Part shown: piece by piece, positions 1-52,616 of the stretch
How positions within the stretch are numbered: the first letter of the stretch is position 1
Layout: every line of letters begins with the position of its first letter
Source of the DNA: Deltaproteobacteria bacterium
GTDB taxonomy: Bacteria > Desulfobacterota > Dissulfuribacteria > Dissulfuribacterales > Dissulfuribacteraceae
NCBI GenBank assembly: GCA_026994795.1
Contig: JALWQB010000168.1
Coordinates: forward strand, 1 to 52,616
Length of the DNA stretch: 52,616 bases
Reading direction: 5' to 3'
Notes under the pieces: generated by a model
What the model saw: the letters and a program-made list of their open reading frames with translations, nothing else
What the model was told of the DNA's origin: nothing
Databases searched by the model: none
Translations under genes and position numbers: made by a program

Positions 1-99
1 TTTATAGAACCATTTATCTGGCTGATTTCACTAATAATATGGATTAAACATCACGCAAATATAAAGAGGATTATTGAGGGAAGGGAGATAAGGGTATAA
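1..99 (+). CDS. plsY: PlsY C-terminal fragment (glycerol-3-phosphate acyltransferase)
   Basis: The window opens inside a reading frame of 32 codons that ends with TAA at 97-99. It encodes a hydrophobic stretch (FIWLISLIIWIK) followed by a basic HHANIKRIIEGRE tail. This matches the end of PlsY, the inner-membrane acyltransferase that makes lysophosphatidic acid from acyl-phosphate, where the last transmembrane helix is followed by a short RHxxNIxRLLxGxE tail. The 5' part lies outside the window. Only the tail is visible, so the name rests on this motif and is moderately sure. Confidence 0.65.
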   Translation, partial: FIEPFIWLISLIIWIKHHANIKRIIEGREIRV

Positions 100-162
100 T
101 ATTAAGACAGATAAGCGGGCAAAAAATCTATTTTAAGATATTATTATGATAAGGGGGTTTTT

Positions 163-1131
163 ATGATAAAGGGGCTTAAGGCGCCTGTTGAGAGGCTCTT
201 TTTAATGTTTGTCCTGTTGGTTATTTTTATATTTTCTCTCCCTTTCCATGTTAGGGGAGAGATTGTGGATAGAATTGTAGCTATTGTAAATGATGATTGT
301 ATTACTCTATCTGAGCTAAAGGAAAGGGCGAGGGAAATCCTTTTAAGGACAGGGCAGGGTGAGAGGTCAATAACCGAGCCCCTTCTTGCCCAGTTGCTTC
401 CGCAAGTAATTGACCAGTATCTTATAAAAAAGGAGGTGGAGGCAAGGGGAATACAGGTTACGGACAGGGAGGTTGAGGCTGCTTTAAAGGATATTTTAAG
501 CTCTAATCAGATTACATTAGATGAATTACAATATGCCTTAAAGAAGGAAGGAAAGACAATAGAAGATTATAAGGAGGACTTAAAGACGCAAATAGAGCAT
601 TCTCGTCTTGTCTCCTCTGAGGTCAGGGGGCAGATTGTGGTAACAGATGAAGAGGTTGACAATTATTTAAAAGAGCATCCAGTAGCGTCAGTCAGTAAAG
701 GGCCGGTCTATGTGCTGGAGGCGATTGATTTCCCCTTTTCCAGCTATAGCTCGCAGGATGAGGCAAAGAAGAGGGCAAATGAGGCGTTAAGTCTATTAAA
801 AGGCTATGGGGGCGGCAGTCATAATGCTGATAAGACGAAGGCAGAAGCCATAGCTTTTAAAGAACTCGGCTCTTTTTCTGAGGGAGAAATGGCCCCATTT
901 TTAAAGAAGCACATAACAGGATTAAAAAAGGGGGCAATATCAGATATAGTTAAAGGCCCTTCAGGATATCATATATTTAAGGTAAAGGATATATTATTGT
1001 CTGACACTGATACAGTCCTTGCCAAAAAACTGGAGATAAGGCAGAGGCTTATGAAGGAAAAGTTAAACAGGCGTTTTGAAGAATGGCTTCAGGAATTAAG
1101 GAATAAGGCGTCTATAAGGATACTCTTATAA
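163..1131 (+). CDS. SurA-like periplasmic peptidyl-prolyl isomerase/chaperone
   Basis: A 322-residue exported protein. Residues 1-33 form a signal peptide or anchor with a long hydrophobic core. Residues 34-165 resemble the SurA N-terminal chaperone domain (VDRIVAIVNDDCITLSEL, then helices). Residues about 180-275 form one parvulin-type (PpiC) isomerase domain ending in GPSGYHIFKVKDI. SurA of enterobacteria has two parvulin domains; this protein has one and is shorter, as in many non-enteric homologues. Its likely role is folding outer-membrane and exported proteins in the periplasm. A GGGGG ribosome-binding site lies 6 bases before the ATG. Its stop codon overlaps the next start (TAATG), so the two are probably co-translated. 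Confidence 0.85.
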   Translation: MIKGLKAPVERLFLMFVLLVIFIFSLPFHVRGEIVDRIVAIVNDDCITLSELKERAREILLRTGQGERSITEPLLAQLLPQVIDQYLIKKEVEARGIQVTDREVEAALKDILSSNQITLDELQYALKKEGKTIEDYKEDLKTQIEHSRLVSSEVRGQIVVTDEEVDNYLKEHPVASVSKGPVYVLEAIDFPFSSYSSQDEAKKRANEALSLLKGYGGGSHNADKTKAEAIAFKELGSFSEGEMAPFLKKHITGLKKGAISDIVKGPSGYHIFKVKDILLSDTDTVLAKKLEIRQRLMKEKLNRRFEEWLQELRNKASIRILL

Positions 1132-1478
1132 TGTCTTCTGAAAAAATAGGGGAATATTTAAAGAGAGAGAGGGAGCTGAGGGGGATAAGCCTTGATGAGC
1201 TTTCTTCTTGCACAAAAATATCAAAAAGGCTCCTTTTGTCTATAGAGGGATCAGCATGGGATGAATTTCCATCAGAGGTATTTATAAGGGGCTTTTTAAG
1301 AAATTATGCCGACTGCATTGGCATCTCGCCTGATGATGTCTTGCTGCGTTATGAAGAGGAGACCAAAGAAACCTCAGATGAAACCTCGCATAATAAGGCC
1401 ACTGATAAAAGGCTTTTATTTGCTATTCTTGCGCTCATAATAATTACGATAACAATTTTTCTTGTGAATTTTCATTAA
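1131..1478 (+). CDS. Short RodZ-like HTH membrane protein
   Basis: A 115-residue protein with a Cro/CI-type helix-turn-helix at residues 5-70 (GEYLKRERELRGISLDEL, then the helix region with FIRGFLRNYA that is typical of the RodZ HTH_25 family). A charged linker and one membrane helix follow at residues 94-113. RodZ links the MreB cytoskeleton to cell-wall synthesis and normally has a 100-200 residue periplasmic domain after the helix; this protein ends right after it. It overlaps the preceding gene by one base. The short length may be native, or may reflect truncation by the adjacent restriction-modification insertion. The HTH call is firm; the RodZ role is inferred. Confidence 0.75.
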   Translation: MSSEKIGEYLKRERELRGISLDELSSCTKISKRLLLSIEGSAWDEFPSEVFIRGFLRNYADCIGISPDDVLLRYEEETKETSDETSHNKATDKRLLFAILALIIITITIFLVNFH

Positions 1479-1544
1479 TTTTTACTTAATTATAAAAAAA
1501 GAAAGGCCATAAACCATATATTTTGTTATGTGTAAAAGAAAGAT

Positions 1545-2840
1545 ATGTCATTAATGGAAGGCATTAAAACTAAAGGCGATATTATGATTGAAAGAGCAGA
1601 GAATAATTTTTGGGCATATGAAGTCAGTAATAAAAATATAAGAAAAAATTTAATTTTACTGGATAATGTCCAATTCATTTATGAATTATCATTAGCAGAA
1701 CTGGAGCTAAAGGCTTTAGGAGCAGATTTTGAAGTAACAAATGGATTAAGAGAATTTAAATTATTAAATAAGTCAAGTCAGTTAAAAGAATCTATAATAA
1801 AAAAAGGGTCATACTTTAAAACAGTTGATGGAGAATTAACTGATTATTTTTATATAATTCAAAAGAATCAAACTCGCTCAGTAAATCAGTACTTAACACA
1901 TTGGATTTATCCTTACAAAGGGAAATTTCATCCTCAAATGATTAGAGCATTGTTAAATATTATTGGATTAAAAGAAGGCGATACTGTTTTTGAGCCTTTC
2001 TCCGGGAGCGGGACAACTGCTCTTGAGGCCCAACTATTAGGAATCAATTTTGTAGGGATAGATATTTCCCCTCTTTGTATAATTCAGGGAAGAGTTAAGA
2101 CAGAATCGTTCTTTATTTTAGAGAACATAATAAAAATCAAAGATAAAGTGATTTTAAATCTTGTGCCTAATTTATTCCGGACAGAAGAAAATTATTATAA
2201 GTTTATTGAAGATTTGTCTGATGATGAAAAAGTAAGAAATTTCTATAAATTATCAAGACTTCTTGCAGTTAGCGATAATTCAAGAAGAAAAAGAGATTTT
2301 AAATCATCTTTTGTAAAAAACATTAATCTTATGATTGCTTCTATAAAAGATTACATAGAAATAAAAGAAAAATTGGGGTTAAAACTTGGAGAAGTGAAAT
2401 TTGAAGTTGGAGATTCACGAAATGTAAAACTTCCAGATAGTTCTGTTGATGGAATAGTTACATCTCCGCCATACTCAATAGCATTAGATTATGTAAAAAA
2501 TGACGAACATTCTTTAAAAGATTTAGGATTTGATGTTTCCAAAATGAGAAACGATTTTATAGGTGTTAGAGGGAGCGGCAAAACTCGTGTAGAACTTTAT
2601 AATGAGGATATGAAAAGATCATATTCTGAAATGTATCGGGTATTAAAGCCAAATAAATATGCTGTTATAGTTATAGGGAACGCAACATATCAAGGGAAGG
2701 AAGTAAAAACTGTTGAATTTACAATTGATTATATGGAAGATATTGGCTTTAAATTGGTCAAAAATATAAATAAAATTATTTTTGGTTTGTATAATGTTAT
2801 GAAGAAAGAAAATATTTTGATTTTTAAAAAGGAAAAGTAA
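1545..2840 (+). CDS. Site-specific DNA methyltransferase, probably N4-cytosine type
   Basis: A 431-residue methyltransferase. FEPFSGSGTT (residues 149-158) is the S-adenosylmethionine-binding motif. TSPPYS (306-311) is the catalytic motif; S/T-PP-Y is usual for N4-cytosine enzymes and some N6-adenine ones. The SAM motif precedes the catalytic motif. The next gene starts 2 bases after the stop and encodes a PD-(D/E)XK nuclease, so the pair looks like a type II restriction-modification system with this gene as the protecting modification enzyme. Base and codon use are clearly AT-richer than in the flanking genes (AAA, ATT and AGA codons dominate), which points to horizontal acquisition. The start is uncertain: an in-frame ATG at 1584 is also possible. 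Confidence 0.85.
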   Translation: MSLMEGIKTKGDIMIERAENNFWAYEVSNKNIRKNLILLDNVQFIYELSLAELELKALGADFEVTNGLREFKLLNKSSQLKESIIKKGSYFKTVDGELTDYFYIIQKNQTRSVNQYLTHWIYPYKGKFHPQMIRALLNIIGLKEGDTVFEPFSGSGTTALEAQLLGINFVGIDISPLCIIQGRVKTESFFILENIIKIKDKVILNLVPNLFRTEENYYKFIEDLSDDEKVRNFYKLSRLLAVSDNSRRKRDFKSSFVKNINLMIASIKDYIEIKEKLGLKLGEVKFEVGDSRNVKLPDSSVDGIVTSPPYSIALDYVKNDEHSLKDLGFDVSKMRNDFIGVRGSGKTRVELYNEDMKRSYSEMYRVLKPNKYAVIVIGNATYQGKEVKTVEFTIDYMEDIGFKLVKNINKIIFGLYNVMKKENILIFKKEK

Positions 2841-2842
2841 AT

Positions 2843-3514
2843 ATGAACAAGGAAGAATATACCAAAAGGCTTGAGAGCATAATAAAACAAATGCTTCAGC
2901 CTCTAAAAGAGATACCCTTTAATCTTGTGCTTGAAACAATGACAGGGAGAAAAGTTATTTCATTTGACTTTGCAAAACCTGAACATAATAATATATTAGA
3001 ATTATTAAAGGAAGCTGCATTAAAAGCTGGATATGAAATTAATAAAACTGGAATATTACGCCCAAGACCTAATGAAGTAGGAAATGACATTGAACCTTAT
3101 GTTAGAAGCGCATTAAATTCATTAGAACTGAATGCGGACATTCCAGCAGGACCAAGTGGAAATAAAAAGGCTACAGGCTATCCGGATATCATTTTTTGGT
3201 ATAAAGATCATCCATACTATTTAGAGTGTAAAACTTATAATATCAAAAATATTGCTACGACACAAAGAAGCTTTTATTTCTCTCCGTCTGATGAATTTAA
3301 AGTTATATATGATGCCCCTCATTTTATTTTATCTTTTGAAATCTATGTTGCTGGTGAAAGTGGAAATAAACATATATATAAATGCAAACATTATAAAATC
3401 TTATCAATAGAAACTTTGTCATTAGATATAAAATACGAATTCAATTCAGACAATAAACGTATGTATTCTGGCAAAGATGGGACAGTTATTTTAGCTGAAG
3501 GAAAAATTGAGTAA
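2843..3514 (+). CDS. Type II restriction endonuclease, PD-(D/E)XK fold
   Basis: A 223-residue protein with the catalytic signature PD (residues 114-115), then 12 residues, then E-C-K (128-130), in the context GYPDIIFWYKDHPYYLECK. This is the metal-binding core of PD-(D/E)XK nucleases. An upstream acidic helix (NDIEPYV, residues 81-87) could supply the fourth acidic residue. The gene follows the methyltransferase by 2 bases and shares its AT-rich codon use. The recognition sequence cannot be read from the protein. I do not recognise a named enzyme, but partner and motif make a restriction enzyme the best reading. Confidence 0.78.
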   Translation: MNKEEYTKRLESIIKQMLQPLKEIPFNLVLETMTGRKVISFDFAKPEHNNILELLKEAALKAGYEINKTGILRPRPNEVGNDIEPYVRSALNSLELNADIPAGPSGNKKATGYPDIIFWYKDHPYYLECKTYNIKNIATTQRSFYFSPSDEFKVIYDAPHFILSFEIYVAGESGNKHIYKCKHYKILSIETLSLDIKYEFNSDNKRMYSGKDGTVILAEGKIE

Positions 3515-3548
3515 ACACATAACAACCAGGCGCATTTAGTCATTAAAA

Positions 3549-4229
3549 ATGGCAGAGCTTTTTTCTTCTAAGGCAATTATATTAAAGGGCAGGGATTATG
3601 GAGAGTCTGATAGGGTTATAACCTTGTTGTTAATGGATAAGGGCAAGATAAATGTTATTGCAAAGGGCGCTAAAAAGAGTAAAAAGCGTTTTTTAAACTC
3701 TTTAGAGCTCTTTTCCCTTATTTATGCCAACATAAGAGACTATAGAGCAGATAGATTTCCGATAATTGAATCTTGCTCTGTAATAACTGCATTTGACCAA
3801 ATAAGGGTTGAGCCCATACGATATTCATGCGCTGCCTTGTGCTGCGAATTTGTTGACTTGTGGTTAAAGGAGCTTTTACCTGATAATGAGGTGTTTTTTC
3901 TGTTGTTGTGGGTATTAGATGCCCTTAATTGCGGGGCGGAGCCGTATGGCGCTGTCCTTTTTTTTAAGGTGAAACTGTTGGCCCTTGTGGGATATGCTCA
4001 GGACTGGCATAAGGTAAGCGATGAGCTTAAAATAGGGCTTAATGCAGGCACAATCAGGTCATTAGAATATATTCAGAATAGCGATATGGAGCGTCTTAAG
4101 AGGCTCAGGTTTTCAAGGCAGTCTATGAGACAGGCATGGCTGGCAGCTAAGGCGCTTCATATACGATATCTTGCAAAAGAGCCCTGCTCGTATGGCGTGT
4201 TAAGGCAGTTATCAGCCATAAGCAAGTGA
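3549..4229 (+). CDS. recO: DNA repair protein RecO
   Basis: A 226-residue RecO. The N-terminal OB-fold (residues 1-80) has the family pattern KAIILKGRDYGESDRVITLL and AKGAKKSKKRF. The helical C-terminal domain follows (CEFVDLWLKELLPD). RecO loads RecA at gaps with RecF and RecR and anneals single strands. The CxxC zinc site found in the C-terminal domain of many RecO proteins is not evident. No good Shine-Dalgarno sequence precedes the ATG, and the gene directly follows the restriction-modification pair, so the upstream leader may have been altered by that insertion. Length is normal. Confidence 0.92.
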   Translation: MAELFSSKAIILKGRDYGESDRVITLLLMDKGKINVIAKGAKKSKKRFLNSLELFSLIYANIRDYRADRFPIIESCSVITAFDQIRVEPIRYSCAALCCEFVDLWLKELLPDNEVFFLLLWVLDALNCGAEPYGAVLFFKVKLLALVGYAQDWHKVSDELKIGLNAGTIRSLEYIQNSDMERLKRLRFSRQSMRQAWLAAKALHIRYLAKEPCSYGVLRQLSAISK

Positions 4230-4269
4230 TAGTAACTGAATCTTCTGTAAAGGAAAGAGAAGGGACATT

Positions 4270-4956
4270 ATGAAAAACACCCCGCAAAAGTATAGAGAGC
4301 GTTTTGTATTAGAAGATTTAAGCATACAGGAATCCTGGCGTATCTTCAGGATAATGGCAGAGTTTGTTGAGGGAGTGGAGGGTCTTTGCAAGCTGTATCC
4401 TGCAGTGGCTATATTTGGCTCTGCGCGCACAAGGCCCGATGCGACATATTATCAGCTTGCAGAGACGATTGCATCCATGCTTGCAAAGGAGGGTTATTCA
4501 GTGGTTACAGGAGGCGGCCCTGGCATCATGGAGGCGGCGAATAAGGGCGCAATGGAGGGCGGAGGCATCTCAGCAGGGCTTAACATACAACTGCCGCATG
4601 AGCAGAGGCCAAACCCTTATGCTACTGTAAGCCTTAATTTCAGGTATTTTTTTATAAGGAAGGTAATGCTTGTTAAATATGCTGTCGCCTTTATATGCCT
4701 GCCCGGCGGTTTTGGCACGCTTGATGAGTTTTTTGAGGCGGTTACCCTTATCCAAACCCACAAAATATCCCCCTTTCCCGTTATCCTTGTTGGAAGCGAA
4801 TTTTGGAAGGGGCTGATAGACTGGATAACAAAGACTATACTTAAAGAGGCCATGATATCTCCTGAAGATATGTCAATATTTCATGTGCTGGATGACCCAA
4901 AACAGGTAGTAGATGTAATAAAAAAGGCTGTTCCGCTGGAAAAAGACCTGAAATAG
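4270..4956 (+). CDS. LOG-family (TIGR00730) nucleotide-binding protein
   Basis: A 228-residue Rossmann-type protein. It carries the two signatures of the LOG / so-called lysine decarboxylase family: GGGPGIMEAANKGA (about residues 80-93) and PGGFGTLDEFFE (about 145-156). Family members with known activity are phosphoribohydrolases that cleave nucleoside 5'-monophosphates, including cytokinin-activating LOG enzymes; the bacterial role is often unknown. An AAAGGAAAGAGAAGGG run before the ATG serves as ribosome-binding site. It follows recO by 40 bases and is probably co-transcribed. The family call is firm; the physiological substrate is not known. Confidence 0.88.
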   Translation: MKNTPQKYRERFVLEDLSIQESWRIFRIMAEFVEGVEGLCKLYPAVAIFGSARTRPDATYYQLAETIASMLAKEGYSVVTGGGPGIMEAANKGAMEGGGISAGLNIQLPHEQRPNPYATVSLNFRYFFIRKVMLVKYAVAFICLPGGFGTLDEFFEAVTLIQTHKISPFPVILVGSEFWKGLIDWITKTILKEAMISPEDMSIFHVLDDPKQVVDVIKKAVPLEKDLK

Positions 4957-5002
4957 ACAATAGCCAGCTCTCAGATATTTTTTATTTCTTGCCTAAGCCC
5001 TG

Positions 5003-5030
5003 TTGACAAATAGATTTTAGGGCATATAAT
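5003..5030 (+). promoter_or_regulatory. Sigma-70 promoter of tRNA-Phe
   Basis: A perfect TTGACA at 5003-5008 and a perfect TATAAT at 5025-5030 are separated by 16 bases. This puts the transcription start near 5037, about 14 bases before the mature tRNA. A strong consensus promoter is expected for a tRNA gene. Confidence 0.85.
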
Positions 5031-5050
5031 ACGGCACTCTTTTAAAGATT

Positions 5051-5126
5051 GCCGGGATAGCTCAGTCGGTAGAGCAGTGGACTGAAAATCCACGTGTCCC
5101 CCGTTCGATTCGGGGTCCCGGCACCA
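5051..5126 (+). tRNA. tRNA-Phe (anticodon GAA)
   Basis: A complete 76-base cloverleaf. The acceptor stem pairs GCCGGGA (5051-5057) with TCCCGGC (5116-5122), followed by discriminator A and an encoded CCA (5124-5126). The anticodon stem GTGGA/TCCAC (5077-5081/5089-5093) encloses loop CTGAAAA with anticodon GAA at 5084-5086. The T-arm is CCCCG-TTCGATT-CGGGG (5099-5115). It stands alone between a strong promoter and a strong terminator, so it is a monocistronic unit. Confidence 0.97.
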
Positions 5127-5135
5127 AGAAAATCA

Positions 5136-5171
5136 AGGGGTTAGCTGATGTGATGTCGCTAACCCCTTTTT
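5136..5171 (+). terminator. Rho-independent terminator after tRNA-Phe
   Basis: A 10-bp perfect stem, AGGGGTTAGC (5136-5145) and GCTAACCCCT (5158-5167), with a 12-base loop, followed by a T run to 5171. It lies 9 bases after the tRNA 3' end. Confidence 0.9.
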
Positions 5172-5241
5172 ACTATGGTTGCCGCTCTAAATGAAAGATA
5201 CGGGTCAGTGTTGAGCGGACAATAATATAAAGGGATTGGAT

Positions 5242-5916
5242 ATGACAATGAATAAAAATCATAATATAAAGATTGCCCCTTCCATACTCTCAGCAGATTT
5301 TGGCCGTCTATCAGAAGAGATAAAGGCAGTAGAAGGGGCAGGGGCAGATGTTATTCATGTTGATGTGATGGATGGGCGTTTTGTCCCAAACATAACCATT
5401 GGCCCTTTAGTAGTAAGGGCAGTAAGAGAGGCTACAACCCTTCCTGTTGACTGCCATCTTATGATAACACAGCCTGACAGATATGTAGAGGCATTTAAAG
5501 AAGCAGGGGCTGATTGGGTCTCTGTCCACTTAGAGGCAGAGATACACCTTCACAGAACCATATCCTTAATAAAAGGGCTTGGCTTAAAGGCGGGGGTCGC
5601 AATAAACCCTGCAACTCCTGTAGCGCTTTTAGCTGATATAATTCAAGAATTGGATTACTGTCTTATAATGACCGTCAATCCGGGCTTTGGCGGACAACGA
5701 TATATTGATTTCTGCGCCAATAAAATAAAAGAGCTTAACAGGCTTATAAAAGAAAGAGGATTAAATCTCCCCATACAAGTAGATGGAGGCATTAATGAAG
5801 ATACCATCAAAGGGGCAGTCTCTAATGGGGCGCGAATAATAGTAGCGGGCTCTTCAATATTTGGAAAAGATAATTATAATGCCCAAATCACCCTTTTAAG
5901 ACAAAGGGCGGGATAA
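5242..5916 (+). CDS. rpe: Ribulose-phosphate 3-epimerase
   Basis: A 224-residue TIM-barrel enzyme that interconverts ribulose 5-phosphate and xylulose 5-phosphate in the pentose phosphate pathway. The family landmarks are all present: IAPSILSADF near the N-terminus, HVDVMDGRFVPNITIG (metal-binding H and D), the M-T-V-NPGFGGQ phosphate/flap motif, and QVDGGIN with its catalytic Asp near the C-terminus. The ATG at 5242 is preferred because AAAGGG lies 8 bases upstream; an upstream TTG at 5236 would leave too little spacing. The gene is alone between the tRNA terminator and a two-hairpin terminator that includes its own stop codon. Confidence 0.95.
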   Translation: MTMNKNHNIKIAPSILSADFGRLSEEIKAVEGAGADVIHVDVMDGRFVPNITIGPLVVRAVREATTLPVDCHLMITQPDRYVEAFKEAGADWVSVHLEAEIHLHRTISLIKGLGLKAGVAINPATPVALLADIIQELDYCLIMTVNPGFGGQRYIDFCANKIKELNRLIKERGLNLPIQVDGGINEDTIKGAVSNGARIIVAGSSIFGKDNYNAQITLLRQRAG

Positions 5917-5958
5917 ATTTTTTACATAAGGTAGAGATACCTTATCTCCCGCCCTTAT
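5904..5958. terminator. Bidirectional two-hairpin terminator between rpe and the small exported gene
   Basis: The outer stem pairs AAGGGCGGGA (5904-5913) with TCCCGCCCTT (5947-5956). Inside it sits a second perfect 8-bp hairpin, ATAAGGTA (5926-5933) and TACCTTAT (5938-5945), with a GAGA tetraloop. The structure overlaps the rpe stop codon and lies between two convergent genes, so it can serve both. Confidence 0.75.
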
Positions 5959-5981
5959 TGTTCTATTTTCATTATTATTTT

Positions 5982-6188
5982 TTAGCATCCTTCAACAGCG
6001 GCCTTCTTCTTGGCCTTGATCTTTACGGAATCGCCAGCCTTTGCCTTGCACTTGCCATCGAGCTTTATAACCATTTTACCGCTATCAATGCTCTCAATTG
6101 TCCCCTTGCATTTTGCAGCATGACCAATGCCTGCCACGCCTACTGTCATCATAAGAGCCAATGCAAATGAGGTAATCTTTGAACGCAT
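5982..6188 (-). CDS. Small exported lysine-rich protein
   Basis: A 68-residue protein. Residues 1-25 form a classic signal peptide ending in GHA-AKC. The mature part (about 44 residues) is small, basic, has three cysteines (the last at the C-terminus) and a beta-rich pattern (KGTIESIDSGKMVIKLDGKCKAKAGDSVKIKAKK) that could fold as a small OB- or SH3-like barrel. Short exported proteins of this type occur next to redox or metalloid genes in some anaerobes, but nothing here supports that role. A very strong AAGGAGGA site precedes the ATG, and a good promoter lies upstream, so the gene is probably well expressed. Function unknown. Confidence 0.75.
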   Translation of the reverse strand: MRSKITSFALALMMTVGVAGIGHAAKCKGTIESIDSGKMVIKLDGKCKAKAGDSVKIKAKKKAAVEGC

Positions 6189-6253
6189 AATTTCTTCCTC
6201 CTTATTTTTAATTTAATATCATATTATTAGGTTTTTTTAGACCCTTATTTTTA

Positions 6254-6281
6254 ATATTACCTTTATCTCAACACATGTCAA
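6254..6281 (-). promoter_or_regulatory. Sigma-70-like promoter of the small exported gene
   Basis: On the minus strand a perfect TTGACA (plus-strand TGTCAA at 6276-6281) is followed after 16 bases by TAATAT (plus-strand ATATTA at 6254-6259), about 65 bases before the start codon at 6188. Confidence 0.6.
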
Positions 6282-6640
6282 GATATATCACATCAAAAAT
6301 ATTATAGAGCTTTAACGAAGTAAAGTATAATTGTCAAATCAATCTTTTTTACCGTCTTTGAAAGGATGGCGGTTTTATTGCAGAAATTAGGTTTTATAGC
6401 GTTAAGGTTTGGTGATGGGTCATAGTGGATCGATTCCTGAACAGTATTTCTATAGACCGGATTTAAAATTTTCAGAGGGGCGGGTAGGTGCACGTTGCAA
6501 CGTGCCAGTGCTTGATGATAATAATTTACTGGCGTTATAGAGCAATCTCTGGTATAGTTCTTCCAAAAGCCGGTAAAGGCAGTTTATCTTTATCCCTACA
6601 GAGAAACTATAGGGAGTTGTTCAATGGAGAGTTATCAGAT
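6282..6640. other. Non-coding stretch with a possible gene remnant
   Basis: No clear gene. A 41-codon plus-strand frame (6415-6540) has an AAGG site 7 bases upstream but no recognisable family; it may be a remnant or chance. It contains the perfect 16-bp palindrome listed separately. A weak hairpin with T-runs (ACCGTC ... GGCGGT near 6351-6377) is also visible. An open frame continues upstream of the epimerase start at 6641, but its codons do not resemble the family. Confidence 0.4.
6490..6505. repeat. Perfect 16-bp palindrome
   Basis: GCACGTTGCAACGTGC reads the same on both strands with no spacer. It lies 135 bases before the epimerase start. It could be an operator or a mobile-element trace; no T-run follows, so it is not a terminator. 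Confidence 0.6.
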
Positions 6641-7474
6641 ATGAAAATTGCCTTGACAGGGGCAAGCGGATTTATAGGAGGCCATATAAGGAGGCGTTTT
6701 AACTGCATTGTCATTAAACGCTATGATGATGCAGCTGCCATATCTGAAAAGCTCTCAGGCGTTGACTGTCTCATAAACCTTGCAGGCGCCCCAATCATAA
6801 GACGATGGACAAAGGGATATAAAAAAATCCTGTGGGATAGCCGTATTGAGACCGCTAAAAAGTTATCTGAGGCAATCAAAAGACTTACAACCCCATCCCC
6901 CCATACGCAAATACCGTTTTTTATATCTGTCTCTGCAATAGGCATATATCCTGACGGCATCCCCTGTGATGAAGGGTGTCATAATACCTCAAACGATTTT
7001 CTTGGAAGGTTATGCAAGGCATGGGAACAGGAGGCGATGAAGGCAGACTGTCCCATTGCCATATTCCGCCTTGGAATGGTATTAGGCAGGGATGGCGGGG
7101 CGTTAGGAAGGATGCTGCCCATATTCAGGCTTGGGCTTGGGGGGCAGATTGGAAACGGCTCAATGATTACAAGCTGGATACATATAGATGACCTTATAGA
7201 CGCAATGCTCTTTATAGCGGATAACAGGATTCAGGGTATATTTAATGGGGTATCTCCCAACCCTGTTACAAATCGTGAATTTACTAAGATACTGGCAAAA
7301 AAGTTAAAAAGACCAATGTTTTTCCCTGTCCCCCAGTCAGCCGTAAGGCTATTGTTTGGAGAGGGGGCGACTGCCATAACCTCTTCAAAAGAGGTATATC
7401 CTAAGAGGCTTATTGAAAAGGGGTTTACCTTTAATTTTCCCAATTTAGACATGGCGCTTGATGATTTGCTATGA
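6641..7474 (+). CDS. TIGR01777-type NAD-dependent epimerase (YfcH-like)
   Basis: A 277-residue short-chain dehydrogenase of the extended, atypical class. The dinucleotide motif TGASGFIGGHI lies at residues 6-16. LINLAGAPIIRRWT, then the WDSRIETAKKL segment, are diagnostic of TIGR01777/YfcH proteins, as is the GQIGNGSMITSWIHIDDL stretch. The family's substrate is unknown; some members relate to cell division or sugar-nucleotide chemistry by annotation only. ATG 6641 is chosen because the family starts with MKIALTGASG and GGAGAG lies about 9 bases upstream. The next gene begins about 95 bases later. Confidence 0.88.
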   Translation: MKIALTGASGFIGGHIRRRFNCIVIKRYDDAAAISEKLSGVDCLINLAGAPIIRRWTKGYKKILWDSRIETAKKLSEAIKRLTTPSPHTQIPFFISVSAIGIYPDGIPCDEGCHNTSNDFLGRLCKAWEQEAMKADCPIAIFRLGMVLGRDGGALGRMLPIFRLGLGGQIGNGSMITSWIHIDDLIDAMLFIADNRIQGIFNGVSPNPVTNREFTKILAKKLKRPMFFPVPQSAVRLLFGEGATAITSSKEVYPKRLIEKGFTFNFPNLDMALDDLL

Positions 7475-7568
7475 TAGCCGAGCGGCAACATCAACACAAT
7501 CAGAAATTCAAAGGGCATAATTAATACCCTACTTGCACAATGTGAAAATAGGGGTATTTTTACAGCTT

Positions 7569-9092
7569 ATGAAGACACTTTTTTGTAACAGGCCAAGGCT
7601 TGTAATAGCAGGCGCTAAGGGAGGGGCGGGAAAGACTATTGCGACACTTGGCATTATCTGCCGCCTCACAGAAATGGGGATGAAGATAGCCCCTTTTAAA
7701 AAAGGGCCTGACTATATAGATGCGAGATGGCTTGGAATTGCATCTCATATCCCGTGTCATAACCTTGACCCATTCCTTATGGATAAAGAGACAATAATAT
7801 CTTCCTTTCTTGCGCATTCTAATGGGTATGACATATCCATTATAGAAGGCAACAGGGGCATATATGACGGGGTTGACATAGAAGGCGCTGCAAGCACTGC
7901 AATGCTCTCAAAGATCATCAAAAGCCCTGTAATATTAACGCTTGACTGCACCAAGATAACCCGTACTGGCGCTGCAATAGCCCTTGGTATAAAGCTCTTT
8001 GACCCATCTGTCAATATCAGGGGCATTATACTTAATAAGGTTGCAGGTGAAAGACACAGGCAACTCCTGATAAAATCCATTGAAAAATACGCACAGATTC
8101 CCGTAATCGGGACAATCCCGCGCCTTAAAAAAGACCCGCTCCCAATGAGACATCTTGGCGTTACGCCTGTAGATGAGCATCCTGACTTTATAAAAGAATT
8201 AAGCGAACTATCAAAAAAATTCAGGGATTGGGTAGATATTGACGCTGTATTGTCTATTGCTAAAGATGTTACTCCTATAGAAAAAGAGAGCAAACACGTT
8301 AAACATATTAAAAACAGCCTGTTTATTAATAGAGTCAGTCAAGATGAGAAAAAAACGGCTAAACTGTCTGATGATACCCCTGATAATCTACATACAAGGC
8401 CAACAGCGCATAAAATAAGGGTTGGCGTATTGAGGGATACAGCGTTCCAATTTTATTATCCTGAAAACATAGAGTCTATAAGGCGGGCTGGCGCTGAGGT
8501 GATATTTATAGATGCCATAAAGGATACTATCCTGCCAGAAGTTCACTGCCTCTATATAGGGGGCGGGTTCCCAGAGACCCAGGGGAAAAGGCTTGCGGAA
8601 AATCTTGCCTTAAAACATGCCATTAAAAAGCTTATTGATGAGGGTCTCCCTGTATATGCAGAATGTGGCGGTTTTATGTATCTGGGAGATAAAATCATAT
8701 ATAATAATGCGCAATATCCAATGGTTGGCGTTATTAACTGTGATTTTAAGATAGAAAGAAGGCCGCAAGGGCATGGTTATACGGAGCTTACTGTAACGCG
8801 TCCAACACCGTTTCACGAGATCGGGATGACAATAAGAGGGCATGAATTTCACTATTCATGCCCTATATGGAAGGGAGGGAAGGATACAACTATATTTTCA
8901 TGCAAGGTAAAAAGGGGGCATGGCGTTGACGGAGAGCATGAAGGAATACTGTATAAAAACATTTTTGCCACCTATACCCATATCCATGCGCTTGAGCAAA
9001 AGGATTTTGGCACAAGGCTAATAAGGGCGGCACAAAGATTTTTAAGTTTATATAAATTATATAACCAATCTGAAACTACAATAAATGACTAA
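7569..9092 (+). CDS. cbiA: Cobyrinate a,c-diamide synthase (CbiA family)
   Basis: A 507-residue ATP-dependent amidotransferase. The N-terminal CbiA domain starts with a P-loop (AGAKGGAGKT, residues 15-24) and has the KKGPDYIDARW motif. The C-terminal type-3 glutamine amidotransferase domain carries the nucleophile cysteine in YAECGGFMYLG and the HGYTE and THIHAL histidine motifs. The enzyme amidates the a and c carboxylates of cobyrinate in anaerobic B12 synthesis. A low-complexity linker of about 45 residues separates the domains. No other cobalamin gene is nearby, and homologues also amidate sirohydrochlorin-type rings, so the exact substrate is inferred. ATG 7569 is preferred over upstream TTG 7533 and GTG 7542 by family alignment, although its Shine-Dalgarno is weak. 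Confidence 0.85.
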   Translation: MKTLFCNRPRLVIAGAKGGAGKTIATLGIICRLTEMGMKIAPFKKGPDYIDARWLGIASHIPCHNLDPFLMDKETIISSFLAHSNGYDISIIEGNRGIYDGVDIEGAASTAMLSKIIKSPVILTLDCTKITRTGAAIALGIKLFDPSVNIRGIILNKVAGERHRQLLIKSIEKYAQIPVIGTIPRLKKDPLPMRHLGVTPVDEHPDFIKELSELSKKFRDWVDIDAVLSIAKDVTPIEKESKHVKHIKNSLFINRVSQDEKKTAKLSDDTPDNLHTRPTAHKIRVGVLRDTAFQFYYPENIESIRRAGAEVIFIDAIKDTILPEVHCLYIGGGFPETQGKRLAENLALKHAIKKLIDEGLPVYAECGGFMYLGDKIIYNNAQYPMVGVINCDFKIERRPQGHGYTELTVTRPTPFHEIGMTIRGHEFHYSCPIWKGGKDTTIFSCKVKRGHGVDGEHEGILYKNIFATYTHIHALEQKDFGTRLIRAAQRFLSLYKLYNQSETTIND

Positions 9093-9100
9093 AATAGCAC

Positions 9101-9130
9101 TTGACAACCTGTTCTCTAATCGTCTATAGA
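9101..9130 (+). promoter_or_regulatory. Candidate promoter of the ferredoxin gene
   Basis: A perfect TTGACA (9101-9106) is followed after 18 bases by TATAGA (9125-9130), 74 bases before the ferredoxin ATG. The -35 is perfect; the -10 matches at four of six positions. Confidence 0.45.
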
Positions 9131-9203
9131 AAATCTGTTTGCATAAATTATAAGGTCGTATTGGGCCTATATAAAAAACAAGAAAAATAGAGGAGGAAAA
9201 GCT

Positions 9204-9389
9204 ATGTTTGAAATTACTATTGATCTTGACAAGTGTCAGGGCGATGAAGAATGTGTCAATGCATGTCCAGCAGAGGTTTATGACTTTGAGGATGGAAAGC
9301 CGGTAGCTGCACGTGCAGAGGACTGCCTTGGCTGCGAGACCTGCGTAGAGGTATGCCCAACCGGGGCGATAACTGTAGAAGAGGTATAA
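9204..9389 (+). CDS. Two-cluster 4Fe-4S ferredoxin
   Basis: A 61-residue acidic ferredoxin. The second cluster motif is canonical (CLGCETCVEVCPTGAI: C-x2-C-x2-C-x3-CP). The first is CQGDEECVNACPAEVY, with five residues between the first two cysteines rather than the usual two, a known variant. The two-fold repeated ferredoxin fold would carry low-potential electrons in the cytoplasm. A strong GAGGAGG site lies just upstream, the gene has its own candidate promoter and is followed by a strong terminator, so it looks monocistronic. The redox partner cannot be inferred. Confidence 0.93.
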   Translation: MFEITIDLDKCQGDEECVNACPAEVYDFEDGKPVAARAEDCLGCETCVEVCPTGAITVEEV

Positions 9390-9452
9390 GAAAATTTTAA
9401 ATACCTCTCAATCAAACCTCAAAGGTCGTTGAAATTCATAAAAGTTCACTTA

Positions 9453-9480
9453 AAACAGGGGGCAAAACGCCCCCTGTTTC
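9453..9480. terminator. Strong terminator after the ferredoxin gene
   Basis: An 11-bp perfect stem, AAACAGGGGGC (9453-9463) and GCCCCCTGTTT (9469-9479), with a 5-base loop. A-rich on one side and T-rich on the other, it can act in both directions, between the ferredoxin and the convergent TIG-protein gene. Confidence 0.88.
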
Positions 9481-9549
9481 AATAGTGTTAATATTATCCT
9501 GATAGAAGGGGGTTAGATATGTCAGAAGGATATACCAAACTGCCTTTAT

Positions 9550-11298
9550 TTAGTCCACAATAAACTTATATGAGAGGCTTTCAAGTATCCTTCCTGCAAT
9601 ATCTCTCCTTACATAAAGCCCGTATTCGCCCTTTGTCGCATCCCTTGGGAGCTTAAATGTAAGCCTGTTGTAATCTTTTACTGACGGTTTTATTGAAATA
9701 GTCGCTCCACCCTCATCTTTTAAATACATTAAAAGCCCATTTACAAAGCCGACTCCTGTTACGGTAATAGTGGTGAGAGTATCGCCCTCTGCCACTGTTG
9801 CAGGGCTGACAGAGCGGATAATTGGTATGGGCGCTACAGAAAGGGCAACTGCCTCATCTGTCTCCATATCATTTACAATGACCCTGACCTCGCCGGTCTG
9901 GCCGTCAAGCGGCACCCTTGCAATGATCTCATTGGCGCTTGATGAGGTTATGGTCAGTATCCCATCGCCTAACAGCGCCATATTCTTCTGGGCGGTTGGG
10001 TCAAAATTTCTCCCTGTAATCGTAACGCTATCGCCAACCAAGACCTCTTCTGGCGAAATAGACTCTATTGATGGAGGGTAAGTAAAAGCAATATCTCCTG
10101 CTGCCTCCTCACCCCCGGTAAATACCTTTACTGTTCCGGAATCAGCATCTGGAACCCTTACAGTCAATTGCGTTGTCGTGGCGTCTATGATGGTTGCGGC
10201 AAAGGCATCCTGGCTCCCTGCATTGAATAGAACATAGTTATTGGTTATGGTCGGGCTAAAATTCCTGCCGACAATTGTAACAATATCTCCTGACTTGCCC
10301 CTTGGGGGCTCAATAGAGGTTACGACAGGGCTAATCGTCACCTCAACAGAAGCGCTTTCCATATCATTGGCAGTGATGGTAAGAGGGCCTGTGTTGCCGT
10401 CAGGGACAAGGACAGACAGCTGCGTCTCGCTTGCTGCTGTAACTGTGCCCCTTATCCCATTAAATACTACAATATTTTTGTTTTTATCTGTAGAAAAGTT
10501 AAAACCGCTTATGGTAAGGGCGCTGCCCGGCGCAACAGTAGTTGCTGATAAAGACTCTATATAAGGCCCAACCTGAAAAGATGCCTCATTTGACTCAACG
10601 CCGCCAACCACAACCTTAACGGCGCCAGTAACAGCTCCATAAGGCACCCATGTCTTTATGAGGTCATTTGTTATCTCCATTATGGTCGCCTCTCTGCCGC
10701 CGATAAATACCTTTACCTGAGACTCCTCCTGTCCAAACCCGTCCCCATATATGGACACTACATCCCCTGTAACCCCTTTACTGGGCGATATATGGTCTAA
10801 GTATGGCCCTTTTACGATAGTAAATTGTGCGCTGCTCTTATCCAGAAGCACCATTGTCTCTGCGTCATATATGGCTGACCTTATTGTATATACGCCCTGA
10901 GATAGTGAAAGGGCATCAGAAAGCCTTATAAAAAAGCTGCCGCTCTTTATGTTAAGCGCCCTAAATGGCCATGAATCAAGTACGAACAACGGATTATCAG
11001 GTGAAAATTCCCCGTTAAGCCCTAAGAAGGCAACGGTATTGCCATCTGGAAAGTCAAGGGATAATGAGACGTTTACAGGGCGCTTCGCCTCAAGCCCGCC
11101 AATCTTTATAATGAGATATATTGGCTCAGGCGCTGTATAAAGTGTCTTTTCAGGCCTTATGTCAATAATGCCCCCATAAGATATAGCAGGAAACAGAAAG
11201 GGAAATAGAAGGGTCAAGATAGCGGCCCAGCGGAGGATAGGAGCTATTGCCTCAAGGATATTTTTTAAGGGGTGAACATTACCACGATGGAAATACAT
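9550..11298 (-). CDS. Exported TIG/IPT-repeat protein
   Basis: A 582-residue protein. A basic N-terminus and one long hydrophobic segment (about residues 21-45) form a signal peptide or anchor. Residues about 50-160 form an Ig-like domain, then five TIG/IPT domains follow in tandem, each opening with a pattern such as IxSISPxxVxxGDxVTITGxNF. TIG domains are Ig-fold units of cell-surface and adhesive proteins. Start at 11298 is chosen because GGAG lies 9 bases upstream; it overlaps the end of the upstream TIG gene by 20 bases, suggesting translational coupling. It closes the surface-protein cluster and faces the ferredoxin terminator. No enzymatic motif is seen; surface structure or adhesion is inferred. 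Confidence 0.82.
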   Translation of the reverse strand: MYFHRGNVHPLKNILEAIAPILRWAAILTLLFPFLFPAISYGGIIDIRPEKTLYTAPEPIYLIIKIGGLEAKRPVNVSLSLDFPDGNTVAFLGLNGEFSPDNPLFVLDSWPFRALNIKSGSFFIRLSDALSLSQGVYTIRSAIYDAETMVLLDKSSAQFTIVKGPYLDHISPSKGVTGDVVSIYGDGFGQEESQVKVFIGGREATIMEITNDLIKTWVPYGAVTGAVKVVVGGVESNEASFQVGPYIESLSATTVAPGSALTISGFNFSTDKNKNIVVFNGIRGTVTAASETQLSVLVPDGNTGPLTITANDMESASVEVTISPVVTSIEPPRGKSGDIVTIVGRNFSPTITNNYVLFNAGSQDAFAATIIDATTTQLTVRVPDADSGTVKVFTGGEEAAGDIAFTYPPSIESISPEEVLVGDSVTITGRNFDPTAQKNMALLGDGILTITSSSANEIIARVPLDGQTGEVRVIVNDMETDEAVALSVAPIPIIRSVSPATVAEGDTLTTITVTGVGFVNGLLMYLKDEGGATISIKPSVKDYNRLTFKLPRDATKGEYGLYVRRDIAGRILESLSYKFIVD

Positions 11299-13939
11299 AT
11301 ACGTAATCTCCAAGCTCAAGGGTATCTTTCCCGTGTAATATGATTATCTTATATTGTCCATCAGGCATAAAAGATGGAACCTTTACATTAAGCATGTTTT
11401 CTCCTTGACTGATAATCTCCATTGCATAGTCTCCAAGATAGACCTTTAGCTGAGATGCATCAGTTGGAAAGCCGCTCCCTGTTATTGTTATCGTATCCTG
11501 AGGGCCTGCCTGCCGCGGATAAAAATTATCTACTGTAATATGCTGTCCTAATACATTAATCCCGCTATCCACATTAAATTCATAGTTTCTATCTATGACC
11601 TTAAGGTCATATCTGCCTTCTGCCATATCTGCAGGGACGGTAAAGATGAGCATATCATCCTTTTGAGAAGTAAGCGTCATCTCCCTGTCACCTAAAAGGC
11701 CCTTAATCTTGCCTGCATCAGACAAAAGGCCGCTTCCAGTTATTGTCAGCATATCGCCCGGCCATAGGCTCTTAGGATAATAGTTATAAAATTCCGCAGG
11801 CGGATTATATATATCTACCCCTTTTTCAAGCTCAAGGGTATCTTTCCCGTATAATATGGTTATCTGATATTGTCCATCAGGTATAAAAGATGGAACCTTT
11901 ACATTAAGCATGTTTTCTTCTTGACTGATAATCTCCATTGCATAGTCCCCAAGATAGACCTTTAGCTGAGATGCATCAGTTGGAAAGCCGCTCCCTGTTA
12001 TCGTTATTGTATCCTGAGGGCCTGCCTGTTGCGGATAGAAGCTGTCTATTACGATATGTTTTCCTAATACGTTAATCCCGCTATCCACATTAAATTCATA
12101 GTTTCTATCTATGACCTTAAGGTCATATCTTCCTTCTGTCATATCTGCAGGGACGGTAAAGATGAGCATATCATCCTTTTGAGAAGTAAGCGTCATCTCC
12201 CTGTCACCTAAAAGGCCCTTAATCTTGCCTGCATCAGACGAGAGGCCGCTTCCAGTTATTGTCAGCATATCGCCCGGCCATAGGCTCTTAGGGTAATAAT
12301 TATAGAATTCCGCAGGTGGATTATATATATCTACCCCCTTTTCAAGCGTCATTTCATGGCCGCCATCAAATATCTTTATATTATAATGACCATCATTAAG
12401 AAATTCCGGAACCTTAAATACAAGCTGATTTGACCCTTGACTTACAAGCTCCATAGCATAACCGTCAATATATCCCTTTACCTTTCCCGCCTCTGTTGAA
12501 AAACTATCCCCCATAATCGTCAGCTTATCACCAGCCTTTAGCTGTGCAGGAGAATAATTATAAATTACAGGATCTATATTAAAGACCTCCATTGCCTCTG
12601 TTACGATTATGCCCTCATATTCCCCGTCAGTAAGCCTTAACTGATATATCCCTGAATTAATCTCTTTAGGCGCCTTGACTATAACCTTATCGCTATTCTG
12701 CTCTACCACTTCCAGCGTATAATCGTCAAGATATGCGCTAATCTGGCCTGATTCTGTTGAAAATCCATCTCCCATAATCATAATTTCGCCTTCTGGCATG
12801 ACTTTCTTGGGGTAATAGTCATATATTGTTGGCGGCGGCCTCTTGATTATCTTAAAATTATAAGGCTCGCCCATAACCCCTTGGCTAACAACCTTGACCT
12901 CCACATCTTCTCCGTCAATCCGCGGCGCATCTACTGTAAGGGTAGTGTTTGTCGCTTCAATGATATTTACAGGGGCGCCGTTAAAATATACGGTATTCCT
13001 TTGAGGCTCAACTGAAAAGTTGCTCCCGGAAATGGTCAGAGTATCCCCCTCCTTAAATTGCTGAGGGGTTACAGAGTCTATATAAGGGGCGCAGAAGAAT
13101 GGAAAATCATTAGAAGAAAGGGAGACTACCTGCGGGATTACCGCCCTGTCTTTTTGCTGGGCCTCTGCCCAGTACGGGACAGTCAAGACTACCCTCAATG
13201 CCCCTGTTATGCACTTATCCCCAAGAGAAAACTTTAAAATTGTCCCATCATCCGCTGCATAATTAACGCCATGCTCAATGCCTCCTGCATACACCTTTAT
13301 ATTGTAATTATCAAGTAGCATGGGGTCAACAAGCCCGGGATTGCCCTTAAGCCCCTTTCCATACACAGTAATCTCTTCATTGCCCTTGCTGTAAGGCGGG
13401 CTCACCCCTTCTATAATCGGCCTTGGGGTATCCACAATTGATGGAAGGAGCTCTGACGCCACAATCCAGAAATCAACTGAGCTTATGTCATCATTAATGC
13501 CTTCACCGCTTATTGAGGCGGATATATTGTATTTTCCTGCTGGAAACTCGGATAAAAAATCCTCTTTTGTGGGGTCATCTGAGATATTTATCTTTTGCGG
13601 GTCAAGGGGGAACAGCGTTGTAAGCGGTATGGATACAAATGGAAAGTCGTCTAATACATTTACATTCTGCGCCTTAAATACAAGGTCAGGCCCAAGATAT
13701 AAGGTTGCGCCGTCAGGTAGCGTCAAAGACACAGTAATTGAGACAGGCGTTCCTGCCTCTACATTTCTAAGATAACCCATTATATTTATGGGCTCTTCAC
13801 TCGGATATCCATATACATAATGTTCAGGGGCAAGGAAGATAATCTCCCCTGCCCCTGATGTTGTGATAAACATGGGCAGCCACATAGATAAGACGATCCA
13901 TAAGAGACTTATCAGTATGGCTGCCCAATTGGTCTTCAT
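11279..13939 (-). CDS. Exported TIG/IPT-repeat protein with a duplicated domain pair
   Basis: An 886-residue protein with a signal peptide (residues 1-30), a beta-rich N-terminal domain (about 31-170) and roughly eight TIG/IPT domains to the C-terminus. The domains share the opening YYPKxLxPGDxLTITGxGxSSDAGKIKG and an inner DGxYxIKIxDG loop. The last four are two nearly identical pairs: residues about 533-704 and 705-877 are copies, seen also in the DNA as a 516-bp direct repeat. An AAAGG site precedes the ATG, and the upstream cohesin/dockerin gene ends 18 bases before it, so it belongs to that operon. No catalytic motif; a rod-like surface protein is the likely product. Confidence 0.82.
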   Translation of the reverse strand: MKTNWAAILISLLWIVLSMWLPMFITTSGAGEIIFLAPEHYVYGYPSEEPINIMGYLRNVEAGTPVSITVSLTLPDGATLYLGPDLVFKAQNVNVLDDFPFVSIPLTTLFPLDPQKINISDDPTKEDFLSEFPAGKYNISASISGEGINDDISSVDFWIVASELLPSIVDTPRPIIEGVSPPYSKGNEEITVYGKGLKGNPGLVDPMLLDNYNIKVYAGGIEHGVNYAADDGTILKFSLGDKCITGALRVVLTVPYWAEAQQKDRAVIPQVVSLSSNDFPFFCAPYIDSVTPQQFKEGDTLTISGSNFSVEPQRNTVYFNGAPVNIIEATNTTLTVDAPRIDGEDVEVKVVSQGVMGEPYNFKIIKRPPPTIYDYYPKKVMPEGEIMIMGDGFSTESGQISAYLDDYTLEVVEQNSDKVIVKAPKEINSGIYQLRLTDGEYEGIIVTEAMEVFNIDPVIYNYSPAQLKAGDKLTIMGDSFSTEAGKVKGYIDGYAMELVSQGSNQLVFKVPEFLNDGHYNIKIFDGGHEMTLEKGVDIYNPPAEFYNYYPKSLWPGDMLTITGSGLSSDAGKIKGLLGDREMTLTSQKDDMLIFTVPADMTEGRYDLKVIDRNYEFNVDSGINVLGKHIVIDSFYPQQAGPQDTITITGSGFPTDASQLKVYLGDYAMEIISQEENMLNVKVPSFIPDGQYQITILYGKDTLELEKGVDIYNPPAEFYNYYPKSLWPGDMLTITGSGLLSDAGKIKGLLGDREMTLTSQKDDMLIFTVPADMAEGRYDLKVIDRNYEFNVDSGINVLGQHITVDNFYPRQAGPQDTITITGSGFPTDASQLKVYLGDYAMEIISQGENMLNVKVPSFMPDGQYKIIILHGKDTLELGDYVYVFPSW
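11311..12342. repeat. 516-bp tandem direct repeat (two copies) within the TIG gene
   Basis: Copy one spans 11311-11826 and copy two 11827-12342, with an exact period of 516 bases (172 codons, two TIG domains). By eye they differ at about 30-40 positions. The differences are scattered and the reading frame is kept, so the duplication is recent but not brand new. Confidence 0.9.
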
Positions 13940-13957
13940 CTGCCTTTATCTTTTATC

Positions 13958-16900
13958 CTATTCGCAGCTTCCTCCATTGGTCACATAGCTCTGCATGACC
14001 TGTGTGGCATCAGATACGGTAACAAACCCGTCATTATTGAGGTCAGCTACCTTTGCCTCATCATCCTCAAGCTCATACAGCCCGAGCGTATTATAGAAGA
14101 TATTAAGGGCATCTTGAGGCGTAAGAAGGCCGCTGCCGTCAACATCACCCGGACATACTATCTTAAATGTCCCAGCAGTAAGGGTAACGCCGCTTATATC
14201 ATCAACGCCTGTCCCATCCACAGGGGTAATGCTTACAGTCGTGCCTGCAGTAATGTCATCTGCAATGGCGAACTTTAAAGACAGCAAGGTCTCAAGCTCA
14301 CCTTCTGGTATTGCATTGGCCTCTGAGTCTGCATAGCCAGCAATACGAGCTGTGCCTGATGATACTTCCCTGCCAGAGACCTGCCAGCTTGCAAGACCAT
14401 CAGATTTTTCTACGCCAAGGAATGTAAGCTTTGTGCTGTCATAGCTCACATCAAGACCAAATGCATCCACCTTTGTACTGCTAACACCTGCTATAATCAA
14501 TGGGACTGTCACTTCAGACCCTGCCTTTCCTATCCTATTGCTGACAGATACGCCTGTTGCCATAGAGTTCACTACTACAGATGCAGAGCCGGTATTGCCG
14601 TCATTGTCTGTCACCTCTACAGTCATCGTGAACTTATCAGAGCTGCCTGCTGGAGACGTCCATGTAGGCGTCTGAGAGGTAGTATCGTCAAATGTGCCGC
14701 TGTCAGAGCCTGACTTTGGCGTAGCAGACCATGAATACTGATATGGGCTCTCTCCACCTGTTACAGACACTGACAGGTTAGTAGTTCCTCCAAGCTCTAC
14801 CACACTTGGCGATGCGCTTACAGAGATAGACAGAGACTGAGGCCCTGTTAAGGTGAGGAATGACCTTGCCAACATGCCCTTTCCACCTGATGAATCTCCA
14901 TAAGTGCTTGTCTCACCAGCAAGGACAAAGCTATTACTGCTTCCTACATACTGTGCATCAATAGCTATTGAGTCATAAGTGAGGTCAAGCTTATCAGTAA
15001 GGGTCGGTGTTGTAGGACTGCTTACATTTATTACCCTTATAGTGCTGTTATCGCCAGCAGTGCTTGCAAATATATATCGTTTGTCGCTATTGCTCTGGTC
15101 ATACATGAATGCAATATCTGTAATTGTCCCTATAGCGCTGTCTGTAAAGGCCTTCTTCTTTACAATAGGTGAAGAAGGCGTGCTTATGTCCACAATTGTA
15201 AGGGCAGTGCCGCTTCCAGTGTTTACAAGTATAAAGAGGTAATATGTTGAGCTTCCATATGCGCTGTCACTATGGTCCCTGCTGCTTGCAAGCTTAAGGG
15301 CATAGCCGCCAATATCAGTCTTAGAAAGTTGCGCCGCAATTGATGGATTGCTCCATTGATTAAAGTCATCGCTTGAGCTTGACTGACAATCCAATACCAA
15401 TAAACCGCTATCGCCATAAGCCACATATACATAGGCATCTGAGCCAGACCTATAGTCTATAAGCACATCCTCTGCCACAGCGCCGCTTCCGCTAAGGGCG
15501 AACTGTTTGTCAATAGTGAATTCTGAAGCAGTTGTGGTTATAGAGGATAATATTACGCCTCCGTCACCGTCTGCAACTGCAACATAATACTTACTATCAC
15601 TGGAGCTATAATAGGCTGATATTCCTTTAGCTGTGCCAGGAGTATCATAAGATACTAATGCCCTATAACCAGCGCCACCATCATACCTCCTTGCATAAGT
15701 GGAGTTGCCTGATGCATCAGTATTCATTATTAACATCTTTTTAATGCCTGCCTCTCCTGCTGCAATAAATACTACATGGTCATCTACACTGTTATAACTA
15801 TTAGCTCCCAATGGTACCACATCCATATCATAGGCTGTTCCAGCTTTATTACTACCTGTCCCATAAGCAGTTGACTTACTGCTCCATGCCAAATCAAAGC
15901 CCAGTTTTCCTTCATGTGGAATCTCACTGCTCGCATTAAATGAGCCGGTTTCCCTCCATACTGCAGGGGCATGGTTAGTACTTGTGTTATAATTTACATC
16001 ATATACCCTGATCCCGCCTGCCTGATCTAATACAATAGTCGTATAATTAGAGCCATCATCATCTACTATCTCTATTGCAGCAGGGGCAACTGACTCATCC
16101 CACTGCCATATAAGCTTAAGCTCTCTATTGCTTGAACTGCTCATGGATGTTCCGTTAATCTCCTTAAATCCACCTGCTCCATCAGCAAGATAGAGATTAT
16201 AGATGCTAGATGCAGTAGAGTTACCTCCTATAAAAAATACATTTTCTGCAACACCTGTTGTATCAAGACTACCCATAAAGGATAAAGATAAAGTATCATT
16301 ACCACCATCAACCTCAAAAAGATACAATCCACTGTCTCCTGCAGCTGCAGCAAGCCATCCATTTACATCTCCATTACTTGTCGCATCTGAGCCAGCATGA
16401 TCAACATAATAGACTGACTTAAAGTCAACCTCTCCAACAATAGATGTAGAGATATCAGAATATTCCATTAAGTTAAATGAGCTTGAGTAGTAATCAAATT
16501 CAAAGGCATATATGCCTCCTGCTGTTGCCACAAATACAAGCGCCTCATCATTTTCTGCATCCTTTCTGCTTGTTGTATTGCCTGTATCAATATCGCTATC
16601 AGAATAGACAAATACGTCTCTCGTTGTAGATAACACGCTTCCAGTAGCCTTATTAGATACTGCATCGTCAGTAGTGGAATTCCCGACCTTTGTATAGTTG
16701 GCATCTCCTACCCATACAGTTGTGCCGCCAACTACATAAAGATAATCTTTACTTGAGCCATCAATACTTGCGCTATCTGAATATACTGCAGTTGGATCAA
16801 ATGTAAGGACTTCATAATCCCAGTCTGGCTCTCCACTAGATGTATCAAACTTATTAGTTGAACCATCAAACTCAATAGTAAAGATGGCGCCTGCATTTGT

Positions 16901-17620
16901 AGTGTCCTGTTTTTTGGCTATTACCGCTATATATGCCTTGGTATTGGATGTATCGGTTTTAAACACCGTAAGGTCAGCTGGGTTAAAGACTGCCGTTTGG
17001 CTGTCAGGGTTACAATCACCGGGCTGACATATTAAGACACTATCTTCATAGTCTAATGCGCCGGAATCACGATTTAGACTATAAGCGTATAGATATTTTC
17101 CTGAATAGAAAAAGACCTCATCATGATCATTATCACCATTTAAGTCAGCTGCCCTCACATGTGTTACCACAAAATTCCTTATCTCGCTTCCAGCATCATA
17201 GTAGTCTTCTCTGTCAAGCATCTTGCCTGTTTCATTGCCAACCAAAGTGGCATTTATAGCTTTCTCTAATGTACAATAGTTTGAATCTGCGACACCTCTA
17301 TAATTAAAAGTTGCAATACCGCCAGCGCCAAGCGCAAGGACTAATTCTGGGGTACTAGCACCGCCTCTTACTCCTGGAGTGGTAAAGTTACAAGAAAATG
17401 TCCCATTAACCGCTGCGCCGTCATAGACATAAGACAGCAATCCTGTCCTGTTATAGCCCCGATACTCAGGGGATTTAGAGTATGACCTATCCTTTGGGGT
17501 CTCTTTAAGCGACCCCGGTGTTGCCTTTGCCCACGCCCCTGTAGGGCAGAAGGCAAGGCCTGTAACTGCCATAAAGGCAATTACCCAAAACAATACCTTT
17601 AATCTCATAGCATTTCTCAT
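13958..17620 (-). CDS. Exported beta-propeller/PKD/cohesin/dockerin protein
   Basis: A 1220-residue exported protein. Residues 1-32 form a signal peptide ending in GAWA. About residues 60-925 contain many LVIVD-like and YVYVAYGDSGLLVL-type beta-propeller strands rich in Asp, Ser and Gly. A PKD-like Ig domain (about 930-1018) has the SPYQYSWSATP and TVEVTDNDGNTGSA motifs. A cohesin-like domain follows (about 1021-1154, VPLIIAGVSSTKVDAFGLDVSYD). The end (1155-1220) is a type I-like dockerin with two calcium-loop repeats, DVDGSG and DLNNDG, each followed by a helix. A cohesin and a dockerin in one chain could let the protein bind itself or its neighbour. A strong AAGGAGG site fixes the start. 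No catalytic glycosidase domain is seen. Confidence 0.85.
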   Translation of the reverse strand: MRNAMRLKVLFWVIAFMAVTGLAFCPTGAWAKATPGSLKETPKDRSYSKSPEYRGYNRTGLLSYVYDGAAVNGTFSCNFTTPGVRGGASTPELVLALGAGGIATFNYRGVADSNYCTLEKAINATLVGNETGKMLDREDYYDAGSEIRNFVVTHVRAADLNGDNDHDEVFFYSGKYLYAYSLNRDSGALDYEDSVLICQPGDCNPDSQTAVFNPADLTVFKTDTSNTKAYIAVIAKKQDTTNAGAIFTIEFDGSTNKFDTSSGEPDWDYEVLTFDPTAVYSDSASIDGSSKDYLYVVGGTTVWVGDANYTKVGNSTTDDAVSNKATGSVLSTTRDVFVYSDSDIDTGNTTSRKDAENDEALVFVATAGGIYAFEFDYYSSSFNLMEYSDISTSIVGEVDFKSVYYVDHAGSDATSNGDVNGWLAAAAGDSGLYLFEVDGGNDTLSLSFMGSLDTTGVAENVFFIGGNSTASSIYNLYLADGAGGFKEINGTSMSSSSNRELKLIWQWDESVAPAAIEIVDDDGSNYTTIVLDQAGGIRVYDVNYNTSTNHAPAVWRETGSFNASSEIPHEGKLGFDLAWSSKSTAYGTGSNKAGTAYDMDVVPLGANSYNSVDDHVVFIAAGEAGIKKMLIMNTDASGNSTYARRYDGGAGYRALVSYDTPGTAKGISAYYSSSDSKYYVAVADGDGGVILSSITTTASEFTIDKQFALSGSGAVAEDVLIDYRSGSDAYVYVAYGDSGLLVLDCQSSSSDDFNQWSNPSIAAQLSKTDIGGYALKLASSRDHSDSAYGSSTYYLFILVNTGSGTALTIVDISTPSSPIVKKKAFTDSAIGTITDIAFMYDQSNSDKRYIFASTAGDNSTIRVINVSSPTTPTLTDKLDLTYDSIAIDAQYVGSSNSFVLAGETSTYGDSSGGKGMLARSFLTLTGPQSLSISVSASPSVVELGGTTNLSVSVTGGESPYQYSWSATPKSGSDSGTFDDTTSQTPTWTSPAGSSDKFTMTVEVTDNDGNTGSASVVVNSMATGVSVSNRIGKAGSEVTVPLIIAGVSSTKVDAFGLDVSYDSTKLTFLGVEKSDGLASWQVSGREVSSGTARIAGYADSEANAIPEGELETLLSLKFAIADDITAGTTVSITPVDGTGVDDISGVTLTAGTFKIVCPGDVDGSGLLTPQDALNIFYNTLGLYELEDDEAKVADLNNDGFVTVSDATQVMQSYVTNGGSCE

Positions 17621-17637
17621 GGATGCACCTCCTTATT

Positions 17638-18372
17638 TTATTCAGTAATTGTTACTGGCACATCTATAACCTCAGCGCCGCCGTCATTATATGCAATCTT
17701 CACGCCAAGATTATAGACTCCAGCAGGAAGCTCTATGTCTGGAAATGCCAAGTAAAAGAGATCATTCAATAAATCATAATGCCAAGAGCTTCCCGTAAAT
17801 ATTGGCCCAAGCACGTCAGCGCCATTGTATTGAATAGATGCGCTCTGAATTTTTGACACATCCGGCACTGCCATAAAGAGGGTTGCCTTTTTGCCTGCAA
17901 CGCTCCACACAACAGGGGCCTTTACCTCACCAAGTATGCCTGGTTTTTTGGGAAAATCAACACCATTAAGCCCATCTCTTGCTACAGAGGCCAGATAAGG
18001 CCCTTTGCCAGTGGGCTTAAACCTTAAAGGCACTGTTACAACCTTGTCTTTTGAGGCAGGATTTGCCATAAAGCCTACCCTTACAAGGCACCCATCATTT
18101 TCAGCCTGCAACATACCACTTAAACCTGTTTTGTCTATGCCCAAAAATTCCATTCTATCACATGCATAGGCCAGCCCAAAGCCAAATGCCTTGACAGGGC
18201 CGGTGCTATCTGAAACCACTGTTGCCCTTACCACGATGTCATTGCCTTCATAGGCCATATTTGAGACATCAATTCTTGCCCCAAAGGCGGCTATCGGGGC
18301 AATTACCAAGACCATTAAGAGCATCAAAATCGCCTTTTTTATGGACGCAAAAGTCCTCTTTTTATAGATCAT
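17638..18372 (-). CDS. Exported cohesin-domain protein
   Basis: A 244-residue protein with a signal peptide (residues 1-31) and a cohesin-like domain (about 33-150). The domain shares the pattern AFGFGLAYxxDRMEFLGIDK with the cohesin of the downstream protein (AFGLDVSYDSTKLTFLGVEK). The C-terminal part (about 150-244) is another beta-rich Ig-like domain with an inner hydrophobic repeat. A perfect GGAGG site lies a few bases before the ATG. The next gene, which carries a dockerin, begins 17 bases after this stop. An interaction between the two is a fair hypothesis. No enzyme motif. Confidence 0.75.
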   Translation of the reverse strand: MIYKKRTFASIKKAILMLLMVLVIAPIAAFGARIDVSNMAYEGNDIVVRATVVSDSTGPVKAFGFGLAYACDRMEFLGIDKTGLSGMLQAENDGCLVRVGFMANPASKDKVVTVPLRFKPTGKGPYLASVARDGLNGVDFPKKPGILGEVKAPVVWSVAGKKATLFMAVPDVSKIQSASIQYNGADVLGPIFTGSSWHYDLLNDLFYLAFPDIELPAGVYNLGVKIAYNDGGAEVIDVPVTITE

Positions 18373-18438
18373 AATGTCCTCCTTTCACAATATGTTTATA
18401 TTCGGGGGTTAATAGATTGCTTTTTTAAAGATGTCGCC

Positions 18439-18543
18439 TCACAAAAGGAGCAAAAATTCAAAGAGATCAGGCGGTCTGACCCTCACCCCAATACGATATG
18501 TCTTTAATGCATGGTGTGTTATAGAAACTTTTACTGATTTCAT
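18439..18543 (-). CDS. Putative 34-residue microprotein
   Basis: A 34-codon frame starting at 18543 and ending with TGA at 18439-18441, preceded by a strong AAGGAGG site 9 bases upstream. The product is basic and then hydrophobic (VRPPDLFEFLLLL at the end). It begins 4 bases after the stop of the Cys-rich microprotein, and that gene's last codons hold its Shine-Dalgarno. No family recognised. The site is good enough for translation, but conservation is unknown and it could be a leader peptide. Confidence 0.35.
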   Translation of the reverse strand: MKSVKVSITHHALKTYRIGVRVRPPDLFEFLLLL

Positions 18544-18547
18544 TTTC

Positions 18548-18679
18548 TTAATCCTCCTTGATTATAATGTGGCATTCCATGCCTTTTTTACAAGTTCGCT
18601 TGTTCAAACAAATGACACATACCTCTCTTTTAAAGGCAGTATCACCTCCTTTTTTTCTTTTTTGTTTTCTGTTTATCAT
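18548..18679 (-). CDS. Putative 43-residue Cys-rich microprotein
   Basis: A 43-codon frame from ATG at 18679 to TAA at 18548-18550. The N-terminus is very basic (NRKQKRKK), and the C-terminal half has four cysteines as C-x2-C-x5-C-x5-C (CVICLNKRTCKKGMEC), a spacing that could bind one zinc ion. AAGGG lies about 9 bases before the ATG. The frame also contains the perfect AAAGGAGGTGAT anti-16S complement, which may instead serve a different start or regulatory role. It sits between two surface-protein genes. The cysteine pattern is unlikely to be chance, but no homologue is known to me. Confidence 0.45.
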   Translation of the reverse strand: MINRKQKRKKGGDTAFKREVCVICLNKRTCKKGMECHIIIKED

Positions 18680-18749
18680 ATCGGCATCCCTTATCTTAAA
18701 CTTAAAATAAATTACCTTGTTTTTTTATCTTTTTTATAACCCATCTATG

Positions 18750-21700
18750 TTATTGGATTTTCAGAGTCATAGTATCTTGTGCAAGCAGATCCTTCTCAAG
18801 TTCAGGGTTTCCGTCCGGCACAGTAAGAGAGAATATGAACTGGATTGTGCCGCTATAATCCCCCTCTGGTAGCTTAAAGAACGGTATGCGCACACCATTC
18901 ATACTGCCCCAGAGAGCAGTTGTTAATTTATAGTGTTCACCTGTTACCATGTTAGTAACATCAAGCGGGAGCCCCCCGTCAAATGACATATCAAATGTAA
19001 AGCTAATATCGCCATTATATGGGAGGAATACGCCTGTTACGTATAGATCGCCAAGCAGCCCTTCAGTAGTAACGTCAAGCCACAGCTCTATCCATACCTC
19101 ATCGCCGGGGGACACCCTGTATCCTATGCCTAATCCATCCTTTGTCCTTGGATAGACCTTAAGGTCAGCATCATAATAAATACCTTCTATTAATTCATAT
19201 ACAGATATGTTATAAAACTCTTGAAGCGTCTTCCCGGAGGAATCTATGAGCACAAAGTCAAATATGCCGCCCTGAGTTGTTGTCTCTATGACCTTAGTTG
19301 CGTTATAATCCTTAAGCGGAAATATTTGCCCTGGATTCTGCCACAGGTAAACGCCTTCTTTTTCGTATCTGCCAACCTGACCCATCCCTACCTGTATTTG
19401 CGATGACATCTCAGCCTCATCATTTAAGGGAGCTGCATAGCCTGTATCCTCTCCTGATATGAGTAAGGCAGGGATTATCTCGTCATCATACTGAAACTTT
19501 CCAAGCGTAATTGAATTAAGCCCCTTATCAAGGTGATAGCTCTCTAAAAGCACAGGTATATTGTCAGTAGTCTCTAATATATCCACTCCATCATCCATAA
19601 GTAGCGCTGCAAATGTTTTTCCTCTAACTGAAAACATCTTTATCTCCTTTATCTCATCCGGCGCCTCATAGCTCTTTCCAACCTCAAGGCACCCGCTTCC
19701 ATCTTTTTGTCTGTTTAATCCGCAGTGGTCTTTCACTGAAACAAGCTCCTTTGTCCCTTTGACCATTCCTATCATAGCCCCTGCAACATCAATGCCAGAA
19801 GGAACAAAGCCTATATCGCCTTCTACCTTTACAAAGGGAACTGTTGGGTCTTTGAGGTCAACTGAGATGGTTTTGCCCCCTTCTTCAATCACCATAAGGC
19901 GATTTATTCCCTTGAACATGAAAGATTTTCCTGAAAGAGAGACAGGAGGGGCAAGATAGGCGCTGCACCCGTCTTCATTGCAGGATATGGAATAGATATA
20001 GAGGCCGCTTTGGGTAAGGGCCGCAAGCCAGTTATACCCGCTTTCAAATGAGCTGATAGGTGATGGGAATTTTATGTCTTTTATCTTCTCCACCTTATCA
20101 GCGGCCTCCTTGTCGTATTGATACAGGCCAATGGTTGTAGGGGATTCCTGTATCGCAATAAGATATGACTGACCATAATCGATGTTAATGCCCCCATCTT
20201 TTATAACAGGAGGCCTTTTTGTAATTATAAAATCGCCATATTCTTTATTGATTGAAAATGAGTTTTTCACTGAAAGACCATTCTGTCTTGAGTCAAATGA
20301 AAGTATGAAAAATTTTCCCTCTGCTTCTCCAAAAAACCTGTCAACAACAGGATAATAGGTTGTATTATAGAATTTTTGGCCTGTGGGATAAGAAAAATTC
20401 TCTACCCTTTCCTCTTCTTCCATTATAAAGAAGGCATATTCTACAGGGGCAGAAGAGCGCAATCTTTCTGAAGATATGCTGTATCTTCCTGCGGATTCTA
20501 TTGCTATTGAATATGACATGCCAGGGTCTATGCCCCTTAGGAAAAACCTGCCTGCCTCACCCTTTGACACCTCTATGTCAGGGTCTGAAGGGGTAGTAAC
20601 ATAAAGTGGAGAGGCAGGATTAAAGTCTTCCCTTTTGATTGCAATCGCCCTTATCTCCCTTAACGGCTCAGATTCCCCCTTTAATGCCTCATAGTATTTT
20701 AATGCCTCAGGTAATGTTACTGTCCAGTAAAGGTCAGTGGCAGGGGTTATTTTAATGTTTTTTATCCTTAAAGACATAAAACCCTTACTTTCTATCTCTA
20801 TAGAGTATGTGGCTGGAGCCATTGAGTCTATAGTTATAGGGCCATTTCCGGCGCTTGACCGTGAAGATATTGCCCTTCCCTCAGCGTCTATAAGCTTTGC
20901 CCGCGCCTTTAGCAGATTGCCTGCAGCGTCTCTGACCTCTATCCTTACAGAAGGAAGTCTCACAGGCGCGTGCTTAGAGACAGCGGCTGAGGCCTTTGGG
21001 GCATCAGGGTCAAAAAAAGATATGTTAGTATCTTGATTAAATAAATACGCCTCAAGCCCTACATTGTCTGAATTTATATATATGTCCTTTATTATGACGT
21101 TTTTTATATTGGATTGGGTAGTTTGAGATATCCATGCGACATACTGGCCATATTGTATCGGCGATAGGCTATATGCGCCGTCATTTGAGGTCAAACCGCT
21201 GGCGACGAGGCCTCCCTGAAGGTCATATATCTCTATAGAGGCATTGGGTAAGGGCGCTCCGTCAATTGCGCTAAAGACAGTGATATACAGGTTCCCTGTT
21301 AATGTAAGCTGTGCGCCTGTCTGAGGAGACTCACATGAATTAACCTTGGCATCAAGCGATATCGGGATAGGCTTTACCTTGAGCTCAAAAGAATGGGCAA
21401 ATCCAAGCGCTATTGCGTCTTCAAATACTACCCCCTCATATCCTGTATCAAGGACAGTTATCTTGACCCTTGCCGGCTCTGAATATGAAAAGGTTATCGC
21501 GCCGCTGTCGTCTGTAGTCTTGGTTACAGTCTCACCTGTCCTTATGTCTTCTACTGTTACAGGGAACCTTGAGAGTATAAGGCCCTTATCGTCTTTTACG
21601 CTTATGGAAATGGAGGCGGTATCATTTGCCCCATTAGAGGCCAGACCCGTAACAGATGTCGCCCCCTTGGAAAAATAGAATGTATATTCCTTTGTCATGC

Positions 21701-24080
21701 CGTTTATAGGCTGCAATGGCCTTATCTCTAATGCCTCTTTCCATGTATCTATGATGTTAAGGGCGCCTGTATCGCCTTCGCCTCCACCTTGAGCGGCTGT
21801 CTGTGAGGCAACCTCATTGATTATCATAAGGCCCATTACAGGGACATTTGCAAGGTCATTTAAAACAAACCTCCCGTCAGCATCTGTTGCGCCTGTATAA
21901 AGCTCCTGTCCATTGGTAAGCCTGATGAAACTCAGGCCAAGCCCTGACATATCCGCCGTAAGGTCAAAGGGGTTTTCTATGTTAATGACGATATCGCTGC
22001 AGACCTTATTCTCCTGAGCTACATATTCCCCGCCCTCATTCCATGTCTTTACTATTGATGGAATAAGTTGTTTTAACGGGATATTAATGCCCTTTGTATC
22101 TCCAAGCGTTAACTGGACGGGCACGCTCACCGCCTGATAGCCACCTGCCTCAACTACAACATCATACTGGCCGGGGTAAAGGTCTTCAAAACTGCCTTCC
22201 CCAAGGCTGTTAAGATACTTTGCAGAGACTGTCTCACCGCCCCTCCTTACAGATGCCTTAACGCCCTTTATGGGATTTTGATAAAGGTCTTTTACCGTTA
22301 AGGTTATAGAAGGGAGCCCCTTTTCCCCCTGACCTTCCGTCTCCTGAGTAGCGGAAACATCCTCCACCACCTTCTTCTCCTGAAGGGATGCGGCGTCAGG
22401 CGCGCCAAAGACTGTCAATCTGTTTAAAACCCCTTCCTGAAGGCTGTTTATGGGATGTATGTCAAACACCTCATAAGATGTCCCATCTGGCCCTGTATGT
22501 TCATTAAATAGCAGATTAAGATAATACTGGCTGTTATCAACTGGAGAAAATCTGGCAGACCCCCTTATGTCCGTATATCGTATAACCTCTTCTCCTGTTG
22601 ACCTCTTTTTAAGCCCTGCCTCTATATTGGCTATCGGCTCCCCTTCAGCCGTAAGCCTCTTTAAGGTTACCTCAAGCCCTGTTGCAACTGGTTTGGATGC
22701 TATGATATCAAGCTCAAGGGTTGCAGCCTCAATCTCCATAGGCCCTATGATCTGAGAATAAAGCCCATCATCCTCCTTATAGGCCACCCAATAGGTCTTA
22801 AGACCCTTTCTCAGCATATTAATATAGCAGCACCCATTGGATTTAGTCTTACAGACGGAAGAAGTGCGGTATTCCCTGACTACTGCATCCTTAACCGTAT
22901 GTTTAAGCGCTGTATCAGAATATACGCATATCAGGGCGTCTGAATAGTCATAGTAAAGCCCGGGCAATATCTCACGGGGCACAAGGCCAAGCTCAACAGT
23001 AACCTTTTCATTATCAGGAAGCTCTACTGCTGACATTGCAGAGTCATAACCGTCTTTTTGCGCCTCAACACTGTATTGCCCGCCCTCAAGCCCTGTAAAT
23101 TCGCAGTAGCCGTTTTTGTCAGTAAGGCATGAGGCTATTAGGAGCTCGTCCTGAGAGAGGATTACAGTTGCGCTAAGTATCGGGGCGCCAGTAAGGTCGT
23201 CCCTTACGGTAACGCCTATAACCCCTGTTATAAGGACAATAACATCTTCTTTTACGCCAAATACAGACCACTTCACATCTACAGAGCCATCAGGCGCCCT
23301 TGAGATGGCATAAACGATATGTATGCCCTGAGTAAATTGAAGGGTAATATCGTTCTCCAAGGCCAGAAGGTAGCCTGATGGTTTATTGACAATCTTATAT
23401 GCATCCCACCATTCAATGGTAATGTTGCCTTGAGCCTCTGCCGTGGCGCTTAAAAGGATGTCTTCTTCTTCATATCTCTTTTCATTTTCAGGAGATACAA
23501 TAGAAAGGCCAAGGTCGGCCGCCCCATCTTCCTTCCAGAAGACAACGCCGCCTCCGCCTGAATAGTCCATAAGCTCGCCGCCTTCAACCTGACCTGTTAT
23601 GACAGGCAGCAGGACAAATCCCTCTTCTGGGGCATCTTTTAAGACAATGCCCACCTTCATTACAGCCTTTACGCCCTGCGTATTTACACGTTGATTTAAT
23701 GCAAATGATACCCTGAGTATCTTGAGATAAGGGCGCGCCTTGTCGTATTCTTTATCCAATACGGCAGCGCCGTAAAAGAATGCCCCATAAGTAGTTATAA
23801 GCTCTCCAGCATAAGATTCTACCTGATTCCCCTGCATGTAGGCAGGGTCTATATAGCGGGTATCAATGATGACATCTACCGCGCCTGATTGAATGCCCTC
23901 GCCCTTTATGTAGAGGGACACCTCCAGCTTCTCATTTACGCTTCCCGTAACAGGCTCTAAAAAATATATCCCCTGTCCTGCCGCCGCCTCATTTTGCCAA
24001 AAAAATGACTGAACTGCCCAAAATGCCATTAAAAAGGCGACACCTGCAACAAGCCTTAAAAGCGCCCCTCTTTCCTTCAT
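18750..24080 (-). CDS. Giant exported transthyretin-like/cohesin-like surface protein
   Basis: A 1776-residue protein. Residues 1-35 form a signal peptide. The first domain (about 36-180; GIYFLEPVTGSVNEKLEVSLYI) looks cohesin-like. At least five carboxypeptidase-regulatory/transthyretin-like Ig domains follow, each with a DxxGxPIxxAxV...T(D/N)xxGxYxFxxLxxGxY pattern (about 290-370, 590-665, 830-900, 925-990, 1045-1110). About 1230-1600 resemble a beta-propeller, and the end is another beta-rich module. Start 24080 is chosen because GGAGGT lies 9 bases upstream; ATG 24098 has no site. The gene begins 33 bases after flgE, so it is probably co-transcribed with the hook genes. No catalytic motif; a large surface or filament-associated protein is inferred. 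Confidence 0.8.
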   Translation of the reverse strand: MKERGALLRLVAGVAFLMAFWAVQSFFWQNEAAAGQGIYFLEPVTGSVNEKLEVSLYIKGEGIQSGAVDVIIDTRYIDPAYMQGNQVESYAGELITTYGAFFYGAAVLDKEYDKARPYLKILRVSFALNQRVNTQGVKAVMKVGIVLKDAPEEGFVLLPVITGQVEGGELMDYSGGGGVVFWKEDGAADLGLSIVSPENEKRYEEEDILLSATAEAQGNITIEWWDAYKIVNKPSGYLLALENDITLQFTQGIHIVYAISRAPDGSVDVKWSVFGVKEDVIVLITGVIGVTVRDDLTGAPILSATVILSQDELLIASCLTDKNGYCEFTGLEGGQYSVEAQKDGYDSAMSAVELPDNEKVTVELGLVPREILPGLYYDYSDALICVYSDTALKHTVKDAVVREYRTSSVCKTKSNGCCYINMLRKGLKTYWVAYKEDDGLYSQIIGPMEIEAATLELDIIASKPVATGLEVTLKRLTAEGEPIANIEAGLKKRSTGEEVIRYTDIRGSARFSPVDNSQYYLNLLFNEHTGPDGTSYEVFDIHPINSLQEGVLNRLTVFGAPDAASLQEKKVVEDVSATQETEGQGEKGLPSITLTVKDLYQNPIKGVKASVRRGGETVSAKYLNSLGEGSFEDLYPGQYDVVVEAGGYQAVSVPVQLTLGDTKGINIPLKQLIPSIVKTWNEGGEYVAQENKVCSDIVINIENPFDLTADMSGLGLSFIRLTNGQELYTGATDADGRFVLNDLANVPVMGLMIINEVASQTAAQGGGEGDTGALNIIDTWKEALEIRPLQPINGMTKEYTFYFSKGATSVTGLASNGANDTASISISVKDDKGLILSRFPVTVEDIRTGETVTKTTDDSGAITFSYSEPARVKITVLDTGYEGVVFEDAIALGFAHSFELKVKPIPISLDAKVNSCESPQTGAQLTLTGNLYITVFSAIDGAPLPNASIEIYDLQGGLVASGLTSNDGAYSLSPIQYGQYVAWISQTTQSNIKNVIIKDIYINSDNVGLEAYLFNQDTNISFFDPDAPKASAAVSKHAPVRLPSVRIEVRDAAGNLLKARAKLIDAEGRAISSRSSAGNGPITIDSMAPATYSIEIESKGFMSLRIKNIKITPATDLYWTVTLPEALKYYEALKGESEPLREIRAIAIKREDFNPASPLYVTTPSDPDIEVSKGEAGRFFLRGIDPGMSYSIAIESAGRYSISSERLRSSAPVEYAFFIMEEEERVENFSYPTGQKFYNTTYYPVVDRFFGEAEGKFFILSFDSRQNGLSVKNSFSINKEYGDFIITKRPPVIKDGGINIDYGQSYLIAIQESPTTIGLYQYDKEAADKVEKIKDIKFPSPISSFESGYNWLAALTQSGLYIYSISCNEDGCSAYLAPPVSLSGKSFMFKGINRLMVIEEGGKTISVDLKDPTVPFVKVEGDIGFVPSGIDVAGAMIGMVKGTKELVSVKDHCGLNRQKDGSGCLEVGKSYEAPDEIKEIKMFSVRGKTFAALLMDDGVDILETTDNIPVLLESYHLDKGLNSITLGKFQYDDEIIPALLISGEDTGYAAPLNDEAEMSSQIQVGMGQVGRYEKEGVYLWQNPGQIFPLKDYNATKVIETTTQGGIFDFVLIDSSGKTLQEFYNISVYELIEGIYYDADLKVYPRTKDGLGIGYRVSPGDEVWIELWLDVTTEGLLGDLYVTGVFLPYNGDISFTFDMSFDGGLPLDVTNMVTGEHYKLTTALWGSMNGVRIPFFKLPEGDYSGTIQFIFSLTVPDGNPELEKDLLAQDTMTLKIQ

Positions 24081-24113
24081 AGCGCCATGCACCTCCATTT
24101 AAGAATGAGAGGG

Positions 24114-25613
24114 CTAACGCTTCATATTCAAGAGCTCATTCATCATGTCGTCAGTTGTGGTAATGACCCTTGAATTCGCCTGAAACGCCCTCTGCGTAGT
24201 AATGAGCTTTACAAATTCCGTGCCAAGATCAACTGTTGACTGTTCAAGGGAGTTAGACGCAATTGCGCCAAGGCCATTGGTGCGGGGTTGGCCAGTAATG
24301 GGCGCGCCGCTGGCAGTTGTTTCACGGAAAAGATTTCCGCCCTCTTTTCCAAGCGAATGTGGGGCATTAAAGCGCGCAAGCGCAACCTGAGCAAGGGCGA
24401 TGATCCTGCCGTTTGAATAGTGGCCTGAAATAGTGCCTTCTGAGTCAACATTCAGGGATTCAAGAAAGCCCGGGCCAAAACCGTCTTGATCATAGAATAT
24501 TGTGCTTGAGCGGTTGGCGTATTGCGTTGAGCTTATTGACTCAAGGCTCCAGCTATTTACAGTCGGCGGCGAGGTTGTCCTGTCAATGTCCGCCGCCGCC
24601 CCAAAATCAAACTCTATTATCTGCGCTGATATATCCTCATTGGTCTCAGGGTCAGTAGTGCCGGTGGCGGGGATAAAGAATGCCACAAGCTGCGGATAAT
24701 TGTGGTCGCCATAGGTAACAGACTCCCATGAGCCGTCCTTAAAGCGCTCAATAGGGGCAGTTGAATCCCCGGGCGCCCCATATATCGACTCAATCTGGCC
24801 TTGAGGGGTAAACTTTAGGTATCCTCTCATAAGCATACCAGCCTCATTTGTGCCAGCAGCAGCGCTTTTATCCTCATCAGGGTCCATTGTTACCAGAAAT
24901 TCCCACTCTCTGTCATTGTCTGTCCTGTCAAAATAGACTGTAATATCATGGGTATTTCCAAGGCTGTCATAAATATTGAGGCTTGTTCGGTATTCATAAT
25001 GGACATTTGCAGTAAGGGTGCCTGCTGACTTTCCATCAGTAGAGACCCAGTCGTCCCAGAGGGTAGCAGGGCTTACAGGGCCTGTTGTCCTGCTGTCCAG
25101 ATTGACGCTAAGGGTTATCTGTTTTGTAGCGACAGGGGGCGAGGTATTTGTAATCTGTATATCCTTTATAGAGCCTACTATTTCAGCGCTGCCGTCAGGC
25201 TGCACCTCCATATCCCAGCCCTGAACCCTGAGGCCTGCAGGATTCACCATATAGCCCTCCTGATCTATAAGAAATTGACCTGCCCTTGTATAATACATGC
25301 TGTTTTCTATATTGGGGTCAGTGACCATAAAGAAGCCATTTCCTGCTATGGCAAGGTCAGTGGGCGATGTCGTGCTCTCAAATGAGCCCTGAATAAAGAG
25401 AGGCGAGACATCTGACATGGATGAGCCGCGTCCAACCTGAGATGTGCCGCTTGCCGTATTGATATTGAGCGCCATTATGTCCTGAAATGTAGCCCTTGCC
25501 CCTTTATAGGCGGTGGTATTCATGTTCGCCACATTATCGCCAATGACCTGCATGGCCGTCCCCATGTTTGCAAGACCGCTGACGCCTGAGTAAAGAGAGC
25601 TTGTGAGTCCCAT
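24114..25613 (-). CDS. flgE: Flagellar hook protein FlgE
   Basis: A 499-residue hook protein, longer than the roughly 400 of enterobacteria. The N-terminal rod/hook motif is clear (SLYSGVSGLANMGTAMQVIGDNVANMNTTAYKG), followed by the GNGFFMV and YTRAGQF core motifs. The C-terminus has the D0 pattern NSLEQSTVDLGTEFVKLITTQRAFQANSRVITTTDDMMNELLN. It polymerises into the flexible hook that joins rod and filament. An AAGGAGGT site precedes the ATG. It lies between flgD and the giant surface gene on the same strand. Confidence 0.95.
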   Translation of the reverse strand: MGLTSSLYSGVSGLANMGTAMQVIGDNVANMNTTAYKGARATFQDIMALNINTASGTSQVGRGSSMSDVSPLFIQGSFESTTSPTDLAIAGNGFFMVTDPNIENSMYYTRAGQFLIDQEGYMVNPAGLRVQGWDMEVQPDGSAEIVGSIKDIQITNTSPPVATKQITLSVNLDSRTTGPVSPATLWDDWVSTDGKSAGTLTANVHYEYRTSLNIYDSLGNTHDITVYFDRTDNDREWEFLVTMDPDEDKSAAAGTNEAGMLMRGYLKFTPQGQIESIYGAPGDSTAPIERFKDGSWESVTYGDHNYPQLVAFFIPATGTTDPETNEDISAQIIEFDFGAAADIDRTTSPPTVNSWSLESISSTQYANRSSTIFYDQDGFGPGFLESLNVDSEGTISGHYSNGRIIALAQVALARFNAPHSLGKEGGNLFRETTASGAPITGQPRTNGLGAIASNSLEQSTVDLGTEFVKLITTQRAFQANSRVITTTDDMMNELLNMKR

Positions 25614-25711
25614 ATTAAGACCTCCTTAAAAGAATTATTTTACATGTCCATTAATAAAATTGCTAAAATTAGCTTAGTTAAGTTATATTTGTAACTACCC
25701 CTTAATCTTTC

Positions 25712-26392
25712 TTATCTTCCAAATACGCTTTCAATTTCTTCAAGCCCTGCTGTCTCTTCAGTATTCATGGTAAGTTTTATAGAGCCGTCTTCAGACAGGT
25801 TAAGCCCCTTGACAAGGCCCATTGTAAGGACTGATGTCTCCACATCATTACCCTCAATGTCTCTTCCTATTGCGGATATGGTATATGACCCCTCTGGCAT
25901 TTCCTCACCGGCATCATTGAGGCCATCCCACTTAAATGCCTTTTCTCCACTTTCAATCTCTCCAATGTCAAGGCTCCTTATGACCCTGCCAAGCGGGTCC
26001 TTTATGGTAATGATGGTTGAGGCGGTATTGTCTTCAGGCCTTATCTTAAATGTAGGCGCCCCTTCCTCAGTAAGCTCAAACTTATTCCCCTCATAGGCCA
26101 CTTCCTTTCCTATAAAGGATACTGAGTTCATAAGGCTGCGCTGTTGGGTCGCCTCCACAAGTTTATCCATTGCCTCATTGCTCTTATACATGAGGTCAAC
26201 CATGTTAAACTGGGCCATTTGAGATGCCATATCAGCGCTTTCCATAGGGTTCATAGGGTCCTGATATTGAAGCTGCTTTACAAACAGCTCCATAAAGTCG
26301 TCTCTATCCAGTTGCGTCCTGTCGCTTGAAGGCTTATTAAGCTCTTCCATGCCCTTAGAAAGGTCAGCTGAATTAACAGTGCTTATAAACAT
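25712..26392 (-). CDS. flgD: Flagellar hook capping protein FlgD
   Basis: A 226-residue hook cap protein. The conserved N-terminal motif is DRDDFMELFVKQLQYQDPMNPMESADMASQMAQF (residues 29-62). The C-terminal half (about 90-200) is an Ig-like FlgD domain with AFKWDGLNDAGEEMPEGSYTISA. It sits at the tip of the growing hook and lets FlgE subunits assemble. AGGGG lies 8 bases before the ATG. It is encoded between fliK and flgE, the usual fliK-flgD-flgE order of many bacteria, and probably shares the sigma-54 promoter upstream of fliK. Confidence 0.95.
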   Translation of the reverse strand: MFISTVNSADLSKGMEELNKPSSDRTQLDRDDFMELFVKQLQYQDPMNPMESADMASQMAQFNMVDLMYKSNEAMDKLVEATQQRSLMNSVSFIGKEVAYEGNKFELTEEGAPTFKIRPEDNTASTIITIKDPLGRVIRSLDIGEIESGEKAFKWDGLNDAGEEMPEGSYTISAIGRDIEGNDVETSVLTMGLVKGLNLSEDGSIKLTMNTEETAGLEEIESVFGR

Positions 26393-26457
26393 CTTAATTA
26401 CCCCTGTCTTATTTCTTTTTCTCTATATTTGTTATATTATATGGTTATAAAATAATT

Positions 26458-28893
26458 TTAAATCCTTATGCTGACGCCATGAGGCCCTATAATTATCTCA
26501 TCTGATTGCAATATCCCCGCTCCTTGCTTTTGGGCCGCGCTTTCACTATTTTCAGAGGCAAAAGAAAATGCCTCTTGCCTGTTATGCGGGGCGTTTCCAT
26601 CCCTTTTATCGCTAAAGCCCCATGCGCTATTTCCATCCAAAAGCCCCTGTTCATGGCCTGATACATCAACATTAAAATCACTGAGACTAAAGCCGTTTTG
26701 AGCCAAGGTCTCCTTTAAGATATTATGATTATGCTGCAAAATCCCCTTGACCTCCCTTGCCTCAGCAATAAAATTGAGCCTTACAGAGTTATCATCGTGA
26801 TTTACATGGAGGTCAATCTCTATTTTTCCGAGCTCAGGCGGGTGTATCTTTAGCAAGAGTTTATTTTCTCCTCTTTGTACGGCATTGCCAACCCTTTTTG
26901 AAACCATCCTTACAAATTCCACATTCAATTCCTTATCTTTCCAATAAATAGTCTCTTCCAGCGGTCGTGCCTGATTAGAGCCGTTAATCTGTATATTGGC
27001 CTCTTGTTCTAATCCATCTCCTTTGATGTTAACAATAGAAAAGGCATCCGAGACCCCTTCAATGCCATCTTTGATATGAGAGCCTGCATTAAATATCTGT
27101 CTGTCTCTGTCAACTAAGCTGTCTGAACCATTACCTAAAGAGTTGCCTGATGTATGGGGCCGTCCTGATAGGTTTAAAAATCCTTTATGCGCTTCATGCG
27201 AGCCAGGAGATATCCTCTGCGATGCCTCCTGAGTATTTGAGCCCTTATAAATTTTGAGATTATCCCCGCCAAAAGAGCTTGCATGGAGGTTTAGCGTCCT
27301 TTTAATCTTTTTATTGATTGCGCCTTCGCCTTTTTCCAAAAGACCTTCTTTCAGGAGACCTTTATCCCCAATATCCATATTATCTGTTAAGATATTATTA
27401 TCCGTTGCAGTTTTTCCCTGAACTTCAGCTCCATCTTTTAAAATGGTTTTCATATTGAGGTTAACCCCTTCTTTATGACGGCCTGTGCTGACTGGCCTGT
27501 CTTTTTGCGGCAGCGCCTCCCTGTCTGAATCTGATAGAAATATCTTATCATCTATTGACGCCTTATCCTGATAGCGATCCTGTTTCACATGGTAGGCAGC
27601 CCCCTCTTTCATATCACCGCCTCCTAATACCTCATCAGATAAATATAACCGGGATTTAGCCTCATCAACTTCATCAAAAAGGCCGTTAGCCACTTCCTCG
27701 TTTACCTGTATATCTTGTTTGATGATTTCTTTTGCAGAAATTATGCCTTTTTTAAATATAGGGTTATCAGCCTGAGTAAATGAATTTCTGGAGATGTCCG
27801 CCCCTTCTATCCCCTCTGAATAGGCCTTGTAAGCAGGGCTTAATCTGTCTAATGTAGCCCTTATTATCTCTTGTAATGCCCTAATATCATTTACAGAGAG
27901 GTCTTTAATATCATCAGTGTCCACTGGCGAGCTCCCTGTAACATGGCCATTTTCTTGCGGGGGGGTATCTATAGAGGCGTCTATTATCCCTTTTGTTGGC
28001 TTAGCCTTAACCGCTATGCCTTTTATGTCTTTTGAAGCGTCCTTTGAAATATCCTTTAAGGTATCCTGTTGAGAAAAAGAAGCCATAAAAAATTTATTTA
28101 AAGAGCCTTGTTCATTCTCATCCACCATATCTGATAGCTCTATGGACTTTTTAAGGGAATCACTATCAATATTGGCTTCTTTATAAGGAGCTATTGTATT
28201 ATAAAAGGATAGAATCTCATTAAGCTCACTTAGAGATTTATATATATCATTTAACAGTGAATTATCACTAAATTTGTCAGTCTCTATTAGATCGTTGACG
28301 CCTGAAGCTGCTGCATCTTTTGAGCCTGCTGATATTGCTATCTCTTTACCCTGCCTGACGTCCCCTATTTCATGATCTATTTCTAAGTTGTCTTTGATGG
28401 CAATTGGATTGGTATCACTATTCAAAAATTCATTTAATGTAAATCCGTTATCCGCATCATGTTTTAAATAGTTTATTAAGCTGTTTAATGAGCTGTTTAA
28501 GGCGTCAAATAGCTGTAAAATATCTTGTTGACTATTATCAGGTTCACTATCAATGTCTTGTTTTATGGCATTTGGCTCTAAATTAAGCCCCGTCAACCTG
28601 TTAGATAGGTCTTTTAGGATATCTTTTATGCCTGTTAAAAGCGTTAAGATGGAAATGTTATTTTTTGTTGATATATTGCCATTAGCCTCTATAGAAGTAA
28701 AATCAGCAGGGTTATGACTGTTAAGCCCCTCTGCCGTTATCTCTTTTAAAAGAGAGATAAATCCGTTGCTGTCTCCTTTATAATCACTTAACTTTCCTAT
28801 GTCTTTTAATCCTATAAGCGGGGCATTGGCATCTCCTATATCGGTTATCGCCCCGTTATCAAGGAAATTTATTATTGAGTTGATTTGTATCAT
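26458..28893 (-). CDS. fliK: Flagellar hook-length control protein FliK
   Basis: An 811-residue protein, much longer than the roughly 400 of Salmonella FliK. Only the C-terminus (about residues 640-760) is conserved: VSKRVGNAVQRGENKLLLKIHPPELGKIEIDLHV, the Flg_hook domain that switches export specificity through FlhB. The N-terminal 600 residues are polar, low-complexity and rich in Asp, Ser, Lys and Asn, as expected for a flexible molecular ruler. Start 28893 (MIQINS) is preferred because AGGAG is 9 bases upstream; TTG 28917 is weak. The sigma-54 promoter lies 58 bases upstream. The long ruler suggests a long hook or regulation different from Salmonella. Confidence 0.9.
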   Translation of the reverse strand: MIQINSIINFLDNGAITDIGDANAPLIGLKDIGKLSDYKGDSNGFISLLKEITAEGLNSHNPADFTSIEANGNISTKNNISILTLLTGIKDILKDLSNRLTGLNLEPNAIKQDIDSEPDNSQQDILQLFDALNSSLNSLINYLKHDADNGFTLNEFLNSDTNPIAIKDNLEIDHEIGDVRQGKEIAISAGSKDAAASGVNDLIETDKFSDNSLLNDIYKSLSELNEILSFYNTIAPYKEANIDSDSLKKSIELSDMVDENEQGSLNKFFMASFSQQDTLKDISKDASKDIKGIAVKAKPTKGIIDASIDTPPQENGHVTGSSPVDTDDIKDLSVNDIRALQEIIRATLDRLSPAYKAYSEGIEGADISRNSFTQADNPIFKKGIISAKEIIKQDIQVNEEVANGLFDEVDEAKSRLYLSDEVLGGGDMKEGAAYHVKQDRYQDKASIDDKIFLSDSDREALPQKDRPVSTGRHKEGVNLNMKTILKDGAEVQGKTATDNNILTDNMDIGDKGLLKEGLLEKGEGAINKKIKRTLNLHASSFGGDNLKIYKGSNTQEASQRISPGSHEAHKGFLNLSGRPHTSGNSLGNGSDSLVDRDRQIFNAGSHIKDGIEGVSDAFSIVNIKGDGLEQEANIQINGSNQARPLEETIYWKDKELNVEFVRMVSKRVGNAVQRGENKLLLKIHPPELGKIEIDLHVNHDDNSVRLNFIAEAREVKGILQHNHNILKETLAQNGFSLSDFNVDVSGHEQGLLDGNSAWGFSDKRDGNAPHNRQEAFSFASENSESAAQKQGAGILQSDEIIIGPHGVSIRI

Positions 28894-28950
28894 GCCCTTA
28901 ACTCCTGTCTTAACCAAAGACTATGGCGTTTTGAAAGCAAAATATGGCTC

Positions 28951-28966
28951 TGCAATCTGAGTGCCA
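28951..28966 (-). promoter_or_regulatory. Sigma-54 (RpoN) promoter of fliK-flgD-flgE
   Basis: On the minus strand the 16 bases TGGCACTCAGATTGCA match the -24/-12 consensus TGGCAC-N5-TTGCA at every fixed position. The -12 GC lies about 60 bases before the fliK ATG at 28893. RpoN control of hook genes is standard in many polarly flagellated bacteria. Confidence 0.85.
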
Positions 28967-29157
28967 TAAAGGAGTTAAAAAAGACAGAAAAGACAAGGCA
29001 TTAAAATCTTATAAAAACACATACATATCAATAGGTTAGGTGCACTGTCTAAATGGCCGTTTATACAGGGATTAAAATAAGCTGCGATATTTGAGTTGGG
29101 CATGTGTGCAGGAGAGGAAGTATTTTCCCACTGTATTGTAGGAATTAAGTGCAGGAT

Positions 29158-30099
29158 TTAGGCTTCACAGGCATTTTGATGAACCACTACATTATTCCCC
29201 CCGTCTTTTTTTGCGATATACATAGCCTCATCAGCGCAGCGAATAAGCTCTGACAGGTCATCACGGAGCATATTGTCTGTCCTTACAAACTGGGCAATGC
29301 CTATGCTAAGGGTAGCGCCTCTGGTGTTTAATGAGGCAAAATTACTGCATATCCTCTCTGCAATATTAATCACCTGCTCTATTGATGCCTGCGGGACAAT
29401 AATTGCGAACTCGTCTCCGCCAAACCTGAAGCATGAGTCAACATGCTTGCGAGTAGAAGATATAAGGACATCTGCCAGCATCTTTAATATCTTATCGCCT
29501 TCTTCATGTCCGTAATTGTCGTTTATAGGCTTAAATTTATCTATATCAACAATTAATAAAAATAATGGATATTGCTGCCTGAAGGCGCGTTCAGCCTCTT
29601 CTTCTATGCGCTGCTCAAAGTAGCGCCTGTTAAAGAGGTCAGTCAGCACATCGCGAGTTGAAAGCCTCCTTAATGCGCCCCTAAGATTTCTTTCTTTTAT
29701 TATGCGTCTTAATTTCGCCTCTAACTCATTTAAATTAAAAGGTTTCTGAATAAAATCACTTGCCCCGACATTTATTACGTCAGTATAGCTAAAGTCTTTT
29801 GCATACCCTGTCATTACAATTACATCAACATCAGGCCATCTTGATTTAAGCTCTTTTATAAGCTCCATACCATCCATCCGGGGCATTAAGAGGTCAGTAA
29901 TGACAATTGTCGCCTCTTCTTCTTCCATAAGCCTTAAAACATCAAGGCTGTTTTGAACAGTCCTCACAGAAAAGCCAAGAAATTCAATGAACTGGCTGAC
30001 AATTTTTAATATGCCCTCTTCATCATCCACTACGATAATAGATTGAGGCTCATTGTAAGCGCAATAAATAGCGTCATCGTTACAATTAGATAGTGTCAT
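29158..30099 (-). CDS. Response regulator with diguanylate cyclase output (REC-GGDEF)
   Basis: A 313-residue two-domain protein. The receiver (about residues 18-135) has the acidic pair DD (25-26), phosphoacceptor D69 in ITDLLMP, T/S at VMTGYA and K in FIQKPFN. The GGDEF domain (about 145-305) carries an intact FRFGGDEFAI active motif and the DIDKFKPINDNYGHEEGD metal/substrate segment, so it should make cyclic di-GMP. The inhibitory RxxD site just upstream of GGDEF is KHVD here, so product inhibition may be lost. It follows the REC-only gene by 24 bases and precedes fliK, so it may tune flagellar or surface behaviour. The partner kinase is not in the window. Confidence 0.93.
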   Translation of the reverse strand: MTLSNCNDDAIYCAYNEPQSIIVVDDEEGILKIVSQFIEFLGFSVRTVQNSLDVLRLMEEEEATIVITDLLMPRMDGMELIKELKSRWPDVDVIVMTGYAKDFSYTDVINVGASDFIQKPFNLNELEAKLRRIIKERNLRGALRRLSTRDVLTDLFNRRYFEQRIEEEAERAFRQQYPLFLLIVDIDKFKPINDNYGHEEGDKILKMLADVLISSTRKHVDSCFRFGGDEFAIIVPQASIEQVINIAERICSNFASLNTRGATLSIGIAQFVRTDNMLRDDLSELIRCADEAMYIAKKDGGNNVVVHQNACEA

Positions 30100-30123
30100 T
30101 GACGTCCCCTTTAGCCTATCCCT

Positions 30124-30486
30124 TCAGCCTAAATGACTGCGAATTGATCCCTTTAATTCGTCTAAATTAAAAGATTTGACAATATAGTCATCAGATGCCC
30201 ATGATGCAAGGTCTTGTTTATATTCAGGGTAGGCGCTGCTCAATATGACCGGTATCTCAGGGTGTAACTGCTTCATATTTCTCAATACTTCTATACCGTC
30301 AATCCCGGGCATATTTATATCAAGGATTACCAGATTAGGACGCTCTTCCTCAAATAATTTAAGGGCATCCTCGCCGTTCAGGGCGGAGATTACCTCATAG
30401 CCCTCCTCAGAGAGCTCTTCTTTATAAAGAAGATGTATGCTCTCTTCATCATCTACCAATAGTATCTTTTTACGGTCAGTTGCCAT
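30124..30486 (-). CDS. Single-domain response regulator (CheY/Spo0F-like)
   Basis: A 120-residue receiver domain and nothing else. The acidic pair D12-D13, phosphoacceptor D56 (LVILDINMPGIDG), the LSSAYPE switch segment and the conserved lysine in DDYIVKSFNL are all present. It has no output domain, so it must relay phosphate or bind a partner protein. GGAGG lies upstream of the ATG. It starts the small operon whose second gene is the REC-GGDEF protein 24 bases later, suggesting a phosphorelay between the two. Confidence 0.9.
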   Translation of the reverse strand: MATDRKKILLVDDEESIHLLYKEELSEEGYEVISALNGEDALKLFEEERPNLVILDINMPGIDGIEVLRNMKQLHPEIPVILSSAYPEYKQDLASWASDDYIVKSFNLDELKGSIRSHLG

Positions 30487-30548
30487 GAAAAAACCTCCTT
30501 TAAAAAGGGATTTAAGATATTAAAAGACCAAGAAATACGAATAGTTAA

Positions 30549-31550
30549 TCATCCAATATCTATCTCTCTCAAAAAGCGGGCAGCCTCTTCCGGCGGGGTG
30601 GGATTTATATAGAACCCCGTGCCCCATTCAAAGCCCGCTACCATTGTAAGTTTGGGCATTATCTCAAAGTGCCAGTGATAGTGCTCAAGAAACGGCTTTT
30701 TTAAGGGGGCGGTATGTAGCATATAATTGTAAGGGACATTTGGAAGCGCCCTGTTAAGCCTCCTCATTACCTCACTGAATATGTCAGTAAGCCCCATAAG
30801 CTGGTCATCTGTCATGTCCATATAGGATGACTGGTGTTCCTTAGGAAGCGCCCACAGCTCAAAGGGCGCTCGCGGAGCGAAGGGTGAAAGCACGATAAAT
30901 TCCCTGTTTTCTGCCACTATCCTGATATTTTGACTGCGTTCCTGCCTTATTATATCGCAAAATACGCACCTGTCCTTATATTCGTAATAACGAAGGCAGC
31001 CCTTTATCTCTTCTTCTATCCTGTGCGGCACAATAGGAAGCGCTATAAGCTGAGAGTGAGAGTGCTCTAATGAGGCCCCTGCAGCCTTACCATAGTTTTT
31101 AAATACAATTATATACTTAAATCGCTGGTCATTTTTAAGGTCAAGCATCCTGTCTCTATATGCCCTGAAGATAAGAGACATCTGCTCACGCGACATACGG
31201 GCAGGGGATTCACTGTGGTTGGGCGTTTCAATAATTACCTCATGCGCCCCAATGCCGTTCATCTTGTCATATATCCCCTCTCCCCTCTTATCAAGCTCAC
31301 CCTCAATGATCAGGGCAGGAAACTTATTGGGCACAACACGCAGTGTCCACCCCGGAGTGTTAGGGGCGAAATTCGGCCTCCCGTATGCCAGGACCTCTGG
31401 CGGGGTAGTGGATTCATTCCCCGGACAAAGCGGGCAAAAGCCTCCCTTCACCCTGTCCTTTTCTATAATAAAATCTGACGGGCGCTTTCCCCTATCTTTT
31501 GCAATTATAACCCACCTGCCTATAATAGGGTCTCGTCTTAGCTCTGGCAT
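30549..31550 (-). CDS. galT: Galactose-1-phosphate uridylyltransferase
   Basis: A 333-residue HIT-superfamily enzyme. The active-site motif HSHSQ lies at residues 163-167 with H165 as the nucleotidylated histidine. The zinc-site cysteines in GFCPLC (C39, C42), the second CVFCDI pair and the C-terminal EHYHWHFEIMPK motif are present. It exchanges UMP between UDP-glucose and galactose 1-phosphate in the Leloir pathway; related enzymes act on other hexose 1-phosphates. No other Leloir gene is adjacent. It is separated from the upstream GH57 gene by the 36-bp minisatellite region, so it may have its own promoter. Confidence 0.9.
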   Translation of the reverse strand: MPELRRDPIIGRWVIIAKDRGKRPSDFIIEKDRVKGGFCPLCPGNESTTPPEVLAYGRPNFAPNTPGWTLRVVPNKFPALIIEGELDKRGEGIYDKMNGIGAHEVIIETPNHSESPARMSREQMSLIFRAYRDRMLDLKNDQRFKYIIVFKNYGKAAGASLEHSHSQLIALPIVPHRIEEEIKGCLRYYEYKDRCVFCDIIRQERSQNIRIVAENREFIVLSPFAPRAPFELWALPKEHQSSYMDMTDDQLMGLTDIFSEVMRRLNRALPNVPYNYMLHTAPLKKPFLEHYHWHFEIMPKLTMVAGFEWGTGFYINPTPPEEAARFLREIDIG

Positions 31551-31570
31551 GGTCTTACCTCGTTTATAAC

Positions 31571-31621
31571 AATTAAGGACTGAGTTAAAAGGACTGAGGA
31601 CTGAGTGCTGAGGACTGAGTG
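31571..31621. repeat. Inverted partner of the heptamer repeat array
   Basis: A short block built from GGACTGA units (31575-31620). Its reverse complement matches the main array at 31727 onwards over at least 23 consecutive bases (around GGACTGAGTGCTGAGGACTG). The two blocks are about 70 bases apart in opposite orientation, so they could form a large hairpin in DNA or RNA. Confidence 0.8.
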
Positions 31622-31689
31622 ATTACATTTTTCTTACTTTAAACATTTTTTATATTTCACACCTTGAATTTCGGATTTGTTGTTAAAAC

Positions 31690-31885
31690 ACTCAGCACTC
31701 ATTGACTCAGTCCTCATTGACTCAGTCCTCATTAACTCAGTCCTCAGTCCTCAGCACTCAGTCCTCATTAACTCAGTCCTCAGTCCTCAGCACTCAGTCC
31801 TCATTAACTCAGTCCTCAGTCCTCAGCACTCAGTCCTCATTAACTCAGTCCTCAGTCCTCAGCACTCAGTCCTCATTGACTCAGT
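31690..31885. repeat. Heptamer-based minisatellite, four perfect 36-bp copies
   Basis: Four head-to-tail copies of a 36-bp unit occupy 31727-31762, 31763-31798, 31799-31834 and 31835-31870, flanked by partial units (31690-31726 and 31871-31885). Each unit is mostly a CTCAGTC heptamer with variants (CTCAGCA, CTCATTA). The array ends 7 bases before the GH57 stop codon at 31892. There are no unique spacers, so it is not a CRISPR. The region 31551-31891 holds no real gene; open frames across it are a by-product of the repeat. Confidence 0.92.
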
Positions 31886-31891
31886 CCTTTT

Positions 31892-34093
31892 TTATACAAG
31901 CCATATCCTCTTTTCAAAGTCTTTATCCGGCATACAAAAAGAGACCTCTCCCGCATCCGGCCACCTCTCCACTATAACTTTATCTTTTATGATTTCTATA
32001 AAAAAGTCAACCTTATCGCCTATATTTATATCAAGAATAGAAAATTTTAATGAAAACTCAAAAAGGTCGCAAAATTCATAGTCTATCCACTTATCCTCTT
32101 CATCGTTTCCAGTTACAGCCTCTCCATTTATGAAAAAAGAGCCTTCAGGAAAGGAAAATACGCACTCCTTTCCCCCTTTAATATAGATAATTATGGATAT
32201 ATCGCCGTTTTTCCACTGATCAAGGTCAGTTGGCGTTATTCTTAAAAAGAACTCCTTTTCATTAAAGCCATATAAGACCTCCTTTATATATTCTGCGCTC
32301 TTATACATACTGCCCAGAAACGGGGGCTCAATTGCCCCTGCCCCTGCCCATTCCCAGTAAAAGGAGAGCCTTCCATCAATAACAGGGTATATGAAGGCCA
32401 TAGGCTCTTTTATGCGTATCTGCGCCTTCTTTCGCTTTATAGGCTCTTCAAGGGAAGATGGCCAAGGGGTGTTTAACGCCCCATAAGCCCTTTTTATATA
32501 GCCGCGAAACAGCTCGTCAAATATTGCCCCAAACTCCGTATGAAATTGTTCACCGTACCACCAGAACCAGTCGCTGCCCTCTGCTGCGTAGAGCCACCTC
32601 CTTGCCTCCTTAAACCTCTCTTCATCAATGTTGCCAGCGCCCTCCTGATGGGACAGTGCAAGGCGTGCAAGGAGCAGCTCTTCCCATGCCCTGTTCTCTT
32701 CCTCTCCCCCTATCCAGATGGAAAAATCGCTGTTTATCCACGACCCTGTATGGAGGCTGGATATATCGTACGGCTCAATATTGACATTAAAATAGTCGGA
32801 AATTGTTACAAGCCTCAGGTCATCGTCTTCTAATATGCCATTATAAATCCCGTATAAAAGCCCCTTTCCCCCATCTTCATAATATTCCCACGGGTTCTCG
32901 CCGTCTAATATGATGGCGCATAGCGGCTCGCCCCTTCCCCATCCATGCACCTTACAATCCCTTGATATTGCCCTGAGACGGCCAAGAAAATCTGATACCG
33001 CTGTCTGGGTATCTGTCTTGTGATATACAAATCCAATAAGGTCGCTTAACTCATGTGAGCGAAATACCATATTAATCCCATCTGAGCCCGTGTCACCTGA
33101 TATGTTGTTTGATGTATTATTGTCTGCCCCTCTTGTTATTAAGACCCTATAGGCGTCAAAGAGAGAGCCCCTATCATCCCTTGCGCTTCTAAACAATACG
33201 CCTTCATCAGAGGCCATCCACTCAAAGCCCGCCCTTTTGGCAAGTTGAGCCGTCTCCATTGACACAGAGCCCTCTGACGGCCAGAGCCCTTTTGGAGGTC
33301 TTCCAAACTCTGTCTCTATAAGCTCTTTTGCCATAGCAAGCTGGGAAAGGGCATCTTCAGGGTATGAAAAACGGGAAGGAAGGGTCGCATGAGGCATACA
33401 CCTCCTTGCGCTGTCAGTATCTATGAGGAGGGGAAGGATCGGGTGGTAAAAGGGCGTTGTTGATATGTCAATTATGCCCTTATCCCATGCCTTTTTATAT
33501 CTTTCAAGAAGACCGGAGAGCGTCTCCTTATGGTAGGCAAGGAGGCTCTCTTTTTCATCCTCTGTAAACAGCCTTTCCTTCTGGAATAGGCCGCGGATAA
33601 ATGGATGACGCCTGTGTGAAAAGCCGAGCCATGTTAGGTTAAACCATACCTGAAGGTCAAGAAAGTCTGTATCTGAAAAGGCGCCTGCAACCGCCTCAAG
33701 GTCAATGGCATCTATATCGCGCCCCCTCTTTTCAAGCAGCTGGCGGTATCTCTCATAAGGCTCTACCATTGTAGGCCAGTGGCAGGAGAAAAAATTTTTC
33801 AGGATAAACGCCTTGTCCTGAAGGGAGAGAGCTGATGGATGGGGCTTACTAAGGGTAAAAAAGGTGTCTTCTATGGTCTCATACTGCCTTATCTGATATA
33901 TAAGGGATGGGACTAAATTAAAGGTAACGCCAAAATCCTGAGATTTTTCCCCTATGTCCTCAGCAACGTACAGCATATCGCTATATGCCTTTACCCCGTG
34001 AAGCCTTACCCACGGCATTATGAACTTGCTGTCAAATGGGTCAAGGTAAAGGGGCTGGTGCATATGCCATAGAAATGCTACATTTAAAGGCAC
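31892..34093 (-). CDS. Glycoside hydrolase family 57 protein
   Basis: A 733-residue GH57 enzyme. The family landmarks are FLWHMHQP (residues 8-14), GLWPSEG with the candidate nucleophile E274, and MASDEGV with the candidate acid D296. GH57 enzymes are retaining alpha-glucan hydrolases, 4-alpha-glucanotransferases or branching enzymes; the long C-terminal region (about 500-733) with a beta-rich end is typical of the larger members. No signal peptide, so it should act in the cytoplasm on storage glucan. It starts 3 bases after the DksA-like gene stop and so looks co-translated with it. Its 3' end abuts the minisatellite. The exact reaction is not decided by sequence. Confidence 0.88.
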   Translation of the reverse strand: MPLNVAFLWHMHQPLYLDPFDSKFIMPWVRLHGVKAYSDMLYVAEDIGEKSQDFGVTFNLVPSLIYQIRQYETIEDTFFTLSKPHPSALSLQDKAFILKNFFSCHWPTMVEPYERYRQLLEKRGRDIDAIDLEAVAGAFSDTDFLDLQVWFNLTWLGFSHRRHPFIRGLFQKERLFTEDEKESLLAYHKETLSGLLERYKKAWDKGIIDISTTPFYHPILPLLIDTDSARRCMPHATLPSRFSYPEDALSQLAMAKELIETEFGRPPKGLWPSEGSVSMETAQLAKRAGFEWMASDEGVLFRSARDDRGSLFDAYRVLITRGADNNTSNNISGDTGSDGINMVFRSHELSDLIGFVYHKTDTQTAVSDFLGRLRAISRDCKVHGWGRGEPLCAIILDGENPWEYYEDGGKGLLYGIYNGILEDDDLRLVTISDYFNVNIEPYDISSLHTGSWINSDFSIWIGGEEENRAWEELLLARLALSHQEGAGNIDEERFKEARRWLYAAEGSDWFWWYGEQFHTEFGAIFDELFRGYIKRAYGALNTPWPSSLEEPIKRKKAQIRIKEPMAFIYPVIDGRLSFYWEWAGAGAIEPPFLGSMYKSAEYIKEVLYGFNEKEFFLRITPTDLDQWKNGDISIIIYIKGGKECVFSFPEGSFFINGEAVTGNDEEDKWIDYEFCDLFEFSLKFSILDINIGDKVDFFIEIIKDKVIVERWPDAGEVSFCMPDKDFEKRIWLV

Positions 34094-34096
34094 AGC

Positions 34097-34459
34097 CTAA
34101 AGCCCCCTTAACTTTTCTTCTCGCTCCTGACGGGATTTACACTCTATACACAGAGTTGCGACCGGCCTTGCCTCAAGCCTCTTAAAGCCAATGTCCTCGC
34201 CGCACTCCTCGCACACCCCGTAAGTGCCGTCTTCTATGCGCTCAAGCGCCTTTTTAATCTTCTTAATGAGCTTTCGCTCCCTGTCGCGCAGGCGAAGCTC
34301 AAAACTTCTGTCTGACTCAACTGTCGCCCTGTCTGTAAGGTCAGGATAATGGCCATTCATATCTGTCATGTCTTCAAGCGTCTGTTCCGCCTCTCCAAGC
34401 AGCTCCTTTAACTTGTCTTCAAGCATCTTTTTAAAGTAATCAAGCTGTTTCTGTTCCAT
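34097..34459 (-). CDS. DksA/TraR-type zinc-finger regulator
   Basis: A 120-residue protein with a coiled-coil N-terminal half (about residues 1-75) and a C4 zinc finger (CEECGEDIGFKRLEARPVATLCIEC, about 83-108). It resembles DksA, which binds the RNA polymerase secondary channel and works with ppGpp; the coiled-coil tip typically bears two Asp residues, and a TDRATVE acidic segment is present here. It lies 21 bases after moaC and 3 bases before the GH57 gene. Sequence alone does not separate true DksA from DksA-like paralogues. Confidence 0.88.
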   Translation of the reverse strand: MEQKQLDYFKKMLEDKLKELLGEAEQTLEDMTDMNGHYPDLTDRATVESDRSFELRLRDRERKLIKKIKKALERIEDGTYGVCEECGEDIGFKRLEARPVATLCIECKSRQEREEKLRGL

Positions 34460-34480
34460 CTGTTCCTCCAGCAGTGTTTT

Positions 34481-34981
34481 TTAAGGCGTATTTTTGCGCC
34501 ATGTGCCGCTCTTTCCGCCTGACTTGAACTCAAGCTGTAATTTACTGATTGTTATGCCCTTTTCAATGCCCTTTAACATGTCGTATATGGCAAGGGCAGC
34601 AATAGATGCCCCTGTCATTGCCTCCATCTCAACGCCTGTCTTATATGACGTGCAGGACCGCGCCCTTACCGTAACTGTCCGCTCTTTCTCTGACAGCTCA
34701 AAGTCAATACCCACAAATTCAAGCGGCAGAGAATGACATAAGGGGATAAGCCTGTCAACCTGCTTTGCTGCAAGGATGCCTGCTATGCGCGCAGTAGCTA
34801 AGACATCTCCCTTTGGGGCGTTGCCCTCTTTAAGGGCAATAAACGCCTCCTGTCCAAGCTCTACAACGCATGAGGCGACAGCCTCCCTCACAGTCGCATT
34901 CTTGCAGGATATATCCACCATGCGGGCATTGCCATCACTGTCAATGTGGGCAGGCATCTTATGCTGTCTTTCTGATACCAT
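34481..34981 (-). CDS. moaC: Cyclic pyranopterin monophosphate synthase MoaC
   Basis: A 166-residue MoaC that completes the first step of molybdenum cofactor synthesis together with MoaA. Motifs: ARMVDISCK, KGDVLATARIAGILAAKQVDRLIPLCHSLPL, the MEAMTGASIAALAIYDMLKGIEKGI stretch with the catalytic Lys/Asp region, and the C-terminal LxxKSGGKSG. Start 34981 (MVSERQ) lies 4 bases after the dnaJ stop; a shorter start at 34957 (MPAHID) also fits the family. No other moa gene is nearby, which is odd for a pathway gene and suggests operon rearrangement. Confidence 0.93.
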   Translation of the reverse strand: MVSERQHKMPAHIDSDGNARMVDISCKNATVREAVASCVVELGQEAFIALKEGNAPKGDVLATARIAGILAAKQVDRLIPLCHSLPLEFVGIDFELSEKERTVTVRARSCTSYKTGVEMEAMTGASIAALAIYDMLKGIEKGITISKLQLEFKSGGKSGTWRKNTP

Positions 34982-34985
34982 CCTG

Positions 34986-36140
34986 TTAATGTCCCTTTTT
35001 ATCGTCTGATTTATCAAAGAAATCAAATTTTTTAAAGAGCTTTTTCAAAAAGCCGCTTCCAAAGCTATGCTCGCCCGACTCCTGCTTTCCGTCTTCAATC
35101 TCCTGAAATTCCCTTAAAAGCTCCTTTTGCCTGTCAGTAAGGCGGGTTGGGGTCTTTACAAAGAACTGTATAACAAAGTCCCCCTTTCCAATGCCTCTAA
35201 GGTCATAGGTTCCCTTGCCTTTAAGGCGTATTGTATCGCCTGTCTGTAGCCCTGGCTCCACCCTTATCTCTTCTTCTCCGTCAATTACAGGGAGCTTCAG
35301 GGTCGTGCCAAGGGCTGCCTGAGTAAATGGAAGCTCTACATTAAGGTATATGTCATTATCTCTTCTCTCAAAGAACTGGTGAGGCTCTACATGGATAACC
35401 ACATAGAGGTCTCCGCGTGGGCCGCCATTTGTGCCTGCCTCACCTTCTGAATTGAGCCTGAGGCTTACGCCAGTATCAACACCTGGGGGTATCTTTAAGG
35501 ATACCTGCTTTTTTTCCGGCCTCCTTCCCCTGCCGTTGCATTCAGGGCATGGGTCATTTATAAAGACGCCGCTGCCATTACATGAAGGGCATACAGTCGT
35601 TAGCCTGAAAAAGCCCTGAACCCTTAAGACCTGCCCTGCGCCATCGCATGTAGGGCACCTTTGAGGCTCCCGTCCCTCTCTCATGCCTACTCCGTTACAG
35701 GAGCTGCAGACCTCAAGCCTCTCTATCTCAAGCGTCTTCTCAGCCCCCTTTACCGCATCCAAAAAGGAGATGGTCAGGTCATACCTCAGGTCTCTTCCTG
35801 CGCGGCCATGCCTTGCGCCTGATGAAGAGGCTGAAAACCCAAACAGGTCAGAAAAAATATCATTAAAAGTGGAGAATATATCGTCAAAACCTGAAAATCC
35901 CTGAAATCCAGCGCCTTTTACGCCATCATGGCCATAAGCGTCATAAAGCCTCCTCTTTTCAGGGTCTCTTAACACCTCATAGGCCTCCGCCGCCTCTTTA
36001 AAGCGCTCTTCCGCCTCTTTATCCCCCGGGTTTCTGTCGGGGTGATATTTGAGGGCGAGTTTCCTGTACGCCTTTTTTATCTCTTCTTCTGACGCCCCTC
36101 TTGATACCCCGAGGACCTCGTAATAATCCCTCTTCGTCAT
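34986..36140 (-). CDS. dnaJ: Molecular chaperone DnaJ
   Basis: A 384-residue type I Hsp40. J domain at residues 1-70 with HPD at 33-35, a G/F-rich linker ([12 protein letters not shown]), four CxxCxGxG zinc repeats ([32 protein letters not shown]) and a C-terminal substrate-binding region. It stimulates DnaK ATPase. ATG 36140 is chosen because it begins with [12 protein letters not shown] and AAAGGG lies 7 bases upstream. It follows rpoZ by 10 bases and precedes moaC by 4, so it is in the rpoZ operon rather than next to dnaK. Confidence 0.97.
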
Positions 36141-36150
36141 AATTATCCCT

Positions 36151-36417
36151 TTATGTCCCTTCAACCCCTTTTGCGTCTTCCTGAAGCGCCTTAAAGATGC
36201 GCTGCTCTTCTACATCCTTTCCTAACTCTTCAAGGTTGTCAAATGTTACCTTGCCCGCGGCAATCTCTCTAAGGGCAGTGACTATTTCTTTATTTTTGCA
36301 TGTTATTAACGGCATTGCCCCTTTTCTAAGCTGTTTTACCCTCTCAACTGCAAGATGTACAAGCTCAAACCTGTTTTTTACCTTTTCAAGACAGTCTTCT
36401 ACAGTTACCCTTGCCAT
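36151..36417 (-). CDS. rpoZ: RNA polymerase omega subunit
   Basis: An 88-residue omega subunit. It starts [20 protein letters not shown] and has the conserved [16 protein letters not shown] and [16 protein letters not shown] motifs. Omega helps assemble the polymerase and, with DksA, mediates ppGpp sensing in some bacteria. It is the first gene of a five-gene run that includes the DksA-like gene. A strong AGGAGGGG site and a good promoter precede it. Confidence 0.93.
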
Positions 36418-36500
36418 TAGAGCCCCTCCTAATTTATATTTTACGCTATTTTTTCTATGAGTGAGCTTTCGCTTCTCCTTGCATAATCTAAGACCTCTCT

Positions 36501-36528
36501 ATTATAATTATACAATTGCCTTATGCAA
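36501..36528 (-). promoter_or_regulatory. Sigma-70-like promoter of the rpoZ operon
   Basis: On the minus strand TTGCAT (plus ATGCAA at 36523-36528) is followed after 16 bases by a perfect TATAAT (plus ATTATA at 36501-36506). This is about 84 bases before the rpoZ ATG. Confidence 0.65.
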
Positions 36529-36603
36529 CGGATTTTCTCTTGCTATTTTTTAAAAAATGTAATAAAAAACTTATACTCTTCCACAAACCTCGGAGGGCAC
36601 TTG

Positions 36604-37572
36604 ATGAATGTATTAATAACAGGAGGGGCGGGCTTTATAGGCTCCAATCTGGCAGACGCCCTTGTTGAAAAGGGATATAGTGTAACAGTTATTGATAATT
36701 TAACAACAGGCTCCCTTGACAATATAAGGGGGCTTCAGGAGAGGGCTAATTTCCATTACATAAATGATACCATTCTGAATGAGGATGTAATGGAGGGTCT
36801 TATAAAGAAAAATGACTGCATAATCCATCTGGCGGCGGCTGTAGGGGTTAAGTATGTGCTTGAAAACCCTCTTACTTCTATTGAGACTAATATAAAGGGG
36901 ACAGAGGTTGTATTAAGGTTTTCAAACATATATAAAAAGAGGGTCTTGATTGCCTCCACCTCTGAGGTCTATGGAAAGCACATGCACGCCCCGCTAAAGG
37001 AGGATGATAACCTTATATACGGCCCCCCAAGCACAATGCGCTGGAGCTATGCGGCAGCCAAGCTCGTTGATGAGTTTACCGCCCTTGCCTATCACCGCAC
37101 AAAGAAGCTGGAGATTGTGATATTCAGGTGCTTTAATACAATCGGGCCGCGGCAGACGGGTCTTTACGGTATGGTTGTGCCGCGCTTTATAAAACAGGCC
37201 CTGAGGGATGAGCCAATTACTGTCTATGGAGACGGCACGCAGACAAGGACATTTACTTATGTAAAGGATGTGGTGAATGCCCTTATCTTACTTATGGCCT
37301 GTGATAAGGCAATAGGAGAGGTTGTAAATATTGGCGGTCAGGAAGAGATTGCCATAAAAGACCTTGCCGGCCTCATAAAAAGGCTTTGCAACAGCAGCTC
37401 TGAGATAGCCCTTATCCCGTATGATAACGCCTATGGAAAGGACTTTGAGGATATGATGAGGAGGGTGCCGTCCCTTGAAAAGTTAGAGTCCCTTATAGGC
37501 TTTTCTCCAAATACGCCGTTAGATGAGACTTTAAGGGCAACTATTGAATATTTTAGACGACATCCTGATTAG
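36604..37572 (+). CDS. NAD-dependent sugar-nucleotide epimerase/dehydratase
   Basis: A 322-residue extended short-chain dehydrogenase. NAD-binding GGAGFIGSNL (residues 8-17), IHLAAAVGVKYV, the STSEVYG catalytic Ser/Thr segment and SYAAAK with the Tyr-xxx-Lys pair are all present, as is GDGTQTRTFTYVKDVV. It is closest in outline to the UDP-glucuronate decarboxylase / UDP-glucose epimerase / dTDP-glucose dehydratase group; the exact sugar cannot be read. Start 36604 has GGAGGG 7 bases upstream. It runs into the WecA-like fusion gene and faces the flagellin glycosyltransferase, so it may supply a sugar for surface or filament glycans. Confidence 0.88.
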   Translation: MNVLITGGAGFIGSNLADALVEKGYSVTVIDNLTTGSLDNIRGLQERANFHYINDTILNEDVMEGLIKKNDCIIHLAAAVGVKYVLENPLTSIETNIKGTEVVLRFSNIYKKRVLIASTSEVYGKHMHAPLKEDDNLIYGPPSTMRWSYAAAKLVDEFTALAYHRTKKLEIVIFRCFNTIGPRQTGLYGMVVPRFIKQALRDEPITVYGDGTQTRTFTYVKDVVNALILLMACDKAIGEVVNIGGQEEIAIKDLAGLIKRLCNSSSEIALIPYDNAYGKDFEDMMRRVPSLEKLESLIGFSPNTPLDETLRATIEYFRRHPD

Positions 37573-37611
37573 ATGAGATTTAAGGGCGAGCGATAGCTCA
37601 CGCAGGGGGCA

Positions 37612-39660
37612 ATGGATAATCAGCTAATCCTTCAGGCAATAGCTACCTTTATTTTTTCCTTTATTGTTTGTGCGTTGCTTACGCCGATAACTATTGCAGT
37701 CGCAAAGAGGCTGAACCTTGTGGCAAGGCCGAGAGAGGACAGGTGGCATAAGAGCCCAACCGCCCTTTTAGGCGGAGCGCCCATATTTATTGCCTTCATA
37801 TCAGGCGTTACTTTAATAGGCCTCTTTTCAACGCCATTTCACTCTGATTTTCCATCAGCGTCAATCACCAGTCATATTTCATCATATCAATTCGCCATAT
37901 TGATAACCTCAATATTTTGCATGTTCCTGACAGGTCTTATAGATGACCTGTTTGAGCTGTCTCCACAGGGGAAATTTTTGGGACAAATTGCAATAAGCGC
38001 CTTTATTGTCGCGGGAGGTATCCGTTTTTTGCACGGAAATCCTGTTGTTACTATTCCCCTGAGCATATTCTGGATAGTTGCCCTTATAAATGCCTTTAAC
38101 ATACTGGACAACATGGACGGCCTTTCCGCAGGCATAGCCCTTATTGCCTCAATATCCTTTCTGATATTTGGATATATAAAGGGGAGCTCCCCTGTCTTGA
38201 TATATCTTTCATCCGCAATTGGCGGGGCATCCCTTGGATTTCTCATCTATAATCTTAATCCTGCAAGTATCTTCATGGGAGATTGCGGAAGCCTTACTAT
38301 CGGGACTGTTATGGCGATTATATCGATAATGAGCACATGGAACGGGGTATATGCCATAAATGGGGGGACAGGCGTTACAGGGCCTACGAACCTGTTTCTT
38401 ATGCTCCTTGTGCCTGTGGCTATCCTTATTGTCCCTATCTTTGATACTGCCCTTGTCTCGTTCAGCCGAACAAGGCATGGCCTTTCAATTTTTCAGGGCG
38501 GTAAAGACCATACGTCTCACAGGCTCGTATTCCTCGGGCTTTCAGAGGCAAAGACCGTAACTCTTCTTATGATATGGGCAGCCATGATCTCTACCCTTAC
38601 TATACTTCTCTCATGTTACAGCAATGACGGGCTTATTGTTACAATGTCTCTTATGGGTATTATCGTCTTGTTTTTTGGGGTATTTCTTACATACAATACT
38701 CAAGATGTATATCCTGACGGCAAACAGGACAATACTGGCCTAAGACGATGGCTTTCTCCCCTTGTTGCAGGCATATTAAATAAGAAACAGATACTTCAGG
38801 CAGTAATTGATACCCTGCTCCTGTGTCTTGCCTATATGGCGTCATACCTTTTAAGGTTTGAGGGAAGGCTTTCTCCAGAAAATGTCTTATTCATAGAAAA
38901 GACGCTTCCAGTCATTATCCTCATAAAGGTTGTCTCATTCTGGGCATTCGGCCTTTATAGGGGGCAGTGGAGGTTTGTGAGCATCTGGGATATGCTCCAG
39001 CTCTTTAAGGCAGTGGCTGTGAGCGCCCTTGTTGAGATGAGCCTTTTTCTCCTGTTATACAGGTTTGAAGGCCTTTCAAGGATAGTGTTTATAAACGATG
39101 CCATTCTGACATTTTTATTTATAAGCGGCGTGCGCTTTTTATTGAGGCTTTTTAAGGAATATTTTGATATTGAAAGAGAGCGTTCAAATACCACGCCAAT
39201 ACTTATAGTAGGGGCAGGCGACGGGGGAGAGCTGTTTTTAAGGGAGCTAAGGAAAAATCAGAGCCATGACTATCTGCCTGTTGGCTTTATAGACGATGAT
39301 ATCGCCAAGATGGGACAGAGCATTCACGGGGTCAAGGTCATAGGCACACGCGAAGATATGCCCCGCCTTGTAAGGCGCTTTGGCATAAAAAGGGTCTTTG
39401 TCGCCATAATGTCCCTTTCGGATAAGGCGCTTGGAGAATTTATCGCCATTGGAAGGGAGTGCGGGGTTGAGTGTATAAAGGTGCCAAGCCTTTTGCCTCC
39501 AAAAAGGGAAGGCGATAAGGAGATACATGGCAGTGAAAGGAAAGAAGACACGAATAATACTGACGCTAAGGTCAAGAGGAATAATGTAATAAGGCTTCCC
39601 TTACCTCTTCTATTGTTTCTTTCCAGTTATTGCGTTCTTGCTGGCGGAATAGCCTCATAG
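37612..39660 (+). CDS. WecA/MraY-like sugar-phosphate transferase fused to a CapD N-terminal module
   Basis: A 682-residue membrane protein with two halves. Residues about 1-360 form a multi-helix MraY/WecA-type transferase, with DNMDGLSAG and MGDCGSLTIG motifs and a HRLVFLG segment; these load a sugar 1-phosphate onto undecaprenyl phosphate. Residues about 385-500 form four membrane helices and about 525-640 a Rossmann domain (GAGDGGELFLREL), like the N-terminus of CapD/WbpM-type nucleotide-sugar dehydratases, but the catalytic short-chain-dehydrogenase domain is absent. The last about 30 residues overlap the opposite-strand gene by 89 bases. Role in surface-polysaccharide or flagellar-glycan precursor synthesis is inferred. 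Confidence 0.85.
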   Translation: MDNQLILQAIATFIFSFIVCALLTPITIAVAKRLNLVARPREDRWHKSPTALLGGAPIFIAFISGVTLIGLFSTPFHSDFPSASITSHISSYQFAILITSIFCMFLTGLIDDLFELSPQGKFLGQIAISAFIVAGGIRFLHGNPVVTIPLSIFWIVALINAFNILDNMDGLSAGIALIASISFLIFGYIKGSSPVLIYLSSAIGGASLGFLIYNLNPASIFMGDCGSLTIGTVMAIISIMSTWNGVYAINGGTGVTGPTNLFLMLLVPVAILIVPIFDTALVSFSRTRHGLSIFQGGKDHTSHRLVFLGLSEAKTVTLLMIWAAMISTLTILLSCYSNDGLIVTMSLMGIIVLFFGVFLTYNTQDVYPDGKQDNTGLRRWLSPLVAGILNKKQILQAVIDTLLLCLAYMASYLLRFEGRLSPENVLFIEKTLPVIILIKVVSFWAFGLYRGQWRFVSIWDMLQLFKAVAVSALVEMSLFLLLYRFEGLSRIVFINDAILTFLFISGVRFLLRLFKEYFDIERERSNTTPILIVGAGDGGELFLRELRKNQSHDYLPVGFIDDDIAKMGQSIHGVKVIGTREDMPRLVRRFGIKRVFVAIMSLSDKALGEFIAIGRECGVECIKVPSLLPPKREGDKEIHGSERKEDTNNTDAKVKRNNVIRLPLPLLLFLSSYCVLAGGIAS

Positions 39661-42600
39661 TTGGATACCAGAAGGTCTTGTCTCCATCCTTTCCCCATCT
39701 CCAGTCAGGGTTATATGGGATGAGCGTCCATACATCCATACCCATTGCGCCTGCAAGATGGCATGGGGCGGTATCTACGGATATAAGGAGGTCAAGGTGA
39801 GATAAAAGCGCTCCTAAGTGTGAAAAATCAAGGAGATAGGAAGAAAGGTCATATATGGGGAAATCTTGAAGGTTTTCTTTTGTATAGCCCTTTTGAAGGG
39901 AAAACCATTGAATGTCAGTTAGGTCAAACAACGGGGCGAACTCTTCAAGGGCGATAGAGCGTTTTTTGTCGTTTTTGTGCTTTGGGCTTCCTTGCCATAC
40001 AATGCCCGCTTTAAGACGCCTGTCCTTTCCGATTGCCTTAAATATGGCGCTATAGGCGCGGGAAAGGAGAGAGTCAGGGGTTATGTATGGTATTTCCCAG
40101 TCATCTTTTACGCCAAATATGGTCGGAAGGTTCAAAAGGGGGCAGTGATAATCCATAATTCCCTCAAATGACTTATATGCCATCTTGTCAAATACCCAGT
40201 CTATTGAATCAATAGCGGCCATAAGAGAAAATAGCGGAGGAAGGCCTCCCAGCAGCGCCCTTTTAAAGCGCCTTTTCACAAGCGGTAAATACCTTATAAA
40301 TTGTATTGCATCCCCGAGCCCTTGCTCACACCATATAAATATGGTCTTATCGCCATTTATCTCCTCTCCCCTCCATTCAGGGACAAGCAGATCATCTGGC
40401 CATAGGCTCCTGTCTCTCTTCCAGCGCCACAGGTATTCCTTAAAACCTTCCTCCCACCTGCCCTTTAACATAAGGACATGCGATAGATTCCAGTGAGCCT
40501 GAGGCACATCAGGGTCTATCTCAATGGCGCGTCTAAAGTATTTTTCCGCCCTGTCGTAATCTTTCAGGGCAAACCACACATTAGCATAGTTATAGTTTGC
40601 CTTTAAATTGTCCTTCTCAAGGGAAATAGCCTGAGCCAGCGCCTCCTTTGCCCCATACAAGTCCTCTAATAGGTATCTTTCATGGCCTATATTTATAAGG
40701 GCGCTTACATTAGAGCTGTCCAGCTTATGCGCCCTCTTGTAATATGAAAGCGCTGTTTCATGCTCATCAAGCGCGCTGTATATATTGCCTATGGCATTTA
40801 ATAACTCTGAGCTTGGCTGCGAGACCTCACAGATAGCGAGCATAACATTGAGCGCCTCTTGCATCTGCCCCGTCTCATACAGGCACACCCCAAGGTTATA
40901 CCTTGCATCAAGGTGCTCAGGATTAAGCTCAACTGCCCCCTTAAATGCGTTTAATGCCCCATTTTTATCCCCCTTGTTAAACAGGATAATCCCGAGCTGA
41001 AAATAAAATTCCGCATTCTCCGGCGCCTTTTCTATTGCCATAAGGCAGATTCTATGCGCCTCATTCAGCTGATTGGCCTCCCGTAAAGAGACTATCCGCC
41101 TTCTAATCTCTTCCTGTAACTCATCAGTCATGGCCTCATCCTGCTGGCTGTCCTGCAAGTTATCCTGCTGCGGGTTATGAGAATTAAGGTTAGAGGAGGC
41201 GTTAATGAGCTTATCCTTATATATCTCTAATGCAGCCCTTGACGCCTCAAGGTCTCCATTTTTGTAATAGGCATCCGCCATCTTCTTTAATATGTCTATG
41301 CGCTCAGGAAGGGCATTAAAACACCTTTCGTAAGATGCAATTGCATCATCAATCATGCCGTTTTCAAGGCAAAAATCCCCAAGCTCCTCCCACAGCACGG
41401 CCTCTTTAGGAGAAATCGCCACTGCCTCTGTAAGCGCATTCACCCCATCCTGTATCATGCCGGCCTCCAGCAGCATCCTTGCATATAAGGATAGCATCTC
41501 AGCAATTATGTAAAAATTTTTCCTATCTATTATATTATAAAATGGCCTTATGCCTGAAAATTCCCTGTAAAACTCCTCTAAAAGCTGCATCGTCCTTTGA
41601 GAGACATTCTCAGACAATATCTTTTTCTTTCTATCTTCTCCAAACATCTTCAAAAAAATGGCTATAAGCCCCTTTATTCTCTCAGTTTCTATGGAGAACT
41701 CAGTAATCTCTGCTATTCTCTTTACTATGCCCTCACGGGCAGCAGGTGAAAGATTAAGGTGCTTTATAATGATAGAAGACCACAGCATTGCCTCCCTCTT
41801 TATAAGCGTCTTTATAGCTGCCTCAAAATGGCCTTTTTCTATGTCTTTAAAGTAAGACAACGCCTTATCATATTGAAACGCCAAAAGGCTCATTGCCCAT
41901 AGGGCAAGAGGAGGTTCTTTATGGGCGTTTTGCGCATATTCATTATTATATATATAATCCCTTAACAGCCTGTAATTGGCGCACTCAATAAGGGCAGGAA
42001 TTTTATTCTCATCTTTTTCTTCAATTTTATCACTCAATATATTGATAATTTTGGTAAGGGTCTTCTCAAACAGCCTTACTGTTGATATGAGGAAAAGGAT
42101 TGCGCCATAGAGCCGTTTATAAAGCCTTATGGAACGGTCATTGTCTCTTGTCTCTCCTTCTGCGCCTTCAAGCTCGCATGAGATCTCTTGCGCATCAAAA
42201 AAGGCAGAGATGAGCCTCTTTGAAAGCATTGTCCAGAACCTATCGTCTTTCCATACTGAAAGAAAATCACGCCATAGGTCCGTTATATCATAAGAAGAGG
42301 CGGAGACAGAGGAGAAAGTTCCAAGGAGAGTCTTTAAGTCCTCTCTCTTTTTCTGACAACGATACAGGATATCTTTTAGGCTATTAAGGAATTTATTTCT
42401 TCTATGCTCAGAAGATAATATAGGAGGTATATTAGCCAATTTTTGGGTTATTACAGTTTTTTTATCCTTAATTTTCTGTTTTTTTATGTGGTTAAGGGCG
42501 TTTTCAAATGAAATTGCGCTGGTCATATTGATTGCTGCGCCAAAGGGAGAGAGGTTATATACGGGGATATGCCTTGCGTATGCGCTTATTATCTCTTCTA

Positions 42601-43921
42601 TATTGGCCTTATGGTCAAGCCACATGCGCTGGGTCTTTACAGCATGTCCTGTAACTGAGGAGACATCAATATAGACATCTTGAGGCTCCCAGACGCTTTC
42701 TTTATATAAGACGCCCTTTGCATGGGTCTTTTCAGCATTGTTATCGCTGCCTGCGCTGTCGCGGCCCTCAGGTGAATAGGCAAGGTCCTGGCCAATCAGA
42801 AATATATCCTTTGCCCCTCCATAAATGGCTGTCATCAATGATAATACAGATACAGAGCCAAGCCTTCCTGTCATAGCTGTCCTTATGGAAGACGCCTCCA
42901 TGAGCCACCTGTATGATATGTCATTTGAAAGATAGAAAAACAGCCTTTTAAATCCTATCCTCTTTGGGATAACCGGGGTTGACGCCACATGGCCTATCCA
43001 TGAGATTCTGGAGGCGACTTCAGGCAGTTTCATTAAAAATGACAGCTTTTCAAAATTAAGCGCCTGAAAGTCCAGAGATGTTACCATATCTGGTATGATA
43101 TCCTGTTTTATAAGTGGATAAAGAGCGGAGTCTGCGGCTATTAATATGGCGCTGTCTGATATTGAGCGCAAGAATTCGTATGATTGACTGAGAGACGGCC
43201 CTGCTGCTATGCATACTGCGGGAAGGCCGGAAAATACCCCCCTCAGCCTGCTAAAGTCAGAGGCAACGCTTAAGAGCTCAAGGTTTTCAAACAGGTTCTT
43301 AAATTCAAAAGGGCCGGCCAGCCTGTGGGTGGATGCGCCTATGTTAATAGAATTTAATAGGGAAAAGACTTCCTGTAAAAACTCATTAAAGCCGCCCCAG
43401 AATTTTCTGTAGGCAGTATTCTGGCTTATGCGTATATCCTTAAATGCAGCAGTTAAATAGAGAAAATCTTCAATCTCTTTTTGATTAATAGATCTTCCAA
43501 GATTTATATGTACTTTTTTAGAGTTAAATAGCTCTGTAAGGTCAATATTTGATATTGCAGCGGAAAATACCTCTTCAATAGGCTCAAATATCACTATCTT
43601 TCTTATATGAGGGCAGTTTTTTAAGATAAACATGGGAGCCATTCCAAGCCCCATGCCAATAAATACCGCAATACCGTCAAAATCCTTCTTGTATGGACAC
43701 CTTTCAGCAGATGGGCCCCACCCTATAATGTCAAAATTTCCGTCAACAGGAATATGTTGCCCATTACGGGAAATAAAATACATCCACTTTTTGCCGTCAT
43801 TTTGATTTTTTATAACTATTTGTTTTTTAAGGTTATTTTTTTGATTCTTGATTTTTTTCGCAATGTCTGGATGTGTTGGCATCAAAGTTGCTAAATTTTT
43901 CTTCCAAAGATTATTTTTCAT
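39572..43921 (-). CDS. Maf-TPR-glycosyltransferase fusion (candidate flagellin glycosyltransferase)
   Basis: A 1449-residue protein with three parts. (1) Residues about 200-460 form a Maf/MptE-like domain: AAGPSLS (239-245), AADSALYPLI (262-271), PDMVTSLDF (277-285). Maf proteins transfer nonulosonic acids to flagellin. (2) Residues about 825-1170 are tetratricopeptide repeats. (3) Residues about 1170-1449 form a GT-B/GT9-like transferase (WCEQGLGDAIQFIRYLP and SVDTAPCHLAGAMG), as in FlmG-type TPR-glycosyltransferases that bind and glycosylate flagellin. It lies divergent from the flagellin gene with an 81-base shared upstream region. The Shine-Dalgarno is weak. Its end overlaps the WecA-like gene. 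Reaction and sugar are inferred. Confidence 0.85.
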   Translation of the reverse strand: MKNNLWKKNLATLMPTHPDIAKKIKNQKNNLKKQIVIKNQNDGKKWMYFISRNGQHIPVDGNFDIIGWGPSAERCPYKKDFDGIAVFIGMGLGMAPMFILKNCPHIRKIVIFEPIEEVFSAAISNIDLTELFNSKKVHINLGRSINQKEIEDFLYLTAAFKDIRISQNTAYRKFWGGFNEFLQEVFSLLNSINIGASTHRLAGPFEFKNLFENLELLSVASDFSRLRGVFSGLPAVCIAAGPSLSQSYEFLRSISDSAILIAADSALYPLIKQDIIPDMVTSLDFQALNFEKLSFLMKLPEVASRISWIGHVASTPVIPKRIGFKRLFFYLSNDISYRWLMEASSIRTAMTGRLGSVSVLSLMTAIYGGAKDIFLIGQDLAYSPEGRDSAGSDNNAEKTHAKGVLYKESVWEPQDVYIDVSSVTGHAVKTQRMWLDHKANIEEIISAYARHIPVYNLSPFGAAINMTSAISFENALNHIKKQKIKDKKTVITQKLANIPPILSSEHRRNKFLNSLKDILYRCQKKREDLKTLLGTFSSVSASSYDITDLWRDFLSVWKDDRFWTMLSKRLISAFFDAQEISCELEGAEGETRDNDRSIRLYKRLYGAILFLISTVRLFEKTLTKIINILSDKIEEKDENKIPALIECANYRLLRDYIYNNEYAQNAHKEPPLALWAMSLLAFQYDKALSYFKDIEKGHFEAAIKTLIKREAMLWSSIIIKHLNLSPAAREGIVKRIAEITEFSIETERIKGLIAIFLKMFGEDRKKKILSENVSQRTMQLLEEFYREFSGIRPFYNIIDRKNFYIIAEMLSLYARMLLEAGMIQDGVNALTEAVAISPKEAVLWEELGDFCLENGMIDDAIASYERCFNALPERIDILKKMADAYYKNGDLEASRAALEIYKDKLINASSNLNSHNPQQDNLQDSQQDEAMTDELQEEIRRRIVSLREANQLNEAHRICLMAIEKAPENAEFYFQLGIILFNKGDKNGALNAFKGAVELNPEHLDARYNLGVCLYETGQMQEALNVMLAICEVSQPSSELLNAIGNIYSALDEHETALSYYKRAHKLDSSNVSALINIGHERYLLEDLYGAKEALAQAISLEKDNLKANYNYANVWFALKDYDRAEKYFRRAIEIDPDVPQAHWNLSHVLMLKGRWEEGFKEYLWRWKRDRSLWPDDLLVPEWRGEEINGDKTIFIWCEQGLGDAIQFIRYLPLVKRRFKRALLGGLPPLFSLMAAIDSIDWVFDKMAYKSFEGIMDYHCPLLNLPTIFGVKDDWEIPYITPDSLLSRAYSAIFKAIGKDRRLKAGIVWQGSPKHKNDKKRSIALEEFAPLFDLTDIQWFSLQKGYTKENLQDFPIYDLSSYLLDFSHLGALLSHLDLLISVDTAPCHLAGAMGMDVWTLIPYNPDWRWGKDGDKTFWYPTMRLFRQQERNNWKETIEEVREALLHYSS

Positions 43922-44002
43922 ACAAGACCGCCATAAGGAATTTTTTAGGGATTAAGGATAACTATGCCATCAGAGCTCAGATAATTCAAGGAGGAAATAC
44001 AA

Positions 44003-46435
44003 ATGGCTTTAAAAATTAATACAAATATAGCAGCGCTTACTGCCCATGCAAACATGAAGAAGACTGACTACAGGCTTGGAAAGTCACTTGAAAAGCTCTC
44101 TACGGGCTTGAGGATTAACAGGGCAGCGGATGATGCCTCGGGCCTTTCTATTGCCAACAGCCTGAAGGCGCAGTCTCTTGGCATTGGTCAGGCCATAAAG
44201 AATGCCAATGACGGCATTAGCATAGTGCAGATAGCTGATGCCGCGCTTGATGAGGCCATTAATATCGTAAATATCATACAGACAAAGTCTATTCAGGCAG
44301 CTCAGGATGGACAGACCCTTGAGACAAGAAAGGCTATTCAGGCAGACATTGACAAGCTGATGGCAGAGCTTGATGATATTGCCCAGTCAACGTCTTTTAA
44401 TGGGATGAAATTATTGAGCGGTAACTTTACAAATAAGAAGTTTCAGATTGGCGTATTCTCAGGACAGACTGTTACCATTAATATCAATTCAGCGGAATCC
44501 CAGAAGATTGGCCATGTAATAACAGGAAAGCTTGAGCTCACGAATGCCTCTGGCGGTCTTGTGGAGATGAGCGTTTACAGTAATATCCAGAACAAGGATG
44601 TTGATATTCAGGGAGTAGAGCTTAAATACAATAATTCCGCCAGAAATGGCATGGGAGCGCTTGCAGATGCCTTAAATAAGGTCTCTGACTCCACAGGGAT
44701 AACTGCTCAGGCCATTGTTGAGCTAAAGACTGACGAGGCAGTAAAGGCAGGCACAACAGGGACTGATTTTTCAATAAACGGCGTTAATATAGGCGCGGTC
44801 AGCACCCTTTCAAATGATTCAGACGGCTCTCTTGTAAATGCCATTAACAGTAAGTCCGACCAGCATGGCGTTACTGCAAGCATTGACAGCGCGGGAAAGC
44901 TCATGCTTGTAAGCAGTGACGGCAGGGCCATAGAGGTTACTGGGAGCGATGGAGGCGTCCTTGGCGGGGCGCATCTCAAGACCTTCGGCCATATAAGGCT
45001 CTATCAGACAAGCGCAAATCAGATTGTGATAACTGATAAGTCTGCCGGAGCGGCGCTTTCTTCCAGTGAAAATATTACGATCCAGAATTCCTTTAATACA
45101 AGCATTGATTCAGAGCTTGCAGCAGGCTCTGTACTGGCAGCAGGGACAAATATAATTACAAAAGGGAGCTCTCTCGGATTTAACCTTACAGGAGACAGGC
45201 TTGAAGGCAACGTAACCACGACTGTTGACAGCGTCATCAAGGCAGGCTCTGTATTAAGCGGCAATTCCGTCATTGGAAAAGACAGTATCCTCGGCGGGCT
45301 TGCAACAGTCGCGACAGATACTACCACCTATAATCAGTCAGTCCTCCTCTCCGGCACGATATTAAAGGCAGGCACTGTCCTTAAGGAAGGAACTGTGATT
45401 ACAACAGATATAACAACAGCAGCCGGCACAATTGGAGCTGGCAATAAGCTGTATGCAGATACGACCCTTAGCTCTGATGTTACCTTGCAGGAAGATATGG
45501 TGCTTAAAGGAGGCTCTATTGTCAACTCAGGCTCTGTGCTGGCGGAGGGCTCATATCTTGGGGCAGACTTTACTATTGCAGCGGATATGAATGTCAATAA
45601 TGACATGACCCTCCATACAGACTCTGTCATATATGATGATACAAATCTCAATATAAGCTCAGGCTCTACAATAGGCGGGGACTTTACGACATCTTCAGGG
45701 GCAAGCATTACCCTTACATCTGATATGACCCTTAAGAGCGGCTCAACTATCGTATCAGGCAGCGAGCTTGCGACCTCATCATCAATAGGCGCAGATGTAA
45801 CTACAAGCGAGGCAATAACCCTTACCGCTGATATGACCCTTGCCGCAGGCTCAACCATTGCGAGCCAGAGCACTCTGGCTAAGGACACAGTGCTTACAAA
45901 TGACCTGAGGGTGTATGCGCATGGATCATCAGGGACAATAGTAACGCTTGAGGCGGGAACTATCCTTGAAAAGCAATATACTGTCGCAGGGGACCAGTAT
46001 CTTGAATATGCCATGACAGCCAAATACGACAGCTCTAATAACTCAGTGCTGGCGGCAGGCACAGTGCTTGCTCCAAACAATGGTGGCATTTCAGGGACAG
46101 AGGTGGTGGATGTAGAGCGCTTCAGCCTTGCGGATATAGATGTTACCTCCCATGAAAGCGCACAAATTGGCATATCAATAGCGGCGGCAGCCCTTAAAAA
46201 CCTCAATGCAATAAAGGCAGAGCTCGGCTCTATACAGAATCAGCTTACAAGCACTATTGGAAACCTTACAACTACAAGGGTAAATGTGCTTGCAGCCGAA
46301 TCGCAGATAAGGGATGTTGACTTTGCTGAAGAGTCAGCAACCTATTCAAAGATGCAAATCCTCATACAGGCAGGCACGTTTGCAATGGCGCAGGCCAATG
46401 CAGTATCTCAGAATGTGCTTCAGTTGTTACAATAG
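44003..46435 (+). CDS. Giant flagellin with hexapeptide-like repeat insert (copy 1)
   Basis: An 810-residue flagellin. The N-terminal D0/D1 region (residues 1-175) and C-terminal D1/D0 region (705-810, ending ATYSKMQILIQAGTFAMAQANAVSQNVLQLLQ) are canonical. Between them, residues about 240-315 match the flagellin-IN motif, and about 365-690 consist of degenerate six-residue repeats of the type T-[IVL]-x-x-G-S. This insert would replace the usual D2/D3 surface domains. A strong AAGGAGG site precedes the ATG. It is followed by a FliS-type chaperone gene and a second similar flagellin. Filament subunit by family; the insert's fold (beta-solenoid) is inferred. Confidence 0.93.
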   Translation: MALKINTNIAALTAHANMKKTDYRLGKSLEKLSTGLRINRAADDASGLSIANSLKAQSLGIGQAIKNANDGISIVQIADAALDEAINIVNIIQTKSIQAAQDGQTLETRKAIQADIDKLMAELDDIAQSTSFNGMKLLSGNFTNKKFQIGVFSGQTVTININSAESQKIGHVITGKLELTNASGGLVEMSVYSNIQNKDVDIQGVELKYNNSARNGMGALADALNKVSDSTGITAQAIVELKTDEAVKAGTTGTDFSINGVNIGAVSTLSNDSDGSLVNAINSKSDQHGVTASIDSAGKLMLVSSDGRAIEVTGSDGGVLGGAHLKTFGHIRLYQTSANQIVITDKSAGAALSSSENITIQNSFNTSIDSELAAGSVLAAGTNIITKGSSLGFNLTGDRLEGNVTTTVDSVIKAGSVLSGNSVIGKDSILGGLATVATDTTTYNQSVLLSGTILKAGTVLKEGTVITTDITTAAGTIGAGNKLYADTTLSSDVTLQEDMVLKGGSIVNSGSVLAEGSYLGADFTIAADMNVNNDMTLHTDSVIYDDTNLNISSGSTIGGDFTTSSGASITLTSDMTLKSGSTIVSGSELATSSSIGADVTTSEAITLTADMTLAAGSTIASQSTLAKDTVLTNDLRVYAHGSSGTIVTLEAGTILEKQYTVAGDQYLEYAMTAKYDSSNNSVLAAGTVLAPNNGGISGTEVVDVERFSLADIDVTSHESAQIGISIAAAALKNLNAIKAELGSIQNQLTSTIGNLTTTRVNVLAAESQIRDVDFAEESATYSKMQILIQAGTFAMAQANAVSQNVLQLLQ
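45095..46072 (+). repeat. Hexapeptide-like repeat region of flagellin copy 1
   Basis: About 325 codons of degenerate six-residue periodicity (for example SGSTIG, LKSGST, LAAGST, IASQST). The DNA repeats are diverged, so the periodicity is kept at protein level. Small residues and Thr/Ser alternate with a buried aliphatic position, as in beta-helix proteins. Confidence 0.8.
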
Positions 46436-46475
46436 GTAATACATTAATTATTAAATATTAAGGAGGTCAATAATT

Positions 46476-46937
46476 ATGACTACTACAATAGAGAGACATG
46501 CAATGAGCTTTAAGGACAATCCCAAACAAGTGGTTATGTTTCTTTATGATATGGCGTTAATGTCTATGTTAAAGGCATATAAGGCCATTGAATTAAGGGA
46601 TATAGAGGGTAAAATTGTCAATATCTCTTATGCAGTAGATGCAGTGAATGAATTGTTAAAGACCCTGTCAGATGATGCCGATAGAGAAGTTGTAAATTTT
46701 CTATCAGGCCTCTATGTCTCCATAATAAAGGAGCTTGCCCGTATAAATGCTACAAATGACCTAAAGGCGTTAAAGCTTGCTATAAAATATATCGGCTCGC
46801 TGAGAGAAATATGGGTGAAAAAGGCCATGAGCGAACAAGATTCAAATGTCTCAGAAGGGTTTAGTTCAGATAAAAATTATTATGTCTCACACTGGACTGA
46901 TGAGGAAAGAGATATTTTTAAGGCTGCATCTATTTGA
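46476..46937 (+). CDS. fliS: FliS-type flagellin export chaperone (paralogue 1)
   Basis: A 153-residue helical protein matching FliS: an N-terminal region that places a conserved Tyr/Phe-rich helix (VVMFLYDMALMSMLKAYKAIE), then helices with VNFLSGLYVSIIKELARIN and LKLAIKYIGSLREIW. FliS binds the C-terminal D0 helix of flagellin and stops premature polymerisation. It is clearly paralogous to the gene at 51200-51697. An AAGGAGGT site lies before the ATG. Its position between the two large flagellins suggests specialisation for them. The C-terminal 30 residues are not conserved with the other paralogue. Confidence 0.82.
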   Translation: MTTTIERHAMSFKDNPKQVVMFLYDMALMSMLKAYKAIELRDIEGKIVNISYAVDAVNELLKTLSDDADREVVNFLSGLYVSIIKELARINATNDLKALKLAIKYIGSLREIWVKKAMSEQDSNVSEGFSSDKNYYVSHWTDEERDIFKAASI

Positions 46938-46995
46938 TATTACAGAATTTTTATAAGAATATGAACACTTTTTATGAACAATGTCTAAAAAATAT

Positions 46996-47023
46996 TAAAG
47001 TTTCCTGACTGAAGAGACGATAA
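46996..47023 (+). promoter_or_regulatory. Candidate sigma-28 (FliA) promoter of flagellin copy 2
   Basis: TAAAGTTT (46996-47003) is followed after 12 bases by GACGATAA (47016-47023). The FliA consensus is TAAAGTTT-N11-GCCGATAA, so the boxes match at 8/8 and 7/8 but the spacing is one base long. It lies 135 bases before the flagellin ATG. Confidence 0.6.
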
Positions 47024-47083
47024 GAGAGATGAAAAGGGAAAAGATTATATAATAAATAAAAGGAGGTGATAAGCTGCTTTAAT

Positions 47084-47167
47084 ATGGTAATTAAAGTGGT
47101 TAATAAATATGTATTATTGGCACGGACAGCCTTAAAAAAATCAAGGAGGATTAAAATATGGCACTGA
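47084..47167 (+). other. Possible 27-codon leader ORF overlapping the flagellin start
   Basis: An ATG at 47084 opens a 27-codon frame (basic, starting MVIKVV) that ends with TGA at 47165-47167, just inside the flagellin gene. A perfect anti-16S complement (AAAGGAGGTGAT, 47059-47070) lies upstream, but spacing to this ATG is long (about 15 bases). It could be a leader peptide coupling translation of flagellin, or chance. Confidence 0.25.
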
Positions 47168-49593
47168 AAATAAACACTAATATAGCGGCATTAAATGCGC
47201 ATGCCTATCTCAAGAAGTCTGACGCTTCAATGAGCAAGTCTCTTGAAAGGCTATCTACAGGGCTCAGGATAAACCGCTCTGCGGATGACGCCTCGGGAAT
47301 GGTTATCGCCAATACCTTGAAGGCGCAGTCTCTTGGCATAGGGCAGGCAGTAAAGAATGCCAATGATGGTATCAGTATTGTCCAGATTGCAGATGCTGCT
47401 CTGGACGAGGCTGTAAACATAGTTAATGTAATCAAGACCAAGGCGGTTCAGGCCGCTCAAGACGGTCAAACCCTTACCTCTCGTAAGGCCATTCAGGCCG
47501 ACATAGAAAAGCTTATGGACGAGTTGGATGATATCGCGCGCACGACATCATTCAACGGCATGAGGCTTCTCAGCGGAAACTTCACAAATAAAAAGTTCCA
47601 GATAGGCTCATTTTCAGGGCAGACCGTTACTATGAACATAGCGTCTGCCGAGTCCACTAAGATCGGCCATGTAATTACAGGGAAACTGGTGCTTACAAAT
47701 GCCTCTGGGGGCGACGTAAGCCTCAGTATTTTCAGTAACGTCCAGAATAGAGAGGTCAATATTCAGACTGTTGACTTCCAATACAATAACTCTAAGGCCA
47801 ATGGCATGGGCGCATTAGCTGATGCTATGAATAAGGTCTCTGACGCCACTGGCATAACTGCTCAGGCCATTGTGCAGTCCACTACGGATAAGGCGGTAGC
47901 CGCAGGGACAACAGGGTCTGACTTTGCGATTAATGGCATTACAATAGGAGAGGTTACCGTAATAGACAATGATGCAGACGGCTCTCTTGTGAATGCCATT
48001 AACAATAAAAGCAACCTGCATGGGGTAGTGGCAAGCATAGACGGCAACGGCAGGCTTACACTTTTGTCAAATGACGGGCGCGCAATCAAGGTTACAGGGA
48101 GCGACGGAGGGGTGCTTGGCTCTTCCAATATGAACACCTTTGGTTATATCCGTCTTTATCAGACAAGCGCAAGCGAGATAGTGATAACTGATAAGGCGGC
48201 AGGAAAGGCTCTTGCATCCACTGAAAATATCACCCTTAATTCTTCTGACTATACGCTTGCGATTGATTCCACGTTAGCGGCGGGCTCTATCCTTAACTCA
48301 GGGACCCATGTGATTGCTGAAAAGAGCACTCTTGGGTTCAATCTTACCGGGGCAAGGCTCAATGGCGACATCACCACTACCTATGACAGTACATTAAACG
48401 CTGGCTCAGTCCTGTCCTCAAATTCAGTCATAGCCAAAAATACCTTGCTTGGCGGCTCTGCAACTGTGGCAACAGATACCACAACCCAGTCTGATTCCGT
48501 GTTGACTGCTGGGTCTAAACTTGCGTCAGGCACAATCATTAAAAAGGGCACTGTAGTAACAACTGACATATCAACATCCAATGGCATTGTCTCCTCAGGG
48601 ACAGTGTTAAATGCGGATGCCACGCTTAATGCAGATGTTACGCTTCAGGCTGATATGATACTGAAGACAGGTTCCGTAGTGGATTCAGGGTCTGTGCTGT
48701 CTGAAGACTCAAAACTGGGCGCTGACTTTACGCTTGGCGCTGATATGAATGTCAATTCCAATATGACCTTAAAGGCTGATTCTACTATTGTAGACAGCAC
48801 TAATCTCAATATAGTTGCCGGCTCTACAATAGGCGGCGCTGTTACTACCGCATCAGATATTGATATAACGCTGACTGCTGATATGACCTTGAAGTCAGGG
48901 TCAGTCCTCTCCTCAGGCAGCGAGCTTGCCTCAGGCTCAACCCTTGGCGCAAACTTTACCACTGCAGAGGACATAACCCTGACAGAAGATATGACCCTTG
49001 CCGCCGGCTCTACTATTGCAAGCGGCAGCACGCTTGCCGCAGACACTGTGCTTACAAATGACCTTATTGTCTATGCGCAGGGCAGCAGCGGCGACACCAT
49101 TACCCTGTCGGCAGGGACGGTCCTTGAAAAGCAATATACTATTGCAGGAGACCAATATCTTGAGTACTCCATGACAGTAAAGTATAATACCAGCAATAAC
49201 ACTGTGTTAAAGAGCGGGACTATCCTTGCGCAAAATGATGGCGGCGTATCAGGGACAGAAATTCAGGAGGCAGTAAAATACAGCCTTGCTGATATTGACG
49301 TTACCTCTCAGGAGGGGGCTCAGATAGGCATTACTATTGCCGATGCCGCCCTCCAGAGCCTTAACACTATTAAGGCGGAGCTTGGTTCTACGCAGAACCA
49401 GCTTACCAGCACAATCGCCAACCTTACGACTACAAGGGTCAATGTTACATCTGCTGAATCTCAAATTCGTGATGTTGACTTCGCTGAAGAGTCTGCAAAC
49501 TTCTCTAAGATGCAGATACTCATGCAGGCAGGTACATTTGCAATGGCTCAGGCAAACGCCACCTCGCAAAATGTGCTGCAGCTGCTGCAATAA
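47158..49593 (+). CDS. Giant flagellin with hexapeptide-like repeat insert (copy 2)
   Basis: An 811-residue flagellin closely related to copy 1, with the same layout: D0/D1 N-terminus (residues 1-175), flagellin-IN segment (about 240-315), six-residue repeat region (about 366-691) and C-terminal D1/D0 (ending ANFSKMQILMQAGTFAMAQANATSQNVLQLLQ). Length and insert position are nearly identical to copy 1 while many residues differ, so the pair is an older duplication kept under selection. AAGGAGG lies just before the ATG. It has a candidate sigma-28 promoter upstream and a strong terminator downstream, so it may be a separate transcript from copy 1. Confidence 0.93.
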   Translation: MALKINTNIAALNAHAYLKKSDASMSKSLERLSTGLRINRSADDASGMVIANTLKAQSLGIGQAVKNANDGISIVQIADAALDEAVNIVNVIKTKAVQAAQDGQTLTSRKAIQADIEKLMDELDDIARTTSFNGMRLLSGNFTNKKFQIGSFSGQTVTMNIASAESTKIGHVITGKLVLTNASGGDVSLSIFSNVQNREVNIQTVDFQYNNSKANGMGALADAMNKVSDATGITAQAIVQSTTDKAVAAGTTGSDFAINGITIGEVTVIDNDADGSLVNAINNKSNLHGVVASIDGNGRLTLLSNDGRAIKVTGSDGGVLGSSNMNTFGYIRLYQTSASEIVITDKAAGKALASTENITLNSSDYTLAIDSTLAAGSILNSGTHVIAEKSTLGFNLTGARLNGDITTTYDSTLNAGSVLSSNSVIAKNTLLGGSATVATDTTTQSDSVLTAGSKLASGTIIKKGTVVTTDISTSNGIVSSGTVLNADATLNADVTLQADMILKTGSVVDSGSVLSEDSKLGADFTLGADMNVNSNMTLKADSTIVDSTNLNIVAGSTIGGAVTTASDIDITLTADMTLKSGSVLSSGSELASGSTLGANFTTAEDITLTEDMTLAAGSTIASGSTLAADTVLTNDLIVYAQGSSGDTITLSAGTVLEKQYTIAGDQYLEYSMTVKYNTSNNTVLKSGTILAQNDGGVSGTEIQEAVKYSLADIDVTSQEGAQIGITIADAALQSLNTIKAELGSTQNQLTSTIANLTTTRVNVTSAESQIRDVDFAEESANFSKMQILMQAGTFAMAQANATSQNVLQLLQ
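48253..49230 (+). repeat. Hexapeptide-like repeat region of flagellin copy 2
   Basis: About 325 codons with the same six-residue periodicity as copy 1 (for example LAAGST, IASGST, LSSGSE). The two inserts align along their length, so the duplication included the whole insert. Confidence 0.8.
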
Positions 49594-49649
49594 TTACCAT
49601 TATAATATCAAAAACAGGTCTAATATCCTTATATTGGTTATACTCAGGA

Positions 49650-49684
49650 GGAGAGGGGGCAACTGCCCCCTCTCCTTGCCTTTA
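49650..49684 (+). terminator. Strong terminator after flagellin copy 2
   Basis: A 12-bp near-perfect stem, GGAGAGGGGGCA (49650-49661) and TGCCCCCTCTCC (49664-49675), with a very short loop, followed by TTGCCTTTAT. It lies about 57 bases after the flagellin stop. Confidence 0.88.
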
Positions 49685-49687
49685 TAA

Positions 49688-49703
49688 GGGCATAGATTAT
49701 GCA
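49688..49703 (+). promoter_or_regulatory. Candidate sigma-54 promoter of fliD
   Basis: GGGCATAGATTATGCA keeps the essential GG (49689-49690) and GC (49701-49702) dinucleotides with the correct 10-base interval, and matches TGGCAC-N5-TTGC at most other positions. It sits just after the terminator and 33 bases before the fliD ATG. Confidence 0.45.
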
Positions 49704-49735
49704 GTCCGCTTTTAAAAAAGTGGAGGGGATGTAGC

Positions 49736-51184
49736 ATGTTAGGCAATATAAATGTCCTTGGACTGGGCTCAGGCTTAGAGCTTAGAAATATACTTGACCA
49801 GTTGAGAGAGGCGGATGAAGCGCCTTTAAAAAAGCTTGAAACCCAAAAAGAGACATTAAAAGAGCAGGTTAATCAGTTTACGGAGCTTAATGGCGACCTG
49901 TTGGATATAAAATCTATTGCCCTTAGCCTTAGTTTAGAGTCCAGTTATATAGGCCGTTCCATTAATAATAGCAATGAAAGCGCCCTGAATGCGAATGTTT
50001 CAGCAGGCGCTGAGGCAGGCAGGCATAATATAAGGGTGTTAAGGCTTGCTCAAAAGAGCGTCTGGGAAAGCGATGGGGTAAAATCTACAGATTATGTGAT
50101 AAACCCAGGGAATAAGCCTGCAAAATTTTCCTATCAAATTGGCGATAAGGGAGCTGTTACATTAGAAGTTCCCCCAAAGACTACATTATCTTCCCTTGCT
50201 GGCCTTATAAACAACGACCCCAAAAACCCTGGAGTTACTGCAAAGATTATAAATACAGGCGATAAGAAGGCGCCTTATAAACTGGTGCTTACATCTAAGG
50301 GAACAGGTGAAGAAAATAGAATATCAATCAATAGCCTCCCTAAGCATATAAAGTTTAGCCCAGTCGGACAAGAGGCGTCAGTTGATAATGTGTCTAAGCA
50401 ATCAAATTCTCATCATGACAGTGGGGAGGCAGATAATGGGGCGCAGCAAGGCCTTGATGCAGAGATAGAGGTGGACGGGATTATTTACAAAAGGGCAAAT
50501 AATGAAAATATAAATGACATATTGAGCGGGGTAACTCTAAACCTTTATGATACGGGAAACGCTACTATCAATATAAGGCCAGATACAGACAAGATAAAGG
50601 ATAAGATGCTTGAGCTTATAGATAAGATAAATACCTTTATCGGTCATATTCAGGAACAGACGGGATACGATGAGGATAATAATCCAAAACTTTTGACAGA
50701 TAACGGCACATTGAGGACATTGCCCTCACAGCTCTTAACTGTGCTGGGAAAGGAGATAGATACTGGGGGTTCGATAAAGAGTCTGTATGACCTTGGCCTT
50801 GAGATGAAGCGTGACGGGACATTTAAAATAGATGAGACAAAGCTGAATGATGCTGTAAAGAACAACTTTGAAGAATTAAAGATTTTTCTCTATGGTGACG
50901 ATGATAAGGATATAGACGGATTTGCCTCTTATCTCAATGACACATTGAGAGAGTGGACGCACCCTTCAAGGGGGCTTCTGGCCATAGAGCAAAAGAATGT
51001 GTCCCAAAAATTGGATAGATTAGAGGGGCAAATTGAGTCAACTAAGGCAAGGCTTGATAAGAAGTATGAGATATTATCAAGGCAATTTGCCGAGTTAGAC
51101 AGCTTTATGAGCAATATGCAGTCAACTTCTGATTATTTGACAACCCAGTTTGACTCATTGCTCAATGCCCAGCAGAAAAAATAG
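49736..51184 (+). CDS. fliD: Flagellar filament cap protein FliD
   Basis: A 482-residue cap protein. The N-terminal FliD_N domain has GLGSGLELRNILDQLREADEAPLKKLE and the coiled-coil start; the C-terminal FliD_C domain has VKNNFEELKIFLYGDDD and ends in a coiled coil (LDKKYEILSRQFAELDSFMSNMQSTSDYLTTQFDSLL). It caps the growing filament and inserts flagellin. GGAGGGG lies 7 bases before the ATG. It opens the fliD-fliS-(coiled-coil gene)-flaG run, the usual filament-assembly cluster. Confidence 0.95.
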   Translation: MLGNINVLGLGSGLELRNILDQLREADEAPLKKLETQKETLKEQVNQFTELNGDLLDIKSIALSLSLESSYIGRSINNSNESALNANVSAGAEAGRHNIRVLRLAQKSVWESDGVKSTDYVINPGNKPAKFSYQIGDKGAVTLEVPPKTTLSSLAGLINNDPKNPGVTAKIINTGDKKAPYKLVLTSKGTGEENRISINSLPKHIKFSPVGQEASVDNVSKQSNSHHDSGEADNGAQQGLDAEIEVDGIIYKRANNENINDILSGVTLNLYDTGNATINIRPDTDKIKDKMLELIDKINTFIGHIQEQTGYDEDNNPKLLTDNGTLRTLPSQLLTVLGKEIDTGGSIKSLYDLGLEMKRDGTFKIDETKLNDAVKNNFEELKIFLYGDDDKDIDGFASYLNDTLREWTHPSRGLLAIEQKNVSQKLDRLEGQIESTKARLDKKYEILSRQFAELDSFMSNMQSTSDYLTTQFDSLLNAQQKK

Positions 51185-51199
51185 AGTGAGGATTAAGCG

Positions 51200-51697
51200 A
51201 TGCAAGCAGGACTTAAGGCCTATCAGAAAACCAGCATAACAACAGCGGACAAGCTGAGACTCATATTGTTGATGTATGAGGCGTGCATTAGACATTTATT
51301 TAAGCTGAAAGAGGCTATAGAAAAGAAAAACCTCAAGAAAAAGGGAGAGCATTTAAGTAAATCCATTGAAATTATAAACGAGCTTATAAATTCACTGAAA
51401 GATGATAAAAACGATGAGGTTGTCCAGTTTCTGACAGGTCTATATGTGTCAATTATTCAGGCGTTAGGGAAAGTTAATATAGAAAATGACATAAATACAG
51501 TAGTAATGGCCATAAAATACATAGCCCAACTGCGCTCTATATGGAAAGAACATGTAATGAAGGCGAATGTGCATTCAAAAGAGGGATTAAAAGGGGTATC
51601 AAATTCTTATAAGAGCGGAGAGAAGAGAATATTAAGGGGCGGTGGCGTTAATACCCCTACCTATTCCAATATTCAATCAGTATATGGGGGATACTAA
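51200..51697 (+). CDS. fliS: Flagellin export chaperone FliS (paralogue 2)
   Basis: A 165-residue FliS. It has YQKTSITTADKLRLILLMYEACIRHLFKLKEAIE near the N-terminus and VQFLTGLYVSIIQALGKVN / MAIKYIAQLRSIWKEH helices, with a Gly/Asn/Tyr-rich tail of about 35 residues. It lies 15 bases after fliD, and its stop overlaps the next start (TAATG). Together with the gene at 46476-46937 it gives two FliS-type chaperones in one locus. Confidence 0.93.
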   Translation: MQAGLKAYQKTSITTADKLRLILLMYEACIRHLFKLKEAIEKKNLKKKGEHLSKSIEIINELINSLKDDKNDEVVQFLTGLYVSIIQALGKVNIENDINTVVMAIKYIAQLRSIWKEHVMKANVHSKEGLKGVSNSYKSGEKRILRGGGVNTPTYSNIQSVYGGY

Positions 51698-52143
51698 TGA
51701 AAGCTGATAATTTTCAAAGAGGATATTCAGAAAAAGATATACTTTCAAATCTCAATGATGCTATTTTATCGTTTGCGCAGTATCAGGATGAGCTTTCAAA
51801 CAATTTGGAAAAATTTCCGATGAAGGTTATGAAAGAATTATCAAAATGGAATAATCGCCATCAAAAAGAGGTAGCAGTTGTAAGTTTTTGGGTAGAGGCG
51901 TTTTTAACTGCCTTAAGAAATGGCCTTTTTTCAAAAAGGCAGGGCGAAGAGACAGCTTACAGGATAAAGACGCTTCAAGAAAGGGAAGATAAATTATATG
52001 ATAAGATTAATTTAATAAAGGAAGAATTACAGAGAAAGAGACATAAGATAAAGGACAAGATGGGTATTTTAACAAAATATTCTTTTAGTATGAGCCGTGG
52101 TTATAACAATTACGGGTCTAACTATATAAATGCGAATGCCTGA
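51697..52143 (+). CDS. Coiled-coil protein in the usual fliT position
   Basis: A 148-residue, strongly charged protein. It is predicted helical, with a long coiled-coil stretch (about residues 85-125: RIKTLQEREDKLYDKINLIKEELQRKRHKIKD) and a short Tyr/Asn-rich tail. It is translationally coupled to fliS through TAATG. In many bacteria fliD-fliS is followed by fliT, a helical chaperone of FliD; the position fits, but no FliT motif is clear, so this is an unassigned flagellar accessory protein. Confidence 0.7.
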   Translation: MKADNFQRGYSEKDILSNLNDAILSFAQYQDELSNNLEKFPMKVMKELSKWNNRHQKEVAVVSFWVEAFLTALRNGLFSKRQGEETAYRIKTLQEREDKLYDKINLIKEELQRKRHKIKDKMGILTKYSFSMSRGYNNYGSNYINANA

Positions 52144-52195
52144 AGGGATACTGACTATCATTTAGGCAGTAATTGTAAAAGACAGGAGGTGGTCT

Positions 52196-52588
52196 ATGAT
52201 GTCAAGGATAGACGCAAGCGTAAATACAGCCGTTAATACAGCTATAAATACCTCAGCAAAGTCGTCATCTTCTCAGCTGTCGCGCTCATCCCCCAAAAGG
52301 GAAGATGATACTTCTTCTCAGAATATATCAGGTGAGGTGGCGCGAGAGGCATCTAAGCTCTCAAAAGATGAGCTTGCCGCGATTGTAAAGGATATTGCCA
52401 GTGACCTTGAGCTTGTTCAGACAAAGATATCAGTGCGTTTTGATAAGGAGAGCGATGTAGGGATAATGGAGGTTGTGGACAGGCAGACAGGACAGGTCAT
52501 AAAGCAGATGCCGCCTGAAGAGATAGTCAAGATAAAGAAGGCCTTTAAGACGCTGGTAACAGGCTTTCTCATAAATGAAATGGCATAA
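52196..52588 (+). CDS. flaG: FlaG family flagellar protein
   Basis: A 130-residue protein with a low-complexity, Ser-rich N-terminus (about residues 1-70) and a conserved C-terminal FlaG core: DLELVQTKISVRFDKESDVGIMEVVDRQTGQVIKQMPPEEIVKI. FlaG affects filament length in some bacteria. A strong AGGAGGT site sits a few bases before ATG 52196, with a second in-frame ATG immediately after. It is the last full gene of the window. Confidence 0.9.
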   Translation: MMSRIDASVNTAVNTAINTSAKSSSSQLSRSSPKREDDTSSQNISGEVAREASKLSKDELAAIVKDIASDLELVQTKISVRFDKESDVGIMEVVDRQTGQVIKQMPPEEIVKIKKAFKTLVTGFLINEMA

Positions 52589-52616
52589 ATGAGATAAGCA
52601 TATTGTATTTTGAGAT

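Follow-up and report, generated by a model that had tools for sequence, protein, structure and literature searches.

The clostridial cellulosome shares type I-like cohesin and dockerin folds with intact calcium loops with the gene set described here, but it has a tandem-cohesin scaffoldin, enzymes, and a carbohydrate-binding module, none of which is found in the set. Outside cellulosomes, archaea and other organisms are known to possess cohesin-dockerin proteins, whose function is unclear (PMC9012536), and binding between archaeal dockerins and cohesins has been reported in work cited there. Archaeoglobus fulgidus, a non-cellulolytic microbe, likewise has few such modules, in secreted, non-cellulosomal proteins, whereas the present locus has three neighboring cohesin proteins, including a propeller-PKD-cohesin-dockerin protein, together with TIG-repeat rods and flagellar-class promoters. 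The ANME archaea also use these modules extracellularly and without cellulolysis, although they differ in having many dockerins and scaffoldin-like multi-cohesin proteins, and a flagellar link is not described for them in PMC9012536.

The regulatory parallel is Campylobacter, which has an RpoN-dependent middle class and a FliA-dependent late class of flagellar genes, with flgE dependent on RpoN and one flagellin in each class, and whose late class includes non-motility proteins, the Feds (PMC12445086, PMC11187230). The Feds are secreted via the flagellar export apparatus, whereas the proteins considered here carry Sec-type signals and cohesin-dockerin modules. FlgT/MotX/MotY, PflA/PflB, and the FlaA sheath of spirochaetes are Sec exported and expressed with the flagellum. 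We know of no Sec-exported flagellar accessory among them that uses cohesin-dockerin contacts, and we saw no sequence relation between them and the set. In the titles and abstracts covered, which represent part of the literature, no published link of a dockerin or cohesin to a flagellum or a flagellar regulon was found.

Gene set and domain composition

The original prediction placed five exported proteins in a row behind the hook gene flgE. In the window, that is, the whole 52,616-nucleotide stretch analyzed (contig 168 of the genome), all five open reading frames are indeed present on the minus strand, where fliK-flgD-flgE is followed by TTR, COH, PROP, TIG1, and TIG2 (Table 1). TTR starts at the ATG at 24080 (1776 aa) or at 24098, and the distance of only 33 bp from the flgE stop codon to the ATG at 24080 leaves no room for a terminator. 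The gap 5' of COH measures 377 bp and contains a sigma-28-type promoter of its own, so the five genes need not form a single transcript.

Table 1. Positions of the gene set, its promoters, and the flagellar features used for comparison
Feature	Position	Strand	Remarks
TTR	18750..24080	-	Directly 3' of flgE; homologue adjoins flgE in 6/6 carriers
N-terminal domain of TTR	23511..23978	-	Cohesin fold by structure prediction
COH	17638..18372	-	244 aa, exported; cohesin-fold domain and second beta domain
Sigma-28-type promoter of COH	18678..18705	-	TTAAGTTT-N12-GCCGATAT; 2 mismatches; 333 bp upstream of COH
PROP	13958..17620	-	Exported; beta-propeller (LVIVD), PKD, cohesin, dockerin
Cohesin domain of PROP	14159..14551	-	The genome's only Pfam cohesin
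Type I dockerin of PROP	13991..14152	-	The genome's only Pfam dockerin; both F-hand calcium loops intact
TIG1	11279..13939	-	Exported TIG-repeat protein; 7 Pfam TIG stretches
TIG2	9550..11319	-	Exported TIG-repeat protein; 5 TIG stretches; overlaps TIG1 end
flgE	24114..25613	-	Hook protein
flgD	25712..26392	-	Hook cap
fliK	26458..28917	-	Hook length control
Sigma-54 promoter	28951..28966	-	TGGCACTCAGATTGCA; perfect; upstream of fliK-flgD-flgE-TTR; 0/500 shuffles
Sigma-28-type promoter before flagellin 2	46996..47023	+	TAAAGTTT-N12-GACGATAA; positive control in the window
Flagellin 2	47158-49593		Downstream of sigma-28-type promoter 46996..47023
Sigma-54-type site before flagellin 1	43877..43892	+	1 mismatch; comparison in the window
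Flagellin 1	44003-46435		Downstream of sigma-54-type site 43877..43892

Pfam searches recovered all domains of the predicted propeller-PKD-cohesin-dockerin protein in PROP, namely, the LVIVD propeller repeat, PKD, a cohesin (E value of 4e-9), and a dockerin_1 match that was weak in the whole-protein scan (E value of 0.002) and above the cutoff in the genome scan (25.5 bits). Both proteins described as TIG-repeat rods, TIG1 and TIG2, have TIG repeats (E values of 2e-39 and 3e-77). In the PROP dockerin, loop positions 1, 3, 5, and 12 are canonical in both calcium loops of every one of the seven PROP copies, none of which deviates from the PQD motif in loop 1. PROP is tandemly duplicated in the relatives G001 and G002 (L049:5635-12423). 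Both tandem copies include a cohesin and a dockerin, and their dockerins differ in loop 1, a difference that could reflect distinct specificities.

The cohesins that the original prediction had proposed for COH and for the first domain of TTR gave no Pfam match. Since a sequence search of COH against solved structures also returned no match, fold prediction was required. AlphaFold2 models of COH and of the N-terminal domain of TTR, built from 5 and 6 sequences, respectively, had pLDDT values of 85 and 83, and the best PDB matches by Foldseek were cohesins in both cases (all of the first 9 for COH and all of the first 50 for the TTR domain, where A. fulgidus 2xdh ranked second). Along similar lines, a profile of COH alone picked up the cohesin domain of PROP (E value of 2.5e-5). 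These models support a cohesin fold in COH and in the first domain of TTR, and cohesin-fold domains would thus sit one per protein in three consecutive genes.

Behind this domain, TTR contains an Ig-like domain, at least five transthyretin/CarboxypepD_reg repeats (five CarboxypepD_reg stretches by Pfam), a propeller-like region recognized by eye, and a C-terminal beta domain. An apparent T9SS-type C-terminal signal in TTR fell at residues ~950 to 1004 of 1782 and not at the C terminus and was discarded as a false match to the Ig-like domain. In TIG1, a 172-aa unit of two TIG domains is tandemly duplicated (12334-11819 and 11818-11303; 93% DNA identity); TIG1 of relatives is about half as long, and the enlargement is lineage specific. 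TIG2 is the best conserved of the five proteins (47 to 57% identity).

All five proteins start with a Sec-type signal, as judged by eye, and in none of them did we see a lipobox, a C-terminal membrane anchor, or a sorting signal, nor was a dedicated outer-membrane export gene for the set seen. Secretins, GspD sized in several genomes, are present in carriers and non-carriers of the set alike, and in G015 only one was found; a dedicated type II secretion system tied to the set was therefore not supportable.

Promoters of the set

In order to evaluate the sigma-28-type sites, the pattern TAAAGTTT-N12-GCCGATAA was searched with up to 2 mismatches, and the expectation was taken from a Markov simulation. 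There were four matches in ~653 kb versus 0.2 expected, in a search that began upstream of the cassette genes and whose later background comprised all loci analyzed and is enriched in flagellar regions. One of them precedes flagellin 2, and the other three precede COH in the window (-333) and in the carriers G007 (-81) and G041 (-54). In G007, COH and PROP lie far from the flagellar genes, yet the sigma-28-type site is still in front of COH. The same pattern with a spacer of 11 and up to 2 mismatches gave no match, and a flagellin of the putative Dissulfurimicrobium genome (see below) has the N12 spacing too, with 3 mismatches. The leader of COH in the window also resembles that of flagellin 2 (alignment score of 94, with a maximum of 63 for shuffled sequences), which could stem from a copied promoter region or from similar ribosome-binding elements. 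No promoter of its own was recognized before COH in G001, G002, or G015; in G001 and G002, COH needs no extra promoter because it follows TTR by 44 bp or less.

Sites resembling the sigma-54 promoter of the window were found before fliK in G001, G002, G007, G009, and G006. A perfect sigma-54 site stands in front of the unlinked TIG1-TIG2 pair of G007, and one with 2 mismatches stands in front of TIG2 in G015. Two further candidates were set aside: a sigma-54-like site between flgE and TTR in G015 was not counted, as it falls within a tandem repeat broken up by N, and one before TIG1 of G041, with almost no leader, was treated as weak. The two flagellins of the window differ in apparent promoter class, flagellin 1 being preceded by a sigma-54-type site and flagellin 2 by a sigma-28-type site with N12 spacing.

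As far as the sequences tell, promoters of flagellar classes are thus present upstream of genes of the set. They are stronger grounds for the expected shared expression with flagellar genes than the co-orientation with flgE from which it had been proposed, and they include unlinked loci. A common transcript with flgD and flgE, on the other hand, does not necessarily follow, given that COH has its own sigma-28-type promoter here and in two relatives. The expected continuity behind flgE was therefore seen in part: flgE and TTR are not separated by a terminator, but COH is preceded by a further promoter, which is again of flagellar type.

Distribution and inheritance

We analyzed 46 genomes of one order, which is probably the Dissulfuribacterales because G006, which apparently lacks the set, fits Dissulfurimicrobium hydrothermale; we infer this putative identity from the positions of flgE and the flagellin, which agree with the locus tags in PMC8780430. 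TTR, COH, and TIG2 were confined to the same 6 of the 46 genomes (the three members of family f1, the two of f6, and a single genome of f9). Among the relatives searched, PROP occurred in those same six carriers, as a contig-end fragment only in G015, and reading the loci individually revealed TIG1 in all six. The remainder of a 395-genome sample of the phylum lacked COH, save for two short, weak matches in one genome. Conservation of the neighborhood, which the original prediction had implied, was borne out by gene order, with TTR directly 3' of flgE in every carrier, across three families. G001 has the contiguous order flgD-flgE-TTR-COH-PROP-PROP-TIG1-TIG2, and G002 and G041 have the same one, interrupted by contig ends. 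In the remaining two carriers, the genes are scattered, over three places in G007 and five contigs in G015; co-occurrence despite this scattering argues for one functional unit, on the basis of six carrier genomes, a small and non-independent sample.

Several families include non-carriers in which secD-like, murA, and moaA genes come after flgE. In G001 and G002 of f1, the cassette and one transporter gene sit within this junction, which is otherwise intact in non-carriers and so indicates an insertion. Within genus g22, the set is present in G041 and missing from G040 and G042. TIG2 of G041 adjoins a transaldolase gene that belongs to the genus itself (92% identity; tree support of 100/99), and in the congeners this gene lies on the flgE contig, so contamination of G041 was rejected. 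FlgD of G041 sides weakly with its family (support of 84/89), but its FlgE clusters with those of the carriers (98/94). Conservation of FlgE is also relatively higher between carriers, with a median distance ratio to transaldolase of 0.79 versus about 1.2 for other pairs. Since no FlgE residue invariant in carriers yet absent elsewhere, which would be a candidate contact surface, was found, the safe reading is linked inheritance or general constraint and not proven contact.

Other arrangements were noted at these loci. In G015, the flgE-TTR gap is 660 bp long and filled by a tandem repeat with a masked stretch (L054:2380-2840). The non-carriers G040 and G042 encode proteins of 1351 and 442 aa beside fliK (L128:4801-10447). 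Some non-carriers of family f9 (G038, G040, G042, and G044) have 6 to 9 dockerins each, an indication that the order has another, separate dockerin system.

A proposed flagellar accessory complex and its alternatives

Joint inheritance, together with flagellar-type promoters even away from flagellar genes, makes it probable that these bacteria build a cohesin-dockerin accessory structure along with the flagellum and not a cellulose-digesting machine. Co-regulation of the set with flagella is very likely, judging from the promoters. That the proteins are joined by cohesin-dockerin contacts is likely, given module families of known chemistry. On balance, we read the cluster as an accessory complex of the flagellar regulon held together by non-cellulosomal contacts of this kind. 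Physical attachment of the complex to the flagellum is a tentative proposal. If true, it would be, as far as we know, the first case of a cohesin-dockerin structure that forms part of a flagellum.

The similarity of the cohesin and dockerin of PROP to type I clostridial modules could suggest a small cellulosome or another polysaccharide-degrading complex. However, a whole-genome domain scan (2.29 Mb in 275 contigs) returned one cohesin and one dockerin, both within PROP, which has no catalytic domain. The single Pfam cohesin leaves the genome without a scaffoldin with multiple cohesins, and the cluster contains no carbohydrate-binding module or glycoside hydrolase domain. A cellulosome is therefore excluded, in agreement with the predicted absence of cellulase and scaffold genes, and the probability of any such degradative complex is close to nil. 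It is also very improbable that a surface-protein operon landed behind flgE by chance and is merely read through. The insertion into an otherwise intact junction in G001 and G002 is what such an event would leave behind, but the flagellar-type promoters that precede genes of the set even away from flagellar loci, the TTR-flgE linkage kept across three families, and the perfect co-occurrence of scattered members largely refute this explanation.

The set might instead encode a secreted scaffold for adhesion or biofilm formation, co-expressed with flagella and separate from them, as a coat for swimming cells that reach a surface or mineral. TIG, PKD, propeller, and CarboxypepD_reg domains are frequent in surface proteins, and the comparison of FlgE sequences gave no residue-level link to the hook. 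The Feds show that genes of the late flagellar class can encode non-structural proteins (PMC12445086, PMC11187230). We nevertheless consider an adhesion scaffold unlikely, since TTR adjoins flgE in all carriers, the flgE type and not flgD tracks the cassette in G041, and neither an anchor nor an adhesin-specific domain was identified in the set. A disk- or ring-like scaffold in the periplasm around the motor, analogous to those of high-torque motors, would agree with the Sec signals and the lack of lipoprotein, membrane-anchor, or sorting signals (by eye), the periplasm being the default destination of Sec export, and with hook-stage sigma-54 expression of TTR and, in G007, of TIG1-TIG2. We regard it as decidedly improbable, however, given that a 1776-aa multidomain rod is long for the periplasm, that these domain types are commoner outside the cell, that the GspD-sized secretins of several genomes could export the proteins, and that COH has a promoter of the late, filament class.

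For the flagellar accessory complex, the mechanism that the sequences support best is an assembly in two stages, coupled to the flagellum. At the hook stage, the sigma-54 promoter before fliK would express TTR through its operon with flgE, and TIG1-TIG2, where they stand alone (G007), would also be expressed then from their own sigma-54 site. At the filament stage, the flagellin-like sigma-28-type promoter would express COH and, behind it, PROP. All five proteins would leave the cytoplasm by Sec, and the calcium-loaded dockerin of PROP might plug into the cohesin of TTR, COH, or another PROP, so that the three could form a chain or lattice, which the TIG rods may brace or cap. In swimming cells, the structure would be located at or around the hook or base of the flagellum, or else on the cell surface close to it. 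A more specific model is rather doubtful, namely, a lattice of TTR, COH, PROP, and TIG proteins carried on the hook or base itself, with calcium-dependent plug-and-socket contacts and built in two steps by the hook- and filament-stage sigma factors. There are three candidate locations: linkage of TTR to flgE points to the hook or base, the domain types point to the cell surface, and the Sec signal, with no further export signal, points to the periplasm.

Non-cellulosomal cohesin and dockerin modules have been catalogued for years without a known role. The promoters tie one such set to the building of the flagellum, and this tie, which includes unlinked loci, gives it a concrete cellular context. 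The set suggests a novel type of flagellar accessory in an apparently sulfur-disproportionating lineage; flagella or pili have been proposed to help sulfur-disproportionating bacteria handle solid sulfur (PMC8780430).

Other features of the window

The filament cluster (39572-52588), 15 kb from the hook genes, encodes two large flagellins (810 and 811 aa) and also holds two fliS genes, fliD, flaG, and a gene for a 1449-aa Maf/MptE-like TPR protein, possibly a flagellin glycosyltransferase. A 36-bp tandem repeat (5.1 copies; 97% match) lies at 31706-31888 between galT-like and GH57-like genes. At 1545-3514, a low-GC pair of genes resembling a DNA methyltransferase and a restriction endonuclease is inserted amid other genes.
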